A DNA stretch of 45,736 nt from a virus (IMGVR_UViG_3300020419_000026:1-45736), one strand, 5' to 3'. Shown: positions 1-45,736, counted from the stretch's first letter. The notes: generated by a model not told the origin, from the letters alone. Made by a program: numbers and translations.

Positions 1-708
1 GAATGTGACTGATGGGTCAGTCGCAACCTGTATGTTATCGACTAGAGGTTTGTCAAGGTAAATCGTTCGATACGCTCTGTCAATACCTATAATCTTCGTT
101 CCTGTTGCAACACCAGCGTTACCAGCAACGAATTGTCCAAGAGTTAGATCATCGATACTAACCTGTGGGTCGATAGTGATGTAAGAGTTACCAACAACAC
201 CGATAGTTGGGTCAGTGTTATTACCTTTAGTAACTGTAGTTCCAATACCAACACTTGCGCCGTGAACAACACCCTGTACTGCGACAGGCATGTTATTTGC
301 ACGAGTCACATAGTAACCGTAGATGTTACCAGCAGGACCTGTGAAAGTGAAAGTTTGTTCTGGGTATGTTGCAGTTGTTCCAGATCCAACGTTCTTAATT
401 ACCCATCTTGCTCCGTTTAACAGAATACCGTACTGCTGGTTGTAATCCTGATCTCCTCTGTTGTTTACACAAACAGGATAACCAGTATTTGCAGTAGTAC
501 CGTAACCATTAACGTTTCCGTCAATATATGGTTCAAAGTATGATGTTGCAGACGGAACATCTCCCTCGGCAGGGGTTGTGTTACTTGTGAAAAGTTTTAA
601 CACAAGATTTCGCGGTGATGTATCTTCTAAATCTGCGACAAAGTTATTCTGAGCGATCAGATAACGTAGCGACTCAATTTCACCAATATTAGGAACGAGT
701 AATGCCAT
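1..708 (-). CDS. Virion structural-type protein, C-terminus cut off by the window edge
   Basis: An open frame of 236 codons starts at ATG 708 and runs off the left edge without a stop, so the C-terminus is missing. The product begins MALLVPNIGEIESL and is rich in Gly, Thr, Asn and Val with few charged residues, the composition of phage tail or capsid-accessory beta proteins. A motif TGPAGNIYGYYVT lies near residue 120. It is the last visible gene of the late structural run and has a TATAAATA late promoter about 45 bp upstream. I do not recognise a named family. The assignment to the virion rests on context, promoter and composition. Confidence 0.75.
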   Translation of the reverse strand, partial: MALLVPNIGEIESLRYLIAQNNFVADLEDTSPRNLVLKLFTSNTTPAEGDVPSATSYFEPYIDGNVNGYGTTANTGYPVCVNNRGDQDYNQQYGILLNGARWVIKNVGSGTTATYPEQTFTFTGPAGNIYGYYVTRANNMPVAVQGVVHGASVGIGTTVTKGNNTDPTIGVVGNSYITIDPQVSIDDLTLGQFVAGNAGVATGTKIIGIDRAYRTIYLDKPLVDNIQVATDPSVTF

Positions 709-751
709 TGAAAAACTACCTCTAGGGGCTATAAGTCTTAAGAACTATCTT

Positions 752-759
752 TATTTATA
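752..759 (-). promoter_or_regulatory. T4-type late promoter
   Basis: The minus strand reads TATAAATA, the exact T4 late-promoter element recognised by the gp55 sigma factor. It overlaps the stop codon of the 755-1429 gene and lies 44 bp before the ATG at 708. Confidence 0.7.
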
Positions 760-1429
760 ATTTTAATTTTAGAGAGATTAGTAACCTTCTAATATTATTC
801 ACACTTACTACGTTAAAGTTGAGAATATCTCCAGCATTTATCGTAGTCGTCCAACTATTTAGGACATCATCAAAGTATTTATCCGAATTGACTAATTGAA
901 CTCTCGCACCACTAGTAATACTAGTGAAATTCGGATAATCTGCGAAAGAACATTTAGATATATCAAAAACAATATCACCAGTCTGGTCAGATAAAACTCT
1001 GACATTTTCTATGACTCCAGTGACATCTATTGTCAATTTTCCTTTATCTCCAGCTTGCATGGGGAGACTACCACTATCTATAACATAGTTCACAGTCCTT
1101 GTTAAGTCTGCTGCTGCAGCAAGGGCAATCATTACTATATCATCATTTGCTGTTGGAGGAGTTGTAAATACAACTTTATCCCCAGAGATGGTATAGTCGT
1201 TTGATGGATCTAGGAAAAGACCATTCTTAGTCACAATAAGTTGTTGACTATTGTTGGGACTATATGGAGCTCCTTGATCAGTTAAGGAAAACGTTGTTTC
1301 AGTGCCGTCTTGTGCTGGTGTCTTACCAATAATGATGTTACCATATTGGATCGACTTCGAGGGAATCTCGTAGTCAACACCGACATTGTATTTGCCAGGC
1401 TCGTTAAGGGTGACTAAGTAATCTGCCAT
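755..1429 (-). CDS. Tail-fibre-like virion protein, two beta modules
   Basis: This 224-residue product begins MADYLVTLNEPGKYNVG. Residues about 35-105 form a module (FSLTDQG ... LIVTKNGLFLDP ... DYTI ... VVFTTPP) that also occurs in the 2997-residue and 3000-residue giants. Residues about 130-224 form a second beta-rich domain (LTIDVTGVIENVRV ... ISLKLKL). There is no signal peptide or membrane segment. Its start overlaps the stop of the upstream 112-residue gene as TAATG, so the two are translationally coupled. A virion role is inferred from module sharing and the position downstream of the baseplate genes. The exact role, fibre tip or accessory, is not visible. Confidence 0.7.
   Translation of the reverse strand: MADYLVTLNEPGKYNVGVDYEIPSKSIQYGNIIIGKTPAQDGTETTFSLTDQGAPYSPNNSQQLIVTKNGLFLDPSNDYTISGDKVVFTTPPTANDDIVMIALAAAADLTRTVNYVIDSGSLPMQAGDKGKLTIDVTGVIENVRVLSDQTGDIVFDISKCSFADYPNFTSITSGARVQLVNSDKYFDDVLNSWTTTINAGDILNFNVVSVNNIRRLLISLKLKL
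788..795 (-). promoter_or_regulatory. T4-type late promoter, overlapping a stop codon
   Basis: The minus strand reads GATAAATA, a common cyanophage variant of the late promoter. GAT AAA TAA are also the last Asp-Lys-stop codons of the 1787-1996 gene. It lies 21 bp before the ATG at 1767. Confidence 0.6.
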
Positions 1430-1767
1430 TATAATCGTGTTACGCCTGGAATTACAAGAAGGTTTCCTTGTATGGGTCTAGTCTTATACGCATTGGGCGA
1501 AGTTAGAACTAAATCATACACATATCTCCCACCTTCTATGACACTTGTGATTGTAGATGCCATAGCAACTTTTATCTGACCATTCACCCTATTTGGGAAT
1601 GTGACGACAAATGGAGTTGATTTAGATGCTTCTGGATGTTTCCGTAGTTGAGCAGATCCAGTGTATCCAGTAAGATTTAAAGAACTTGCATCTTCATTTC
1701 TGATAGTGAAAGTTGCTTCAAAGTCTACGCCCTGATCTAAAACTAGGTTTATGTTCCTTGCTGTCAT
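1429..1767 (-). CDS. Small beta-sandwich-like virion protein
   Basis: This 112-residue protein begins MTARNINLVLDQGVDFEATF. It carries the pattern 'DFEATFTIRNEDASS.NLTGYTGSAQLRKHP', which resembles small immunoglobulin-like N-terminal domains of phage baseplate or decoration proteins. There are no cysteines and no membrane segment. A late promoter lies just upstream, and the gene is coupled to the 224-residue gene by TAATG. The exact role is unknown. A structural part is inferred from context. Confidence 0.7.
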   Translation of the reverse strand: MTARNINLVLDQGVDFEATFTIRNEDASSLNLTGYTGSAQLRKHPEASKSTPFVVTFPNRVNGQIKVAMASTITSVIEGGRYVYDLVLTSPNAYKTRPIQGNLLVIPGVTRL

Positions 1768-1786
1768 CTGTCAAAGGGGGTTTTAG

Positions 1787-1996
1787 TTATTTATCTAATT
1801 TACTTAAAATGAGTTTCATCATTGATTTTAACTCATCAACATCATCCTTCAACTTATCCATTTCGTTGACTTCTTGCATTTTTTTCTGCTTCAACTTTAG
1901 ATAACTATCATACTCAGAGTCAGAACAATTTAAGATTGCACCAGATTGTTCGTCTCTATAAAGAGACCCACTATCTTTTACCTTAATCTTATCCAT
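1787..1996 (-). CDS. Small coiled-coil protein of the structural operon
   Basis: This 69-residue, lysine-rich protein has a heptad-like C-terminal half (KLKQKKMQEVNEMDKLKDD, then DELKSMMKLILSKLDK) that should form a coiled coil from about residue 32 to the end. The N-terminal part (DSGSLYRDEQSGAILN) looks like a short bound peptide or cap. It is coupled to the 2505-residue giant by TAATG at 1996. Proteins of this size and shape recur between virion genes of T4-like marine phages. It may be a chaperone or small structural bundle, but the function is not known. Confidence 0.7.
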   Translation of the reverse strand: MDKIKVKDSGSLYRDEQSGAILNCSDSEYDSYLKLKQKKMQEVNEMDKLKDDVDELKSMMKLILSKLDK

Positions 1997-4900
1997 TAGA
2001 TTGATGCTATTGCTCTTAGGTCACGAATCTTAGGAACGTAAGCGTAGTTAGTTCCTGACATCACAATTTTGATTTGGAATCCATTGAACTGTGGTAGGTT
2101 CTTAGCATTGAATTCGTATTCTTTATAATCACGTTCAGTAGATGAAGAAAGTATTCTCCTATCTGGTTTACCATTATTCTTAGCCGAATCTATGACTCTT
2201 CCTTCAGAATCTAGGTTTTCAAAGCCTGGGAATAGTTCAAATAACTGATACTGTGGTGGAGCATCTATTCTGAATATCCTGTAAAGAACTCTGATATCAT
2301 TAGTTGAGTGTCTGTAGGCATCAAACATAACCTTCAATCCATCAGCTGACTTCTCTAGATTTACAATCTTAGATAAGTAGATTGCAGCACTAGGATCTTG
2401 GTCAATAGAATTAACCCTACGATCTGAAGCATAATCCGATATCTTAGAGTTAAGTCTATCCATGACCGTAATCATGTTAACCCTATCCAAGTCAATGAAA
2501 GGACTTACTTTAGGATCATCTGTAGTCAGAGTTGTTTGTAATGTAAATGACTTTCTGCCTGGGAAGTCAGTCAGTTTTTGAAGTTCATTTGTCTTAGATG
2601 CAACGACTCTTGGAGTTGTTAGATAATTATTACTGTTTAAAGATACATCTTCGTAACCCTGATCAACATATGCCTTGAGACTTCCATCAGGACTGTTACC
2701 ACTAAACGTTCTTACCTTAGCAGCAATCTCGGTTCCTTCTGGTAAAAGAGTAGCAACATTAGGTCTAACAATATTGAATGGGATATTCTGAGTTGCCATA
2801 GGACCGTATGCGTTACTTACCTGTACATATTGTTGATCGTAACTACCACCAGATTTATTCTCACTAAAGAATAGTTCTGGGAATCCATTTGCATTTCCAG
2901 TTCCTCTGTCTATGCCTCTACTTGAAACTCCAACCTTAATCCAGTAATGATCGACATCAATAGGATACTTGGCATCATTTGTAGGTAAGAAACTATGAGA
3001 TGCGTTGATTCTTCTTAGAGAAACTCCATTCAACTCATACTTAAATATCTTATCATTGATTGCATAATCACCAGCCTTAGTATCATCTATGGATCTAGTA
3101 ATGTTATTCAGAGTAGAAGTTGTAGTTGTAACACCAGTGTATTTGATAATTTCATTTCCTAGTTTGACGTAGCCTGGGTTTGAAGTATTGACTTCTAAGT
3201 TTTCAAATGATGTAAAGATTCCAATTGCAGTCACAGTCATATCTTCTGTACTTGTGGAATCAACTGTGGATGTTAACTTCTCTGGTTTAACGTCAGCCTC
3301 AATACCAGATAGTATAACCTGATCTTCAGCAGAGTACATACCATGATTGGAATGTCTTACACGGAAATGTAATCCATCAGTCACGTTTTGTAAGTATGTA
3401 ATAGGAGCTCCGTTTACAACACTTGTTCCACCACCACCAACATATACGATAGAAGATGAAGAATCCACTTTAGGTACACCTTGGATATTATCAAGAACTA
3501 AAGTGTTGAACGCACTAATAACACCGACATTGTTTGGAATTGTTAGTCTCAAGTCTTTTCCAAATCCACCTGTATTATCGGCAGATACAGTAAGTACGTC
3601 ACCAGCAGAGTATCCTGTTCCACCAATGGAAACCGTTGCAGCAACAGCTACTCTGTTTGAAACAGTTAAGTTAACAGTTGCACCAGTTCCTTTACCGAAC
3701 TGAGATATTAGAGGTATGTTAGGGTAAACAACGGATGTTGCAGCAAAACCACTACCACCATTTGTAATTACTAGATCACTACCAATACCTATTGCACCAA
3801 GAACTTTATTTAAGTTTGCCTTGAAGTTTGGATTTGACTGTTGGTATATTGTAGTTCCTTCTGTCAGTCCAGCTTGTTCTGATACAGTCAAACTCTTACC
3901 TAAACCAACCACTGCATTATAGGCAAGCATATCGATGGGGTTGGGTGCAAGAGAAACAATCTGTCTGTTTCCTATATCTAAATCTGGGTTATAGAAGTTG
4001 ATTCTACCAGATGTTGATGTGAAGTTAGCTCTGTAAAGATTGAACTTAAGATCTTCTAACTGACTAGGATCCCATGTAGCACCGTTCTGTGATTTAAACA
4101 ATGAACCAAGTAGAGGTTGTTGAGATACAATAATCTTCTCAGAATCTGCAGCATTGACTGTCGTAATATCTTCTTCGCCCATTCTAGAGATGTAGACAAA
4201 GTATTCGTTAGATGCAGATAGAAGAACAAGTGCAAACTCTCCTCCACCCTCACAATATACGGGCGATGGGAATGTAAATGTAGTTGGTTTAGAACCATCA
4301 GCTGATAATACAACTTGATCAGGATCAAGAATACACTCACCAAATGGTAAGATTTCTTGAGTAGGTAAACCAGTTTGAAGTGTTCTTACTTGTAAGGTAA
4401 CAGGTAATTCATTTGTGTCTTTCGCTTGGAAGTAAACGTCACATTTAGTAAGGAATACACCATTGATGTCTGGAACTTCAAATGATTGAGCAAGAGGGTC
4501 AACCCACCTAGTCTGAGTTGTAGATCTGTTTGCAAAGGTATTCTCAATTGTCAATCTCTTACTTTCGTCAGTCAGAGTTCTATCAGCAGACTGTGGTATT
4601 CTCTGTACATCTGCATTTCTTGTCCTAAGAGTTGAAGACTCTACAGTTTGTAATGTACCAGATGATGTGAAGTTAGCCTCACCAGAACTATCTGTAAATC
4701 CAGAGATAGTTGAGTTTACAGGAGATGATGACAGAGTGAATGTCTTAGTACCAGTATTGAAAGATGGAGCAGATGGAATTGTAGGATCAGGTAAGAATAA
4801 TGATCCGATAAGTGTTCCTGACTTATCTGTAATTAATCTAATTGCAGTTACAGTTGCAATGGCACCACTAGACTGTCCAATCAACTTCATACCAGATGTG

Positions 4901-7900
4901 ATGTATCCGTAGAAACCAGATGCAGACTGGAGTTCTAGAGATGCAGTATCTACATTTAATAATGAAGTGGTAGATGAATATGTGGATGAGATACTAGATG
5001 CAGGGTCATATGGATTTTGTTTATAAACCTGATTAGGATTGTTATAAGGACCATATTTGTGATTCTGATTTGCCAATCTGAATCTAATTGCATCATTGTT
5101 AGAGTTAGCACGACTTCCTTCTACAATTTCACCAGCACCAAATGTACCAGATACCATTGTAATCTCGATAAGTTTTGGTACAACAAACCTTGACATATCA
5201 ATATTGTCAAAGAATGGATATAATCTTGTATTTGGCTTGAGTCTTCTAGTAACAAATTCAATGTTTCTAGATCTCATTGTAGCAATGACTTCTGTATTTA
5301 CAACCTTATCACCAAGACTTGTGGTATCAAATCTCTCACCAACACGGAACTGAATACCCTGTCTTGTTTGGTTTGTGGTAGTTGTGGTTGTTTGCTCTTT
5401 GAAATCAAATGTTGTATCAAGGAAGTTAGTTGTTGTAGTAATTGGAATACCACGCCTCTTAACATACTTTCCTCTCTTAGTACTCTTACCAGTAACTTCG
5501 GTGTCAGTTCTACTGAATAAACTTGGTCCTGTATCGATACTTGATCCTGTCCAAGTTGTTTCCCATGATCCCCAATCAATAGGTGAAAGACCAGTATTAC
5601 TATCAGCGCCAGTAATACCCATAGTGGAATTGAAACTACCTTCTATATCATAAGTAGCAGCAGTTCTTCTAGTTTCTATCCATGTGTCAGTGCCTGGATT
5701 TAATTCAACCTGACCAATCCAGTTTACAACAGCGAATGGGTTTACGTTCTCAATACGAGTTGCAAAGTTGTTTTCTAAGTAAACAGTATCACTATAGTTC
5801 AAACATACAACGTCACCAATTCTCTTGACATTTGTATCACCAAGATCTTCCACAAATCTGTAATCAGCAGATGGATTTGAAGATGTTGCAGCACCTACAA
5901 TCGCCTCTGATCCAAGTAAAAGGTCAATAGATGTTGTGTAGTGTTGAGGTCTTAATCTACCTTCTACAGAGTCAATAGATGATTTGTATTGACTATTGTT
6001 TATGTCACCACCAGTAACAGATTTGAAATTATCTACGAAGAATCCAGACTTGAATCTTTCTAAGTTAGTCTGTGGGTCACGAAGAGACATGTTTGATGTC
6101 TCCACTTCAAGTAATGATAGTGATGTGTAATATTCAATATTCTTAATTCTATTCTCAAGAGTCACGATATCTTTCATTCGGAATCTCTTGTGTTTAGCTA
6201 CTGTAATACCAGCATCAGATGGATCAAATAAGTATGGTGGAAGTGAAATAGTAGCAACTTCTAAAGCATTATCAATGGTGTTTGGAAGTTTAGGTAATTC
6301 TGATGGAACACCCTGAGATAAAGTAAAGATACCTTCTTTACTTAAGAATAACTTATCAATTCTTCCAAGATAGTATTCGTATGATAAGTTAAATGATTTG
6401 TCTTTCGCAACGATATGTGATGAAGATGATGTACCAGCATTGAATTGTCTAGCTTCAAATTCCCAAGGAGCTTTACCAGCAATAGTAGATGTAACTCTAG
6501 GTCTTAAGTCAATAACATCTGCAGCACTTCTACCATTGATGAATGGAATCGCAGCACCATATAAACTTCTTGCATAGGAGTTAACAGTTACGAAATCGCC
6601 TGGATCTGCGGCATCAATAACAAAGTTATTATATACAACTGTGAGTCTTCTTGTTGGTGCCTCTGTTCCTTCTTTTCTGACGATTGCAGAGAAGTCAACA
6701 TAGTCTAATCTTTGGCCTGGATCAAACTCATAGTTGTTTCTAATATCTCTATCGCCTGGAATGAAAGTCTGAACTGTACCAGAAACTTGAGTTTCTTCAA
6801 ATACAACTTCTTCACCTATCTCAAAGGAGTTTTCATTTTGAGAAACAAATTCTACTTCATTAGATCCATTGGTTGCAGTAAACACAGCAGCTGCACCAGA
6901 TGTCTTACCGACTATAGTTTCTCCAACTATAGCATTAAGAATATTAGAGTTTAGATTCGTAAGTTGTAATATTGGGAACTGTGCATCGGCAGTAGATGAA
7001 GATTCTAATACCGCAATAACCTCCGCAACATCACAAGCACCTAGAGATATTCTTTGATCTTGAACTCTGTTTCCGTATGCTGTATCATATGTCAAACCAT
7101 CATTCAACTTCATCAATCCTGTCCCAGATTGAGTCTTATTAGACTTATTGATTGTATATGTTGTCGCTCTCTTGAATACCTTTGCCTTTGGTTTTACATT
7201 TATCTTCTTCCAAGTTACTGTCAATATAGCAGCACCTGATGCTGTATCTAATCCAGATAGAGTTACTGTTCTGCCACTAACTGTAAGTTTTTGATTAGTT
7301 AAATTTTCTGTTTTACCAGATGTCTTGAATGAAAGGTTGTAATCCTCTTCATCAAATGGTTCTAAAGTTAAGTCTGCATCAGTTTCTAAAGTTCCACTAA
7401 AAGCATTACTTGCAACTGTGATACTGTATGACTTCTTGAATAGAATATCAGCACCATTAGTATCTACAGTTGAAACGAAAGGTTTTGTAAGTTCACTGAA
7501 TAAAAATGCTTTAGAGTTGTTTTGAACTTCTAAAGTAACTTTAAACAAGTCATTCACATTTGTATCAGATGTTGGTAATGCACCAGAACATACGTTTTCA
7601 ACATCTACTGTTGCTTCTAGACTAATTCCAATAGCATTTGCAGCTGTAACTTTGTTATATGTGGGAACGGAATTACCAGACAAACTATACTGAATGATGT
7701 CACCTGTCTTGATACCAGAGTTAACAAAACTTGCACTAGGAGATGATATTGTAGATGCAGCACCAGATGCAGCACTTATAGTAAACTGTGTTGCAACAGG
7801 AGCAATCAAATGACCTAGACTTAGGATAGGATCTGCTGTGAATGGATAGTTAGTCATATCATTACTGACTAACTGTTTTACATCATCTATGGCATAGTCT

Positions 7901-9513
7901 TCCACTTCTGTGATACTTCTATTTGCAGTAACACCGTTGATAAAGAACTCCTCACCTACTTGGAATTGACCAGATACCTGATACAAAGTAAGTTGTGTAG
8001 ATCCATTTGAAGATGTATAAGCATATCCAGAAGCATTACTGTTTTGTCCAACGACATATGCTGGGAGATTTACAGTCGCTTTTGTGTTTAGTTGTAGATA
8101 TGTGAATGTCTGAATATCATATAAAGACGATTCAAATATTGTAGAAGAATCTGCATAACCAACATTCTTCAATTTCATATCATATACTCTGGCAACACCG
8201 ACTTGTTCACCGTTTGGTGTGCCTACAGTAGAAGTTCTTTCGTTGAATAGTTTTACATAAGAACTAGTGCTGACACCAATTAGAGGTGAACCATAGACGT
8301 TATTAAGTTCTATCTGTCTACCTACACTGAATGGTAATGACTCGTTAACTATTTTTTGTGTTGTACGAGGTTTGGGAACATCAACAGTCGTAGTGTTAAG
8401 TGTTTCTATCTCATATCCCTTAACGTATGCTTTTCCAGGCCCTATAGACAAACACATCAAATCTTCTATCGGTGTATTGCCTTGTTGTGTTAATTGATTA
8501 GAATAGTAAGCACCATTATTTCCTATCCTGTCATTTAGACACTCTTTAGGTGATAATGGGAATGGTTTGATATAATAATGACCAGACTCATCAAATGTTC
8601 TTCTTGCTAACTCATCACGAATTAGATCATCAACTTTAGTTCCAGATTTTACAAACTTTCTGAGAATACCATTTTCAATTCTCATCAACTCTACAAAGTT
8701 CTCATCATTTAGATCAGTAAGAGACTTCTTGATTAGAGATGTAGAAATCTTGAGTCTATCAGCACCAGGCGCTGCAAAGTTTGAGAATCCTCTTGCATTA
8801 TCATATAAGTCATTATCTGAGGAAGATGCAGTTACTAATTCTTCTTTGATTAGTAAACCTACTCTGTATGATGGTTTGTTACTGTACTGATCCAAGATAA
8901 CTGTAGAATCAGCAACAGTTACGAAGAATCCTCTAATGAAATAAACACCAGTAGCTATCTTTGCTGCAGCACCTGTTGCAGTCGCATTTGATATTAATGT
9001 TGTTGCAAAACTAGCCCCAGATCTAATACTTGATAGAGAATAATTCATATCCTCTTGTAGTAGTAAGTTCTCTCCGTCTGCAAAACTGTTTCTAGAGAAA
9101 TCAGAATCACTAGAACTCTGATATTTGATGTATAAAGTATATGCCCCTTTTGTTGATTCTCTATTTGTAATATAAGTTTCTACCTTAGCAGTAACACCAC
9201 TAGTTTCACCTTTAATTTTTTTACCTATTAAATTCTCTAGGTATATGGATACTGGAATACCTAAGTGACTGTCATCGATTTGAACAGCAGTATACTCAGA
9301 ATCATAAGCAATCTGGCCTGGAATTACAACAGAACCCTCTTTGAAGAAGTGCTTACCAAATTTTTCAACCTGATTCTGTAGAATCGATTGAAGTGTTGTA
9401 AGTTCTCTAGACTGTACAGGTAAACCTGGCTTGAATAGTACCCTCTGATAATTCTTTAACTCATTAAAATCATCAAAGTACGGAGATGAATTTAAGTTGG
9501 TATTTTGTGGCAT
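1996..9513 (-). CDS. Giant virion protein with N-terminal DUF4815-type domain
   Basis: A 2505-residue protein. The N-terminus has the signature of the DUF4815 family of phage tail and fibre proteins (SPYFDDFNELKNYQRVLFKP, then PVQSRELTTLQSILQNQ, HFFKEGSVVIPG), followed by 'AYVKGYEIETL'. Around residues 1670-1775 a 'DPLAQSF' motif begins a jelly-roll-like segment. Later parts contain GGxGY repeats (near residues 1910-1980) and a GNEIIKYTG module (near residue 2115) shared with the 3000-residue giant. The C-terminus (YQLFELFPGFENL ... RDLRAIASI) is compact. It follows gp8 after a 6-bp gap and is probably a baseplate-attached fibre component. The length far exceeds a T4 baseplate or short-fibre protein. 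Ten or more minor frames on either strand inside it are shadows. Confidence 0.85.
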   Translation of the reverse strand: MPQNTNLNSSPYFDDFNELKNYQRVLFKPGLPVQSRELTTLQSILQNQVEKFGKHFFKEGSVVIPGQIAYDSEYTAVQIDDSHLGIPVSIYLENLIGKKIKGETSGVTAKVETYITNRESTKGAYTLYIKYQSSSDSDFSRNSFADGENLLLQEDMNYSLSSIRSGASFATTLISNATATGAAAKIATGVYFIRGFFVTVADSTVILDQYSNKPSYRVGLLIKEELVTASSSDNDLYDNARGFSNFAAPGADRLKISTSLIKKSLTDLNDENFVELMRIENGILRKFVKSGTKVDDLIRDELARRTFDESGHYYIKPFPLSPKECLNDRIGNNGAYYSNQLTQQGNTPIEDLMCLSIGPGKAYVKGYEIETLNTTTVDVPKPRTTQKIVNESLPFSVGRQIELNNVYGSPLIGVSTSSYVKLFNERTSTVGTPNGEQVGVARVYDMKLKNVGYADSSTIFESSLYDIQTFTYLQLNTKATVNLPAYVVGQNSNASGYAYTSSNGSTQLTLYQVSGQFQVGEEFFINGVTANRSITEVEDYAIDDVKQLVSNDMTNYPFTADPILSLGHLIAPVATQFTISAASGAASTISSPSASFVNSGIKTGDIIQYSLSGNSVPTYNKVTAANAIGISLEATVDVENVCSGALPTSDTNVNDLFKVTLEVQNNSKAFLFSELTKPFVSTVDTNGADILFKKSYSITVASNAFSGTLETDADLTLEPFDEEDYNLSFKTSGKTENLTNQKLTVSGRTVTLSGLDTASGAAILTVTWKKINVKPKAKVFKRATTYTINKSNKTQSGTGLMKLNDGLTYDTAYGNRVQDQRISLGACDVAEVIAVLESSSTADAQFPILQLTNLNSNILNAIVGETIVGKTSGAAAVFTATNGSNEVEFVSQNENSFEIGEEVVFEETQVSGTVQTFIPGDRDIRNNYEFDPGQRLDYVDFSAIVRKEGTEAPTRRLTVVYNNFVIDAADPGDFVTVNSYARSLYGAAIPFINGRSAADVIDLRPRVTSTIAGKAPWEFEARQFNAGTSSSSHIVAKDKSFNLSYEYYLGRIDKLFLSKEGIFTLSQGVPSELPKLPNTIDNALEVATISLPPYLFDPSDAGITVAKHKRFRMKDIVTLENRIKNIEYYTSLSLLEVETSNMSLRDPQTNLERFKSGFFVDNFKSVTGGDINNSQYKSSIDSVEGRLRPQHYTTSIDLLLGSEAIVGAATSSNPSADYRFVEDLGDTNVKRIGDVVCLNYSDTVYLENNFATRIENVNPFAVVNWIGQVELNPGTDTWIETRRTAATYDIEGSFNSTMGITGADSNTGLSPIDWGSWETTWTGSSIDTGPSLFSRTDTEVTGKSTKRGKYVKRRGIPITTTTNFLDTTFDFKEQTTTTTTNQTRQGIQFRVGERFDTTSLGDKVVNTEVIATMRSRNIEFVTRRLKPNTRLYPFFDNIDMSRFVVPKLIEITMVSGTFGAGEIVEGSRANSNNDAIRFRLANQNHKYGPYNNPNQVYKQNPYDPASSISSTYSSTTSLLNVDTASLELQSASGFYGYITSGMKLIGQSSGAIATVTAIRLITDKSGTLIGSLFLPDPTIPSAPSFNTGTKTFTLSSSPVNSTISGFTDSSGEANFTSSGTLQTVESSTLRTRNADVQRIPQSADRTLTDESKRLTIENTFANRSTTQTRWVDPLAQSFEVPDINGVFLTKCDVYFQAKDTNELPVTLQVRTLQTGLPTQEILPFGECILDPDQVVLSADGSKPTTFTFPSPVYCEGGGEFALVLLSASNEYFVYISRMGEEDITTVNAADSEKIIVSQQPLLGSLFKSQNGATWDPSQLEDLKFNLYRANFTSTSGRINFYNPDLDIGNRQIVSLAPNPIDMLAYNAVVGLGKSLTVSEQAGLTEGTTIYQQSNPNFKANLNKVLGAIGIGSDLVITNGGSGFAATSVVYPNIPLISQFGKGTGATVNLTVSNRVAVAATVSIGGTGYSAGDVLTVSADNTGGFGKDLRLTIPNNVGVISAFNTLVLDNIQGVPKVDSSSSIVYVGGGGTSVVNGAPITYLQNVTDGLHFRVRHSNHGMYSAEDQVILSGIEADVKPEKLTSTVDSTSTEDMTVTAIGIFTSFENLEVNTSNPGYVKLGNEIIKYTGVTTTTSTLNNITRSIDDTKAGDYAINDKIFKYELNGVSLRRINASHSFLPTNDAKYPIDVDHYWIKVGVSSRGIDRGTGNANGFPELFFSENKSGGSYDQQYVQVSNAYGPMATQNIPFNIVRPNVATLLPEGTEIAAKVRTFSGNSPDGSLKAYVDQGYEDVSLNSNNYLTTPRVVASKTNELQKLTDFPGRKSFTLQTTLTTDDPKVSPFIDLDRVNMITVMDRLNSKISDYASDRRVNSIDQDPSAAIYLSKIVNLEKSADGLKVMFDAYRHSTNDIRVLYRIFRIDAPPQYQLFELFPGFENLDSEGRVIDSAKNNGKPDRRILSSSTERDYKEYEFNAKNLPQFNGFQIKIVMSGTNYAYVPKIRDLRAIASI

Positions 9514-9519
9514 TTGCTT

Positions 9520-11115
9520 TTAGAACTCCAGCACGATTTTGATGTCTTCTTTTTGACTTGCCGATCTAGGAATCGCAGCCCTGTTATCAATGTAAATTAT
9601 TTCACCTGATTTAGTATTGAATTCTGCCGATGAAATACCAGCACTAAAACTCATACCAAGTTGATATACTTTATTATTTATTGAGGTACTAACACCGTTA
9701 TAGTTAGTGTCAACAGAGAGAAGTGAACCAACTACAGATGAACCTTGAACAGTAACTCCATATCCAGCATCAGGAGTTGAAGTGAAAGGAATAATCTTAT
9801 ACCCAGTTTCACTAGATGCAAGACCCATTGGTTGATAATATTTCAACACTCCAGTGACTTTATCCCATGCTGCTACATATCCAACCGCAGTTGATCCTAA
9901 ACCAACTGTTTGTGTAATTTCAGAGTCAACAGCGTAGGTTGTTGCTGTAGTGACCCCAGTTAATTTCAATGCTTTCAGTCCACTCACCATTGCGGTATCT
10001 AGTAATTCTGTACTACTACCAAACACGGTGGGGTTTTTTATTAGTCCAACCCTAGCAAAGTCATTGCCTTCAATTATGTCAGGGTTAGTTTCTAGTGTCT
10101 CAAATCTGGAATATAGTAATGCTCTGTATGCTCCTAATTCTCTGTAGATATCATATCCATGTCCACCTTTAGGTGGGATAATCACACTGAACCCAGCAAC
10201 AGATGTAGTTCCTATTCCTGTATTGGTAAGGTTAGCAAGAACACCCCCAGACTGACTGCCAGGAGCGCCTGGAAAGAATTGTATAGATCCGTGGGTATAT
10301 CCTTCTCCTCCATCAGTAACAAATACCTCAGATACCTTTCCGAAAGAATCAATCGTAATTGTTGCCTTTCCACCTGATCCATCTCCGAGAATCGGAACAT
10401 TAGCAAAAGATGTAGAGATCGGTTGATAGTTAGAGCCTCTATCATTAACAACAACAACTTCGATCTTTCCATCTATAGCATTAGCCTTTGTTGCAACAGT
10501 CTCGCCTTCGTTGCCCCAGTTTTCGGGCACTGGTATGTATTCAATAGAGTCAAACTTAACGATTTCGGATGGCTTAATCGTATAAAGGTATTTCCAAACG
10601 TAACCATCGCCACTAGTGCCAGCTGCCCTTGGTTCAAGGTCAACAAATGTGGGTTGGTCATATGAAGGCCTACCCTTTGAGTTTTCAGGGTCTGATCCAT
10701 TTTGTAGACAGATGTAAACTTTCAAGTCTTCATTTACTATGTAGTAATTTGAATCGTACAAACTACCTTGTGAAGTAATTGGTGTTAAATTGTAAATATT
10801 GTAGTCATGTCTATACATCTCATAGGTGGTGCCTGCAACCCATGATACTTTTCTAACAAGTCTGCGAACATCTTTATCAGTTACCTTCTTCATCGCAATG
10901 ATAGACTCTTTGATGGAGTACTCTTCCTCAAATCCGTCTAGGGGTGATGGGGTGTCGGTTGCCCATGTGGCAGTACCGCCCGCCTTTGGTTCTATGGAAT
11001 TGGGTAATCCCATAAAAGCGTAGTATTTGTTAACAGTAGATCCGACTCCGACAAAACTCTTAACAAAAGTCTCGGCATTTAAAATTCTAAACTGTTCGGA
11101 TATTATGGCAGGCAT
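9520..11115 (-). CDS. gp8: Baseplate wedge subunit gp8
   Basis: A 531-residue homologue of T4 gp8, a dimeric wedge component. The match rests on two places. Near residues 165-200 it has GDGYVWKYLYTIKP followed by EYIPVPENWG, against GDGYVWEYLFEIPP and EYIVVPWPEE in T4. At the C-terminus it has IIYIDNRAAIPRSASQKED..IVLEF, against the T4 ending with MENRPPI and INILFTF. The N-terminus (SEQFRILNAETFVKSF) also fits. It is about 200 residues longer than T4 gp8. The extra middle part contains GGxGY repeats and Val/Thr-rich strands also seen in the neighbouring giants. It is preceded by a CTAAATA-type late promoter belonging to the region downstream of the 2997-residue gene. Confidence 0.85.
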   Translation of the reverse strand: MPAIISEQFRILNAETFVKSFVGVGSTVNKYYAFMGLPNSIEPKAGGTATWATDTPSPLDGFEEEYSIKESIIAMKKVTDKDVRRLVRKVSWVAGTTYEMYRHDYNIYNLTPITSQGSLYDSNYYIVNEDLKVYICLQNGSDPENSKGRPSYDQPTFVDLEPRAAGTSGDGYVWKYLYTIKPSEIVKFDSIEYIPVPENWGNEGETVATKANAIDGKIEVVVVNDRGSNYQPISTSFANVPILGDGSGGKATITIDSFGKVSEVFVTDGGEGYTHGSIQFFPGAPGSQSGGVLANLTNTGIGTTSVAGFSVIIPPKGGHGYDIYRELGAYRALLYSRFETLETNPDIIEGNDFARVGLIKNPTVFGSSTELLDTAMVSGLKALKLTGVTTATTYAVDSEITQTVGLGSTAVGYVAAWDKVTGVLKYYQPMGLASSETGYKIIPFTSTPDAGYGVTVQGSSVVGSLLSVDTNYNGVSTSINNKVYQLGMSFSAGISSAEFNTKSGEIIYIDNRAAIPRSASQKEDIKIVLEF

Positions 11116-11139
11116 TTTAAAAAACTAGTCTTTTTGTTT

Positions 11140-11146
11140 TATTTAG
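11140..11146 (-). promoter_or_regulatory. T4-type late promoter (CTAAATA)
   Basis: The minus strand reads CTAAATAAAAC between the stop of the 2997-residue gene at 11150 and the gp8 start at 11115. CTAAATA is a known variant of the late promoter in T4-like marine phages. Confidence 0.6.
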
Positions 11147-11149
11147 TGG

Positions 11150-14100
11150 TTAAGTTAATGGTTTGGTTCTAGAAACCACGGCAGCAGTAGATAATCCTAC
11201 GTTTCCGTTCATAGTATTGACTAGGAAATTAGTTGGATTACCAGCACCACGATTCTGATAACCAAAGAATTTACCCCAACTATATTTACCCCAGAAGGTA
11301 TCCATGTTTGATGTTACACCGAGACCAACTTGGATTGTATTATTTCCATAAGGTGTTGGGCCAGGTAAGAAAGCACATGTAACAGTAGCAAGTCCAGAGA
11401 TTGCATCACCAACAGTCACTTCTTCTACTCTGAATACACCACCAAGATAATCACCAGAAGTTACCATACCAACAGTTTGGTTTGAACCACTTGAGGTCGT
11501 AATACCAGTCAGTGCATGGCCAACAACTAGAGAACTATCATAGATGGTGAAGAAATCACCTTTCTGAAGTCCAGTATATTCAACTCCTAGTGCGTTCAAG
11601 GAAGAATAACCATAACCTAAGTTTGAGTTATCGTTATACTGTGACTTGAGTGTAAATGCTAATCTAGGTAGTACACCAGCAGTGCCAGGTAGCCATGTAT
11701 TTATTCCTACAATATCGCCAAAGTCTCCGACTGCGTTGACAGAGAATATATCTTCCTTCTTAGTCCTATCTGCTTCGACTATTACTGGAGGATTACTACC
11801 AACTTCATAACCAAATCCACCATCAGTGATACTAACACTTGTGATAACACCAGCAGTCACGGATGCAGTTGCAGTCGCTCTGTTGATTACTGGATCTGCA
11901 TAGAAAGTAGTTGTTCCTGATCCAATTGTGATAACTCTTCTACTTGAGAAATCTCCGTATGGAGTATCTACTAAGTCACGAATCTGATTAGGATGACTTA
12001 TGGTTCTTAGGTTCCAATTAGCAAGATCAAATGAGTAGTATAGTTGACCTACTGTAGAAATACCAATATACAAGTTATCAAAGAACTTAATCTTAGCAAA
12101 GTCAAACGTAGCAGGGTGTTGTGTTCCAGCTGGTAACTGTTGACTCCAAGGTTGCCAGAAGTTCTTATTGGTTGAAATACCAATCGTACCACTATCACCA
12201 ACAACAATGAATTTATTACCGTCATAGATGATATCATTCAAGTCAAAGTTAGTGTTACTTGTTTTATCTCCCCATCCTGTTCCATCAGTTGAAGCAAGAA
12301 TAACACCACCATTACCAACTGCAATGAATTCTGACTGACCATAACATATCGCATTTAATTGTTGGAAAGTTCCTGAGTATTGACTGAACGCAGCTCCTGT
12401 TGTAAGACCAACAGCAGTAAAGATTGATCCACCAGCACCAACAGAAACCCATGTATTTCTAGTTCCTTCCCAAATAGTATCTTGGAAGTTACCTTCATAT
12501 GTACTGTCTAGTGTTTGAACTTGACCAATAGCAGGTATTTGTCTCTGTTCTAGTAGATCTATTGGAGTCCATGTACTGATACTGTTACCAATCGAAACTG
12601 CTCTTGCCATAGATCCAAAGTCACCAACTGCCATAATATGAACATCAACAGTTCCACTATTACCAACACCAACTCCGTTGAATGTTATAGTTCCACCAAA
12701 TCCAATTCTACCTCTCTCCCAGAATGTTCCACTCTTAGTATTGATATAGAAACTGCTTGCACCAACAGCTACATATGGATCTTCTTTTGTAATTGCTCTG
12801 AACTCTACAGACGATGTAATACCAGTAATCGCATCGAACTCCCATGCAGATATTGGATCTTTACGTCCTATCAATGCACTTGATATTGCAACAGTAGGAT
12901 TAGTTAGATTTGCATATCCAGTTCCACCATCACTTATAGTCAAAGATGAAATACTGGATGATGTGGAAACTAGAGATGTTATGATTCCAGGCTGAATAGT
13001 CAAGTCCTCAAATATTTGGATATTTCTTTCAGACTGTATTAATTTGTCTATAGCATTGAATACTGGGAAAGCATTATTGACATAGAAACTATCGTCTAGT
13101 TGACCAACATTTTTAATGATTCTGGTTGTTGGTAAAACTCTACTCTTCAATGCTGGTCTAGACTTAGGAATTAGAACACCAGAAAGAACTTGATCTTTTC
13201 TCTGTTTCTCCCATGAAAGAGGTCTTTCTGCATCCTGAGCAGTGTTGACTCCAATACTGTTGTAAGAGAATGTTTCTAATACATCAGAAGCAACAATTCT
13301 CTTAGTTGTTCTATCAAACTGATCTGTGTCAAGTGGATCAAGTCTATTTTCATTAATCCTTACAATATCACCAGGCTTGACTGATGCTACTGGTTCTACA
13401 GTTTCGACATCTCTCTTAGATCCTCTGAAGTAGAATACAGAACACTTGGAGTTAGCCTTAGGTGCTTCAGTAAAGATTACTCTACTACCTTTGAATGTGT
13501 AAGATGAAACTGGAGTTTGTAAAATATCATTGATGTAGATAAAGATATTATTACTAATATCCATATCACTACCAGGCAGAGTCTTAAGACTAAGGATCTC
13601 TGTTACACCACTAGTTGTTACAGATAAAGTAAACTTCTTACGAATGTCATTAAAGAATGGTGCAATATCATCAAACAAGATGAATTGGCCTGGATAGAAT
13701 CCAGAGAATTTATCATTCTCAAGTTCTTGTACTTTCAATGTAAATTCTGTGTTAACACCTACTCTTGGGTCTGTAACAATACCACTGACTGTGAGTACAT
13801 CGTCAACCTTGTAAGCAATTCCTTCCTCAGTAAGGTTAAACTCACTAATATTACCATCTACATTGATGCGGAAATCAATCACTGCATCTGTTCCAAGACC
13901 AGTAGAACCAGAAACATATTCTAGATCAGTATTGAAGTATGGATTCGGAGCAGCAATGTCAAGGTAAACTGGTTTATCCAATCTACCACCTCTCTTGAAG
14001 AGAGCTTTTTCTGTTGTAACACCAGCGTTGACTCTGAAGGTTGCAGCATCTAATTTCTCTATTACATCAAATCCAGAGAATCCTTTTTCGATAGATGATG

Positions 14101-17100
14101 CAATTCTCTTACCCTGTTGTGAAATTCCAGCTCTAGCATAGTTGTGATCCACAGTTGAAATACCAACATTAACAACATATGTCTTACTGTCAATAATCTT
14201 ATCAACAAATGTACCACCAGCGGCAAAATCTTGACCACTGAGTGAGTTGTTTCTAAGTCTAGGTGCAAGTATGACACCTTGAATCTTACCACCAGAGTTA
14301 TAGAAACTAGGTGTGGTAGATGGGCCTACCTGAGTTTCAATCTGAGTATTATTGATAACTCTAGTAATCAGTGAACCATTGTAATAAGGATCTCCGCCTT
14401 TTGGATAGAATTGTTTTGTGGCATAGTTGTCTTGTGAACAGGAGAATAAGATACCCTCAGTTTTCAACTTAACATTTCTACCTACTCCAGCAGCAGTTGT
14501 AATACCATGAACTGATGGTAAGAACATAGTCATGATACCAATAGACTCATGGTAATCTGCATGGTTAATATTGTATTCTACTCTGGTAGAAACTCCGACG
14601 TTAACAACTACATTATTAGATGTTACTGATATTGGGTATAATGAAGTATTGTGTGCAGGGTCTGTGGTTCTAGGATATGCGTGTTCAGTAGCGTTCTGAT
14701 CCATGTCACATGTGTACACGAATCCATTTGTTGCCAATCCAATAGCTGTTGTAGTTGACAATCCATGAGATGAATCAGTCGTCATAGTCACTAATCCACT
14801 GTTAGGATCATATGTGGCATTAGTTACATTGAACTTGATTCTTGATGTGATACCTACATTAATTGTGAATGTATCTATAGTTGAAGTTACAATGCCGACC
14901 TCTACATTGTGTATAGGATCAGTGATTCTAGGATATGTGTGATCTGTTGCATAGTTGTCCTGAGAACATCTCCATGTATAGGAGTCTGTTGCAAGACCTA
15001 TTGTGTCTCTAGCAACTAACATTGAATCTAGGTCTGCGTTCTCGAATGTGTGTATGTAATTACCGCCACTGATAACAGAGTTGGCATTTGCAGAAACAAA
15101 GATGTGTGCTGATTGGTTAGATGACTTACCTACGTCCAGAGTAATTGTGGTATCTGTAGTAGAAGTAATCTTAACAGCAGTATTGTAAGCAGGATCTGGG
15201 CCAGATATGCCAGATTTCCTTGGGTAATAGTGGAATGACGCATGATTATCTAAAGCACAAGTAAATTTGAATCCATTTGTTTTAAGTTTTACAGAGGTTC
15301 CTTTTTGTAGTGTATGTGATCCAATGTCTACAGTCATCAATCCAGTGAAAGGATCATATGATCCACTTGTGGGACTATGGTAGACAAGGGGTGAGGTTCC
15401 TACGTTTACAGAGAAATTATCAAGGTCAACAGTTGTGACTGATAACCATTGTTGATCTGATGGATCTTTTCTTCTTGGATAACTCTTGATAGTTTTCCTT
15501 TGATCCATTTGGCATCTGAATCTAATGGAATCTCTCTTGAATGTAACTCTGTTACCAGTTGTCAATCCGTGATTAGCAGAAGTAACTGTCATGATACCAC
15601 TACCAGCATCATAAGTTGCAAACGTAACTATCTTATCATCTAATGCACCATTGAAACCATGAACATTAGAGAACACAGTCATAATACCTGTGCTTGCAGT
15701 GTAGGCTGCAGTAGTGATTGCAGAGTTTACAATCGTTGATACACCAACATTGATTGTAATTGTAGTTGCTGAAGTAGATCCAATACCAACAGAAACATTA
15801 CCACCTATAGGATCATCAGGACGAGGATATGCGTGTTCTGTTGCAAAATTATCTCTAGCACATGTAAAGTTGATAGATGCAGTATTGATACCAACAGTGT
15901 CTCTAGCCTTCTTAAGACCACCAGTGGTTGCACTCTGGAACCAATGTGTATTTACAACAGTAGATACACCAACAAATACAGAGAAGGTATTCACACCAAC
16001 ATTATAAATTGGCAACCACTCATTCAAATACGGATCAGAATATCTTGGATATGCCTTATCAGCAACGTATCCATCTTTATCACATTTGAATGTAATTGAT
16101 TCTAAGTCAAACTTGACATATTCACCAGAAACGAAACCATGATTCGCAATGGTTGGTTCTAGTACACCAGTACTAGCATTATAAGTTGCCGTCGAAATTG
16201 TATGAGCTGACTCATTGATGTATGAGTGTCCAGCACCGACATTAAGTATAAGTTCACCTGTACCAGCATTGTATGTCGATGTTGATATGGAACGTTCTTC
16301 AATTGTAGATACACCAACCCTCACTTCAAAGGTGTTTGTTGTTGCAGAAACGATTCCAAGATTAGTATTGTATGCTGGGTCTGTATTACGAGGATAGGCA
16401 TGTTCAGTTGCATAGTTATCCTTAGCACACTTGAATGTCAATGCACCCTCTGCTATTTGTATCTGTGTTGATGGTCTCTCTACACCATTTGTATTTGCAG
16501 AAACAAAAACATAAGGAGTATAATCTCCACCACCAGTAATAACTGCATCAGTTCCAATACCAGATAAACTATATGGATAATCACCACCAGAGATAACTGC
16601 CTCAACAGCAACACCCTGATTAGGAACAAATTGGTATATGTTTGCTCCACCAGTAGCTCCCACATCAACTGTAAAGGTTGTACCAGCAGAACCCACAATC
16701 TCTACTGGTTTATCGTAGTATGGGTCACTTGTTCTTGGATAGAAGTGATTAGTTTGATATCCATCCTGTTCACATTTGAATACAACAGATCCAGGCTTGA
16801 ACTTAATAGATTCTCCAACTTGGAAATTATGCAACCTTTCAACAGAAACGGTCATAATACCTGACGCTGGAGTGTAATCAGCGAATCTTATGTTATACTT
16901 GACAATAGTTGAGATACCAGCGTTGACTGTAATAGTGGTTCCAGCTATACCTATGATTGGGACAGCAGTATTGTAAGTTGGATCTTTTGATCTTGGATAA
17001 TATTTTGTTACAGTATTTTGGTCAGCAGTACATGTAAATCCTAATGAATTGGGTCTAAACTTGATACTTTGTCCAGCCATCAAATCATGAGTTCCAATAC

Positions 17101-20100
17101 TCATAGTCATAACACCCACAGAAGGTGTGTAGTCCGCTCCAGATACTGTGTAATCTACTCTAGTAGTAATACCAGCAAAGACCTCAAAAGTGTCTGATGT
17201 CTTGTTTGAGATAGGTATCCAACTATCACTGATTGGATCTGTAGATCTTGGATAGTATTTGGTTGATGTAAATGCGTCTAATGAACACTTCCAACCAATA
17301 GAACCATCTGCAATTTTAACCTGATCGCCATTTGAGAAACCATGACTAGGAATAGTCACAGTCATAATACCCACAATTGGGTTGTAATTTGCAGTTGTGA
17401 TTGAATGTTGACTAGGCCCAGATAAACCATGATTCGCAATAGTCAAAACTAGTGAACCAGTGCTAGGAGTATAGTCAGCATTTGTTGGGGTGGTTGTTCC
17501 ACCACCAACTACAGTAATACCATTGGGAGTTGTTTTTGCAGGGACAAAGGTGTGTGCATAATCACCACCAACCTTGATTGTTTTTTCTTTAGAACTTACA
17601 TAAGTGTGTGCATAGTCTCCACCAGAGAATGTTGATGTTGCAGTTGCACTGTAGAAAGCATGTAAGAAAGGTCCTCCAGTTAGTAAAGCACCTTCGGTTG
17701 CACGAACAAAAGTATGGTCATAATCACCACCATATACCAACGCACCATTGATTGCCTCTTCAAATCTATGAACATATTGATTCTTAACACGAGATATACC
17801 AACATCTATTGCAAGTGCAGTGCCAGCATAACCTGTGATAGGTAGAGAAGTATCATATGCAGTTGACCTACTTCTTGGATAGTAATGATCTCTTGCACCA
17901 TTGTCTATAGCACAGGTAAATGCAAGACCAGATAGTATCACATCTTTACCTACCTTGTACCCATGAGGTGCGGCAGTGGTTACAGTTAGAACTCCAGTTA
18001 TATTATCATATAATGCACTAGAAACTCCTAGTGCAGGGTCATAGTCGCAAGTAAAGGCAATACCAGAAAGTATTACACAATCATCTTCTGTAAGATTGTG
18101 ATTCTTTCTTGTAGTTACAGTTGCAATACCAGATGTTTCATCATACTCAACATGACCAACTTGAACGGAAGGAGCACTTGTGAATGTAACTGCAACACCA
18201 GTAACATTAACAAAGTCATCAGTTTCTAAACCATGACCATCAAAAGGTATGAACGAACCAATTCCAGCATATGCAGTGTGTATGCCTGTTGTGGTCATTG
18301 CAGCACCAATATTCACACTAAAGTTAAATGCACTTATGATTCCTGTAACACCAAAATATCTTTGTGAATCTGATGGGAATGTAATATCACCAATGCCTGT
18401 TTGGAATTTAATACCAGCTAATTTAACAACATTTGCAGTTGTCAATCCATGAGCAGTATTACAACTGATTGTTGCAATACCAGAGAATGACTCATAAAGT
18501 ACTTCTCCAATGTCAATTGATGCACCAGTTGTTTGACCTATTGCAGTAACAGTGGTGATTCCCTCAGAAGGAGTGTCACTGAGGTATTGAATAGTTCTAG
18601 GTGCAAAGAAACCAGTTCCACCTTCTACAATACTAAAGTCTGTTATGATACCAGCTTCTGCTCTGTTTACAACACCACCACTCACATAATCATGTTCAAA
18701 TGTAGAGATACCAACAAACGTTCTGAATGTATTTGCAGTGTGACCAGTTAATACATCAAAACCAGTTACGTTTCTACCTTCTAAGATTGCAGTATCAACG
18801 CCTGCTTGCACCAATCCCCCGCTAACATAGGTTAATGGTTGCGTACTAACACCACAATCTATTAATACGTTAAGATTATCAATGACATCTACAATTGGAT
18901 ATGCGTCTTCTCTGAAAGTAAATGTAGATATTCCTTCGGTAACTTGAACCTGTTTTATAAGTAAATTTCTACTTCTATTTCTTCCTGTTCCAATATAATG
19001 ACCACCTGTTACACCAATAGTTGTAATACCAGTGATATAGTCGTATCCAAAGGTATTGATATTCCTTAGTGCTGATACTGGGGTGAATGTGAATCCAGCA
19101 CCTGTGACTCTTACCCTATCACCTTCTACAAATCCATGAGAGTTGGCGGTAAAAGTACAGATACCAGCAATATGGTTGTAATCTGCTGTAGAAATTGCAA
19201 CTGCACTACCAGATGATGTTCCTAAAACTGCACCAATACTTGCACCATATCCTTGAGAAGATCTTACAGTAATTTCTGGTAACTCTCTATATCCTTGTCC
19301 CTTTCCTGTTAACTGAATAGTCTCAAGACTACCAGTTGACCCTACACCTACTCTTGCAGAAGCTTTAATTGGCAAGTAGTATCCAGAACCTGTTTGTAGG
19401 CCCACTTTATTGATTCTACCAGCTCTAGGAACTCCACTTAAAAAGTTAATCTTATTATCATCTGCATCAATTACTTCAAAATCTAAGCCAGGAGTTTGAA
19501 CAACATTATTGATTAATATGAATGGATTATTATTGATATCTACGCCTGTGTTGACACTATTGTAAAGAGCAGTAACTACACCTAAGTTTTCTGTTAGTGT
19601 AAATTGTGTGCCTGCAATACCTGTAAATTCTAAGGATATATCATCAAGAATTACGTTTTTATCTTTCTCATCAAATGGATCTAATTTTCTAGAGAATAAT
19701 CTACCAGAGAAAGAAGAACTTGTTTTTAATCCAGCAGGTCCTGCATTACCATAAGGTGCATCTGTAAAGAATATATTATCGTCTACAATATTGTAATCAC
19801 CAGAAAATATTGAAGAAAGTCCAGTGCCATGACTTGTAGCAATACTACCAAAAGCACCTCTCTCCACAACAACCTGTGAACTAGTGGTTGTACTGAATAC
19901 TGGGTAATACCCAACACCAGAGTTAAAGATAATAACCTGAGATATTGTACCGACACCACTGATTATAGGGTAAAACACACCTTCTGTTTGAGGTGTTGCT
20001 GTACCTTCAATAGTAATCTTTGGGGGGTCTGTTTTAGCATACCCTGACCCACCGTCTAAAACTTCAATTTGGCTAACACCATACGATGAATTAAAAGACG

Positions 20101-20143
20101 GTCTGAATAGAGCTCCTTCTCCTGGCGTTTCTCTAGTAGACAT
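11150..20143 (-). CDS. Giant virion protein with twelve Cys/YPR modules and a propeller-like domain
   Basis: A 2997-residue protein. Residues 1-120 carry GGSGY-type repeats. Two 'NN..QTP' modules lie near residues 195-240 and 2200-2240. Residues about 715-1930 contain a tandem array of twelve modules of roughly 100 residues, each with HGxxxGxxVK, a Cys-x2-Asp, then YPR(x2)DP and a VGxST strand. Residues about 2490-2720 carry repeats of the kind FIAVGNGGVILASTDGTGW, resembling beta-propeller or BNR-like blades. The C-terminus has KYSWGKFFGYQNRG. No signal peptide or catalytic motif is seen. It lies between a fibre-like gene and gp8, so a role as a very long fibre or baseplate extension that contacts the host surface is inferred. 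Plus-strand frames opposite it are shadows. Confidence 0.85.
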   Translation of the reverse strand: MSTRETPGEGALFRPSFNSSYGVSQIEVLDGGSGYAKTDPPKITIEGTATPQTEGVFYPIISGVGTISQVIIFNSGVGYYPVFSTTTSSQVVVERGAFGSIATSHGTGLSSIFSGDYNIVDDNIFFTDAPYGNAGPAGLKTSSSFSGRLFSRKLDPFDEKDKNVILDDISLEFTGIAGTQFTLTENLGVVTALYNSVNTGVDINNNPFILINNVVQTPGLDFEVIDADDNKINFLSGVPRAGRINKVGLQTGSGYYLPIKASARVGVGSTGSLETIQLTGKGQGYRELPEITVRSSQGYGASIGAVLGTSSGSAVAISTADYNHIAGICTFTANSHGFVEGDRVRVTGAGFTFTPVSALRNINTFGYDYITGITTIGVTGGHYIGTGRNRSRNLLIKQVQVTEGISTFTFREDAYPIVDVIDNLNVLIDCGVSTQPLTYVSGGLVQAGVDTAILEGRNVTGFDVLTGHTANTFRTFVGISTFEHDYVSGGVVNRAEAGIITDFSIVEGGTGFFAPRTIQYLSDTPSEGITTVTAIGQTTGASIDIGEVLYESFSGIATISCNTAHGLTTANVVKLAGIKFQTGIGDITFPSDSQRYFGVTGIISAFNFSVNIGAAMTTTGIHTAYAGIGSFIPFDGHGLETDDFVNVTGVAVTFTSAPSVQVGHVEYDETSGIATVTTRKNHNLTEDDCVILSGIAFTCDYDPALGVSSALYDNITGVLTVTTAAPHGYKVGKDVILSGLAFTCAIDNGARDHYYPRSRSTAYDTSLPITGYAGTALAIDVGISRVKNQYVHRFEEAINGALVYGGDYDHTFVRATEGALLTGGPFLHAFYSATATSTFSGGDYAHTYVSSKEKTIKVGGDYAHTFVPAKTTPNGITVVGGGTTTPTNADYTPSTGSLVLTIANHGLSGPSQHSITTANYNPIVGIMTVTIPSHGFSNGDQVKIADGSIGWKCSLDAFTSTKYYPRSTDPISDSWIPISNKTSDTFEVFAGITTRVDYTVSGADYTPSVGVMTMSIGTHDLMAGQSIKFRPNSLGFTCTADQNTVTKYYPRSKDPTYNTAVPIIGIAGTTITVNAGISTIVKYNIRFADYTPASGIMTVSVERLHNFQVGESIKFKPGSVVFKCEQDGYQTNHFYPRTSDPYYDKPVEIVGSAGTTFTVDVGATGGANIYQFVPNQGVAVEAVISGGDYPYSLSGIGTDAVITGGGDYTPYVFVSANTNGVERPSTQIQIAEGALTFKCAKDNYATEHAYPRNTDPAYNTNLGIVSATTNTFEVRVGVSTIEERSISTSTYNAGTGELILNVGAGHSYINESAHTISTATYNASTGVLEPTIANHGFVSGEYVKFDLESITFKCDKDGYVADKAYPRYSDPYLNEWLPIYNVGVNTFSVFVGVSTVVNTHWFQSATTGGLKKARDTVGINTASINFTCARDNFATEHAYPRPDDPIGGNVSVGIGSTSATTITINVGVSTIVNSAITTAAYTASTGIMTVFSNVHGFNGALDDKIVTFATYDAGSGIMTVTSANHGLTTGNRVTFKRDSIRFRCQMDQRKTIKSYPRRKDPSDQQWLSVTTVDLDNFSVNVGTSPLVYHSPTSGSYDPFTGLMTVDIGSHTLQKGTSVKLKTNGFKFTCALDNHASFHYYPRKSGISGPDPAYNTAVKITSTTDTTITLDVGKSSNQSAHIFVSANANSVISGGNYIHTFENADLDSMLVARDTIGLATDSYTWRCSQDNYATDHTYPRITDPIHNVEVGIVTSTIDTFTINVGITSRIKFNVTNATYDPNSGLVTMTTDSSHGLSTTTAIGLATNGFVYTCDMDQNATEHAYPRTTDPAHNTSLYPISVTSNNVVVNVGVSTRVEYNINHADYHESIGIMTMFLPSVHGITTAAGVGRNVKLKTEGILFSCSQDNYATKQFYPKGGDPYYNGSLITRVINNTQIETQVGPSTTPSFYNSGGKIQGVILAPRLRNNSLSGQDFAAGGTFVDKIIDSKTYVVNVGISTVDHNYARAGISQQGKRIASSIEKGFSGFDVIEKLDAATFRVNAGVTTEKALFKRGGRLDKPVYLDIAAPNPYFNTDLEYVSGSTGLGTDAVIDFRINVDGNISEFNLTEEGIAYKVDDVLTVSGIVTDPRVGVNTEFTLKVQELENDKFSGFYPGQFILFDDIAPFFNDIRKKFTLSVTTSGVTEILSLKTLPGSDMDISNNIFIYINDILQTPVSSYTFKGSRVIFTEAPKANSKCSVFYFRGSKRDVETVEPVASVKPGDIVRINENRLDPLDTDQFDRTTKRIVASDVLETFSYNSIGVNTAQDAERPLSWEKQRKDQVLSGVLIPKSRPALKSRVLPTTRIIKNVGQLDDSFYVNNAFPVFNAIDKLIQSERNIQIFEDLTIQPGIITSLVSTSSSISSLTISDGGTGYANLTNPTVAISSALIGRKDPISAWEFDAITGITSSVEFRAITKEDPYVAVGASSFYINTKSGTFWERGRIGFGGTITFNGVGVGNSGTVDVHIMAVGDFGSMARAVSIGNSISTWTPIDLLEQRQIPAIGQVQTLDSTYEGNFQDTIWEGTRNTWVSVGAGGSIFTAVGLTTGAAFSQYSGTFQQLNAICYGQSEFIAVGNGGVILASTDGTGWGDKTSNTNFDLNDIIYDGNKFIVVGDSGTIGISTNKNFWQPWSQQLPAGTQHPATFDFAKIKFFDNLYIGISTVGQLYYSFDLANWNLRTISHPNQIRDLVDTPYGDFSSRRVITIGSGTTTFYADPVINRATATASVTAGVITSVSITDGGFGYEVGSNPPVIVEADRTKKEDIFSVNAVGDFGDIVGINTWLPGTAGVLPRLAFTLKSQYNDNSNLGYGYSSLNALGVEYTGLQKGDFFTIYDSSLVVGHALTGITTSSGSNQTVGMVTSGDYLGGVFRVEEVTVGDAISGLATVTCAFLPGPTPYGNNTIQVGLGVTSNMDTFWGKYSWGKFFGYQNRGAGNPTNFLVNTMNGNVGLSTAAVVSRTKPLT
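14350..18000 (-). repeat. Coding array of twelve ~300-bp Cys/YPR modules
   Basis: The translated array contains eleven YPR and one YPK motif, each 10-12 residues after a Cys-x2-Asp, for example CEQDGYQTNHFYPRTSDP, CAKDNYATEHAYPRNTDP and CDMDQNATEHAYPRTTDP. Each is followed by a strand ending in VGxST. At DNA level the copies are diverged. The first module is at about 17875 and the last, the YPK copy, at about 14400. Some modules are separated by short GGDYxHTFV units, so the spacing is not uniform. Confidence 0.8.
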
Positions 20144-20150
20144 TTATTCC

Positions 20151-21173
20151 TTAAATGATGTTAATAGAACTACTGCAATAGACTCTGGTAACTCCAGTGC
20201 TATCACGGACGATACTAAACGTGAGTATATCGTCATTTGCAGTGGAAGGCGGGGGATTACCACCGACCCACTTAACTCCAGTTGCAATAGGAGAACCGTT
20301 TACAGTGCAAGCATCACCGTAAGTGTATCCTACTCCAGCATTGTTGATAAGAGTTACTGTGGTTGCCTTACTGTTTTGACCACTGACATTTGTAAATGCC
20401 CATGAAGTAACTGATGTAGAAAGTCCACCCAATACAACAGATCCTTGTGAAACGTCAACTGTGAATGTACCACCAGCACTTACACTGAACGTGTCACTAA
20501 AGTTTCCTAAAACCTTCTCTGTGATGTCAGAGTTAAAGTTTACCTGATCCATCAGGGTACTTGCACCACTGACTAAAATATCACCCTGTACATCTAATCG
20601 ACATGTAGGAGCGGTAGAACCAATACCAGTGTACGCTTCATTAGTAACGACAAATGACTTAGAATCAGTTACTGCTGCATCGGATACTCGTAATCCTTGT
20701 CCATTACCTTTAGCAACTGCCCAAATAGTTGGTCTTTCATTCGAGAATGATGCAACTTCTAGTTGTGAAGTAGGTAACGATGTTCCAATGCCGACCATAC
20801 CGTCTGCTTTGATTCTGAACATTGTTGTTGCAGTTCCAACCTCAATAGGGCCATCTGCAATCGCACCAGGCTGTTGAATTGTAATCTTACCAACATCTGC
20901 ATAACTTGTTGTAACAACACCAGATGTATTGATATCAATGTTATCTGTAACACTGGATGCAAGACCAGCAAGAACAGAGGTTGACGCAATACCACAGTTA
21001 GTGGAATACCCAGCAGTGCTAGCAAAAGAAACAAAACTTACAAGGTTAGTACCATCTCCGAAAATATCATATATCTCGTTAAAGTTATTATTAATCTTAA
21101 TAGTCCCTGCCAATAGGGTATCGCCCGTCCCGTCATTCGGAGCCGAACCTGTACTAATCCCTTGTTTAGACAT
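20151..21173 (-). CDS. Fibre-like virion protein
   Basis: A 340-residue protein beginning MSKQGISTGSAPNDGTGDTL, then INNNFNEIYDIFGDG. This N-terminal pattern is common in small fibre-like virion proteins of T4-like marine phages. The middle has repeated Ile/Val/Thr-rich strands (VGTATTMFRIKADGMVGIG, then RLDVQGDILVSGAS), typical of trimeric fibre shafts. The C-terminus contains NAGVGYTYGDACTVNG, a GxGY unit shared with the giants. A TATAAATA late promoter lies 22 bp upstream. The role within the baseplate or fibre is not resolved. Confidence 0.75.
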   Translation of the reverse strand: MSKQGISTGSAPNDGTGDTLLAGTIKINNNFNEIYDIFGDGTNLVSFVSFASTAGYSTNCGIASTSVLAGLASSVTDNIDINTSGVVTTSYADVGKITIQQPGAIADGPIEVGTATTMFRIKADGMVGIGTSLPTSQLEVASFSNERPTIWAVAKGNGQGLRVSDAAVTDSKSFVVTNEAYTGIGSTAPTCRLDVQGDILVSGASTLMDQVNFNSDITEKVLGNFSDTFSVSAGGTFTVDVSQGSVVLGGLSTSVTSWAFTNVSGQNSKATTVTLINNAGVGYTYGDACTVNGSPIATGVKWVGGNPPPSTANDDILTFSIVRDSTGVTRVYCSSSINII

Positions 21174-21194
21174 TACTTAAAAACGTTTTTTCTT

Positions 21195-21202
21195 TATTTA
21201 TA
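21195..21202 (-). promoter_or_regulatory. T4-type late promoter
   Basis: The minus strand reads TATAAATAAAG in the 30-bp gap between the 3000-residue gene stop and the start at 21173. It is a perfect match to the T4 late element. Confidence 0.75.
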
Positions 21203-21203
21203 G

Positions 21204-24200
21204 TTAATATGGAGGGTTATCATCCATAGTGACACTTGTATCGTCAATTCTAATAACAGAAGAGTTAGATCTGTTGGTATCATAGTAGAAAGCAGTAGCT
21301 ACTGTATTTCTAGCAATAGCGGTCTTTGCCTGTGCAAATGTAGTGTCACCAATTTGTTTTACCTTCAGTAATTCATCATCTAATTTAATAATATCACCTT
21401 TGGTTATAGAACCTAAACCAACTGAGACATTCACCCCTTGGTCTGATTCACTAACTGAGTCAGCTATAACCACATTTAACTTCTTGTTCTTAATAGGAGT
21501 TTGAATAATATTGTCAATCAAAATCAAAGCCTGTTTATTTGGATCTTGAACTTTAAGAACATGAGTTCCAGTTCCCAAACTAGTAAATGTAAATGGAAGT
21601 GAAGTTGAGAATCCAGATATTCTGAATTTAACATCATCTAATTTTTGAATGAACAATTCATCAGGCATAACACTTGTTCCACACTCCACAGGAGTTAATT
21701 CAATATTGTTGCCTGGGGTAGCACCACCGATGTATGTGCCTGCAATGGATATTGTGTTTGTAACAGCATACCCAGTTCCACCAGTCACGACTTCAACAGT
21801 AGAAATATCTAAGTTAGCATCTCTAGTAACATTGAATGTTGCACCACTACCACCACCATTATTTGTCGATGGAACATTAGAATATGTACCTTGACTTCCG
21901 ATTCTTGATCCTGTTGTTTTAGTAACAGGGAATAACAAATCATTAGCTGGTGATGCACCACCAAGGAATGTACCAGCAATACCTACAGTATCACCAACAA
22001 TGTAACCACCTCCACCAACAGTTAGAGTTATTGCAGTTGATATACATTGACCTGTAGTTGGATCAAAGTCAAACTTAACTTGGAATCTAGCACCAGTTCC
22101 AGTTGTGGTAAAGCCTGGAACACCACCTTCTGCATTTCCAAATCCATATAATCTAAAGATTGAGCCTGGAGGATTCTCTGTTACAGCAATTCCTGTTACT
22201 GGGCCTGGAATTTGTTGGTTATATCCATTTTCAAATAGTGAACTTCCACCCACACCAGCAGTTACAACAGACATAACAATGTCCTTATCTCCTGTAGTAT
22301 GAGATGTAGTTGCAATACCAATCTTAGCACCACCCTGAGTATCTAATTTTACAGCCTGTCCAGTCTGGAAGTTATGATTCTGAATACTGAGTAAGTTAAG
22401 TCCAAGATCAACATTAGCAGTTGCAGCAGCATTGTATGTTTTCTTGAATACAGGTTCACCACCAACTGTAAGTCCGAACTGTTTACTACCAACCAGTGTT
22501 CCTGTTCTATCGTGTGATCCATTGAAACCAGAGGAAATATCATCAAGATTCAAAACCTTGTTGGTCTTGTTCATAATGAAACTCTTAATGGGTCTACCTT
22601 CTGGGAAGAATATTCTTTGTACAGATCCATCTGGTAATGCGTCATCTTCAGTTACCATGGCAAAGTTATCTCTCTTACCCATGTATATCTCATTATCGAT
22701 ATTGAGGATGAGATCAACTTTAGTATCTACTGCCTGAACCTTCATGTTAGTAGACTTAGCGATTCCTACAGTAGCAGTATTAGCAATAGGATCACTCTCT
22801 ATGATGAGATCCGAGAACTCTAAGAAACCTGATGGGTGAACAATAGATCTTACAGGTTCTTTCCATGTGGTATATGGTAACTTACTCTTGATTGAATATG
22901 AGAACTTCTGGAAGTAGAAGTTGTCGGATAGTCTTTGGCTGAAGTCATTAAGAATACCGACATTCATGTCGTTCTTAGAAACTTTGTCTCTAGTAGATCC
23001 TAGTGTAGTTCTAACACTAAATCTGTTTACATCTCTTACACGACCATTCAACTTAGATATCTGACCGAATAGATTATCTCCAGATCTTAGAGTTCCTATT
23101 GTATCTCTCAATCTAAGTTGACTAATATTGACATTCCAACCATTCTCAGCAACAAATCCTTCAAACTTAGATGATGTTACTTTTTCACCAGATAAAAACT
23201 TAGCATCATTGATGATTGTCATATTGAACTTCGCCATATCGTTGAAGTTGACAATAGAACCTAATGTAAAGTCATCATCATATGTACCCAATGTGACAGT
23301 AGAAATGCCAGGAGCATTTTCCATACTGAACGTGACAGTGGCATTTGAAGTGCTTACACCAGTGACATCATAGAATGAGAAGTCATAATCGGCAGAGTTA
23401 AAGTTACCCTGTCCAGCAAGAATTGAATCTGGTTTAAGTCTGCAATTCTCAACAAATACTTTATCACCTATAGCAAATGGTAACTTAGTTTCTGTAGATC
23501 CAAATCCAGTAGTTACTGGAATATTGAACTGTGCATCCAAAAGAAGTTCAACTGTGACATCTGTACCACTATGAGATACGGCATCAATGTCATAACCATT
23601 GGAGTTATTAGTTGTAATAATACTAAGTGGTTCACTGAACTCAAAAGCATTTTGAATAATATCAACTTTATCTACAGATCCACCTGATACAGTTGCAGAA
23701 ATTTGTACACTGTCATTACCACGAACTGCAAGTGTAGGAGCTTGATTGTACCTTGTACCACCGTCTACCACTTGGATCTCATCCATTCGTGCAATACCAC
23801 TTACGTCAACAATGGCAGGGACACTTAGGAATGGTAGAAGTGTAGGATCAGTTGGATAATCAAATCCATCTTTAATCCTTTCTATAATATCAATCTTACC
23901 AATATCAGGAGATGAAACTTTTACAATAGCATCTTGACCCTGTGTGCTTGCAAAACCAATAACTCTAGGTAGGATAGTATATCCCTTGCCTGGGAAATTA
24001 ATCTTAGTAGAGTTGATAGGGCCTCTTGCATTTGGAGACTGAGTGCTATATGTGATTGTACTTACACCAGCTCTTGATATAACTTTTTGTGGTTCAAGAG
24101 GTTTTTCTATTAGGTTGAAACTGAATGAAGTATCACTAGACTTGATAATCGAGTGATCTGTCTTAAGAACAACATTCTTGAAAGTAATGTTATTTCTACC

Positions 24201-27200
24201 AGTAACTTCTGCATCAGATGTTCCATATAACTTTCTAGCATCAGAAGGAACAACAGGAATTAAATTATAGAATGATTTACTTGGCCAACCAGTTGTTCTG
24301 ATAGTTACTGTGGCATCTACATTTCCAGAAATGCCATCTCTAGAAATATTGAATCCAGTATCGTTTGTACCATTGACATCAAGTTTTTCTCTGAATGATG
24401 AATCTTCAAAGAAGTCAAGTCTCATATCCAATAGACTTTGATCAGATACATCAAATGTAACTGTATTACCACTAGTGAACTCTAGAGGTGGATTGATCTT
24501 AGCAAGGTAACTTAAATTATTAGCAGATGCTTCAGTTACAGTAGATATCGATACTATGTTAGCCTCAAGTACGTCTGACTTGTACTTACATAGTTTGATT
24601 GCATCAGTGTTTAATCTAAGAACAAAGTATGTCTCATTATTCACCAAACCATCAATTGTATTTCCGCCATTATAAAATACAACCTTATCACCACTTTGTA
24701 GAGATTCATCTGGTATTGTAATTTCAGTCAAGTCTGATGAGAAGGCAGATACCGCAAATCCTATTTTACCTGTAGTAACTTTAGCAAGAACTGGATCATA
24801 TCTTATTTCAGTTGTTTCGGTTGATTGTGGTATAGCATCTAGTGTTACTATGTCACCAGTTAGCAATCCGTGAGCAGAAGTAAGTCCTACATCACCAAAG
24901 AACCTTTCTACCTTTGTAGTTACTTTGGGGAAGTTAGTAGTAAAGGATTGTGCAAACCCAGAGTTGGATGCTACTTCGTAGAACCATATTGCATCTCCAG
25001 TTGTAGGAATACCAGTAGTTGATAATCCAATGAAGTCTGGTTCAAAATTTATTGCATATACGTCACTCTGATCAATAAGAACTTCTGTACCAACACCAGA
25101 TGTTGCACCAGCAGATACCTTCGCCCATACAAGTGAAGTTCCACCAATACCCATGTTATAAGTCAATTTCTGGCCAGTAAAGAAGGTATGATCTTTAATG
25201 TAAATTCTCTGTTGAGGAACGAACCTATTCTCAACTGTTTGCACTGTGCTTAACCCAGTAAGAGGTAAAGTATAGTGTATTCCAGTAGAACCAACACCAA
25301 CTGTCTGTTGAGGGTTGAAGAAGACGACTTTGTTCTCAAAAGTAAATCTGGTTATGGTTGAGAAACCAACTGGGAAAGTAAACTTGGTTGGTTTTAAATT
25401 AACGTTGTTTGTTCCAGCCGCATGAGTCATTGCAGCACCAACAAAGTTTTCTCTGTTTACAAACAGTCTATTGAACTGAGAATCAATGGCAGTGATAGTA
25501 AGTGACTCAGTTCCAATTCCAATGATGTCATTTGTTTCAAATCCTGTTACATCAGTAACAAAGATAGAAGTGTTTACACCAGTTGCAGTTACATTGTCTA
25601 AGTACTGAGAAAGACCAACTGATCTTTGTTTAACATTGACTTTTTTAGGTCCGTTGAACTCTGCAAAGGAAGAAGTGCTAATACCACTAAGAATTAGTGT
25701 TTCTTGATCTGCAACTCCATGTGGAAAACTTGTAATACCAGTAATAGTGTTTTTTGTCTTTACAATCTCTGTATTAGCGAAAGTAGAGACTCCGATCTGC
25801 ACTGAGGTGACAGGTTTACCTAAAACAGATCCAACTACGATATTTGCTCCACTTCCATTGGTTCCTGTGTTGTCTAGAGTCAATGTATCGTCAACTTTGT
25901 ATCCATCACCTCTAGAGAAGATAGTTACAGAAGAAATACCAGAACTCTTAGTCTTGATGACTTCAAATTCTTGTTTTAGGGCATCTTTAACATCGTCAAT
26001 CAATTCATAGTCAGAATTACCAAATGAGAGAGAATATGGAGCTACGTTTCTTGTAAGTTCTCTAGATGATATGTCAATATCCTGATTGAAGAAAGTTACG
26101 AAGTTTTCTTCGATAGGAGTGTCTTTAAATGAACCACCAAGCAGATATGGGAATTTTGGTTTAGCAACACCACTAGAATCAACATCTACACTGTAGAAGT
26201 AAGCATATACACCATCTGGGTACTGTGGAGTCACACAATAACGTCCACCATGCACGTCTAGGTCGCCTGAGTTGTCAAAAAGGTAATCATTGGTAAAGTA
26301 TCCAAAAGCAAAGCCAGGTGGTCTTAAACCTGATCTAAGAGTCGTATCAAGAATGTATCCTGACTGCAATCTCTTGATTGCCCCTCCTGTTGCGTTCTGA
26401 TATCCATAAGGACCGTAAATTGGGTTGCCGTCATAAGCAAATCCAAGTATAGGTGAGTGGAAAGCATTTGGTGTCTCTAGATTAGCAGAGTCAATGTTGT
26501 CTCCAAGTTGGAATCTAAGTTTTTGTGGAGGATAGATACCAATTGTCTGTAATTGGAAAGCAGGGTTCGTACTTGGCTTGGTAAGTAGAGAATCTTCGTT
26601 ACTGATGATGGCATCATTCTTCTGAACTTGATTTATCTTCCACTCTTTTACATCTGCTATGAATTTAGCAGATTTACCTCTGTTTTGTAAAGTTAGAGTT
26701 GTATCACTTGAGTTATAACTGATACCACCGTCAAGAATAGTAACACCACTAATTTTATCCCCAGTAATGATTGGTTTTACGTCTGCAAAGCTACCAGTAG
26801 GACTTGTGATGATAATATCGGAGTCTTCACGGTATCCTTTACCAGAGGCGAGTATCTGAACATCTACTATCGATCCATCAATGATGATTGGCTTCAAAAG
26901 AGCGTTAAAGACAACAGTTGAGATACCAACATCGGGTCTTCTATGGAAATCCATGATATTAGTGCAACCATAACCAATACCACCTTCTTCTAAGTAAACA
27001 CTCTCAATACTTCCCAACACTAGAGGGTCAAGCTCAGGTTTGATGACAGTTGTGCTACCAATAGCAGATAAACTTTCTACGTTTACTACTATAGGAGGAT
27101 ATTTTATAGTATGTTTTCCAGATCCGATTCCACGAATTACGACTGATTTATTTTTGTTATAATTCTTTAAATTTCTTTGTGAGGAAACACCAACATCACA

Positions 27201-30200
27201 TAATCTGAATCTATTACTGTCAATTTTCTTAATAGCGTACTGTGTGCTTGTAGAAAGACCATTTGCAACTGTTCCATCAGTAGAGTATTCTACTATTTCT
27301 CCATTATGGAAATTATGGTTGTATGCTAGTATGTAATCATCAGATGTGCTAATACCAGACTGTGTATCTCCGTTTGTTGGTCTACCCTGAACAACTACCT
27401 TCTTATTTGAGTATCCTGAACCAGAGTTTTTAACATAAATCTTGGTTATGGTATTTTTAGCATTGAGTGAAGTAAACTTATGGAAACCAAAACTGATATT
27501 ACCAATATCAACGGTGTTGATACCAGCTTTAGCATCTTCTGGTGTTTTATGTAACTTAATTTTCTTATCATTGATTACACCAGCGAAATAAGTTGCACCA
27601 TCAGTGACGTTAACAATAGGAGTGTTACCTCTAGAGTCATATACGATACCTTCACCTATTTCAAAGTTATGTCTTTCTGGAAAAGTGATACTTTCATCAA
27701 ATGTGTCAACAGCTGATCCATCTGCTTTGAAATTGGCAACAATGCTTCCTCTAACTAGATTAGACTCAAGGACGGCACCAGTTCCGTTACCACCTTCAAC
27801 AGTAATCTTGGGTTTTTCTTGATATCCGATGCCAGGAGCAACCAACTTAACTTCTCTGAATGATCCAGATACGTTAGCATAAGCAACACCACCACTACCT
27901 TGTGCGTCGTTAATGACGAGTGGAGGTCCTGTGATAACATCATAATCTTTGCCTGGATTGGTGACTGTAATCTCTGTAATATCACCGTGGAAGATCTGTT
28001 CATCAAAAACGGTAGGTGGGAAGACCTCAACACCGTTTGCCATCAATCCTACGGCTCTGTTATTGACTATTCTTTCATTTGGATCGTCAAAAAGATTTTT
28101 TTGTTTGTAGAAAGGATACTTTCTAAGAATCTTCTGGTTCTTGAGTGTTTTGTTCTCCCAACCAGACTTGTAGATGTACTGACCAGGCGTTCCTGTTCTA
28201 ACAGCAATGTATTTCTTAGCAAATACGTCAGATCCACTAAATGAAAGATAAAACTCAGTTTGGTTGATTGCAGTTACAAAGTATATACCAGTATTGATTC
28301 CACTATTGGTTGTGTTATCCCAATAGATCTTATCTCCAGTTACATAGTTGTGATTTAGGAGCGTACCAGCGGATGCTGCAGGGTCGAAGGCGGGGTCAAA
28401 CGATTGAATGGTATAAGTAAACCCACCGCCGTTCAAAGGTGTCCCAGAACCGTCTACAACCTCTGTTGTACTGGTTTTTACAAATACTTTATTGTCAGTT
28501 GCAAAAATAGGGTAGTTTGGTAAACCAGAAGAAGCGATGTAGAAGAATTCTTCTGACTTATCAAGGTAACTATTCTGTACACCAACAGGAAACGCATCTA
28601 CACCTGTAAAGTAATTAGAATTATGTTCTGCCTTTGTAACAGTCTTTGTAATTGTAATTGCATTAGCTGGAAGTGTAGTAGCTGTCTGAACAACGATAGT
28701 ATTAGCGTAAACTTTAGAGAGATTGGTTGCATCATACTCAATATCTTTGATAGTGACTGTTGATGAATCTCCAAATTGGTTTTTAACAATTAATATCTCA
28801 TCAACGTAGAAAACAACTGCATCAAATAAAACAATTCTGAAAGTATTGACGTTTACTTGGTTTACAGAAGCAATATTGTGAGTAGATGGTATGTTGTAAA
28901 TCCAATTATTGAATTGTGGCGAATCTCCTAAGTCTCTACCGAAAGAAAGTAACTTAAGACTATCACCAACTTGCATATTGGTAGATTCACTTGTATCAAC
29001 TTCATCAATAACATTAACAAGTCTGAATTCCATCAATGATGTCTGTCCGAATCCAGCATAAGCATATGCAAGCTTGTTTTCTAGAACATCAGCACCAAAA
29101 ACTAATGATGTAGTAACACCAGATACTCCTAAGAACTGGTTTACTGTTTTGTCAGTGTAACTAAAGGTTAAAAAGTTAGCACCTTCTCTAGGTCTTACTA
29201 ATAGTGTTCCACTTTGACCAAATCCAACTGTAGAGTCAACTACAATACTGGTAGAGTTCTCTGCTGTGATTTCTAATGCCTTTGTTTTACCAGGCACAGA
29301 GAATGTACCATCAAATGATGTAGAGTCAAGAGACATCTCGTAGAAGTCAACCTGATTGATTGGTCTGTACTCAACATTGTAGATAGAAGCACTTACAGTA
29401 CCAATACCACTAACGTCTTGATACAAGAAGTTACCAATAGACTCTAGAGGTTGTGCAGCTGGAGTTAAGTTCTCAAGTAGAACGTGTTTAGTTTTGAAAT
29501 ATACGTTTGCAGAAGGTACGATTGTTTGTTCAATCGGTTTTAAGAGTTCAATGTCTTCACCGTAGAGAAGTTTGAAAAGAATCTGATATGAAGAGTCAGT
29601 TCCCTTTGACATATAGAAGTCTTTTGCCCTAGTCAGGATGTTTGTGATAGATGTTCCAGTTATGAAACTTCTATTTTCAAATCCAGGCAAGAACTCTTCT
29701 TTGAACTTGGTGAAAAATGTTTGTAAGAAAAGATTACTTAAGTTAGTAACTACAGATCCAGATACATGCTGTGCAGCATTGGAGGATTGGAAGTTTAAGA
29801 ACTCTGCATCGTCTTCTTTTGATATCTGATCGATACCACTGAATCCTCTAGAACATCCAGTAAACGATGTAGCAGTTTTACCAGTATATGTGATTATCTC
29901 ATCATCGATCTTAAGTAGACCATAGGTATCTGGCCATCCAACAGTAGAAGCTACCTGTATTGTTCTGTCAGCAGCGAAAACATCATCTGTAAGAGTCGTT
30001 GATGTAGCTAAAGTCTCTGAATTGAAAGCACCGATCTTTCGATACTCAGGAAGATTGTTCGCTAAGTCAGCTGTACCAGATTTATGTTCCTGTGATTCGT
30101 AATATTGATTTAAAAAGCTCGCAAAAAGAGGTGATTCCTGATTTAGAAATTCTGGAATCTGAGATTGTATGACATGAGAGACTTTTACTCTTTTAATATC

Positions 30201-30206
30201 TGTCAT
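21204..30206 (-). CDS. Giant baseplate-type protein with a YHYH domain
   Basis: A 3000-residue protein at the position of T4 gp7, directly after gp6. The N-terminus (IPEFLNQESPLFASFLNQYY, later SYQILFKLLYGEDIELLKP) is helical and charged, and probably packs on the wedge. A 'LLKIDDEIITYTGK' module is near residue 100. Residues about 1250-1370 match the YHYH family: GFAYDGNPIYGPYGY, then GGRYCVTPQYPDGVYAYF and FPYLLGG. GGxGY repeats are scattered through the protein (LVAPGIGYQEKP, VKNSGSGYSNKK, LTVGGGGYIVGD). An 'ILIDNIIQTP' module is near the C-terminus. It begins two bases after the gp6 stop (TAAATG). Equivalence to gp7 is inferred from order only. Sequence similarity to T4 gp7 is not evident. 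Confidence 0.85.
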   Translation of the reverse strand: MTDIKRVKVSHVIQSQIPEFLNQESPLFASFLNQYYESQEHKSGTADLANNLPEYRKIGAFNSETLATSTTLTDDVFAADRTIQVASTVGWPDTYGLLKIDDEIITYTGKTATSFTGCSRGFSGIDQISKEDDAEFLNFQSSNAAQHVSGSVVTNLSNLFLQTFFTKFKEEFLPGFENRSFITGTSITNILTRAKDFYMSKGTDSSYQILFKLLYGEDIELLKPIEQTIVPSANVYFKTKHVLLENLTPAAQPLESIGNFLYQDVSGIGTVSASIYNVEYRPINQVDFYEMSLDSTSFDGTFSVPGKTKALEITAENSTSIVVDSTVGFGQSGTLLVRPREGANFLTFSYTDKTVNQFLGVSGVTTSLVFGADVLENKLAYAYAGFGQTSLMEFRLVNVIDEVDTSESTNMQVGDSLKLLSFGRDLGDSPQFNNWIYNIPSTHNIASVNQVNVNTFRIVLFDAVVFYVDEILIVKNQFGDSSTVTIKDIEYDATNLSKVYANTIVVQTATTLPANAITITKTVTKAEHNSNYFTGVDAFPVGVQNSYLDKSEEFFYIASSGLPNYPIFATDNKVFVKTSTTEVVDGSGTPLNGGGFTYTIQSFDPAFDPAASAGTLLNHNYVTGDKIYWDNTTNSGINTGIYFVTAINQTEFYLSFSGSDVFAKKYIAVRTGTPGQYIYKSGWENKTLKNQKILRKYPFYKQKNLFDDPNERIVNNRAVGLMANGVEVFPPTVFDEQIFHGDITEITVTNPGKDYDVITGPPLVINDAQGSGGVAYANVSGSFREVKLVAPGIGYQEKPKITVEGGNGTGAVLESNLVRGSIVANFKADGSAVDTFDESITFPERHNFEIGEGIVYDSRGNTPIVNVTDGATYFAGVINDKKIKLHKTPEDAKAGINTVDIGNISFGFHKFTSLNAKNTITKIYVKNSGSGYSNKKVVVQGRPTNGDTQSGISTSDDYILAYNHNFHNGEIVEYSTDGTVANGLSTSTQYAIKKIDSNRFRLCDVGVSSQRNLKNYNKNKSVVIRGIGSGKHTIKYPPIVVNVESLSAIGSTTVIKPELDPLVLGSIESVYLEEGGIGYGCTNIMDFHRRPDVGISTVVFNALLKPIIIDGSIVDVQILASGKGYREDSDIIITSPTGSFADVKPIITGDKISGVTILDGGISYNSSDTTLTLQNRGKSAKFIADVKEWKINQVQKNDAIISNEDSLLTKPSTNPAFQLQTIGIYPPQKLRFQLGDNIDSANLETPNAFHSPILGFAYDGNPIYGPYGYQNATGGAIKRLQSGYILDTTLRSGLRPPGFAFGYFTNDYLFDNSGDLDVHGGRYCVTPQYPDGVYAYFYSVDVDSSGVAKPKFPYLLGGSFKDTPIEENFVTFFNQDIDISSRELTRNVAPYSLSFGNSDYELIDDVKDALKQEFEVIKTKSSGISSVTIFSRGDGYKVDDTLTLDNTGTNGSGANIVVGSVLGKPVTSVQIGVSTFANTEIVKTKNTITGITSFPHGVADQETLILSGISTSSFAEFNGPKKVNVKQRSVGLSQYLDNVTATGVNTSIFVTDVTGFETNDIIGIGTESLTITAIDSQFNRLFVNRENFVGAAMTHAAGTNNVNLKPTKFTFPVGFSTITRFTFENKVVFFNPQQTVGVGSTGIHYTLPLTGLSTVQTVENRFVPQQRIYIKDHTFFTGQKLTYNMGIGGTSLVWAKVSAGATSGVGTEVLIDQSDVYAINFEPDFIGLSTTGIPTTGDAIWFYEVASNSGFAQSFTTNFPKVTTKVERFFGDVGLTSAHGLLTGDIVTLDAIPQSTETTEIRYDPVLAKVTTGKIGFAVSAFSSDLTEITIPDESLQSGDKVVFYNGGNTIDGLVNNETYFVLRLNTDAIKLCKYKSDVLEANIVSISTVTEASANNLSYLAKINPPLEFTSGNTVTFDVSDQSLLDMRLDFFEDSSFREKLDVNGTNDTGFNISRDGISGNVDATVTIRTTGWPSKSFYNLIPVVPSDARKLYGTSDAEVTGRNNITFKNVVLKTDHSIIKSSDTSFSFNLIEKPLEPQKVISRAGVSTITYSTQSPNARGPINSTKINFPGKGYTILPRVIGFASTQGQDAIVKVSSPDIGKIDIIERIKDGFDYPTDPTLLPFLSVPAIVDVSGIARMDEIQVVDGGTRYNQAPTLAVRGNDSVQISATVSGGSVDKVDIIQNAFEFSEPLSIITTNNSNGYDIDAVSHSGTDVTVELLLDAQFNIPVTTGFGSTETKLPFAIGDKVFVENCRLKPDSILAGQGNFNSADYDFSFYDVTGVSTSNATVTFSMENAPGISTVTLGTYDDDFTLGSIVNFNDMAKFNMTIINDAKFLSGEKVTSSKFEGFVAENGWNVNISQLRLRDTIGTLRSGDNLFGQISKLNGRVRDVNRFSVRTTLGSTRDKVSKNDMNVGILNDFSQRLSDNFYFQKFSYSIKSKLPYTTWKEPVRSIVHPSGFLEFSDLIIESDPIANTATVGIAKSTNMKVQAVDTKVDLILNIDNEIYMGKRDNFAMVTEDDALPDGSVQRIFFPEGRPIKSFIMNKTNKVLNLDDISSGFNGSHDRTGTLVGSKQFGLTVGGEPVFKKTYNAAATANVDLGLNLLSIQNHNFQTGQAVKLDTQGGAKIGIATTSHTTGDKDIVMSVVTAGVGGSSLFENGYNQQIPGPVTGIAVTENPPGSIFRLYGFGNAEGGVPGFTTTGTGARFQVKFDFDPTTGQCISTAITLTVGGGGYIVGDTVGIAGTFLGGASPANDLLFPVTKTTGSRIGSQGTYSNVPSTNNGGGSGATFNVTRDANLDISTVEVVTGGTGYAVTNTISIAGTYIGGATPGNNIELTPVECGTSVMPDELFIQKLDDVKFRISGFSTSLPFTFTSLGTGTHVLKVQDPNKQALILIDNIIQTPIKNKKLNVVIADSVSESDQGVNVSVGLGSITKGDIIKLDDELLKVKQIGDTTFAQAKTAIARNTVATAFYYDTNRSNSSVIRIDDTSVTMDDNPPY

Positions 30207-32081
30207 TTACCTTGTGTAAATTGATTCGCTAGCGTAACTAGAGGTTGTGACGTATGCAGTAGCAGATGTATTCTCACCAGAGGATACAACATCAGGAAGT
30301 GCATTAACTGTACTGTTCGCAACGTCTAATTGAAGGTACAGGTCTTTAAGTGCAATAACATCATTAGAATCAGGTATTGCTTCAACTTGAATCAATCCAT
30401 TTGCTAATGTAGATCCTGTTATATTTACCACATCCAAATTAATCTCTCCGTGAACGTAATCCACTGTCCCAGCATCATTCTTAACGATAAGGGGAAGGTT
30501 GTTTACAAGTTTGAAGAAAACAAGTTTACCAAAGTCAGTTCCAGCGGTAGGAATATCGCCCAGATATAGAACTCCATCTATACCACTCACAGTAAATCCT
30601 GTAGAACGTATGCCATATCCGTTTGGTTGGTCATAAAAGGCATTTCCGTAGCAAAGTTCATAAGTTGCAAAAGTATTGAGTTCAGGCGCAATGTCTCTTC
30701 TCATTTTAACTCTTGTAATGTTGGAAGTTACACCTCTTGCAGAGGCATCAATCAATCCAAGAACTTTACTGTACTTAAATCTGCCACCAAAGTCATTGAT
30801 GTCTGATGATTTGGAATATTGTGTAAGTGCTGTTGTTACTGATGTAAGTAATTCAGTTGTATCTGAAACTGAGTTCGTGTTATAGTAAACAGAAGTATCA
30901 ACTTCAACGTAAAGATACTTGAGGTCAATAATCTCTGGTTTGATACCAGCGATTGAATATTGTTTGAGTTGCCTAGAGATATCATCCTTTGTAATCTGTG
31001 AAAGGAATGAACCGTTTCTTGGTTTGATGGAAATAAACACTTTTCCATACTCAGGTGGATCAAGTTCCTCTCCACCGTAGGCGGTCACAGACTCTACGTT
31101 AGGATACACGAATGGAATGATACCAGAGTAGTCACTTGCCGTTACTGCACGGTATTGTGAGGAGTATATACGAGGTGCAAGGTATTTGATGGAACTGATG
31201 TCTTCAATATTGTCTCCCATTGAAGCTCTGTTCGCAGTTGAGATAACTGAGATACCTTGAGTGATAGCTAAACTTTGGTCATCCTGTAAAATACCAACAA
31301 ATGAGAAATTCTTAGCATCATTTCCAAGTCTTCCGTTGGTTACAATGTAAGTTGCAGTAACAATTGCTCCAGCAGGCGGTTTTTTACCTAAAATTCCATC
31401 TCCAAACAAGATTTCATATTGTTCATCTTCGATTTCTTGAATTAAGAAGAGTTTTGACGTAGCATCAACTCTTAAAATGTTGTCATACAGCGTATAAATC
31501 TCAGAAGTCGTGGATTCAACTGTAACACGGATAGAAGTTGTGTCAATATTCGAGTTTGGAAGAATAAAACGCTGATTTGGTTGAGAATAATCAATCTGAA
31601 AAGTCTTTTGAAGGTAAACTCCTTCGTAAATATTCAAATTATTGAAAACTGCAATATTATTATCACCAGTTGTAGCAACAAAGTCGTCTGGAATTGAAAA
31701 AATGTAAGATCCACCGACTTGATTACCTAATGCAACCTGTCCAGCCTTCAAAGTTACGATTCTTGTGTCGTTAGTTCCTAAGTCAACGCTAAAATTCACA
31801 GTTGCCATCGCAGATCTGCTTGATCTTGGCACATATCCGATATTTCTAGCAAGTGAAACAACGTTTTCACGCAAAGTCGCACTGTCAAGGAAACATTCAT
31901 TGACTGCCATGTTGGTATTGTAGGCAGTAATGTAAGTATTGTATGCTAAAAGGTCAATCAGAGTCGAAAAGTTCGATCCCTCAAAGTCAAAATCAGCAAA
32001 ATCACTGTTGACTCGAAGATAATCTTTAATTTGTGCTCTTAGATCTGCAAAATCTAAGTTTGTGAACTGGTTAAACGACAT
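30207..32081 (-). CDS. gp6: Baseplate wedge subunit gp6
   Basis: A 624-residue protein beginning MSFNQFTNLDFADLRAQIKD. It has the 'FEGSNFSTLIDLLAYNTYI' and 'NECFLDSATLRENVVSLARN' segments typical of gp6 and baseplate-J proteins, which form the ring joining the six wedges. The length is close to T4 gp6 (660). The central part (YRAVTASDYSGIIPFVYPN, then GKVFISIKP) is the J-like domain. The start overlaps the gp25 stop as TAATG, and the stop is followed at once by the 3000-residue gene. The C-terminus ends in a Ser/Thr-rich tail. Confidence 0.92.
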   Translation of the reverse strand: MSFNQFTNLDFADLRAQIKDYLRVNSDFADFDFEGSNFSTLIDLLAYNTYITAYNTNMAVNECFLDSATLRENVVSLARNIGYVPRSSRSAMATVNFSVDLGTNDTRIVTLKAGQVALGNQVGGSYIFSIPDDFVATTGDNNIAVFNNLNIYEGVYLQKTFQIDYSQPNQRFILPNSNIDTTSIRVTVESTTSEIYTLYDNILRVDATSKLFLIQEIEDEQYEILFGDGILGKKPPAGAIVTATYIVTNGRLGNDAKNFSFVGILQDDQSLAITQGISVISTANRASMGDNIEDISSIKYLAPRIYSSQYRAVTASDYSGIIPFVYPNVESVTAYGGEELDPPEYGKVFISIKPRNGSFLSQITKDDISRQLKQYSIAGIKPEIIDLKYLYVEVDTSVYYNTNSVSDTTELLTSVTTALTQYSKSSDINDFGGRFKYSKVLGLIDASARGVTSNITRVKMRRDIAPELNTFATYELCYGNAFYDQPNGYGIRSTGFTVSGIDGVLYLGDIPTAGTDFGKLVFFKLVNNLPLIVKNDAGTVDYVHGEINLDVVNITGSTLANGLIQVEAIPDSNDVIALKDLYLQLDVANSTVNALPDVVSSGENTSATAYVTTSSYASESIYTR

Positions 32082-32497
32082 TATATTCTAGTTGATTGGA
32101 GAATGAAGTCTATATTTTGTCTGGGCGATGTGATTCCAACGATGTCGTAGGAAATTTCTACTGTTAAGTCGTTAGTATCCATCGGATATATGATCTTAAC
32201 ACCTATATTTGTGACTCTGGGTTCAAAGTTATCAAGTAAAAGTTCAATATCATCCTCTAATTCCATGGCCATAGAGGAATCTGCGACTTCAAACATCTGA
32301 TCTTCGATTTTACTACCTACGAGTGGGTTGTAAAAGCGCTCACCAAGACGAGTTCTGACCAAATTCATGACAGCACGTTTGATAGAGTTCTCATTTGTGA
32401 AGACTCCAATGTCATCTGTAACAGGATGTCTAGCAAATGATAAGCTAATATCCTTAAAAGGTTGACTTTGATTCAGTTGTTCGTCAATACTTGGCAT
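32081..32497 (-). CDS. gp25: Baseplate wedge subunit gp25
   Basis: A 138-residue member of the gp25/TssE family, which initiates sheath assembly from the baseplate in contractile tails. The family's hallmark EPR motif is present as NFEPRV near residue 92. The preceding segment (NLVRTRLGERFYNPLVGSKI) is also characteristic. Length agrees with T4 gp25 (132). It is coupled by TAATG to gp6 downstream and to the 46-residue gene upstream. Confidence 0.95.
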   Translation of the reverse strand: MPSIDEQLNQSQPFKDISLSFARHPVTDDIGVFTNENSIKRAVMNLVRTRLGERFYNPLVGSKIEDQMFEVADSSMAMELEDDIELLLDNFEPRVTNIGVKIIYPMDTNDLTVEISYDIVGITSPRQNIDFILQSTRI

Positions 32498-32637
32498 TAA
32501 TCGTTAGATTCGTTTAAGTTTTGCTTCCTTTTACCATCGTTAGTATCGTCACCGACAACTTCACGCAATACATTCTCTTCTTTTTTAGGGTTAATGTAAA
32601 AATCTTCGTAAGATTTATCCCAATCCTCTAATCTCAT
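32497..32637 (-). CDS. Small charged protein preceding gp25
   Basis: A 46-residue protein (MRLEDWDKSYEDFYINPKKE ... QNLNESND), highly charged, with no membrane segment. It ends in TAATG overlapping the gp25 start and begins 25 bp downstream of a CTAAATA late promoter, so it is the first gene of the gp25-gp6 operon. I do not recognise it. It may be a small baseplate or scaffolding factor, but nothing in the sequence proves that. Confidence 0.65.
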   Translation of the reverse strand: MRLEDWDKSYEDFYINPKKEENVLREVVGDDTNDGKRKQNLNESND

Positions 32638-32661
32638 CAGACTAATATACTATTCAAATTC

Positions 32662-32668
32662 TATTTAG
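32662..32668 (-). promoter_or_regulatory. T4-type late promoter (CTAAATA) of the baseplate operon
   Basis: The minus strand reads CTAAATAG, 25 bp before the ATG at 32637 and just after the terminator at 32673-32698. It is well placed to drive the 46-residue gene, gp25, gp6 and the giant. Confidence 0.6.
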
Positions 32669-32672
32669 ACAC

Positions 32673-32698
32673 AAAAAAAGACCCTTTGAGGGGTCTTT
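32673..32698 (-). terminator. Intrinsic terminator
   Basis: On the minus strand an 8-bp stem AAAGACCC/GGGTCTTT with a six-base loop (CTCAAA) runs into a seven-base T tract. It ends the operon whose last gene is 32717-32872. Confidence 0.85.
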
Positions 32699-32716
32699 AG
32701 AGTTTTTAGATGTTTT

Positions 32717-32872
32717 TTAACCAGCAGCGAGTGGAGATTGTGCTTCATTTGTGTTTGCGGCAGCCTTTTTTCTTGCTTGAGCACTCACATCATACTGTCC
32801 TTTTACACTTCCACTAGCGAATCCCTGACTTTCGACATTATGGGGTGCTAATTTTGGATTAGAATCTGCCAT
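32717..32872 (-). CDS. Small Ala/Ser-rich protein, probably virion-associated
   Basis: A 51-residue protein MADSNPKLAPHNVESQGFAS followed by GSVKGQYDVS and an Ala-rich basic segment (AQARKKAAANTNEAQ). It has a GATAAATA late promoter 19 bp upstream and a strong terminator 19 bp downstream, so it can form its own late transcript, which suggests high expression. It has no hydrophobic core and is probably disordered. Function is unknown. Confidence 0.7.
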   Translation of the reverse strand: MADSNPKLAPHNVESQGFASGSVKGQYDVSAQARKKAAANTNEAQSPLAAG

Positions 32873-32889
32873 TTTTAACCGTTTTTCTT

Positions 32890-33075
32890 TTATTTATCTT
32901 GAACAGCTCTTAATCTATCCTTAGAAACACCTTCGCCAAGGTAAAATTCCAATCTAACCTTTGCATTTTCTTGAGATAGTCCCTTATCTCTGTTTACATC
33001 TTGGACTTCCCACCCCTGAGTGGTGAGTTCTTCAACTCGCCACACATTAACTACTTGAAATTCGTCCATACTCAT
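32890..33075 (-). CDS. Small conserved-looking protein after the glycosyltransferase
   Basis: A 61-residue protein (MSMDEFQVVNVWRVEELTTQ ... GVSKDRLRAVQDK) with alternating charged and hydrophobic residues, consistent with a small alpha/beta fold. Its ATG overlaps the stop of the glycosyltransferase-like gene as TAATG. A second ATG two codons later is possible. Its function is not recognised. Confidence 0.65.
   Translation of the reverse strand: MSMDEFQVVNVWRVEELTTQGWEVQDVNRDKGLSQENAKVRLEFYLGEGVSKDRLRAVQDK
32891..32898 (-). promoter_or_regulatory. T4-type late promoter, overlapping a stop codon
   Basis: The minus strand reads GATAAATA. The same bases encode the final Asp-Lys-stop of the 32890-33075 gene. 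It lies 19 bp before the ATG at 32872. Confidence 0.6.
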
Positions 33076-33833
33076 TAGATAATCCTCGTTTTCTCGTGAC
33101 CAACACGGATCTTAGGATCAATCCAGATCTCCATACCAGCTTCTTTTGCATCGAGACAGAATGAAACATCTTCTCCACACATATCTTGTACTTCACCTGA
33201 GTCAAATACTTGCATCTTAGGTGCAAACCAAGGATACTTCATATCTTTGTGCTCGAATACACCGTTCTTGACGAGTAACCAACCGAAACCAGTATAGTCA
33301 ACTGTGAATGGTTTACGTCTACGAGAGATAGACTCAATAGTTTCGTGATTCATCACTCCGCCATTCTTTGCAAAGTCCTCTTCTTCTAACCAGTGTGCAA
33401 CAGATGTTGTCTTACCATCTTCTGTGCAGTACCAACCACCAGCGATATCCTTTTGCATCCATACTAAACGATAGAACTTCTCTGTATCGAATACAATATC
33501 AGAGTCGATCCATAACTGCCAGTCGTACTTAAGTTTTCCATCCCAAGGAATCTGATCTGGTCCTCTGAGAACGTTCGCACCTAGGCACTTACACCTTGCG
33601 AAGTTCACCATTGAACTGTAGTCCTGTGAGATCTGAATGGAACTACCATTCTGAACTAGGTCAAAGCATAGTTGTACGAAGTTCTTTAGGAAAATATAAG
33701 AAACTCCTCGGCCTGGCAGGCAGAATACTATTGCTTTACCTTTTGCTAATGCTTTTGCTTCCTCTAGATTAAAGTCATCTTCAACTTTCTTCGCTTTCGG
33801 AGCATTAGCTTTTACTGTAAATCCTTTTGCCAT
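33075..33833 (-). CDS. GT-A-type glycosyltransferase-like protein
   Basis: A 252-residue protein. After a basic N-terminal tail, residues about 33-60 form a first Rossmann-like strand (KAIVFCLPGRGVSYIFLKNF). The metal-binding DxD motif appears as WIDSDIVF at residues 108-115, a Gly/Trp acceptor segment (AGGWYCTEDG) follows, and a late GEDVSFCLDAKEAG plus VGHEKT resembles the catalytic-base and His region of family-2 enzymes. Such enzymes are common in T4-like marine phages and may glycosylate virion proteins or modify host glycans. Donor and acceptor cannot be read from sequence. It lies between small genes and the late operon. Confidence 0.75.
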   Translation of the reverse strand: MAKGFTVKANAPKAKKVEDDFNLEEAKALAKGKAIVFCLPGRGVSYIFLKNFVQLCFDLVQNGSSIQISQDYSSMVNFARCKCLGANVLRGPDQIPWDGKLKYDWQLWIDSDIVFDTEKFYRLVWMQKDIAGGWYCTEDGKTTSVAHWLEEEDFAKNGGVMNHETIESISRRRKPFTVDYTGFGWLLVKNGVFEHKDMKYPWFAPKMQVFDSGEVQDMCGEDVSFCLDAKEAGMEIWIDPKIRVGHEKTRII

Positions 33834-33842
33834 AACATGTTG

Positions 33843-33871
33843 TAATTACATAGTAAGTATACCACGGTCAA
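33843..33871 (-). promoter_or_regulatory. Possible sigma70-type promoter
   Basis: TTGACC at 33866-33871 is followed after 17 bp by TAATTA at 33843-33848 on the minus strand, just before the glycosyltransferase-like gene. The -10 box is poor, so this is tentative. Confidence 0.25.
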
Positions 33872-33905
33872 ACCAATTTGTCCATAGTGTTATATTATAT
33901 AGTCT

Positions 33906-34061
33906 CTAATTCTTAACAACTTTTATTTCTTGAGTACGGAGATCATCACTAGGATAATGGCGAAAGTATTCGGTTATGTATTCTAGTTTATGTTTAATGT
34001 CAGTATCGGGAACTTTCTCCATAATTAAGTTCTCGCCAATGTAGACGTTATAGGTACTCAT
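33906..34061 (-). CDS. Small hypothetical protein
   Basis: A 51-residue protein MSTYNVYIGENLIMEKVPDT ... RTQEIKVVKN, with a beta-alpha-beta look (strand VYIGENL, helix DIKHKLEYITEYFRHY, strand QEIKVVK). It overlaps the upstream 55-residue gene by 14 bp. The pattern of a short strand, a gene-product-like helix and a final strand is frequent among unnamed small cyanophage proteins. Function is unknown. Confidence 0.7.
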   Translation of the reverse strand: MSTYNVYIGENLIMEKVPDTDIKHKLEYITEYFRHYPSDDLRTQEIKVVKN

Positions 34062-34215
34062 CTTCCCATTCCGCAAGCATATCTTCTAGATCTTTGCGAA
34101 TATCAGGATGGTACAATAGATGATTATCATTTTCGAGGCGAAACTGAATTGATTCGTAGATGTATTCCAGTTCCTTGACCTCTAGGTCTAGGTGCATTGT
34201 TTGAAGTTTTTCCAT
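34048..34215 (-). CDS. Small acidic helical protein
   Basis: A 55-residue acidic protein MEKLQTMHLDLEVKELEYIY ... MLAEWEDEYL, likely two helices. Translation starts at ATG 34215. The end overlaps the next gene by 14 bp, so expression is coupled. Not recognised. Confidence 0.65.
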   Translation of the reverse strand: MEKLQTMHLDLEVKELEYIYESIQFRLENDNHLLYHPDIRKDLEDMLAEWEDEYL

Positions 34216-34271
34216 GTCACGCTATCTATAAAAATTAAATGTTCACTTTGAACGTTACGTTCGGATTTTTT

Positions 34272-34778
34272 TTATATTCCATCTATCTTCTTTCTGAATC
34301 TTCTGCGTCCATTGACCATCATTTCCATCTGTTGTTCACAATAACGATTATTATAATATCCCTGTTCCTCCAGCTTACGACTCCCATTGTCCAAAACGGT
34401 AATTTTTTGAACCATGACTATCGTAAAAAGATTATCCATCTTCGGTACAACCCATAAGTCTCTGCCCATTGAATTAAGAAAAGAGTTCATTGCATCCACA
34501 CTCCCTCCCATATTGCCTGGATTCACAATCTCATAGTTCGTATGAGCTACAACAATATGAACATCACAACTGTCATCAAACCCCTGTATGACTTCTGATA
34601 CGGCATTCCAGTAATCATACGCAGAGAGATAGTCATATACCTTTTTAAACTTGAGACGTTTCTCTTCTCTGACCTTCTTTGCAAAAGGACACCGAAAGAT
34701 ACCACTCGGAGTTGGCTCCTGTAGGTGTTCTACCCACTTATCAATATATTCATCAAGTACGTCAAGTGGGTGACTAAT
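34272..34778 (-). CDS. Hypothetical protein with an apparent ATT start codon
   Basis: The frame is open from 34790 to the stop at 34272 and encodes about 168 residues (HPLDVLDEYIDKWVEHLQ ... CDVHIVVAHTNYEIVNPGN ... GRRRFRKKIDGI). It contains no ATG, GTG or TTG before a GTG 84 codons in, although the protein-like pattern begins at once. A strong GAGGAG ribosome site lies 7 bp before an ATT at 34778-34776, which I take as the start. It overlaps the stop of the preceding 66-residue gene by 5 bp. Alternatives are a +1 frameshift from that gene or a base error. The C-terminus is basic. The function is unknown. Confidence 0.55.
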   Translation of the reverse strand: MSHPLDVLDEYIDKWVEHLQEPTPSGIFRCPFAKKVREEKRLKFKKVYDYLSAYDYWNAVSEVIQGFDDSCDVHIVVAHTNYEIVNPGNMGGSVDAMNSFLNSMGRDLWVVPKMDNLFTIVMVQKITVLDNGSRKLEEQGYYNNRYCEQQMEMMVNGRRRFRKKIDGI

Positions 34779-34974
34779 AACTCTGCTCCTCTAACTTACA
34801 CTCATCTCCTACACAAGAAGAGAACGACAGACTATCTGTGTGATACGAACGATATAACTTCGCCCATATCAAATCAAACTCATCTTGATTCAAATTCTTA
34901 AACAAACACTTATCCTCAAAATAAATGTGATAGGACTTTACTCCTTTATCCGTTGTGGTACTTGAATAGTCCAT
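34774..34974 (-). CDS. Small hypothetical protein ending EEQSY
   Basis: A 66-residue protein (KSYHIYFEDKCLFKNLNQDE ... GDECKLEEQSY) of the 'KCLFKNL..DEF..IW' type that I associate with unnamed small cyanophage proteins. A strong AAAGGAGGAGC ribosome site precedes ATG 34974. The gene overlaps the upstream 107-residue gene by 37 bp. Its complete-looking C-terminus argues against it being merely the first part of a frameshifted protein. Confidence 0.75.
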   Translation of the reverse strand: MDYSSTTTDKGVKSYHIYFEDKCLFKNLNQDEFDLIWAKLYRSYHTDSLSFSSCVGDECKLEEQSY

Positions 34975-35261
34975 GCTCCTCCTTTTAAATCTACCATCTT
35001 GAACTTCTTCTTGTTACGCTCGATCTCTAGTAACCAACTCTCATTCATTGTACTACCATACTCTATTGGATTCAACCCTACAAAATCAAGTATTGCAGTA
35101 TCTACCATAAAGTATAAACTATCCCATGTCAGAGTATGCTGTAATGCACTCGCTATCTGTTCAACTTCATACTCAGATAGTTCCTGTCCAGTGACTTTCG
35201 CTCGACATTCAACTAACTCAGTGAGATCAATAACAATCCTGTTATTCTTATATATCGCCAT
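34938..35261 (-). CDS. Small hypothetical protein, paralogue of its neighbour
   Basis: A 107-residue protein MAIYKNNRIVIDLTELVECR. It resembles the adjacent 94-residue product along its length: MAxYxxxxIxIxxxxLxE at the N-terminus, and EYEVEQIASALQ...DSLYFMVD aligned with EKQVAEIAHDIR...NNIYKQVD. The pair therefore arose by tandem duplication. The C-terminal extension MVDLKGGAWTIQVPQ is specific to this copy. Function is unknown. Confidence 0.75.
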   Translation of the reverse strand: MAIYKNNRIVIDLTELVECRAKVTGQELSEYEVEQIASALQHTLTWDSLYFMVDTAILDFVGLNPIEYGSTMNESWLLEIERNKKKFKMVDLKGGAWTIQVPQRIKE

Positions 35262-35281
35262 AATGTCCTCTTTACAATTCC

Positions 35282-35566
35282 TTAATCAAAAGATATACCT
35301 TCTTCATCAGGAAGATTATGTAGTCGAGTCTCAACCCAATGCTCCTTGTTATCAATCTGAGCAGCCTCAACGTATCTCATGATATGTACATCCACTTGCT
35401 TATAGATGTTATTCAAGTCAATATCCATACGAATATCATGTGCTATCTCTGCCACTTGCTTCTCTGTTAAACAATGATCAGGATGAAGAAGATCACAACA
35501 AGGGATCCTCTTCTCAATTAACTGATTAATGTTTATACGAATCTCATAGTCGTTATAAACCGCCAT
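35282..35566 (-). CDS. Small hypothetical protein, paralogue of its neighbour
   Basis: A 94-residue protein MAVYNDYEIRININQLIEKR. I chose ATG 35566 rather than an upstream in-frame start because it has a GGAAGG ribosome site, overlaps the stop of the 32-residue membrane peptide as TAATG, and aligns with the start of the paralogue at 34938-35261. It has two close cysteines (IPCCDLLHPDHC) absent from the paralogue. Function is unknown. Confidence 0.75.
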   Translation of the reverse strand: MAVYNDYEIRININQLIEKRIPCCDLLHPDHCLTEKQVAEIAHDIRMDIDLNNIYKQVDVHIMRYVEAAQIDNKEHWVETRLHNLPDEEGISFD

Positions 35567-35664
35567 TAAAAGAACCTTCCTTTTGTTCCATAGTTTACGA
35601 TACCGATTGCTGAACCTATACAAAAGGTCATCAATACAAGTGTTAATACAAATCCTTCAATCAT
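35566..35664 (-). CDS. 32-residue single-pass membrane peptide
   Basis: Product MIEGFVLTLVLMTFCIGSAI then GIVNYGTKGRFF. Residues 4-24 form one hydrophobic segment, followed by a short basic tail, so it should insert with the tail in the cytoplasm by the positive-inside rule. It is the first gene after a strong promoter (35691-35719) and is coupled to the next gene by TAATG. Function is unknown. A membrane role such as superinfection exclusion is only a guess. Confidence 0.65.
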   Translation of the reverse strand: MIEGFVLTLVLMTFCIGSAIGIVNYGTKGRFF

Positions 35665-35690
35665 GTGCTTTACTGTTTGTTTACTCCTAT

Positions 35691-35719
35691 AGTATAACAC
35701 AACCCCTGCCCAGAGTCAA
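35691..35719 (-). promoter_or_regulatory. Strong sigma70-type promoter
   Basis: The minus strand has TTGACT (35714-35719), a 17-bp spacer and TATACT (35691-35696). The leader GGAGTAAACAAACAG leads to ATG 35664. It drives the operon running down to about 33906. Confidence 0.75.
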
Positions 35720-35837
35720 CCTACTGGGGCATTTTTTATATACTGAATTTTTTTAAATACGAATAATATATAGCTCTCGATTTTGGTTCGTTGTAGGTTA
35801 GCTGTATCGGTTTTTATATAACAACCCCCTAAACCCC

Positions 35838-35860
35838 GAAACCCTGCAAATCAGGGTTTC
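35838..35860. other. Hairpin in the 35720-35871 gap
   Basis: A perfect 9-bp stem GAAACCCTG/CAGGGTTTC with a five-base loop lies in a roughly 150-bp gap without genes, just after the stop of the 35872 gene. No U tract follows directly on either strand, so it may be a weak terminator or RNA-end stabiliser. The rest of the gap is AT-rich and shows nothing else I can support. Confidence 0.45.
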
Positions 35861-35871
35861 AGAGTATCCCC

Positions 35872-36057
35872 CTAAAACTCATCAAGTGCGGTATCGTTCA
35901 TCTCAAACCAACCTAAGTTTACTTGCATCGCATTATGCAAGTCAGGTGCGTCTACGTTATACTCAAGAGACTGAATAAGGTCATAAAGTTTCATATTAAG
36001 ATCATGCACTTGGTCCTGTGTTAATCCTGTGTAAGGTGTTCCGATTGCGTTTCTCAT
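35872..36057 (-). CDS. Small hypothetical protein
   Basis: A 61-residue protein MRNAIGTPYTGLTQDQVHDL ... NDTALDEF, acidic and mostly helical. I start it at ATG 36057, which has a GGA ribosome site and the usual CAAACAAA leader. The longer upstream frame would run through the promoter and palindrome and is rejected. The N-terminal 'LTQDQVHDLNMKLYDLI' follows the LTxxQ helix pattern seen in other proteins of this region. Function is unknown. Confidence 0.7.
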   Translation of the reverse strand: MRNAIGTPYTGLTQDQVHDLNMKLYDLIQSLEYNVDAPDLHNAMQVNLGWFEMNDTALDEF

Positions 36058-36081
36058 GATGTCCTTTGTTTGTATATTACT

Positions 36082-36087
36082 ATTATA
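36082..36087 (-). promoter_or_regulatory. Promoter -10 box (TATAAT), no clear -35
   Basis: TATAATAGTAATATACAAACAAA on the minus strand (the leader repeated in this region) precedes ATG 36057. A GC-rich hairpin CCTCACCATCGGTGGGG fills the -35 region. Confidence 0.55.
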
Positions 36088-36118
36088 CACACTAAAACCC
36101 CACCGATGGTGAGGCCTT

Positions 36119-36140
36119 GTGCCAGTTGTCAAAGTGTCAC
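36119..36140. repeat. Boundary palindrome, copy 1
   Basis: GTGCCAGTTG..AAAGTGTCAC, imperfect inverted repeat. It starts at the TAG stop of the 36140 gene. Confidence 0.7.
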
Positions 36141-36352
36141 TATACTGCTTTACTTGCCCTGTTACCTGTGTTAATGTGTGCCATGTGTGTTGGCATTCCA
36201 GCGTGCATAAAACTGCCTTTAGGAGCAGCGTTATTCCAAGCACGCTTAGCAGCGGTAGCACCAGCACTGCTTCTCTTTAATACCGTGTACTTAATGCGGC
36301 GGCCATCGGCCATTGTTAATACTGTCTGCTGCTTAATGTTGTTTGCGGCCAT
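36140..36352 (-). CDS. Small basic hypothetical protein
   Basis: A 70-residue protein MAANNIKQQTVLTMADGRRI ... NRASKAV, rich in Ala, Lys, Arg and Met. A strand pair (KQQTVLTMADGRRIKYTVL) is followed by a basic, probably disordered tail, so nucleic-acid binding is possible but unproven. The chosen ATG 36352 follows the AACAAACATAAACAC leader. The earlier in-frame TTG lies inside the promoter. The ribosome site is absent or weak. Confidence 0.65.
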   Translation of the reverse strand: MAANNIKQQTVLTMADGRRIKYTVLKRSSAGATAAKRAWNNAAPKGSFMHAGMPTHMAHINTGNRASKAV

Positions 36353-36376
36353 GTGTTTATGTTTGTTGTTGGTCCT

Positions 36377-36382
36377 ATTATA
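36377..36382 (-). promoter_or_regulatory. Promoter -10 box abutting a terminator
   Basis: TATAAT on the minus strand follows two bases after the T tract of the terminator at 36384-36410. The terminator arm occupies the usual -35 position, so no -35 box is visible. Confidence 0.45.
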
Positions 36383-36383
36383 C

Positions 36384-36410
36384 AATAAAAAAGGGACTTA
36401 TATAAGCCCC
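36384..36410 (-). terminator. Intrinsic terminator
   Basis: The minus strand reads GGGGCTTAT/ATAAGTCCC, a near-perfect stem with one G-T pair, followed by TTTTTTATT. It ends the 36434-36769 gene transcript. Confidence 0.75.
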
Positions 36411-36413
36411 CTT

Positions 36414-36434
36414 GGTCCAGTTGTTTAACTGTCC
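36414..36434. repeat. Boundary palindrome, copy 2 (variant)
   Basis: GGTCCAGTTG..TAACTGTCC is a variant of the palindrome in which GTGCC has become GGTCC. It starts at the stop of the 36434 gene. Confidence 0.55.
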
Positions 36435-36769
36435 TATGATATTGCCAACTCGAATCCGTCAACAAAGTCAACAGCGTTGTTATGGAAGTCCGCCACGAAC
36501 CAGTCCCAGTTCTTTTGAAATACTTTGTAACCTGTAGCGAACTCATAGCAAAGTGCGTTTAAGCGTGACTTAGTTGTATTACTCTGCCAACCGCCATCAA
36601 ATAATAGCATTGTATCATTTAATACTGTAGCAATGTGGTTTCCGTGTAACTTGATTATTACCTCTCTCTGTCCTGCTGAGTTAATACCGTGAGTAACAGA
36701 AGTATTACCAGAGCGGAAGTCCTTGCCGTTTCTGATAGCGGTGTTCATGTTCTTTTCAATTACTCTCAT
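36434..36769 (-). CDS. Phage hypothetical protein of the 'HGN..A...DGGWQS' type
   Basis: A 111-residue protein MRVIEKNMNTAIRNGKDFRS, with REVIIKLHGNHIATV, LLFDGGWQSNTTKSRLNALC and FQKNWDWFVADFH. I associate this pattern with an unnamed family found in many marine phages, but cannot give a function. Start ATG 36769 sits after the repeated ACAAACAAACATTC leader. The longer frame would begin within the promoter. It is followed by a proper terminator, so it is a single-gene unit. Confidence 0.8.
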   Translation of the reverse strand: MRVIEKNMNTAIRNGKDFRSGNTSVTHGINSAGQREVIIKLHGNHIATVLNDTMLLFDGGWQSNTTKSRLNALCYEFATGYKVFQKNWDWFVADFHNNAVDFVDGFELAIS

Positions 36770-36800
36770 GTGTTTTAAGAATGTTTGTTTGTATGTACTT

Positions 36801-36828
36801 ATTATAATGGGTGGCAATACAAATACAA
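36801..36828 (-). promoter_or_regulatory. Boundary-cassette promoter
   Basis: TTGTAT (36823-36828), 16 bp, TATAAT (36801-36806), minus strand, upstream of ATG 36769. Confidence 0.7.
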
Positions 36829-36836
36829 TACCCATT

Positions 36837-36858
36837 GTGCCAGTTTAATAAGTGGCAC
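36837..36858. repeat. Boundary palindrome, copy 3
   Basis: GTGCCAGTTT..TAAGTGGCAC, 22 bp. It lies at the edge of the gap that holds the plus-strand promoters. Confidence 0.75.
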
Positions 36859-36877
36859 ACACCGTGCTATTAAGTGG

Positions 36878-36906
36878 TTGACAAGTGCGCTCCGATGCCC
36901 TATAAT
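36878..36906 (+). promoter_or_regulatory. Consensus sigma70 promoter P1 on the plus strand
   Basis: TTGACA (36878-36883), a 17-bp spacer and TATAAT (36901-36906), both boxes perfect. It points right, opposite to every gene in the window, and no plausible open frame follows. Confidence 0.8.
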
Positions 36907-37006
36907 TGGACCATAAGAGATTCGGGGTAGGATCTATAAACTTTTCGACACTGATGCTGCTTCGCAATAATTGTATCAGAATGTTACATAATCCCGCTAA
37001 CATACA

Positions 37007-37023
37007 TTGACAGGTCCTGTCAA
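37007..37023. repeat. 17-bp perfect palindrome
   Basis: TTGACAGG T CCTGTCAA, perfect dyad with a single central base. Its outer arms are TTGACA boxes facing both ways, but neither has a -10 box at the right distance. It lies about 40 bp before P2 and looks like a protein-binding site. Confidence 0.65.
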
Positions 37024-37031
37024 GTCCTGTT

Positions 37032-37053
37032 GTGCCAGTGCATAAGGTGGCAC
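37032..37053. repeat. Boundary palindrome, copy 4 (no minus-strand promoter)
   Basis: GTGCCAGTGC..AAGGTGGCAC, 22 bp. This is the only copy followed by a plus-strand rather than a minus-strand promoter. Confidence 0.65.
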
Positions 37054-37061
37054 AGTACTGG

Positions 37062-37090
37062 TTGACTTTCTGAGGTTTTTGTGTTATAAT
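37062..37090 (+). promoter_or_regulatory. Consensus-like sigma70 promoter P2 on the plus strand
   Basis: TTGACT (37062-37067), 17 bp, TATAAT (37085-37090). It reads into the AT-rich stretch and the TTTTCCACA boxes. Confidence 0.75.
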
Positions 37091-37249
37091 GCTCGCCTAG
37101 ATGTCTATAAGATCTCCCATTAATTCGCTTCATTTAAGCATAAAACATTCAAAGAGATAATAAACACTTATATGTTTAATTAACCTTTTTTAAATGTTAC
37201 TTAAATATGCAATAGTTTTCCACAAGTTGTTAATTAATCTGTGGAAAAC
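37091..37249. other. Candidate replication origin: AT-rich stretch plus inverted DnaA-type boxes
   Basis: Downstream of P2 lies about 120 bp of markedly AT-rich DNA without a gene (for example TTTAATTAACC, TTAAATGTTACTTAAATATG). It ends in two TTTTCCACA boxes facing each other. A promoter reading into an unwinding element is the layout of T4 origins, and TTTTCCACA is the DnaA-box consensus of cyanobacteria. The right box lies in the last codons of the 37234 gene. The combination is seen in the sequence. Origin function is inferred. Confidence 0.4.
37215..37249. repeat. Inverted pair of TTTTCCACA boxes
   Basis: GTTTTCCACA (37215-37224) and TGTGGAAAAC (37240-37249) form a perfect 10-bp inverted repeat around 15 bases that include TTAATTAA. 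It could instead act as a transcript-end hairpin for the 37234 gene, though no U tract follows. Confidence 0.75.
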
Positions 37250-37449
37250 CTGTTCTTATTGCTTCTCTGAAGCACCTCTATCTTATTCTGAATTTGCTTT
37301 AGTTTAGCGTAGATACTTCCGCTTGCTTCATTAACATTTAGATCATCATATTCTTTAAGGTTAGTTAACACTAATAACTTAATTAATGATAACTCCGAAG
37401 CACTAAACTCCGAGAGATATAACGACTCTAAGTTATACTTAAGGGTCAT
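37234..37449 (-). CDS. Small hypothetical protein
   Basis: A 71-residue protein MTLKYNLESLYLSEFSASEL ... EVLQRSNKNRFSTD, helical, with a C-terminal coiled-coil-like stretch (AKLKQIQNKIEVLQRS). Its ATG overlaps the upstream 44-residue gene by 11 bp. The final codons RFSTD-stop lie in the TTTTCCACA box. The 'SASELSLIKLL' segment follows the region's LTxxE helix pattern. Function is unknown. Confidence 0.65.
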   Translation of the reverse strand: MTLKYNLESLYLSEFSASELSLIKLLVLTNLKEYDDLNVNEASGSIYAKLKQIQNKIEVLQRSNKNRFSTD

Positions 37450-37573
37450 ATGTTCCTTCAGTTTCTATATCTGAGTATTCATAATAATCAAAGTCATTTG
37501 CTTCACTCTCATCACTTAATCGCCTTATGAACGCTTCACTAGACTCACATACAGTTTGCTTTACTTTGTCCAT
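37439..37573 (-). CDS. Small acidic peptide
   Basis: A 44-residue protein MDKVKQTVCESSEAFIRRLS ... DYYEYSDIETEGTYDP, strongly acidic in its second half. It overlaps the upstream stop by one base (TGATG), has an AAGGAGG ribosome site, and overlaps the downstream start by 11 bp, so it is firmly embedded in an operon despite its size. Not recognised. Confidence 0.6.
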   Translation of the reverse strand: MDKVKQTVCESSEAFIRRLSDESEANDFDYYEYSDIETEGTYDP

Positions 37574-37788
37574 CAGATTGCCTCCTTAGTGCTACACTTA
37601 GTGTTGGCAATCTCTCCCAGATTCTCTACATATAACGACTTAACTCTCTCTCCATTCTTATCATTTAACTCTAGCAGTTTGTTCCAATTCCAGTTACTTG
37701 GCGTATTACAGTTAGTGTTATCAACTGTAAAATCTATTGTTACACGATAACGTGCTACTTTTGTGCTTGATTGTAATTGAGAGTCCAT
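37573..37788 (-). CDS. Small hypothetical protein with a PSNWNW segment
   Basis: A 71-residue protein MDSQLQSSTKVARYRVTIDF ... TPSNWNWNKLLEL ... STKEAI. A beta hairpin (ARYRVTIDFTVDN) precedes a Trp-rich segment. I choose ATG 37788 because an earlier in-frame start would lie at the transcription start of the promoter at 37815-37843. It is the first gene of a three-gene operon. Function is unknown. Confidence 0.65.
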   Translation of the reverse strand: MDSQLQSSTKVARYRVTIDFTVDNTNCNTPSNWNWNKLLELNDKNGERVKSLYVENLGEIANTKCSTKEAI

Positions 37789-37814
37789 AAGATTGAGGCG
37801 GTGGATTACATTTA

Positions 37815-37843
37815 ATTCTAACAGATATTGCACTAAATGTCAA
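37815..37843 (-). promoter_or_regulatory. Sigma70-type promoter without the boundary palindrome
   Basis: TTGACA (37838-37843), 17 bp, TAGAAT (37815-37820), minus strand. Unlike most promoters of this region it has a consensus -35 box and lacks the palindrome and the CAAACAAA leader. Confidence 0.7.
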
Positions 37844-38036
37844 CAACTACACGATATTTCTTTCTTATGTTGTTATTTAGTGGGGAAACTTACCACGCTT
37901 ATGTGAAGCGAATAGCAGTATTATACTTCTAAAAAAAAATCTTTTCGCCTCAAAGTGACTAGGATAATGTAAGACTAATAAAGACGAATTACTCTCCTTA
38001 TATGTTAGATAGACGATTAATCACTCATTAAAACTG
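37844..38036. other. Gap between operons
   Basis: About 190 bp without a gene. It holds a nine-A run (T run on the minus strand) preceded on that strand by a weak CTTT/AAAG stem, a possible terminator for the 38037 operon, and a CTAAATA late-promoter match at 37874-37880 of doubtful meaning. I see nothing else in it. Confidence 0.4.
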
Positions 38037-38300
38037 TCAACTAAAGTTCAAAGATTTAATCTCATAGTCATAATTAGATTCTGATACTTTACCACTATTT
38101 GAAGCAATAGTATCGTCTAATACATTGACTAGACTCTCATCTATAGCAATGAGTTCTGTAACATACTCATCTTCAAAAGCGCCTCCGTTATCCTCAAATA
38201 AAGCACGCTTTTCTTCAATAGCAAGTTCTCTCAAAATTTGCACTTGATAAAATGTTAGGTTAACATTTACTGTTACATCACTAATTTTTGAAGTGTTCAT
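38037..38300 (-). CDS. Small acidic hypothetical protein, LTxxQ type
   Basis: An 87-residue protein MNTSKISDVTVNVNLTFYQV ... DYEIKSLNFS. A strand (VTVNVNLT) leads into a helix (YQVQILRELAIEEKRALFED) and an acidic second half. It is the last gene of an operon with the 45- and 72-residue genes and starts two bases after the 45-residue gene stop. Function is unknown. Confidence 0.7.
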   Translation of the reverse strand: MNTSKISDVTVNVNLTFYQVQILRELAIEEKRALFEDNGGAFEDEYVTELIAIDESLVNVLDDTIASNSGKVSESNYDYEIKSLNFS

Positions 38301-38302
38301 GA

Positions 38303-38440
38303 TTAATTCCTCTTTTTGTTGTTTTTGTGATCTCTTACCATTTTATTAAACTTGCGTGACTCACTCGGACTCATACCGCAAAAATAGTTTAATAGATTGC
38401 CTTCATATCTGTCAGCAAGGTCAAATAACTCTTTATCCAT
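38303..38440 (-). CDS. Small hypothetical protein
   Basis: A 45-residue protein MDKELFDLADRYEGNLLNYF followed by a basic end (MSPSESRKFNKMVRDHKNNK). TAATG coupling to the upstream gene and tight packing to the downstream gene support it. The 'GMSPSESRKFNKMV' segment resembles a short helix-turn-helix-like pair, but this is weak. Confidence 0.6.
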   Translation of the reverse strand: MDKELFDLADRYEGNLLNYFCGMSPSESRKFNKMVRDHKNNKKRN

Positions 38441-38658
38441 TATAGACACTCACTAGGCGGTAAACCTATAGATGCTATAGCATTGTCAAGTGCATCAAAG
38501 TCAAGTTCTGGATCATCAAAATCAACTCCAGCAGCGTGGTCAACTCCCCATTCTGCAACTTCAAAAACGAAATCTTCAAAGTTCTTGCATACCCATGCAA
38601 CATTTTCAAAGTTCTCAACTTCTTTTATTCTTGTTATTAGTCTGTCTGTTTTAGTCAT
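38440..38658 (-). CDS. Small very acidic protein
   Basis: A 72-residue protein MTKTDRLITRIKEVENFENV ... IASIGLPPSECL with a run VDFDDPELDFDALDNA. The charge suggests a DNA-mimic-like or protein-binding surface, but no family is recognised. It is the first gene of the operon and has a GGAG ribosome site. Confidence 0.65.
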   Translation of the reverse strand: MTKTDRLITRIKEVENFENVAWVCKNFEDFVFEVAEWGVDHAAGVDFDDPELDFDALDNAIASIGLPPSECL

Positions 38659-38686
38659 TTAAAACTCCTTTGTTTGTTATACTACT

Positions 38687-38692
38687 ATTATA
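38687..38692 (-). promoter_or_regulatory. Boundary-cassette promoter, CACTGCCC subtype
   Basis: TATAAT preceded by CACTGCCC, minus strand. No good -35 box is present. Leader TATAACAAACAAAGGAG leads to ATG 38658. Confidence 0.6.
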
Positions 38693-38711
38693 GGGCAGTG
38701 AGATCAAAAAT

Positions 38712-39053
38712 CTACACTGCTTGTGCCACTTTTATTACTGGCACATCATCTATTGACACTCCGCACCCTAGTATGTTAGAAAAAATAACGTCATCTAAAA
38801 CTTTTTTCAATCTAGTTGCCTTCTTACTGTTAACAACATAGGTTAAAAATTCTTCCATTAAGAAATTAGTTTCATTACTGGTAGCATCATCTAAAAAGTC
38901 ATTTTGATAAACAACTTCTGCAAATTTCTCTCCATTAACTGTTAGAATAGTTTGCCTTGAGTTAATTGCCTTTATCTCAATATCATTCATTTTAAGATAT
39001 TTTCTTTGATTAAGAGCATCAACTATTTTCTTTTCTGTTTTGTACATAAACAT
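38712..39053 (-). CDS. Small hypothetical protein ending in palindrome-encoded residues
   Basis: A 113-residue protein MFMYKTEKKIVDALNQRKYL ... VPVIKVAQAV. The core has a strand pair (IEIKAINSRQTILTVNGEKF) and helices. The last residues (VPVIKVAQAV) are encoded by the boundary palindrome. It is coupled to the upstream 83-residue gene by TAATG. Function is unknown. Confidence 0.7.
   Translation of the reverse strand: MFMYKTEKKIVDALNQRKYLKMNDIEIKAINSRQTILTVNGEKFAEVVYQNDFLDDATSNETNFLMEEFLTYVVNSKKATRLKKVLDDVIFSNILGCGVSIDDVPVIKVAQAV
38723..38744. repeat. Boundary palindrome, copy 5 (within coding sequence)
   Basis: GTGCCACTTT..TACTGGCAC. It encodes residues VPVIKVA at the C-terminus of the 38712 gene. 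Confidence 0.75.
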
Positions 39054-39304
39054 TATACCGCCTCCAGATCACTTAAATATGCTTCAACTGTCATTATTTC
39101 ATAGTCAGTTATGTAAGTTTTGACTACAGCATAGTTACTGCTTCTATCCAACATAACCACACTGCCTTCTAGATCATCATGTATTTTGGACTTGACGTTA
39201 GTTCCAAGTTTGATGACTTTTTTCTTTTCTAACTCTTCACACTTGTTCATTAAGTCTCTTAACTTTTGAACATCACTATTAAATTGTTCAGTAGAATAAG
39301 GCAT
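39053..39304 (-). CDS. Small hypothetical protein, helix plus SH3-like strands
   Basis: An 83-residue protein. Residues 1-30 form a charged helix (FNSDVQKLRDLMNKCEELEK), then 'KVIKLGTNVKSKIHDDLEG' and 'VVMLDRSSNYAVVKTYITD' form a small barrel-like run of strands. It starts on an A-rich leader (AACAAACAACT) with no ribosome site. Function is unknown. Confidence 0.7.
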   Translation of the reverse strand: MPYSTEQFNSDVQKLRDLMNKCEELEKKKVIKLGTNVKSKIHDDLEGSVVMLDRSSNYAVVKTYITDYEIMTVEAYLSDLEAV

Positions 39305-39327
39305 AGTTGTTTGTTTGTTATACTACT

Positions 39328-39355
39328 ATTATAGTAGCGTGGATATGAAATTCAA
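39328..39355 (-). promoter_or_regulatory. Boundary-cassette promoter, CACGCTAC subtype
   Basis: TTGAAT (39350-39355), 16 bp, TATAAT (39328-39333). The -10 box sits in CTACTATAATAGTAG, a perfect odd palindrome. Confidence 0.75.
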
Positions 39356-39363
39356 GTGGCAGT

Positions 39364-39384
39364 GTGCCACTTTATAAAGTGTCC
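39364..39384. repeat. Boundary palindrome, copy 6
   Basis: GTGCCACTTTATAAAGTGTC, nearly perfect. It ends at the stop of the 39384 gene. Confidence 0.8.
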
Positions 39385-39584
39385 TAGTGTGACTTGTGTT
39401 TCATTAACTCGCCTGTTAGAGTATCTCTTACAAGTGAATATGCAACTTGATAATCTCTAGATACATCACAACAGTACTGAACAGCGCCATCTAGGTCATC
39501 AGTATAAACGTGAGTAATACCTAGATCATGAGATTCTGTTTCTATCTCATATCTGAACTGGTCAGTAGGATTAACGTAAGTCAT
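39384..39584 (-). CDS. Small acidic hypothetical protein
   Basis: A 66-residue protein MTYVNPTDQFRYEIETESHD ... LTGELMKHKSH. A strand, helix, strand layout with DDLDGAVQYCCDV is reminiscent of small phage proteins in which a helix follows a D-L-D-x-A motif. Single-gene unit with its own promoter. The ribosome site is weak. Function is unknown. Confidence 0.65.
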   Translation of the reverse strand: MTYVNPTDQFRYEIETESHDLGITHVYTDDLDGAVQYCCDVSRDYQVAYSLVRDTLTGELMKHKSH

Positions 39585-39609
39585 AGTGCCTTTGAATGTC
39601 TATATTACT

Positions 39610-39615
39610 ATTATA
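39610..39615 (-). promoter_or_regulatory. Boundary-cassette promoter, weak -35
   Basis: TATAATAGTAATATAGACA on the minus strand, leading to ATG 39584. A GGACTA..TAGTCC hairpin, which overlaps the upstream stop codon, occupies the -35 region. Confidence 0.55.
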
Positions 39616-39625
39616 GTGGATAGGA

Positions 39626-39907
39626 CTAGAATTTAGTCCTTGCTTGTGCCACTTTGTCAACTGCCATACGACTCATAAACTGAGCAGGTCTTTTTGTATT
39701 GATAGTTACAGCAAAGTTATGTTCCAATAGTTCATCAATTTCCTCCGCCATATCATATACATTCATAGGTGCTTTTTCGATAGTCTTACCTTTATATGTT
39801 AAAACTCTTAGTCTAGCATTCTTACTGACTTCAGTACCAGTACTGGTAAAATACTTAACCTCGAAATAGTCAACTCTTAAATTTTCTGATTCAGATAAAA
39901 ATTGCAT
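39626..39907 (-). CDS. Small hypothetical protein ending in palindrome-encoded residues
   Basis: A 93-residue protein MQFLSESENLRVDYFEVKYF ... MAVDKVAQARTKF. Strands (VDYFEVKYFTSTGTE, then ARLRVLTYKGKTI) precede two helices. The C-terminal DKVAQA is read from the boundary palindrome, just as KVAQA is in the unrelated 38712 product. It starts with a GGGAATT ribosome region after the A-rich leader. Function is unknown. Confidence 0.7.
   Translation of the reverse strand: MQFLSESENLRVDYFEVKYFTSTGTEVSKNARLRVLTYKGKTIEKAPMNVYDMAEEIDELLEHNFAVTINTKRPAQFMSRMAVDKVAQARTKF
39646..39666. repeat. Boundary palindrome, copy 7 (within coding sequence)
   Basis: GTGCCACTTTGTCAACTGCC, imperfect. It encodes VDKVA near the end of the 39626 gene. 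Confidence 0.65.
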
Positions 39908-39933
39908 AATTCCCTATGTTTGTTTATACTACC

Positions 39934-39961
39934 ATTATAGTAGCGTGAGATACGATTACCA
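39934..39961 (-). promoter_or_regulatory. Boundary-cassette promoter, CACGCTAC subtype
   Basis: Weak -35 TGGTAA (39956-39961), 16 bp, TATAAT (39934-39939), then the TATAAACAAACA leader to ATG 39907. Confidence 0.6.
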
Positions 39962-39970
39962 CTAAAAATA

Positions 39971-39990
39971 GACACTTTATAAAGTGGCAC
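39971..39990. repeat. Boundary palindrome, copy 8
   Basis: GACACTTTATAAAGTGGCAC, a perfect inner dyad ACTTTATAAAGT. It lies 18 bp downstream of the stop of the 40008 gene. Confidence 0.8.
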
Positions 39991-40007
39991 AGTTGTTGTT
40001 GCATCAT

Positions 40008-40217
40008 TTACCACTCCATGTTAGGTTGCTTTGCCTTGTTCTTTAGTATTTTTGTTTCTTCTTCATATCCAATAGCATTTACTCTATCTTTAAGTGACTT
40101 AATTTCTTTACACTCATAATATTCGCTAGTGCGGTAGTAATCTACCCTACTACCATAATAATCATCAAGAGCGCAAATAATGATACTTAGTTCATCTAAT
40201 GTTACATCTAATTTCAT
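40008..40217 (-). CDS. Small hypothetical protein, LTxxE type
   Basis: A 69-residue protein MKLDVTLDELSIIICALDDY ... KNKAKQPNMEW. The opening 'VTLDELSIIICALDDYY' is the clearest example of the shared N-terminal pattern of this region. Two helices follow. It is the last of a five-gene operon and is coupled by TAATG. Function is unknown. Confidence 0.7.
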   Translation of the reverse strand: MKLDVTLDELSIIICALDDYYGSRVDYYRTSEYYECKEIKSLKDRVNAIGYEEETKILKNKAKQPNMEW

Positions 40218-40381
40218 TAATCTGCCTCCTCTACTTCATAAATTTCATAGTCATCATCATCAAGAAATTGCCAATCTGTGTTACCATTAAGAGCAAGTAA
40301 TTCTGCTTCTTGACTATCTTCCGCTTCAATAAAAGCAACATAATTTGTTACTCTTGTAGCGGTAACTTTATATTCATTCAT
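40217..40381 (-). CDS. DpnD/PcfM-like small acidic protein
   Basis: A 54-residue protein MNEYKVTATRVTNYVAFIEA, then EDSQEAELLALNG and YEIYEVEEAD. The strand-turn-strand opening, an E-A-x-D-x-x-E-A helix start and a final acidic strand match the layout of DpnD/PcfM-like proteins of phages and plasmids. ATG 40381 is preferred over an upstream in-frame start because it makes an 8-bp overlap (ATGAATGA) with the preceding gene. Its close parallel is the 44756 product. Role unknown. Confidence 0.65.
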   Translation of the reverse strand: MNEYKVTATRVTNYVAFIEAEDSQEAELLALNGNTDWQFLDDDDYEIYEVEEAD

Positions 40382-40646
40382 GTATCCAATTCCCCTCTGA
40401 ATCGTAGTCGCCACCTGTAATGGACTCTAATCCATAAGGGTCAACATCATTAACAACTGATTGAATACCAGTATAGTCACGCCCCTGTAAACGATAGACT
40501 TCTTTTTGTTGTCTTAAATCCTGATCTAGTCGGTAGGATAGTTCACAATTAAGTGCCATGTATTTACTTTTTTCATCACTATTTTCTGCATAGTGGAATT
40601 GTAAACACTCTAACAAGTATTCAAGTTCTCTAATTGCAAAGTTCAT
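40374..40646 (-). CDS. Small hypothetical protein
   Basis: A 90-residue protein MNFAIRELEYLLECLQFHYA ... DSEGNWIHE, mainly helical. ATG 40646 has a GGAGG ribosome site 8 bp upstream, so I prefer it to an in-frame upstream start. It overlaps the upstream 42-residue gene by 17 bp and the downstream one by 8 bp. Function is unknown. Confidence 0.7.
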   Translation of the reverse strand: MNFAIRELEYLLECLQFHYAENSDEKSKYMALNCELSYRLDQDLRQQKEVYRLQGRDYTGIQSVVNDVDPYGLESITGGDYDSEGNWIHE

Positions 40647-40758
40647 AGTCACTGCCTCCATAAAATAATTGATAATACAAATCGTTTTTCAAATCGAAAA
40701 ACTCAAAATCGGATTCCTCATAAGACTTGAGCACCGCTTCATATACTTCTTGATTCAT
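40630..40758 (-). CDS. Small acidic peptide
   Basis: A 42-residue protein MNQEVYEAVLKSYEESDFEF ... YELCN. Its ATG forms an ATGA overlap with the upstream stop, and a GAGGAGG ribosome site precedes it inside the upstream gene. It is Tyr/Asp/Glu/Phe-rich. Not recognised. Confidence 0.6.
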   Translation of the reverse strand: MNQEVYEAVLKSYEESDFEFFDLKNDLYYQLFYGGSDYELCN

Positions 40759-40931
40759 GATAATGCCTCCTCGAGCAAGTCACTCATACAAGTGAGATCA
40801 ATAACATCACTTATTCCAAGTGAATTGTCATTATCAATAGCGAAGTCTAAAGCATTCTTTAGATCGGATACTCTACCACTATCAAAAGTAAGAGTGATTG
40901 AGTTAGTGTTTGGATTTCTTTTGAAATTCAT
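40755..40931 (-). CDS. Small hypothetical protein
   Basis: A 58-residue protein MNFKRNPNTNSITLTFDSGR ... LLEEALS. A strand pair is followed by two helices (VSDLKNALDFAIDND, then VIDLTCMSDLLEEAL). It is the first gene of the operon, starts on the CAAACAAAGTTAC leader without a ribosome site, and overlaps the next gene by ATGA. Function is unknown. Confidence 0.65.
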   Translation of the reverse strand: MNFKRNPNTNSITLTFDSGRVSDLKNALDFAIDNDNSLGISDVIDLTCMSDLLEEALS

Positions 40932-40954
40932 GTAACTTTGTTTGTTATACTACT

Positions 40955-40982
40955 ATTATAGTAGCATGAAATCCAATAACAA
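40955..40982 (-). promoter_or_regulatory. Boundary-cassette promoter, C(A)TGCTAC subtype
   Basis: TTGTTA (40977-40982), 16 bp, TATAAT (40955-40960) inside CTACTATAATAGTAG. Confidence 0.7.
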
Positions 40983-40990
40983 CCACTATT

Positions 40991-41012
40991 GTGCCACTTT
41001 GATAACTGGCAC
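40991..41012. repeat. Boundary palindrome, copy 9
   Basis: GTGCCACTTT..TAACTGGCAC, 22 bp. It begins three bases after the 41016 gene stop on the minus strand. Confidence 0.75.
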
Positions 41013-41015
41013 ACA

Positions 41016-41174
41016 CTAGGTTGACTTTTGTAAGTAAATCGCCATATACTCTTCTCTAGTGAGAGTTTCTTCTTGCTCTGTATCCATATTCAATACAACA
41101 TCATAGGGATAAAATCCATAATATTTGTAATGATCTCTTACATAGTCTTTAATCTGTTGTTCTCTAGTCATCAT
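41016..41174 (-). CDS. Small hypothetical protein
   Basis: A 52-residue protein MMTREQQIKDYVRDHYKYYG ... YMAIYLQKST. Starts at either of two adjacent ATGs; the first gives an ATGA overlap with the upstream stop. It has a Tyr-rich helix, then TREEYMAIYL. It is the last gene of a four-gene operon. Function is unknown. Confidence 0.6.
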   Translation of the reverse strand: MMTREQQIKDYVRDHYKYYGFYPYDVVLNMDTEQEETLTREEYMAIYLQKST

Positions 41175-41350
41175 AAACCGCCATCTAAATTTCTCATTTT
41201 TGTAATAATATCATGAGATATGTAATTTCTGATATTACTTTCATAAGGGTCAGATTTTAACTCTACTCTGCCTTTCATGGCAATATAAGTTGGTTCAAAT
41301 ACTTCATAGAGTTTATTAAACTCTTGATCGGTTAGTATTAAAGTTTTCAT
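41171..41350 (-). CDS. Small hypothetical protein, LTxxE type
   Basis: A 59-residue protein MKTLILTDQEFNKLYEVFEP ... KMRNLDGGL. The start 'LILTDQEFNKLYEVF' follows the shared N-terminal pattern. ATGA overlaps are seen at both ends. Function is unknown. Confidence 0.65.
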   Translation of the reverse strand: MKTLILTDQEFNKLYEVFEPTYIAMKGRVELKSDPYESNIRNYISHDIITKMRNLDGGL

Positions 41351-41475
41351 TGCGCTAAATCCTCGAATAGTTCTTCAGTTAGTCTAATTGCTTCCAATTC
41401 TGATAATTCTGGATTATCTTCTAATACTTGCTCATATAATGATTCAAGTATGATCTCATTCTGTAAACAACTCAT
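41347..41475 (-). CDS. Small acidic peptide
   Basis: A 42-residue protein MSCLQNEIILESLYEQVLED ... LTEELFEDLAQ, a single acidic helix pair. It is coupled upstream by TAATG and downstream by ATGA, with a GGGGAATTA ribosome region. Not recognised. Confidence 0.6.
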   Translation of the reverse strand: MSCLQNEIILESLYEQVLEDNPELSELEAIRLTEELFEDLAQ

Positions 41476-41666
41476 TAGTAATTCCCCTCTATAATATATT
41501 TTTGAGTCAAGACTTCCATTTCTTTTTGTAGGTCGCCTGCAAATGGTTTTACATCACTATGAATTGTTGCCCAAGCACGCTCCATAGCATTGTTAATCTG
41601 ATAACCTTTTAATACTACACCTAATTGGTGCATATTGTATGTTTGATTTGGAATAACTTTAGTCAT
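41475..41666 (-). CDS. Small hypothetical protein
   Basis: A 63-residue protein MTKVIPNQTYNMHQLGVVLK ... LTQKYIIEGNY. The sequence 'YNMHQLGVVLKGYQINNAME' suggests a compact helical domain. It is the first gene of its operon and starts on the pure AACAAACAAAC leader with no ribosome site. Function is unknown. Confidence 0.65.
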   Translation of the reverse strand: MTKVIPNQTYNMHQLGVVLKGYQINNAMERAWATIHSDVKPFAGDLQKEMEVLTQKYIIEGNY

Positions 41667-41689
41667 GTTTGTTTGTTTCTTATACTACT

Positions 41690-41717
41690 ATTATAGGGCA
41701 GTGAAACTGAATTTCAA
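41690..41717 (-). promoter_or_regulatory. Boundary-cassette promoter, CACTGCCC subtype
   Basis: TTGAAA (41712-41717), 16 bp, TATAAT (41690-41695). Confidence 0.75.
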
Positions 41718-41725
41718 CTACCCAT

Positions 41726-41747
41726 GTGCCAGTTTATTAACTGTCAC
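41726..41747. repeat. Boundary palindrome, copy 10 (spans a stop codon)
   Basis: GTGCCAGTTT..TAACTGTCAC, 22 bp. It contains the TAA stop of the 41737 gene. Confidence 0.75.
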
Positions 41748-41898
41748 AAGCACTATTGATAAACACGCCTCTGTTTGTTAATATGTCCTCTATCTTGAAT
41801 ATGATAGGGACGATTTTAGTAGCGTCCATTTCTTCATAGTCAGTTATGTAATCATCAAGGCAACTATGAATAGTTTTTAATTCTTCATTACTGAACAT
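41737..41898 (-). CDS. Small hypothetical protein, LTxxE type
   Basis: A 53-residue protein MFSNEELKTIHSCLDDYITD ... FINSACDS. The opening 'FSNEELKTIHSCLDDY' fits the shared N-terminal pattern. It overlaps the upstream 84-residue gene by 11 bp, and its stop lies in the boundary palindrome. Function is unknown. Confidence 0.65.
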   Translation of the reverse strand: MFSNEELKTIHSCLDDYITDYEEMDATKIVPIIFKIEDILTNRGVFINSACDS

Positions 41899-42142
41899 TC
41901 TCTATTACCTCATCAATAGTATCTGTAAAGTATTCATCAAAATACTCTTCGATCTCACACAATGCCTCATTAAATGTTAATGTGTCTATCCATTTTTGCA
42001 TATCATCAATAACATATCTAACTAAATCTTTAGTTGACATATTATCAACAATTCGATCAACATAGTACTCTTTAAGAGCAGCGAATTGCTTGTCAGTTAG
42101 TGCCTGTGCTTCTAACATTTTTTTTCCGTTTTGTTTTTGCAT
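41888..42142 (-). CDS. Small acidic hypothetical protein, LTxxQ type
   Basis: An 84-residue protein. The segment 'QALTDKQFAALKEYYVDRIV' has the shared pattern. Helices follow, and the end is very acidic (CEIEEYFDEYFTDTIDEVIE). ATG 42142 follows the upstream stop by one base. An in-frame ATG eight codons later (42118) is also possible. Function is unknown. Confidence 0.65.
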   Translation of the reverse strand: MQKQNGKKMLEAQALTDKQFAALKEYYVDRIVDNMSTKDLVRYVIDDMQKWIDTLTFNEALCEIEEYFDEYFTDTIDEVIENVQ

Positions 42143-42143
42143 T

Positions 42144-42332
42144 TTACTCTATATCTAAGGTTAATGGTTCTGGGAACTCTTTTAATTTAAGTGTAGCAAA
42201 CTCTTTTATAAAGGTATAAACCTTGAGTCCACTAAGTTTTCTCTCATCACATAAGAATTGAACTGAGTCCTCTAGTACTTCCAATACTTCAAAGGCATCA
42301 TCACAATGCTTTTTCATTTGTTCATTATTCAT
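42144..42332 (-). CDS. Small acidic hypothetical protein
   Basis: A 62-residue protein MNNEQMKKHCDDAFEVLEVL ... PEPLTLDIE, with two cysteines and a helical layout. It is coupled by TAATG to the upstream gene. Not recognised. Confidence 0.65.
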   Translation of the reverse strand: MNNEQMKKHCDDAFEVLEVLEDSVQFLCDERKLSGLKVYTFIKEFATLKLKEFPEPLTLDIE

Positions 42333-42550
42333 TAACCTAACCTCTTGTATAAATGTGTCATCTTCTCATCAATAGAGTTAATTCTATCCATAACTGGGAT
42401 TCCACCGATTAAATCCTCTTCCGCCGCTTCATCATTAGCGTAGGACTCATAATCCTCAAGAGAAGCACTAATTGTCTCCCATTCTGCATCAGTAAAGAAT
42501 GCCTTGATAGTTGCAAGTTGTTCATAACTGAAATCTCTTGTTAGAGTCAT
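42332..42550 (-). CDS. Small acidic hypothetical protein, SxEQ type
   Basis: A 72-residue protein MTLTRDFSYEQLATIKAFFT ... IDEKMTHLYKRLG. The pattern 'FSYEQLATIKAFF' again matches the shared opening. It has an AGAGG ribosome site after the A-rich leader and is the first gene of a four-gene operon. Function is unknown. Confidence 0.65.
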   Translation of the reverse strand: MTLTRDFSYEQLATIKAFFTDAEWETISASLEDYESYANDEAAEEDLIGGIPVMDRINSIDEKMTHLYKRLG

Positions 42551-42582
42551 TTTAAAAACCTCTGTTTGTTTGTTATACTACT

Positions 42583-42610
42583 ATTATAGTAGCGTGAAAT
42601 CGTAATTCAA
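42583..42610 (-). promoter_or_regulatory. Boundary-cassette promoter, CACGCTAC subtype
   Basis: TTGAAT (42605-42610), 16 bp, TATAAT (42583-42588) inside CTACTATAATAGTAG. Confidence 0.75.
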
Positions 42611-42614
42611 CTGG

Positions 42615-42869
42615 TTATGTGCCACTTTGTGTACTGGCACACTTCCACTTGATTTTCTTCTCATCATTGAGTATATCAAAGCATATCTCGCAAAGACAAT
42701 CTGCATGAGGCACACTTTCTCGCCAGTCATAATCTTCTTCTATTGGACTATCCCAATAGTAATATAATTCTGGTTGATAATCTTGAATACAATGTTGCCC
42801 GTCTTTTGGATAATCCATAGACTCTCTATGTGATTCATCAAAATTTCCACACCTATCGCAATATGACAT
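42615..42869 (-). CDS. Small Cys-rich, probably zinc-binding protein
   Basis: An 84-residue protein beginning MSYCDRCGNFDESHRE. It has CxxC at residues 4-7, a further GQHC, and a HADCLCEICF cluster near residues 58-67, enough ligands for one or two zinc sites. ATG 42869 is chosen because it overlaps the upstream stop as TAATG. An earlier in-frame GTG is unlikely. The last residues CASTQSGT are encoded by the boundary palindrome. A nucleic-acid or protein-binding role is possible but not proven. Confidence 0.7.
   Translation of the reverse strand: MSYCDRCGNFDESHRESMDYPKDGQHCIQDYQPELYYYWDSPIEEDYDWRESVPHADCLCEICFDILNDEKKIKWKCASTQSGT
42619..42640. repeat. Boundary palindrome, copy 11 (within coding sequence)
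   Basis: GTGCCACTTT..GTACTGGCAC, 22 bp. It encodes the C-terminus of the 42615 gene. Confidence 0.75.
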
Positions 42870-43171
42870 TACTTTGCCTCCTGATCTAGTGCCCATAGAC
42901 TACCACCATCAAAATCTGTGGAATATCCGTAGTTTCTGACTAAGAAGTCTCTTACTCTCTCTCTATCAAGTGAGTCGCCATCGCCCCATGTAAATCTCTC
43001 ATTGTTGAGAGTATTGATAGCGTGTAGATAGTCATAGGTAGCACCAATAATATCTGTTTTGGTAGCACCCATAGGATAGAGTGCATCAGGAGCACCATAG
43101 AATGAATAGACATATTCAGTAAACTCTGATAACATATCATTGAGTTCAGTAGATGGTTGACCTGAGTTCAT
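42869..43171 (-). CDS. Hypothetical protein
   Basis: A 100-residue protein MNSGQPSTELNDMLSEFTEY ... GGSLWALDQEAK. Helices (TELNDMLSEFTEYVYSFYG, DIIGATYDYLHAINTL) and a DRERVRDFLVRNYGYS segment suggest a helical domain. The start follows the CAAACAAAAGAATT leader without a ribosome site. It is coupled to the zinc-binding gene by TAATG. Function is unknown. Confidence 0.7.
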   Translation of the reverse strand: MNSGQPSTELNDMLSEFTEYVYSFYGAPDALYPMGATKTDIIGATYDYLHAINTLNNERFTWGDGDSLDRERVRDFLVRNYGYSTDFDGGSLWALDQEAK

Positions 43172-43195
43172 AATTCTTTTGTTTGTTATACTATC

Positions 43196-43223
43196 ATTAT
43201 AGGGCAGTGAAACTGTATTTCAA
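43196..43223 (-). promoter_or_regulatory. Boundary-cassette promoter, CACTGCCC subtype
   Basis: TTGAAA (43218-43223), 16 bp, TATAAT (43196-43201). Confidence 0.75.
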
Positions 43224-43231
43224 CCACCCAT

Positions 43232-43253
43232 GTGCCACTTAGTCAACTGTGCC
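43232..43253. repeat. Boundary palindrome, copy 12 (spans a stop codon)
   Basis: GTGCCACTTAGTCAACTGTG, degenerate copy. It includes the TAA stop and last codons (TVD) of the 43239 gene. Confidence 0.6.
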
Positions 43254-43439
43254 ATAAGGTGTGACTTGATACTGGTCTATACCATCTTGCATATCCGCTA
43301 AGTATCCTAACTTTTTTCTTATGGTTCTAAAATTAACTTTAAAGTCATCACTAAATTTATCAGTTAGTCGGTTAGGTGTGGTCAATACCAACTGAATTAA
43401 AGCATCACACTCTGCTGCTGTAAGATTTGGGTCATTCAT
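43239..43439 (-). CDS. Small hypothetical protein, LTxxE type
   Basis: A 66-residue protein MNDPNLTAAECDALIQLVLT ... YQVTPYGTVD. The opening 'NLTAAECDALIQLVL' fits the shared pattern. The middle is basic (KFSDDFKVNFRTIRKKLGYL). It is coupled by TAATG to the upstream gene. Function is unknown. Confidence 0.7.
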   Translation of the reverse strand: MNDPNLTAAECDALIQLVLTTPNRLTDKFSDDFKVNFRTIRKKLGYLADMQDGIDQYQVTPYGTVD

Positions 43440-43612
43440 TATTCTTTTGGGTATAAGTTTGTAATTATGTCAGCAATTTGATTTAACTGATCTTCATTCA
43501 TTAATTCGATCATAGCATCAACTATATCATAGATAGCGGAATTGTTCCCCTCCTCTAGGATTTCTGCTATTTCTGAGAATAGTGTTGTTCTTAAGTCGTT
43601 TCGATAGATCAT
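43439..43612 (-). CDS. Small acidic hypothetical protein
   Basis: A 57-residue protein MIYRNDLRTTLFSEIAEILE ... DIITNLYPKE, almost wholly helical. It overlaps the upstream 158-residue gene by ATGA and the downstream gene by TAATG. Not recognised. Confidence 0.65.
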   Translation of the reverse strand: MIYRNDLRTTLFSEIAEILEEGNNSAIYDIVDAMIELMNEDQLNQIADIITNLYPKE

Positions 43613-44085
43613 GCCATTAACTCCTGTGGGTAGTCAGCAGGGATAGTTTCCTTGATAGGTCTAAATGTATCGTTGAAATCTTTAGTCTCTTCATTCCAGA
43701 ATGATAGACCATAGCAAACTAGAGTTCCATCAAGTTCTTTAACATAAGCATACTCTCCACAACACTTGTTAGTATCTTCAAAGAAGTGAGAGATAGTTTT
43801 ATGAATTCTAGGAGCATTGTCCTCTAGTGACTCGCCTCTCTCTGTGTAGTATAGAGGTTTGTATGGTAATCCCTTCAACTGCTCTTCATCTTCGATTTCC
43901 CAACCTGATTGAGTATAGCAACAACTCATGTTACCACCGTCAATAAGTTCTGCAATATCTTCTCTTGTAGGATACTGTTGATTAAGAGTAACGCCTAACC
44001 ACTGTGGATAACCGTCCCAGTGATGATATACTGATAAGATTGAACCATCAGCGAGTCTTAAACCGATTCTTGAATTAGTTGACAT
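43609..44085 (-). CDS. Hypothetical protein of the 'SRIGLRLADGS..VYHHWDGYP' type
   Basis: A 158-residue protein, the largest complete product in the early-type region. It opens MSTNSRIGLRLADGSILSVY then HHWDGYPQWLGVTL, a pattern I associate with a widespread unnamed family in marine phages and some bacteria. It has paired cysteines (MSCCYTQSG, NKCCGEYAYV) that could bind a metal. It starts on the A-rich leader with no ribosome site. Biochemical function is unknown. Confidence 0.8.
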   Translation of the reverse strand: MSTNSRIGLRLADGSILSVYHHWDGYPQWLGVTLNQQYPTREDIAELIDGGNMSCCYTQSGWEIEDEEQLKGLPYKPLYYTERGESLEDNAPRIHKTISHFFEDTNKCCGEYAYVKELDGTLVCYGLSFWNEETKDFNDTFRPIKETIPADYPQELMA

Positions 44086-44108
44086 GATTGTTTGTTTGTT
44101 ATGTACTT

Positions 44109-44137
44109 ATTATAATATGGTGATAGAGGTGATACAA
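44109..44137 (-). promoter_or_regulatory. Boundary-cassette promoter, CACCATAT subtype
   Basis: TTGTAT (44132-44137), 17 bp, TATAAT (44109-44114), preceded by CAGGTGGTTG as in the 45182 promoter. Confidence 0.7.
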
Positions 44138-44145
44138 CCACCTGT

Positions 44146-44167
44146 GTGCCAGTTTATAAAGTGGCAG
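44146..44167. repeat. Boundary palindrome, copy 13 (spans a stop codon)
   Basis: GTGCCAGTTTATAAAGTGGC, almost perfect. It contains the stop and last codons (PATL) of the 44154 gene. Confidence 0.8.
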
Positions 44168-44411
44168 GGTCAGAAGGCATAGACGTAGGATTTAATGATA
44201 GTTTCATTTTATCGAATACAGCAGGTGCTATTTGTGTACTATCAAAAGAGCAACTTCCATCTTCATTTTTGTTTCCTAGTTTATCGCATAATGCCTCACT
44301 TATCATTGAATACAAAAATGTATTAGTTTTAGGATTATTGACAATATAATCAATAACCTCTAGTGTAAGGGCATCAGCAAGTTTATCAACTGTTTCTTTT
44401 GATAAAGTCAT
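44154..44411 (-). CDS. Small hypothetical protein
   Basis: An 85-residue protein MTLSKETVDKLADALTLEVI ... LNPTSMPSDPATL. The N-terminal two-thirds are helical (LSKETVDKLADALTLEVIDY). The tail is Pro/Ser-rich and is partly read from the palindrome. It overlaps the upstream gene by ATGA. Function is unknown. Confidence 0.65.
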   Translation of the reverse strand: MTLSKETVDKLADALTLEVIDYIVNNPKTNTFLYSMISEALCDKLGNKNEDGSCSFDSTQIAPAVFDKMKLSLNPTSMPSDPATL

Positions 44412-44596
44412 TTAATTTTCTCCATAATAGGGAACAAATAAAGATCATATTCTTCTAACATATCATCATCTATATTTGAAAAATAATCCTCTAAAATATC
44501 GTCTAATAGATTCTCTCTATAGACAGTAGTTATATGATCGGATAGAATGAAATCTTTTATATCATTCTGTAGTAATTGTTTTTCTTCAGTTTTCAT
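44408..44596 (-). CDS. Small acidic hypothetical protein
   Basis: A 62-residue protein MKTEEKQLLQNDIKDFILSD ... YDLYLFPIMEKIK with an Asp/Glu-rich middle (DDILEDYFSNIDDDMLEEYD). ATGA overlaps at both ends. Not recognised. Confidence 0.65.
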   Translation of the reverse strand: MKTEEKQLLQNDIKDFILSDHITTVYRENLLDDILEDYFSNIDDDMLEEYDLYLFPIMEKIK

Positions 44597-44754
44597 TTTT
44601 CTATCTCCAAAGAATCAATAAAGGCAACACAATGTTCAGTAAATTTCTTTACGTCAATAGGTGCTACTTGGTCATCATCTTCGCCAATATAATAGAATTG
44701 GTTATTGATGTTAGAGATCAAAGTAAGAAGTGCTGTTTCGTTGTTAGTGTACAT
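44593..44754 (-). CDS. Small acidic hypothetical protein
   Basis: A 53-residue protein MYTNNETALLTLISNINNQF ... FIDSLEIEK. 'FYYIGEDDDQVAPIDVKKFT' sits between two helices. An AAGGAG ribosome site lies in the end of the upstream gene, and ATGA overlap joins the next. Not recognised. Confidence 0.6.
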   Translation of the reverse strand: MYTNNETALLTLISNINNQFYYIGEDDDQVAPIDVKKFTEHCVAFIDSLEIEK

Positions 44755-44755
44755 T

Positions 44756-44971
44756 TTATGCTCCTTGATAATAGTTAACTGGATTGACTTCTTCGATTTC
44801 TACAAATTCATAATCTTGAAAGTTGTCAAAATCTGTTTCATAGTCATCATACTCGCCTAGGTCATAAAGACGCTTTGCTTCTTCTGCTGTTTCTGCCCAC
44901 ACATAAGCAGTTCCCCAACCGATAAACTTTTCGGTTATCTCGAATTGTTTTTTGTCCTTTGGAATTTCCAT
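44756..44971 (-). CDS. DpnD/PcfM-like small acidic protein
   Basis: A 71-residue protein MEIPKDKKQFEITEKFIGWG, then AYVWAETAEEAKRLYDLG and YEFVEIEEVNPV. The strand, 'A-E-T-x-E-E-A' helix and final acidic strand match DpnD/PcfM-like proteins and parallel the 40217 product. ATG 44971 is preferred to a GTG three codons earlier because of a GGAGAG ribosome site at the right distance. Role unknown. Confidence 0.65.
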   Translation of the reverse strand: MEIPKDKKQFEITEKFIGWGTAYVWAETAEEAKRLYDLGEYDDYETDFDNFQDYEFVEIEEVNPVNYYQGA

Positions 44972-44973
44972 TT

Positions 44974-45159
44974 TTACCACTCTCCGTTAGACTCAGCAAA
45001 AACATCTTCATTCCAATGTTCGTATGGTTTTATGATACCAACGTGACGCATGATACCATCATAGATTTCCATGCCTGACCTTGACATTCTGCCTGCTGTG
45101 TAATCCCAACCTAACTCGGTCAAGTTGTCAACTATAAAGTTTAGTGATACTTTTTTCAT
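44974..45159 (-). CDS. Small hypothetical protein
   Basis: A 61-residue protein MKKVSLNFIVDNLTELGWDY ... NEDVFAESNGEW. A strand, helix and Trp/Tyr-rich middle (ELGWDYTAGRMSRSGMEIYD) give a compact look. It is the first gene of a five-gene operon and starts on a TTAAACAAACACT leader without a ribosome site. Function is unknown. Confidence 0.65.
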   Translation of the reverse strand: MKKVSLNFIVDNLTELGWDYTAGRMSRSGMEIYDGIMRHVGIIKPYEHWNEDVFAESNGEW

Positions 45160-45181
45160 AGTGTTTGTTTAATATACTTCT

Positions 45182-45209
45182 ATTATAATATGGTCATGTA
45201 GTAGTACAA
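45182..45209 (-). promoter_or_regulatory. Boundary-cassette promoter, CACCATAT-like subtype
   Basis: TTGTAC (45204-45209), 16 bp, TATAAT (45182-45187). Confidence 0.7.
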
Positions 45210-45217
45210 CCACCTGT

Positions 45218-45237
45218 GTGCCACTATCTGAACTGTC
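45218..45237. repeat. Boundary palindrome, copy 14 (degenerate)
   Basis: GTGCCACTATCTGAACTGTC, degenerate. It overlaps the TAG stop of the 45224 gene. Confidence 0.5.
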
Positions 45238-45736
45238 TATTGTTGAAGTTTGCGTAACTGAACTGTTGACGTTTGATAAGTTTGAATGTACCATACTTGT
45301 TAGTCATGACATAACCCTCATGTTCATAAGGCACACTATCAAATAGACATTGAACATTCTCTGTAGTAGTAATGCCTTCCATGAGTAACTCTTTTATCTC
45401 AATTATCATATTGTATAAGTGAAATAAGTTTCTAGAGTATCCAGTATCACTTGATAACTGGTCAGCATCTAGTGATTGACCAGAGCGTATATAACTATTG
45501 ATGTTTATTTTTAACTGTGGAATGTCCTTGCTCTCTGGAAATCGTACAAATGGTATGATAGTCTTAGCAAGTGTGATAAGTAAACTTAATCTAAAATGTC
45601 TATTAGATATTGATGCACTTGTATCAATAAAGTGAACACCATAGTTTTTAGACTCCTTGTAATGAAACTTAGCATCTAACTCTTGTATGGTAGCACCAAT
45701 ATACTGTGTATGAGTGGCAACAATAATGTCATCAAT
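45224..45736 (-). CDS. Hypothetical protein, N-terminus beyond the window
   Basis: The frame is open from the right edge to TAG at 45224, giving 170 residues of a longer protein (IDDIIVATHTQYIGATIQEL ... FSYANFNNRQFR). An internal ATG at 45409 is in the same frame, so the true gene is much longer than the part after that ATG. Segments such as HFIDTSASISNRHFRLSLLI and SYIRSGQSLDADQLSSDTGY suggest a folded alpha/beta protein. I do not recognise it. It is unusually large for this region of tiny genes. Confidence 0.7.
   Translation of the reverse strand: MDDIIVATHTQYIGATIQELDAKFHYKESKNYGVHFIDTSASISNRHFRLSLLITLAKTIIPFVRFPESKDIPQLKININSYIRSGQSLDADQLSSDTGYSRNLFHLYNMIIEIKELLMEGITTTENVQCLFDSVPYEHEGYVMTNKYGTFKLIKRQQFSYANFNNRQFR

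Follow-up and report, generated by a model that had tools for sequence, protein, structure and literature searches.

The inverted repeat that recurs between the small genes of this virus fragment is probably a DNA operator, and together with a TATAAT hexamer placed 29-30 bp downstream it would define a class of promoters from which T4-like cyanophages express their early gene groups. The window, as the whole stretch of 45,736 nucleotides that was analyzed is called here, comes from a T4-like cyanophage, of whose genome it is a fragment. Among named phages the closest relative is Synechococcus phage S-SSM7 (Kyanoviridae, Lipsvirus), with ~80% identity over 59% of the stretch of the window from 30 to 45.7 kb. 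Baseplate, fibre and other structural genes occupy positions 755-33833, and from ~34 to 45.7 kb there follows a run of small minus-strand genes, in which the palindromes are located; the genes downstream of them are called early-type from their location only, in this small-gene region. The element bears on how abundant marine cyanobacterial viruses switch on their first genes. The control of early and middle genes in the cyanomyoviruses has been considered unclear, because the T4 polymerase-modifying and middle-mode factors are absent (PMC2984593), and these phages are without motA and asiA (PMC2984593; PMC5780444).

Sequence and Distribution of the Palindrome

Fourteen copies of the 24-bp element TGTGMCASTT-N4-AASTGKCACA lie within 36.1-45.2 kb of the window, at operon boundaries, as had been proposed in a sequence-only reading of this DNA, which gave the length of the unit as 20-22 bp where it is in fact 24 bp. 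Scanning with the consensus TGTGMCASTTN4AASTGKCACA recovered 11 sites with two mismatches or fewer and 12 with three or fewer, all of them in 36-45.7 kb, against no site and a mean of 0.03 sites, respectively, in 200 dinucleotide shuffles of the window. The exact palindrome GTGCCACTT..AAGTGGCAC of that reading has 0 matches, because positions 5 (A/C) and 8 (C/G) of each arm are two-fold degenerate, varying freely and independently between the half-sites, and the element is thus an imperfect one.

The element is present throughout the family, as all eight of the T4-like cyanophages tested carry it, with 4-17 sites each at three mismatches or fewer, mostly in the small-ORF or early region (S-SSM7 14, Syn9 4, P-TIM40 6, S-PM2 9, P-SSM2 13, P-HM2 8, S-SRM01 17, S-TIM4 10); at the same threshold there are 0 sites in T4, S-TIM5, P-SSP7 and Ma-LMM01, and the reversed pattern, used as a control, gives 0-1 sites. 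In IMG/VR, at least 119 stretches hold an exact match to the consensus. The position relative to the genes is also regular, in that 16 of 18 sites of S-SSM7 lie 65-92 bp 5′ of an annotated CDS start, the remaining two being at 47 and 187 bp, and the syntenic boundaries of the relatives, on which the sequence-only reading had staked its idea of a boundary cassette, do carry the palindrome.

Promoter Geometry

In the direction of transcription a stop codon comes first, and the palindrome, the spacer, TATAAT, the A-rich leader and the ATG follow in that order. Of the thirteen minus-strand copies of the window, nine have 29 bp between palindrome and TATAAT, three have 30 bp and one has 28 bp. Those with 29 bp include the three exact consensus copies, at 36836-36859 (-10 at 36801-36806), 40990-41013 (-10 at 40955-40960) and 41725-41748 (-10 at 41690-41695), as well as 38722-38745 (-10 at 38687-38692), 39363-39386 (-10 at 39328-39333), 39645-39668 (-10 at 39610-39615), 43231-43254 (-10 at 43196-43201), 45217-45240 (-10 at 45182-45187) and 42618-42641 (-10 at 42583-42588), this last one being inside the 3′ end of the ORF 42615-42896. 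The distance is 30 bp at 36118-36141 (-10 at 36082-36087), at 44145-44168 (-10 at 44109-44114) and at 36413-36436 (-10 at 36377-36382), a weak copy with four mismatches, and 28 bp at 39968-39991 (-10 at 39934-39939). The fourteenth copy, on the plus strand at 37031-37054, has its -10 box at 37085-37090, with a spacing of 30, and what follows it is not an early gene but a putative ncRNA.

The spacing also holds where sites were picked without regard to the -10 box: among 93 palindromes with three mismatches or fewer, from nine phage sequences, 57 have a -10-like hexamer beginning at +29 and 20 have one at +30 (77/93 together), no other distance accounting for more than 5, and among the IMG/VR matches listed an exact TATAAT is found at +29 in 36 loci, at +30 in 12 and at no other distance in more than 4. 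A further set of 110 sites, to which the statistics given below refer, was filtered for a spacing of 28-31 and for the consensus, so its own spacing tally is not independent, whereas the two former tallies are unfiltered. A second peak of spacing near 40 bp, which would correspond to one more helical turn, does not count as evidence, because most of it comes from a single divergent promoter that is conserved and has a TTGACA of its own (spacing 39-41).

As to the promoter that had been described after nearly every palindrome, the TATAAT at a near-constant distance holds, but the -35 box TTGAAW or TTGTAN does so in only ~8 of the 13 minus-strand copies. The -35 is indeed weakly conserved, since TTGACA is matched at three or fewer of its six positions in 74/110 sites; a good -35 (5 or 6 of 6 positions) is present in 15/110, more than shuffled spacers give, and this minority suggests that activation would not be strictly required everywhere. 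The near-identical A-rich leader was found as described, with 11 occurrences of TATAACAAACAAA (two mismatches or fewer) vs 5.2 expected, and with most of the early-region copies at boundaries. In the example at 40937-40949 on the minus strand it falls in the mRNA start region, where no Shine-Dalgarno was seen, and the same or nearly the same leader is at 38669, 39310, 41672, 42565, 43178, 44091 and 45164. From a conserved ATA at that point, transcription would start ~6-7 nt after the -10 box, which would place the center of the palindrome near -53, outside the downstream mRNA.

Spacer Hairpins and Proposed Nested Terminators

The spacer between the palindrome and the -10 box tends to fold, and its hairpin sits where a -35 box would be. 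Folding energies of -8 kcal/mol or lower are reached by 35% of spacers, whereas for random 29-mers the figure is 3% and for the 29 bp upstream it is 5%. The mean dinucleotide z is -1.45 vs -0.28, and in 12/110 spacers a hairpin with its U tract lies wholly between the operator and the -10 box. Within the window, intrinsic terminators with U tracts are found 3′ of the palindromes at 36118 (spacer 36088-36117, the canonical terminator CCTCACC-ATC-GGTGGGGTTTT) and at 36413 (spacer 36383-36412, the U-tract terminator AGGGGGCTTATATAAGTCCCTTTTTTATTG), and spacer hairpins accompany the copies at 38722, 39645, 41725 and 43231. Four related spacers lacking a U tract, those of window 41725 and 43231 and of S-SSM7 44747 and 45118, keep their stem, as read by eye, through two-sided A-T to T-A changes, which is the opposite of what the palindrome does. 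In 45 spacers taken independently from IMG/VR the signal is weaker (20% at -8 kcal/mol or lower, mean z -0.58), and so the spacer hairpin is common but not universal.

Proposed Mechanism

The fixed spacing, the dyad of half-sites and the dispensable -35 box argue for an activator that contacts the host RNA polymerase. The two 10-bp half-sites TGTGMCASTT, inverted, 4 bp apart and centered ~53 bp upstream of the predicted start, would be bound by a putative dimeric regulator, and the bound protein would most likely activate the host RNA polymerase, making a good -35 box unnecessary. With the -35 dispensable, the spacer would be open to the intrinsic terminator of the upstream operon or to some other hairpin, and ~60 bp of boundary could thus accommodate the stop codon and terminator of one operon along with the operator, the -10 box and the A-rich leader of the next. 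It may be suggested, more tentatively, that the activator is encoded by the phage or delivered in the virion, is perhaps of a new family and replaces the -35, the 29-bp gap holding the terminator of the prior operon, so that terminator and promoter have their DNA in common; the bound activator could in addition be a roadblock to read-through. The nested terminator would in that case be an example of genome compaction. In practice, an operator with an exact geometry could be used as bait in the hunt for the activator, and the simple rule of palindrome, 29-30 bp and TATAAT could serve to predict early promoters in cyanophage metagenomes.

Alternative Explanations

Three roles had been offered for the palindrome in the sequence-only reading, namely an operator, an RNA processing or end-protecting hairpin, and a recombination site. 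That it could act in RNA, as a terminator, processing site or 3′-end protector of the upstream mRNA, would agree with its position, following or overlapping stop codons, and with the foldability of the consensus (mean -5.1 kcal/mol), but this is very improbable. In the 110 sites the arms form 747 Watson-Crick pairs vs 761 +/- 9 with shuffled arms, so there is no covariation, and position 8 even tends toward mispairing, being paired in 35% of sites vs 44% expected. Because the arms pair no better than shuffled ones, without compensatory pairing, the palindrome was rejected as an RNA hairpin or intrinsic terminator, and half-sites that vary independently are, as expected, what recognition by a protein would give. 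Furthermore, no U tract was seen directly after the palindrome stem in the aligned site listing, the strong terminators are separate hairpins in the spacer, 3′ of the palindrome, and a role in RNA would leave the fixed spacing to the next -10 box unexplained. The promoter-proximal half carries 14.0 bits of information and the distal half 10.4 bits, and this better conserved proximal half, along with the fixed -10 spacing and the lack of arm covariation, supports the first of the three roles, that of operator.

If a protein does bind the palindrome, an inverted repeat at fixed spacing would also fit a repressor, and the palindrome abuts the -35 region, from where a phage or host protein might shut the early promoters later in infection or in defence. 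This is nevertheless unlikely, as no part of the palindrome reaches downstream of about -40, and repression from so far upstream is less common, and as many of the promoters have a poor -35, which fits the need for an activator better than the need for a repressor. A site of recombination or of module exchange, for its part, could be read into three differences from S-SSM7: the gene 42615-42896 matches S-SSM7 48014-48271, in a different module, with the neighbouring modules colinear, and has thus moved between boundaries; the gene 41016-41174 is displaced; and the boundary at 40990 is extra in the window, with no S-SSM7 counterpart. The same three differences lend something to the idea of interchangeable modules, which is weakened by gene groups that are mostly colinear with S-SSM7. 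For the palindrome as the recombination site, however, no positive evidence emerged from that comparison, in which there is no sign of site-specific recombination; no recombinase is linked to the palindrome, the fixed 29-bp spacing to the -10 and the asymmetric half-sites would be unexpected in such a site, and ordinary homologous recombination between the repeated cassettes would account for the shuffling, all of which makes this role highly implausible. It is also scarcely to be believed that the palindrome is an inert by-product of cassette duplication, with a spacing fixed only through recent copying: some cassettes of the window are 60-88% alike over 40-95 nt, but the spacing holds across diverged phages that share little spacer sequence, and in them the palindrome and the -10 box stay conserved.

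The Putative Regulator and Known Systems

A host regulator, such as NtcA, Pho or another, is not evident, the operator not being enriched in Cyanobiaceae: only 13/300 of their genomes have any site with two mismatches or fewer, and 61 genomes, at three mismatches or fewer, hold ~20 sites vs ~15 for the reversed-pattern control. A scan of all genomes returned 58 loci. Several of these are phage contigs that form part of bacterial assemblies, and the others are scattered (Nostocales, Acidobacteria and elsewhere) beside unrelated genes. Two of the loci are on NZ_RMVE01000006.1, a cyanophage-like contig of 188,235 bp in the 'Nonlabens xiamenensis' assembly, of which two 8-kb stretches read 98-99% identical to P-TIM40, and three loci are on contigs of the Flavobacteriales MAG TMED113 that carry the cyanophage promoter element. 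The Pyrinomonadaceae MAG SSF56 has six TGTGACASTT-N4-AASTGTCACA sites, all outside large ORFs, a very similar inverted repeat in an unrelated bacterium.

Among phage proteins, phrog_385 (S-SSM7_321), which bears the annotation 'transcriptional regulator', occurs in each of the seven further T4-like cyanophages that were tested but is missing from S-TIM5. It was rejected as the regulator, having no Pfam match and no convincing PDB relative, and resembling by eye an FmdB-like protein minus the cysteines; in the copy at L007:30934-31203 there is no detectable DNA-binding domain, and the annotation of the cyanophage phrog_385 may be wrong. The other core small phage proteins that were examined have no recognized transcription-factor domain.

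Doron et al. (2016) reportedly described a novel regulatory element of early genes in Syn9 and P-TIM40, conserved among T4-like cyanophages. Both of these phages carry the palindrome, and it is therefore probably the same element, and hence one already known; phage group and early genes coincide. The motif of the palindrome was not found quoted in the papers searched. The present analysis contributes the exact geometry, a case against a role in RNA, nested terminators and a host search with a negative outcome; of these, the nesting of the terminator and the evidence for a DNA rather than an RNA site may not have been known previously.

The middle promoters of T4 (MotA box, AsiA) likewise combine an activator site with a -10 box, the -35 being replaced, but the MotA box is short, non-palindromic and at about -30, in contrast to a 24-bp inverted repeat near -53. 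The CRP-type, NtcA (GTAN8TAC) and Pho box systems likewise have a recognition site upstream of a sigma-70 -10 box, at a distance that is fixed, and the CRP and NtcA sites are inverted repeats, like the palindrome, although its sequence matches none of the three consensuses and there is no comparable Cyanobiaceae regulon. Activator sites are classically centered at -61.5 (class I) or -41.5 (class II), and the palindrome, centered at -53, differs from both positions. With intrinsic (Rho-independent) terminators several of the spacers share a hairpin and U tract; here the terminator is the spacer hairpin inside the next promoter and not the palindrome.

Other Features of the Window

No non-coding gap in the early region is longer than the one at 36901-37210 (plus strand), which contains two plus-strand promoters. 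The one, TTGACA-17-TATAAT with its -10 at 36901-36906, is divergent from the palindrome at 36836 and 41 bp off it; the other, TTGACT-17-TATAAT with its -10 at 37085, is 30 bp from the operator at 37031. Each is followed by a conserved stretch in which no ORF is evident, and the stretch after the second promoter closes with a weak hairpin and TTTTTT. The gap could thus encode two putative small RNAs, conserved in S-SSM7 (50.7-51.0 kb) and at three other loci; an Rfam search of the region at E<=1 gave no match, for these putative RNAs included. At the other end of the fragment, the baseplate region contains three very large ORFs, at 1996-9513, 11150-20143 and 21204-30206 (2505, 2997 and 3000 aa), with S-SSM7 counterparts of matching sizes in the same order, two of which are annotated as gp7.
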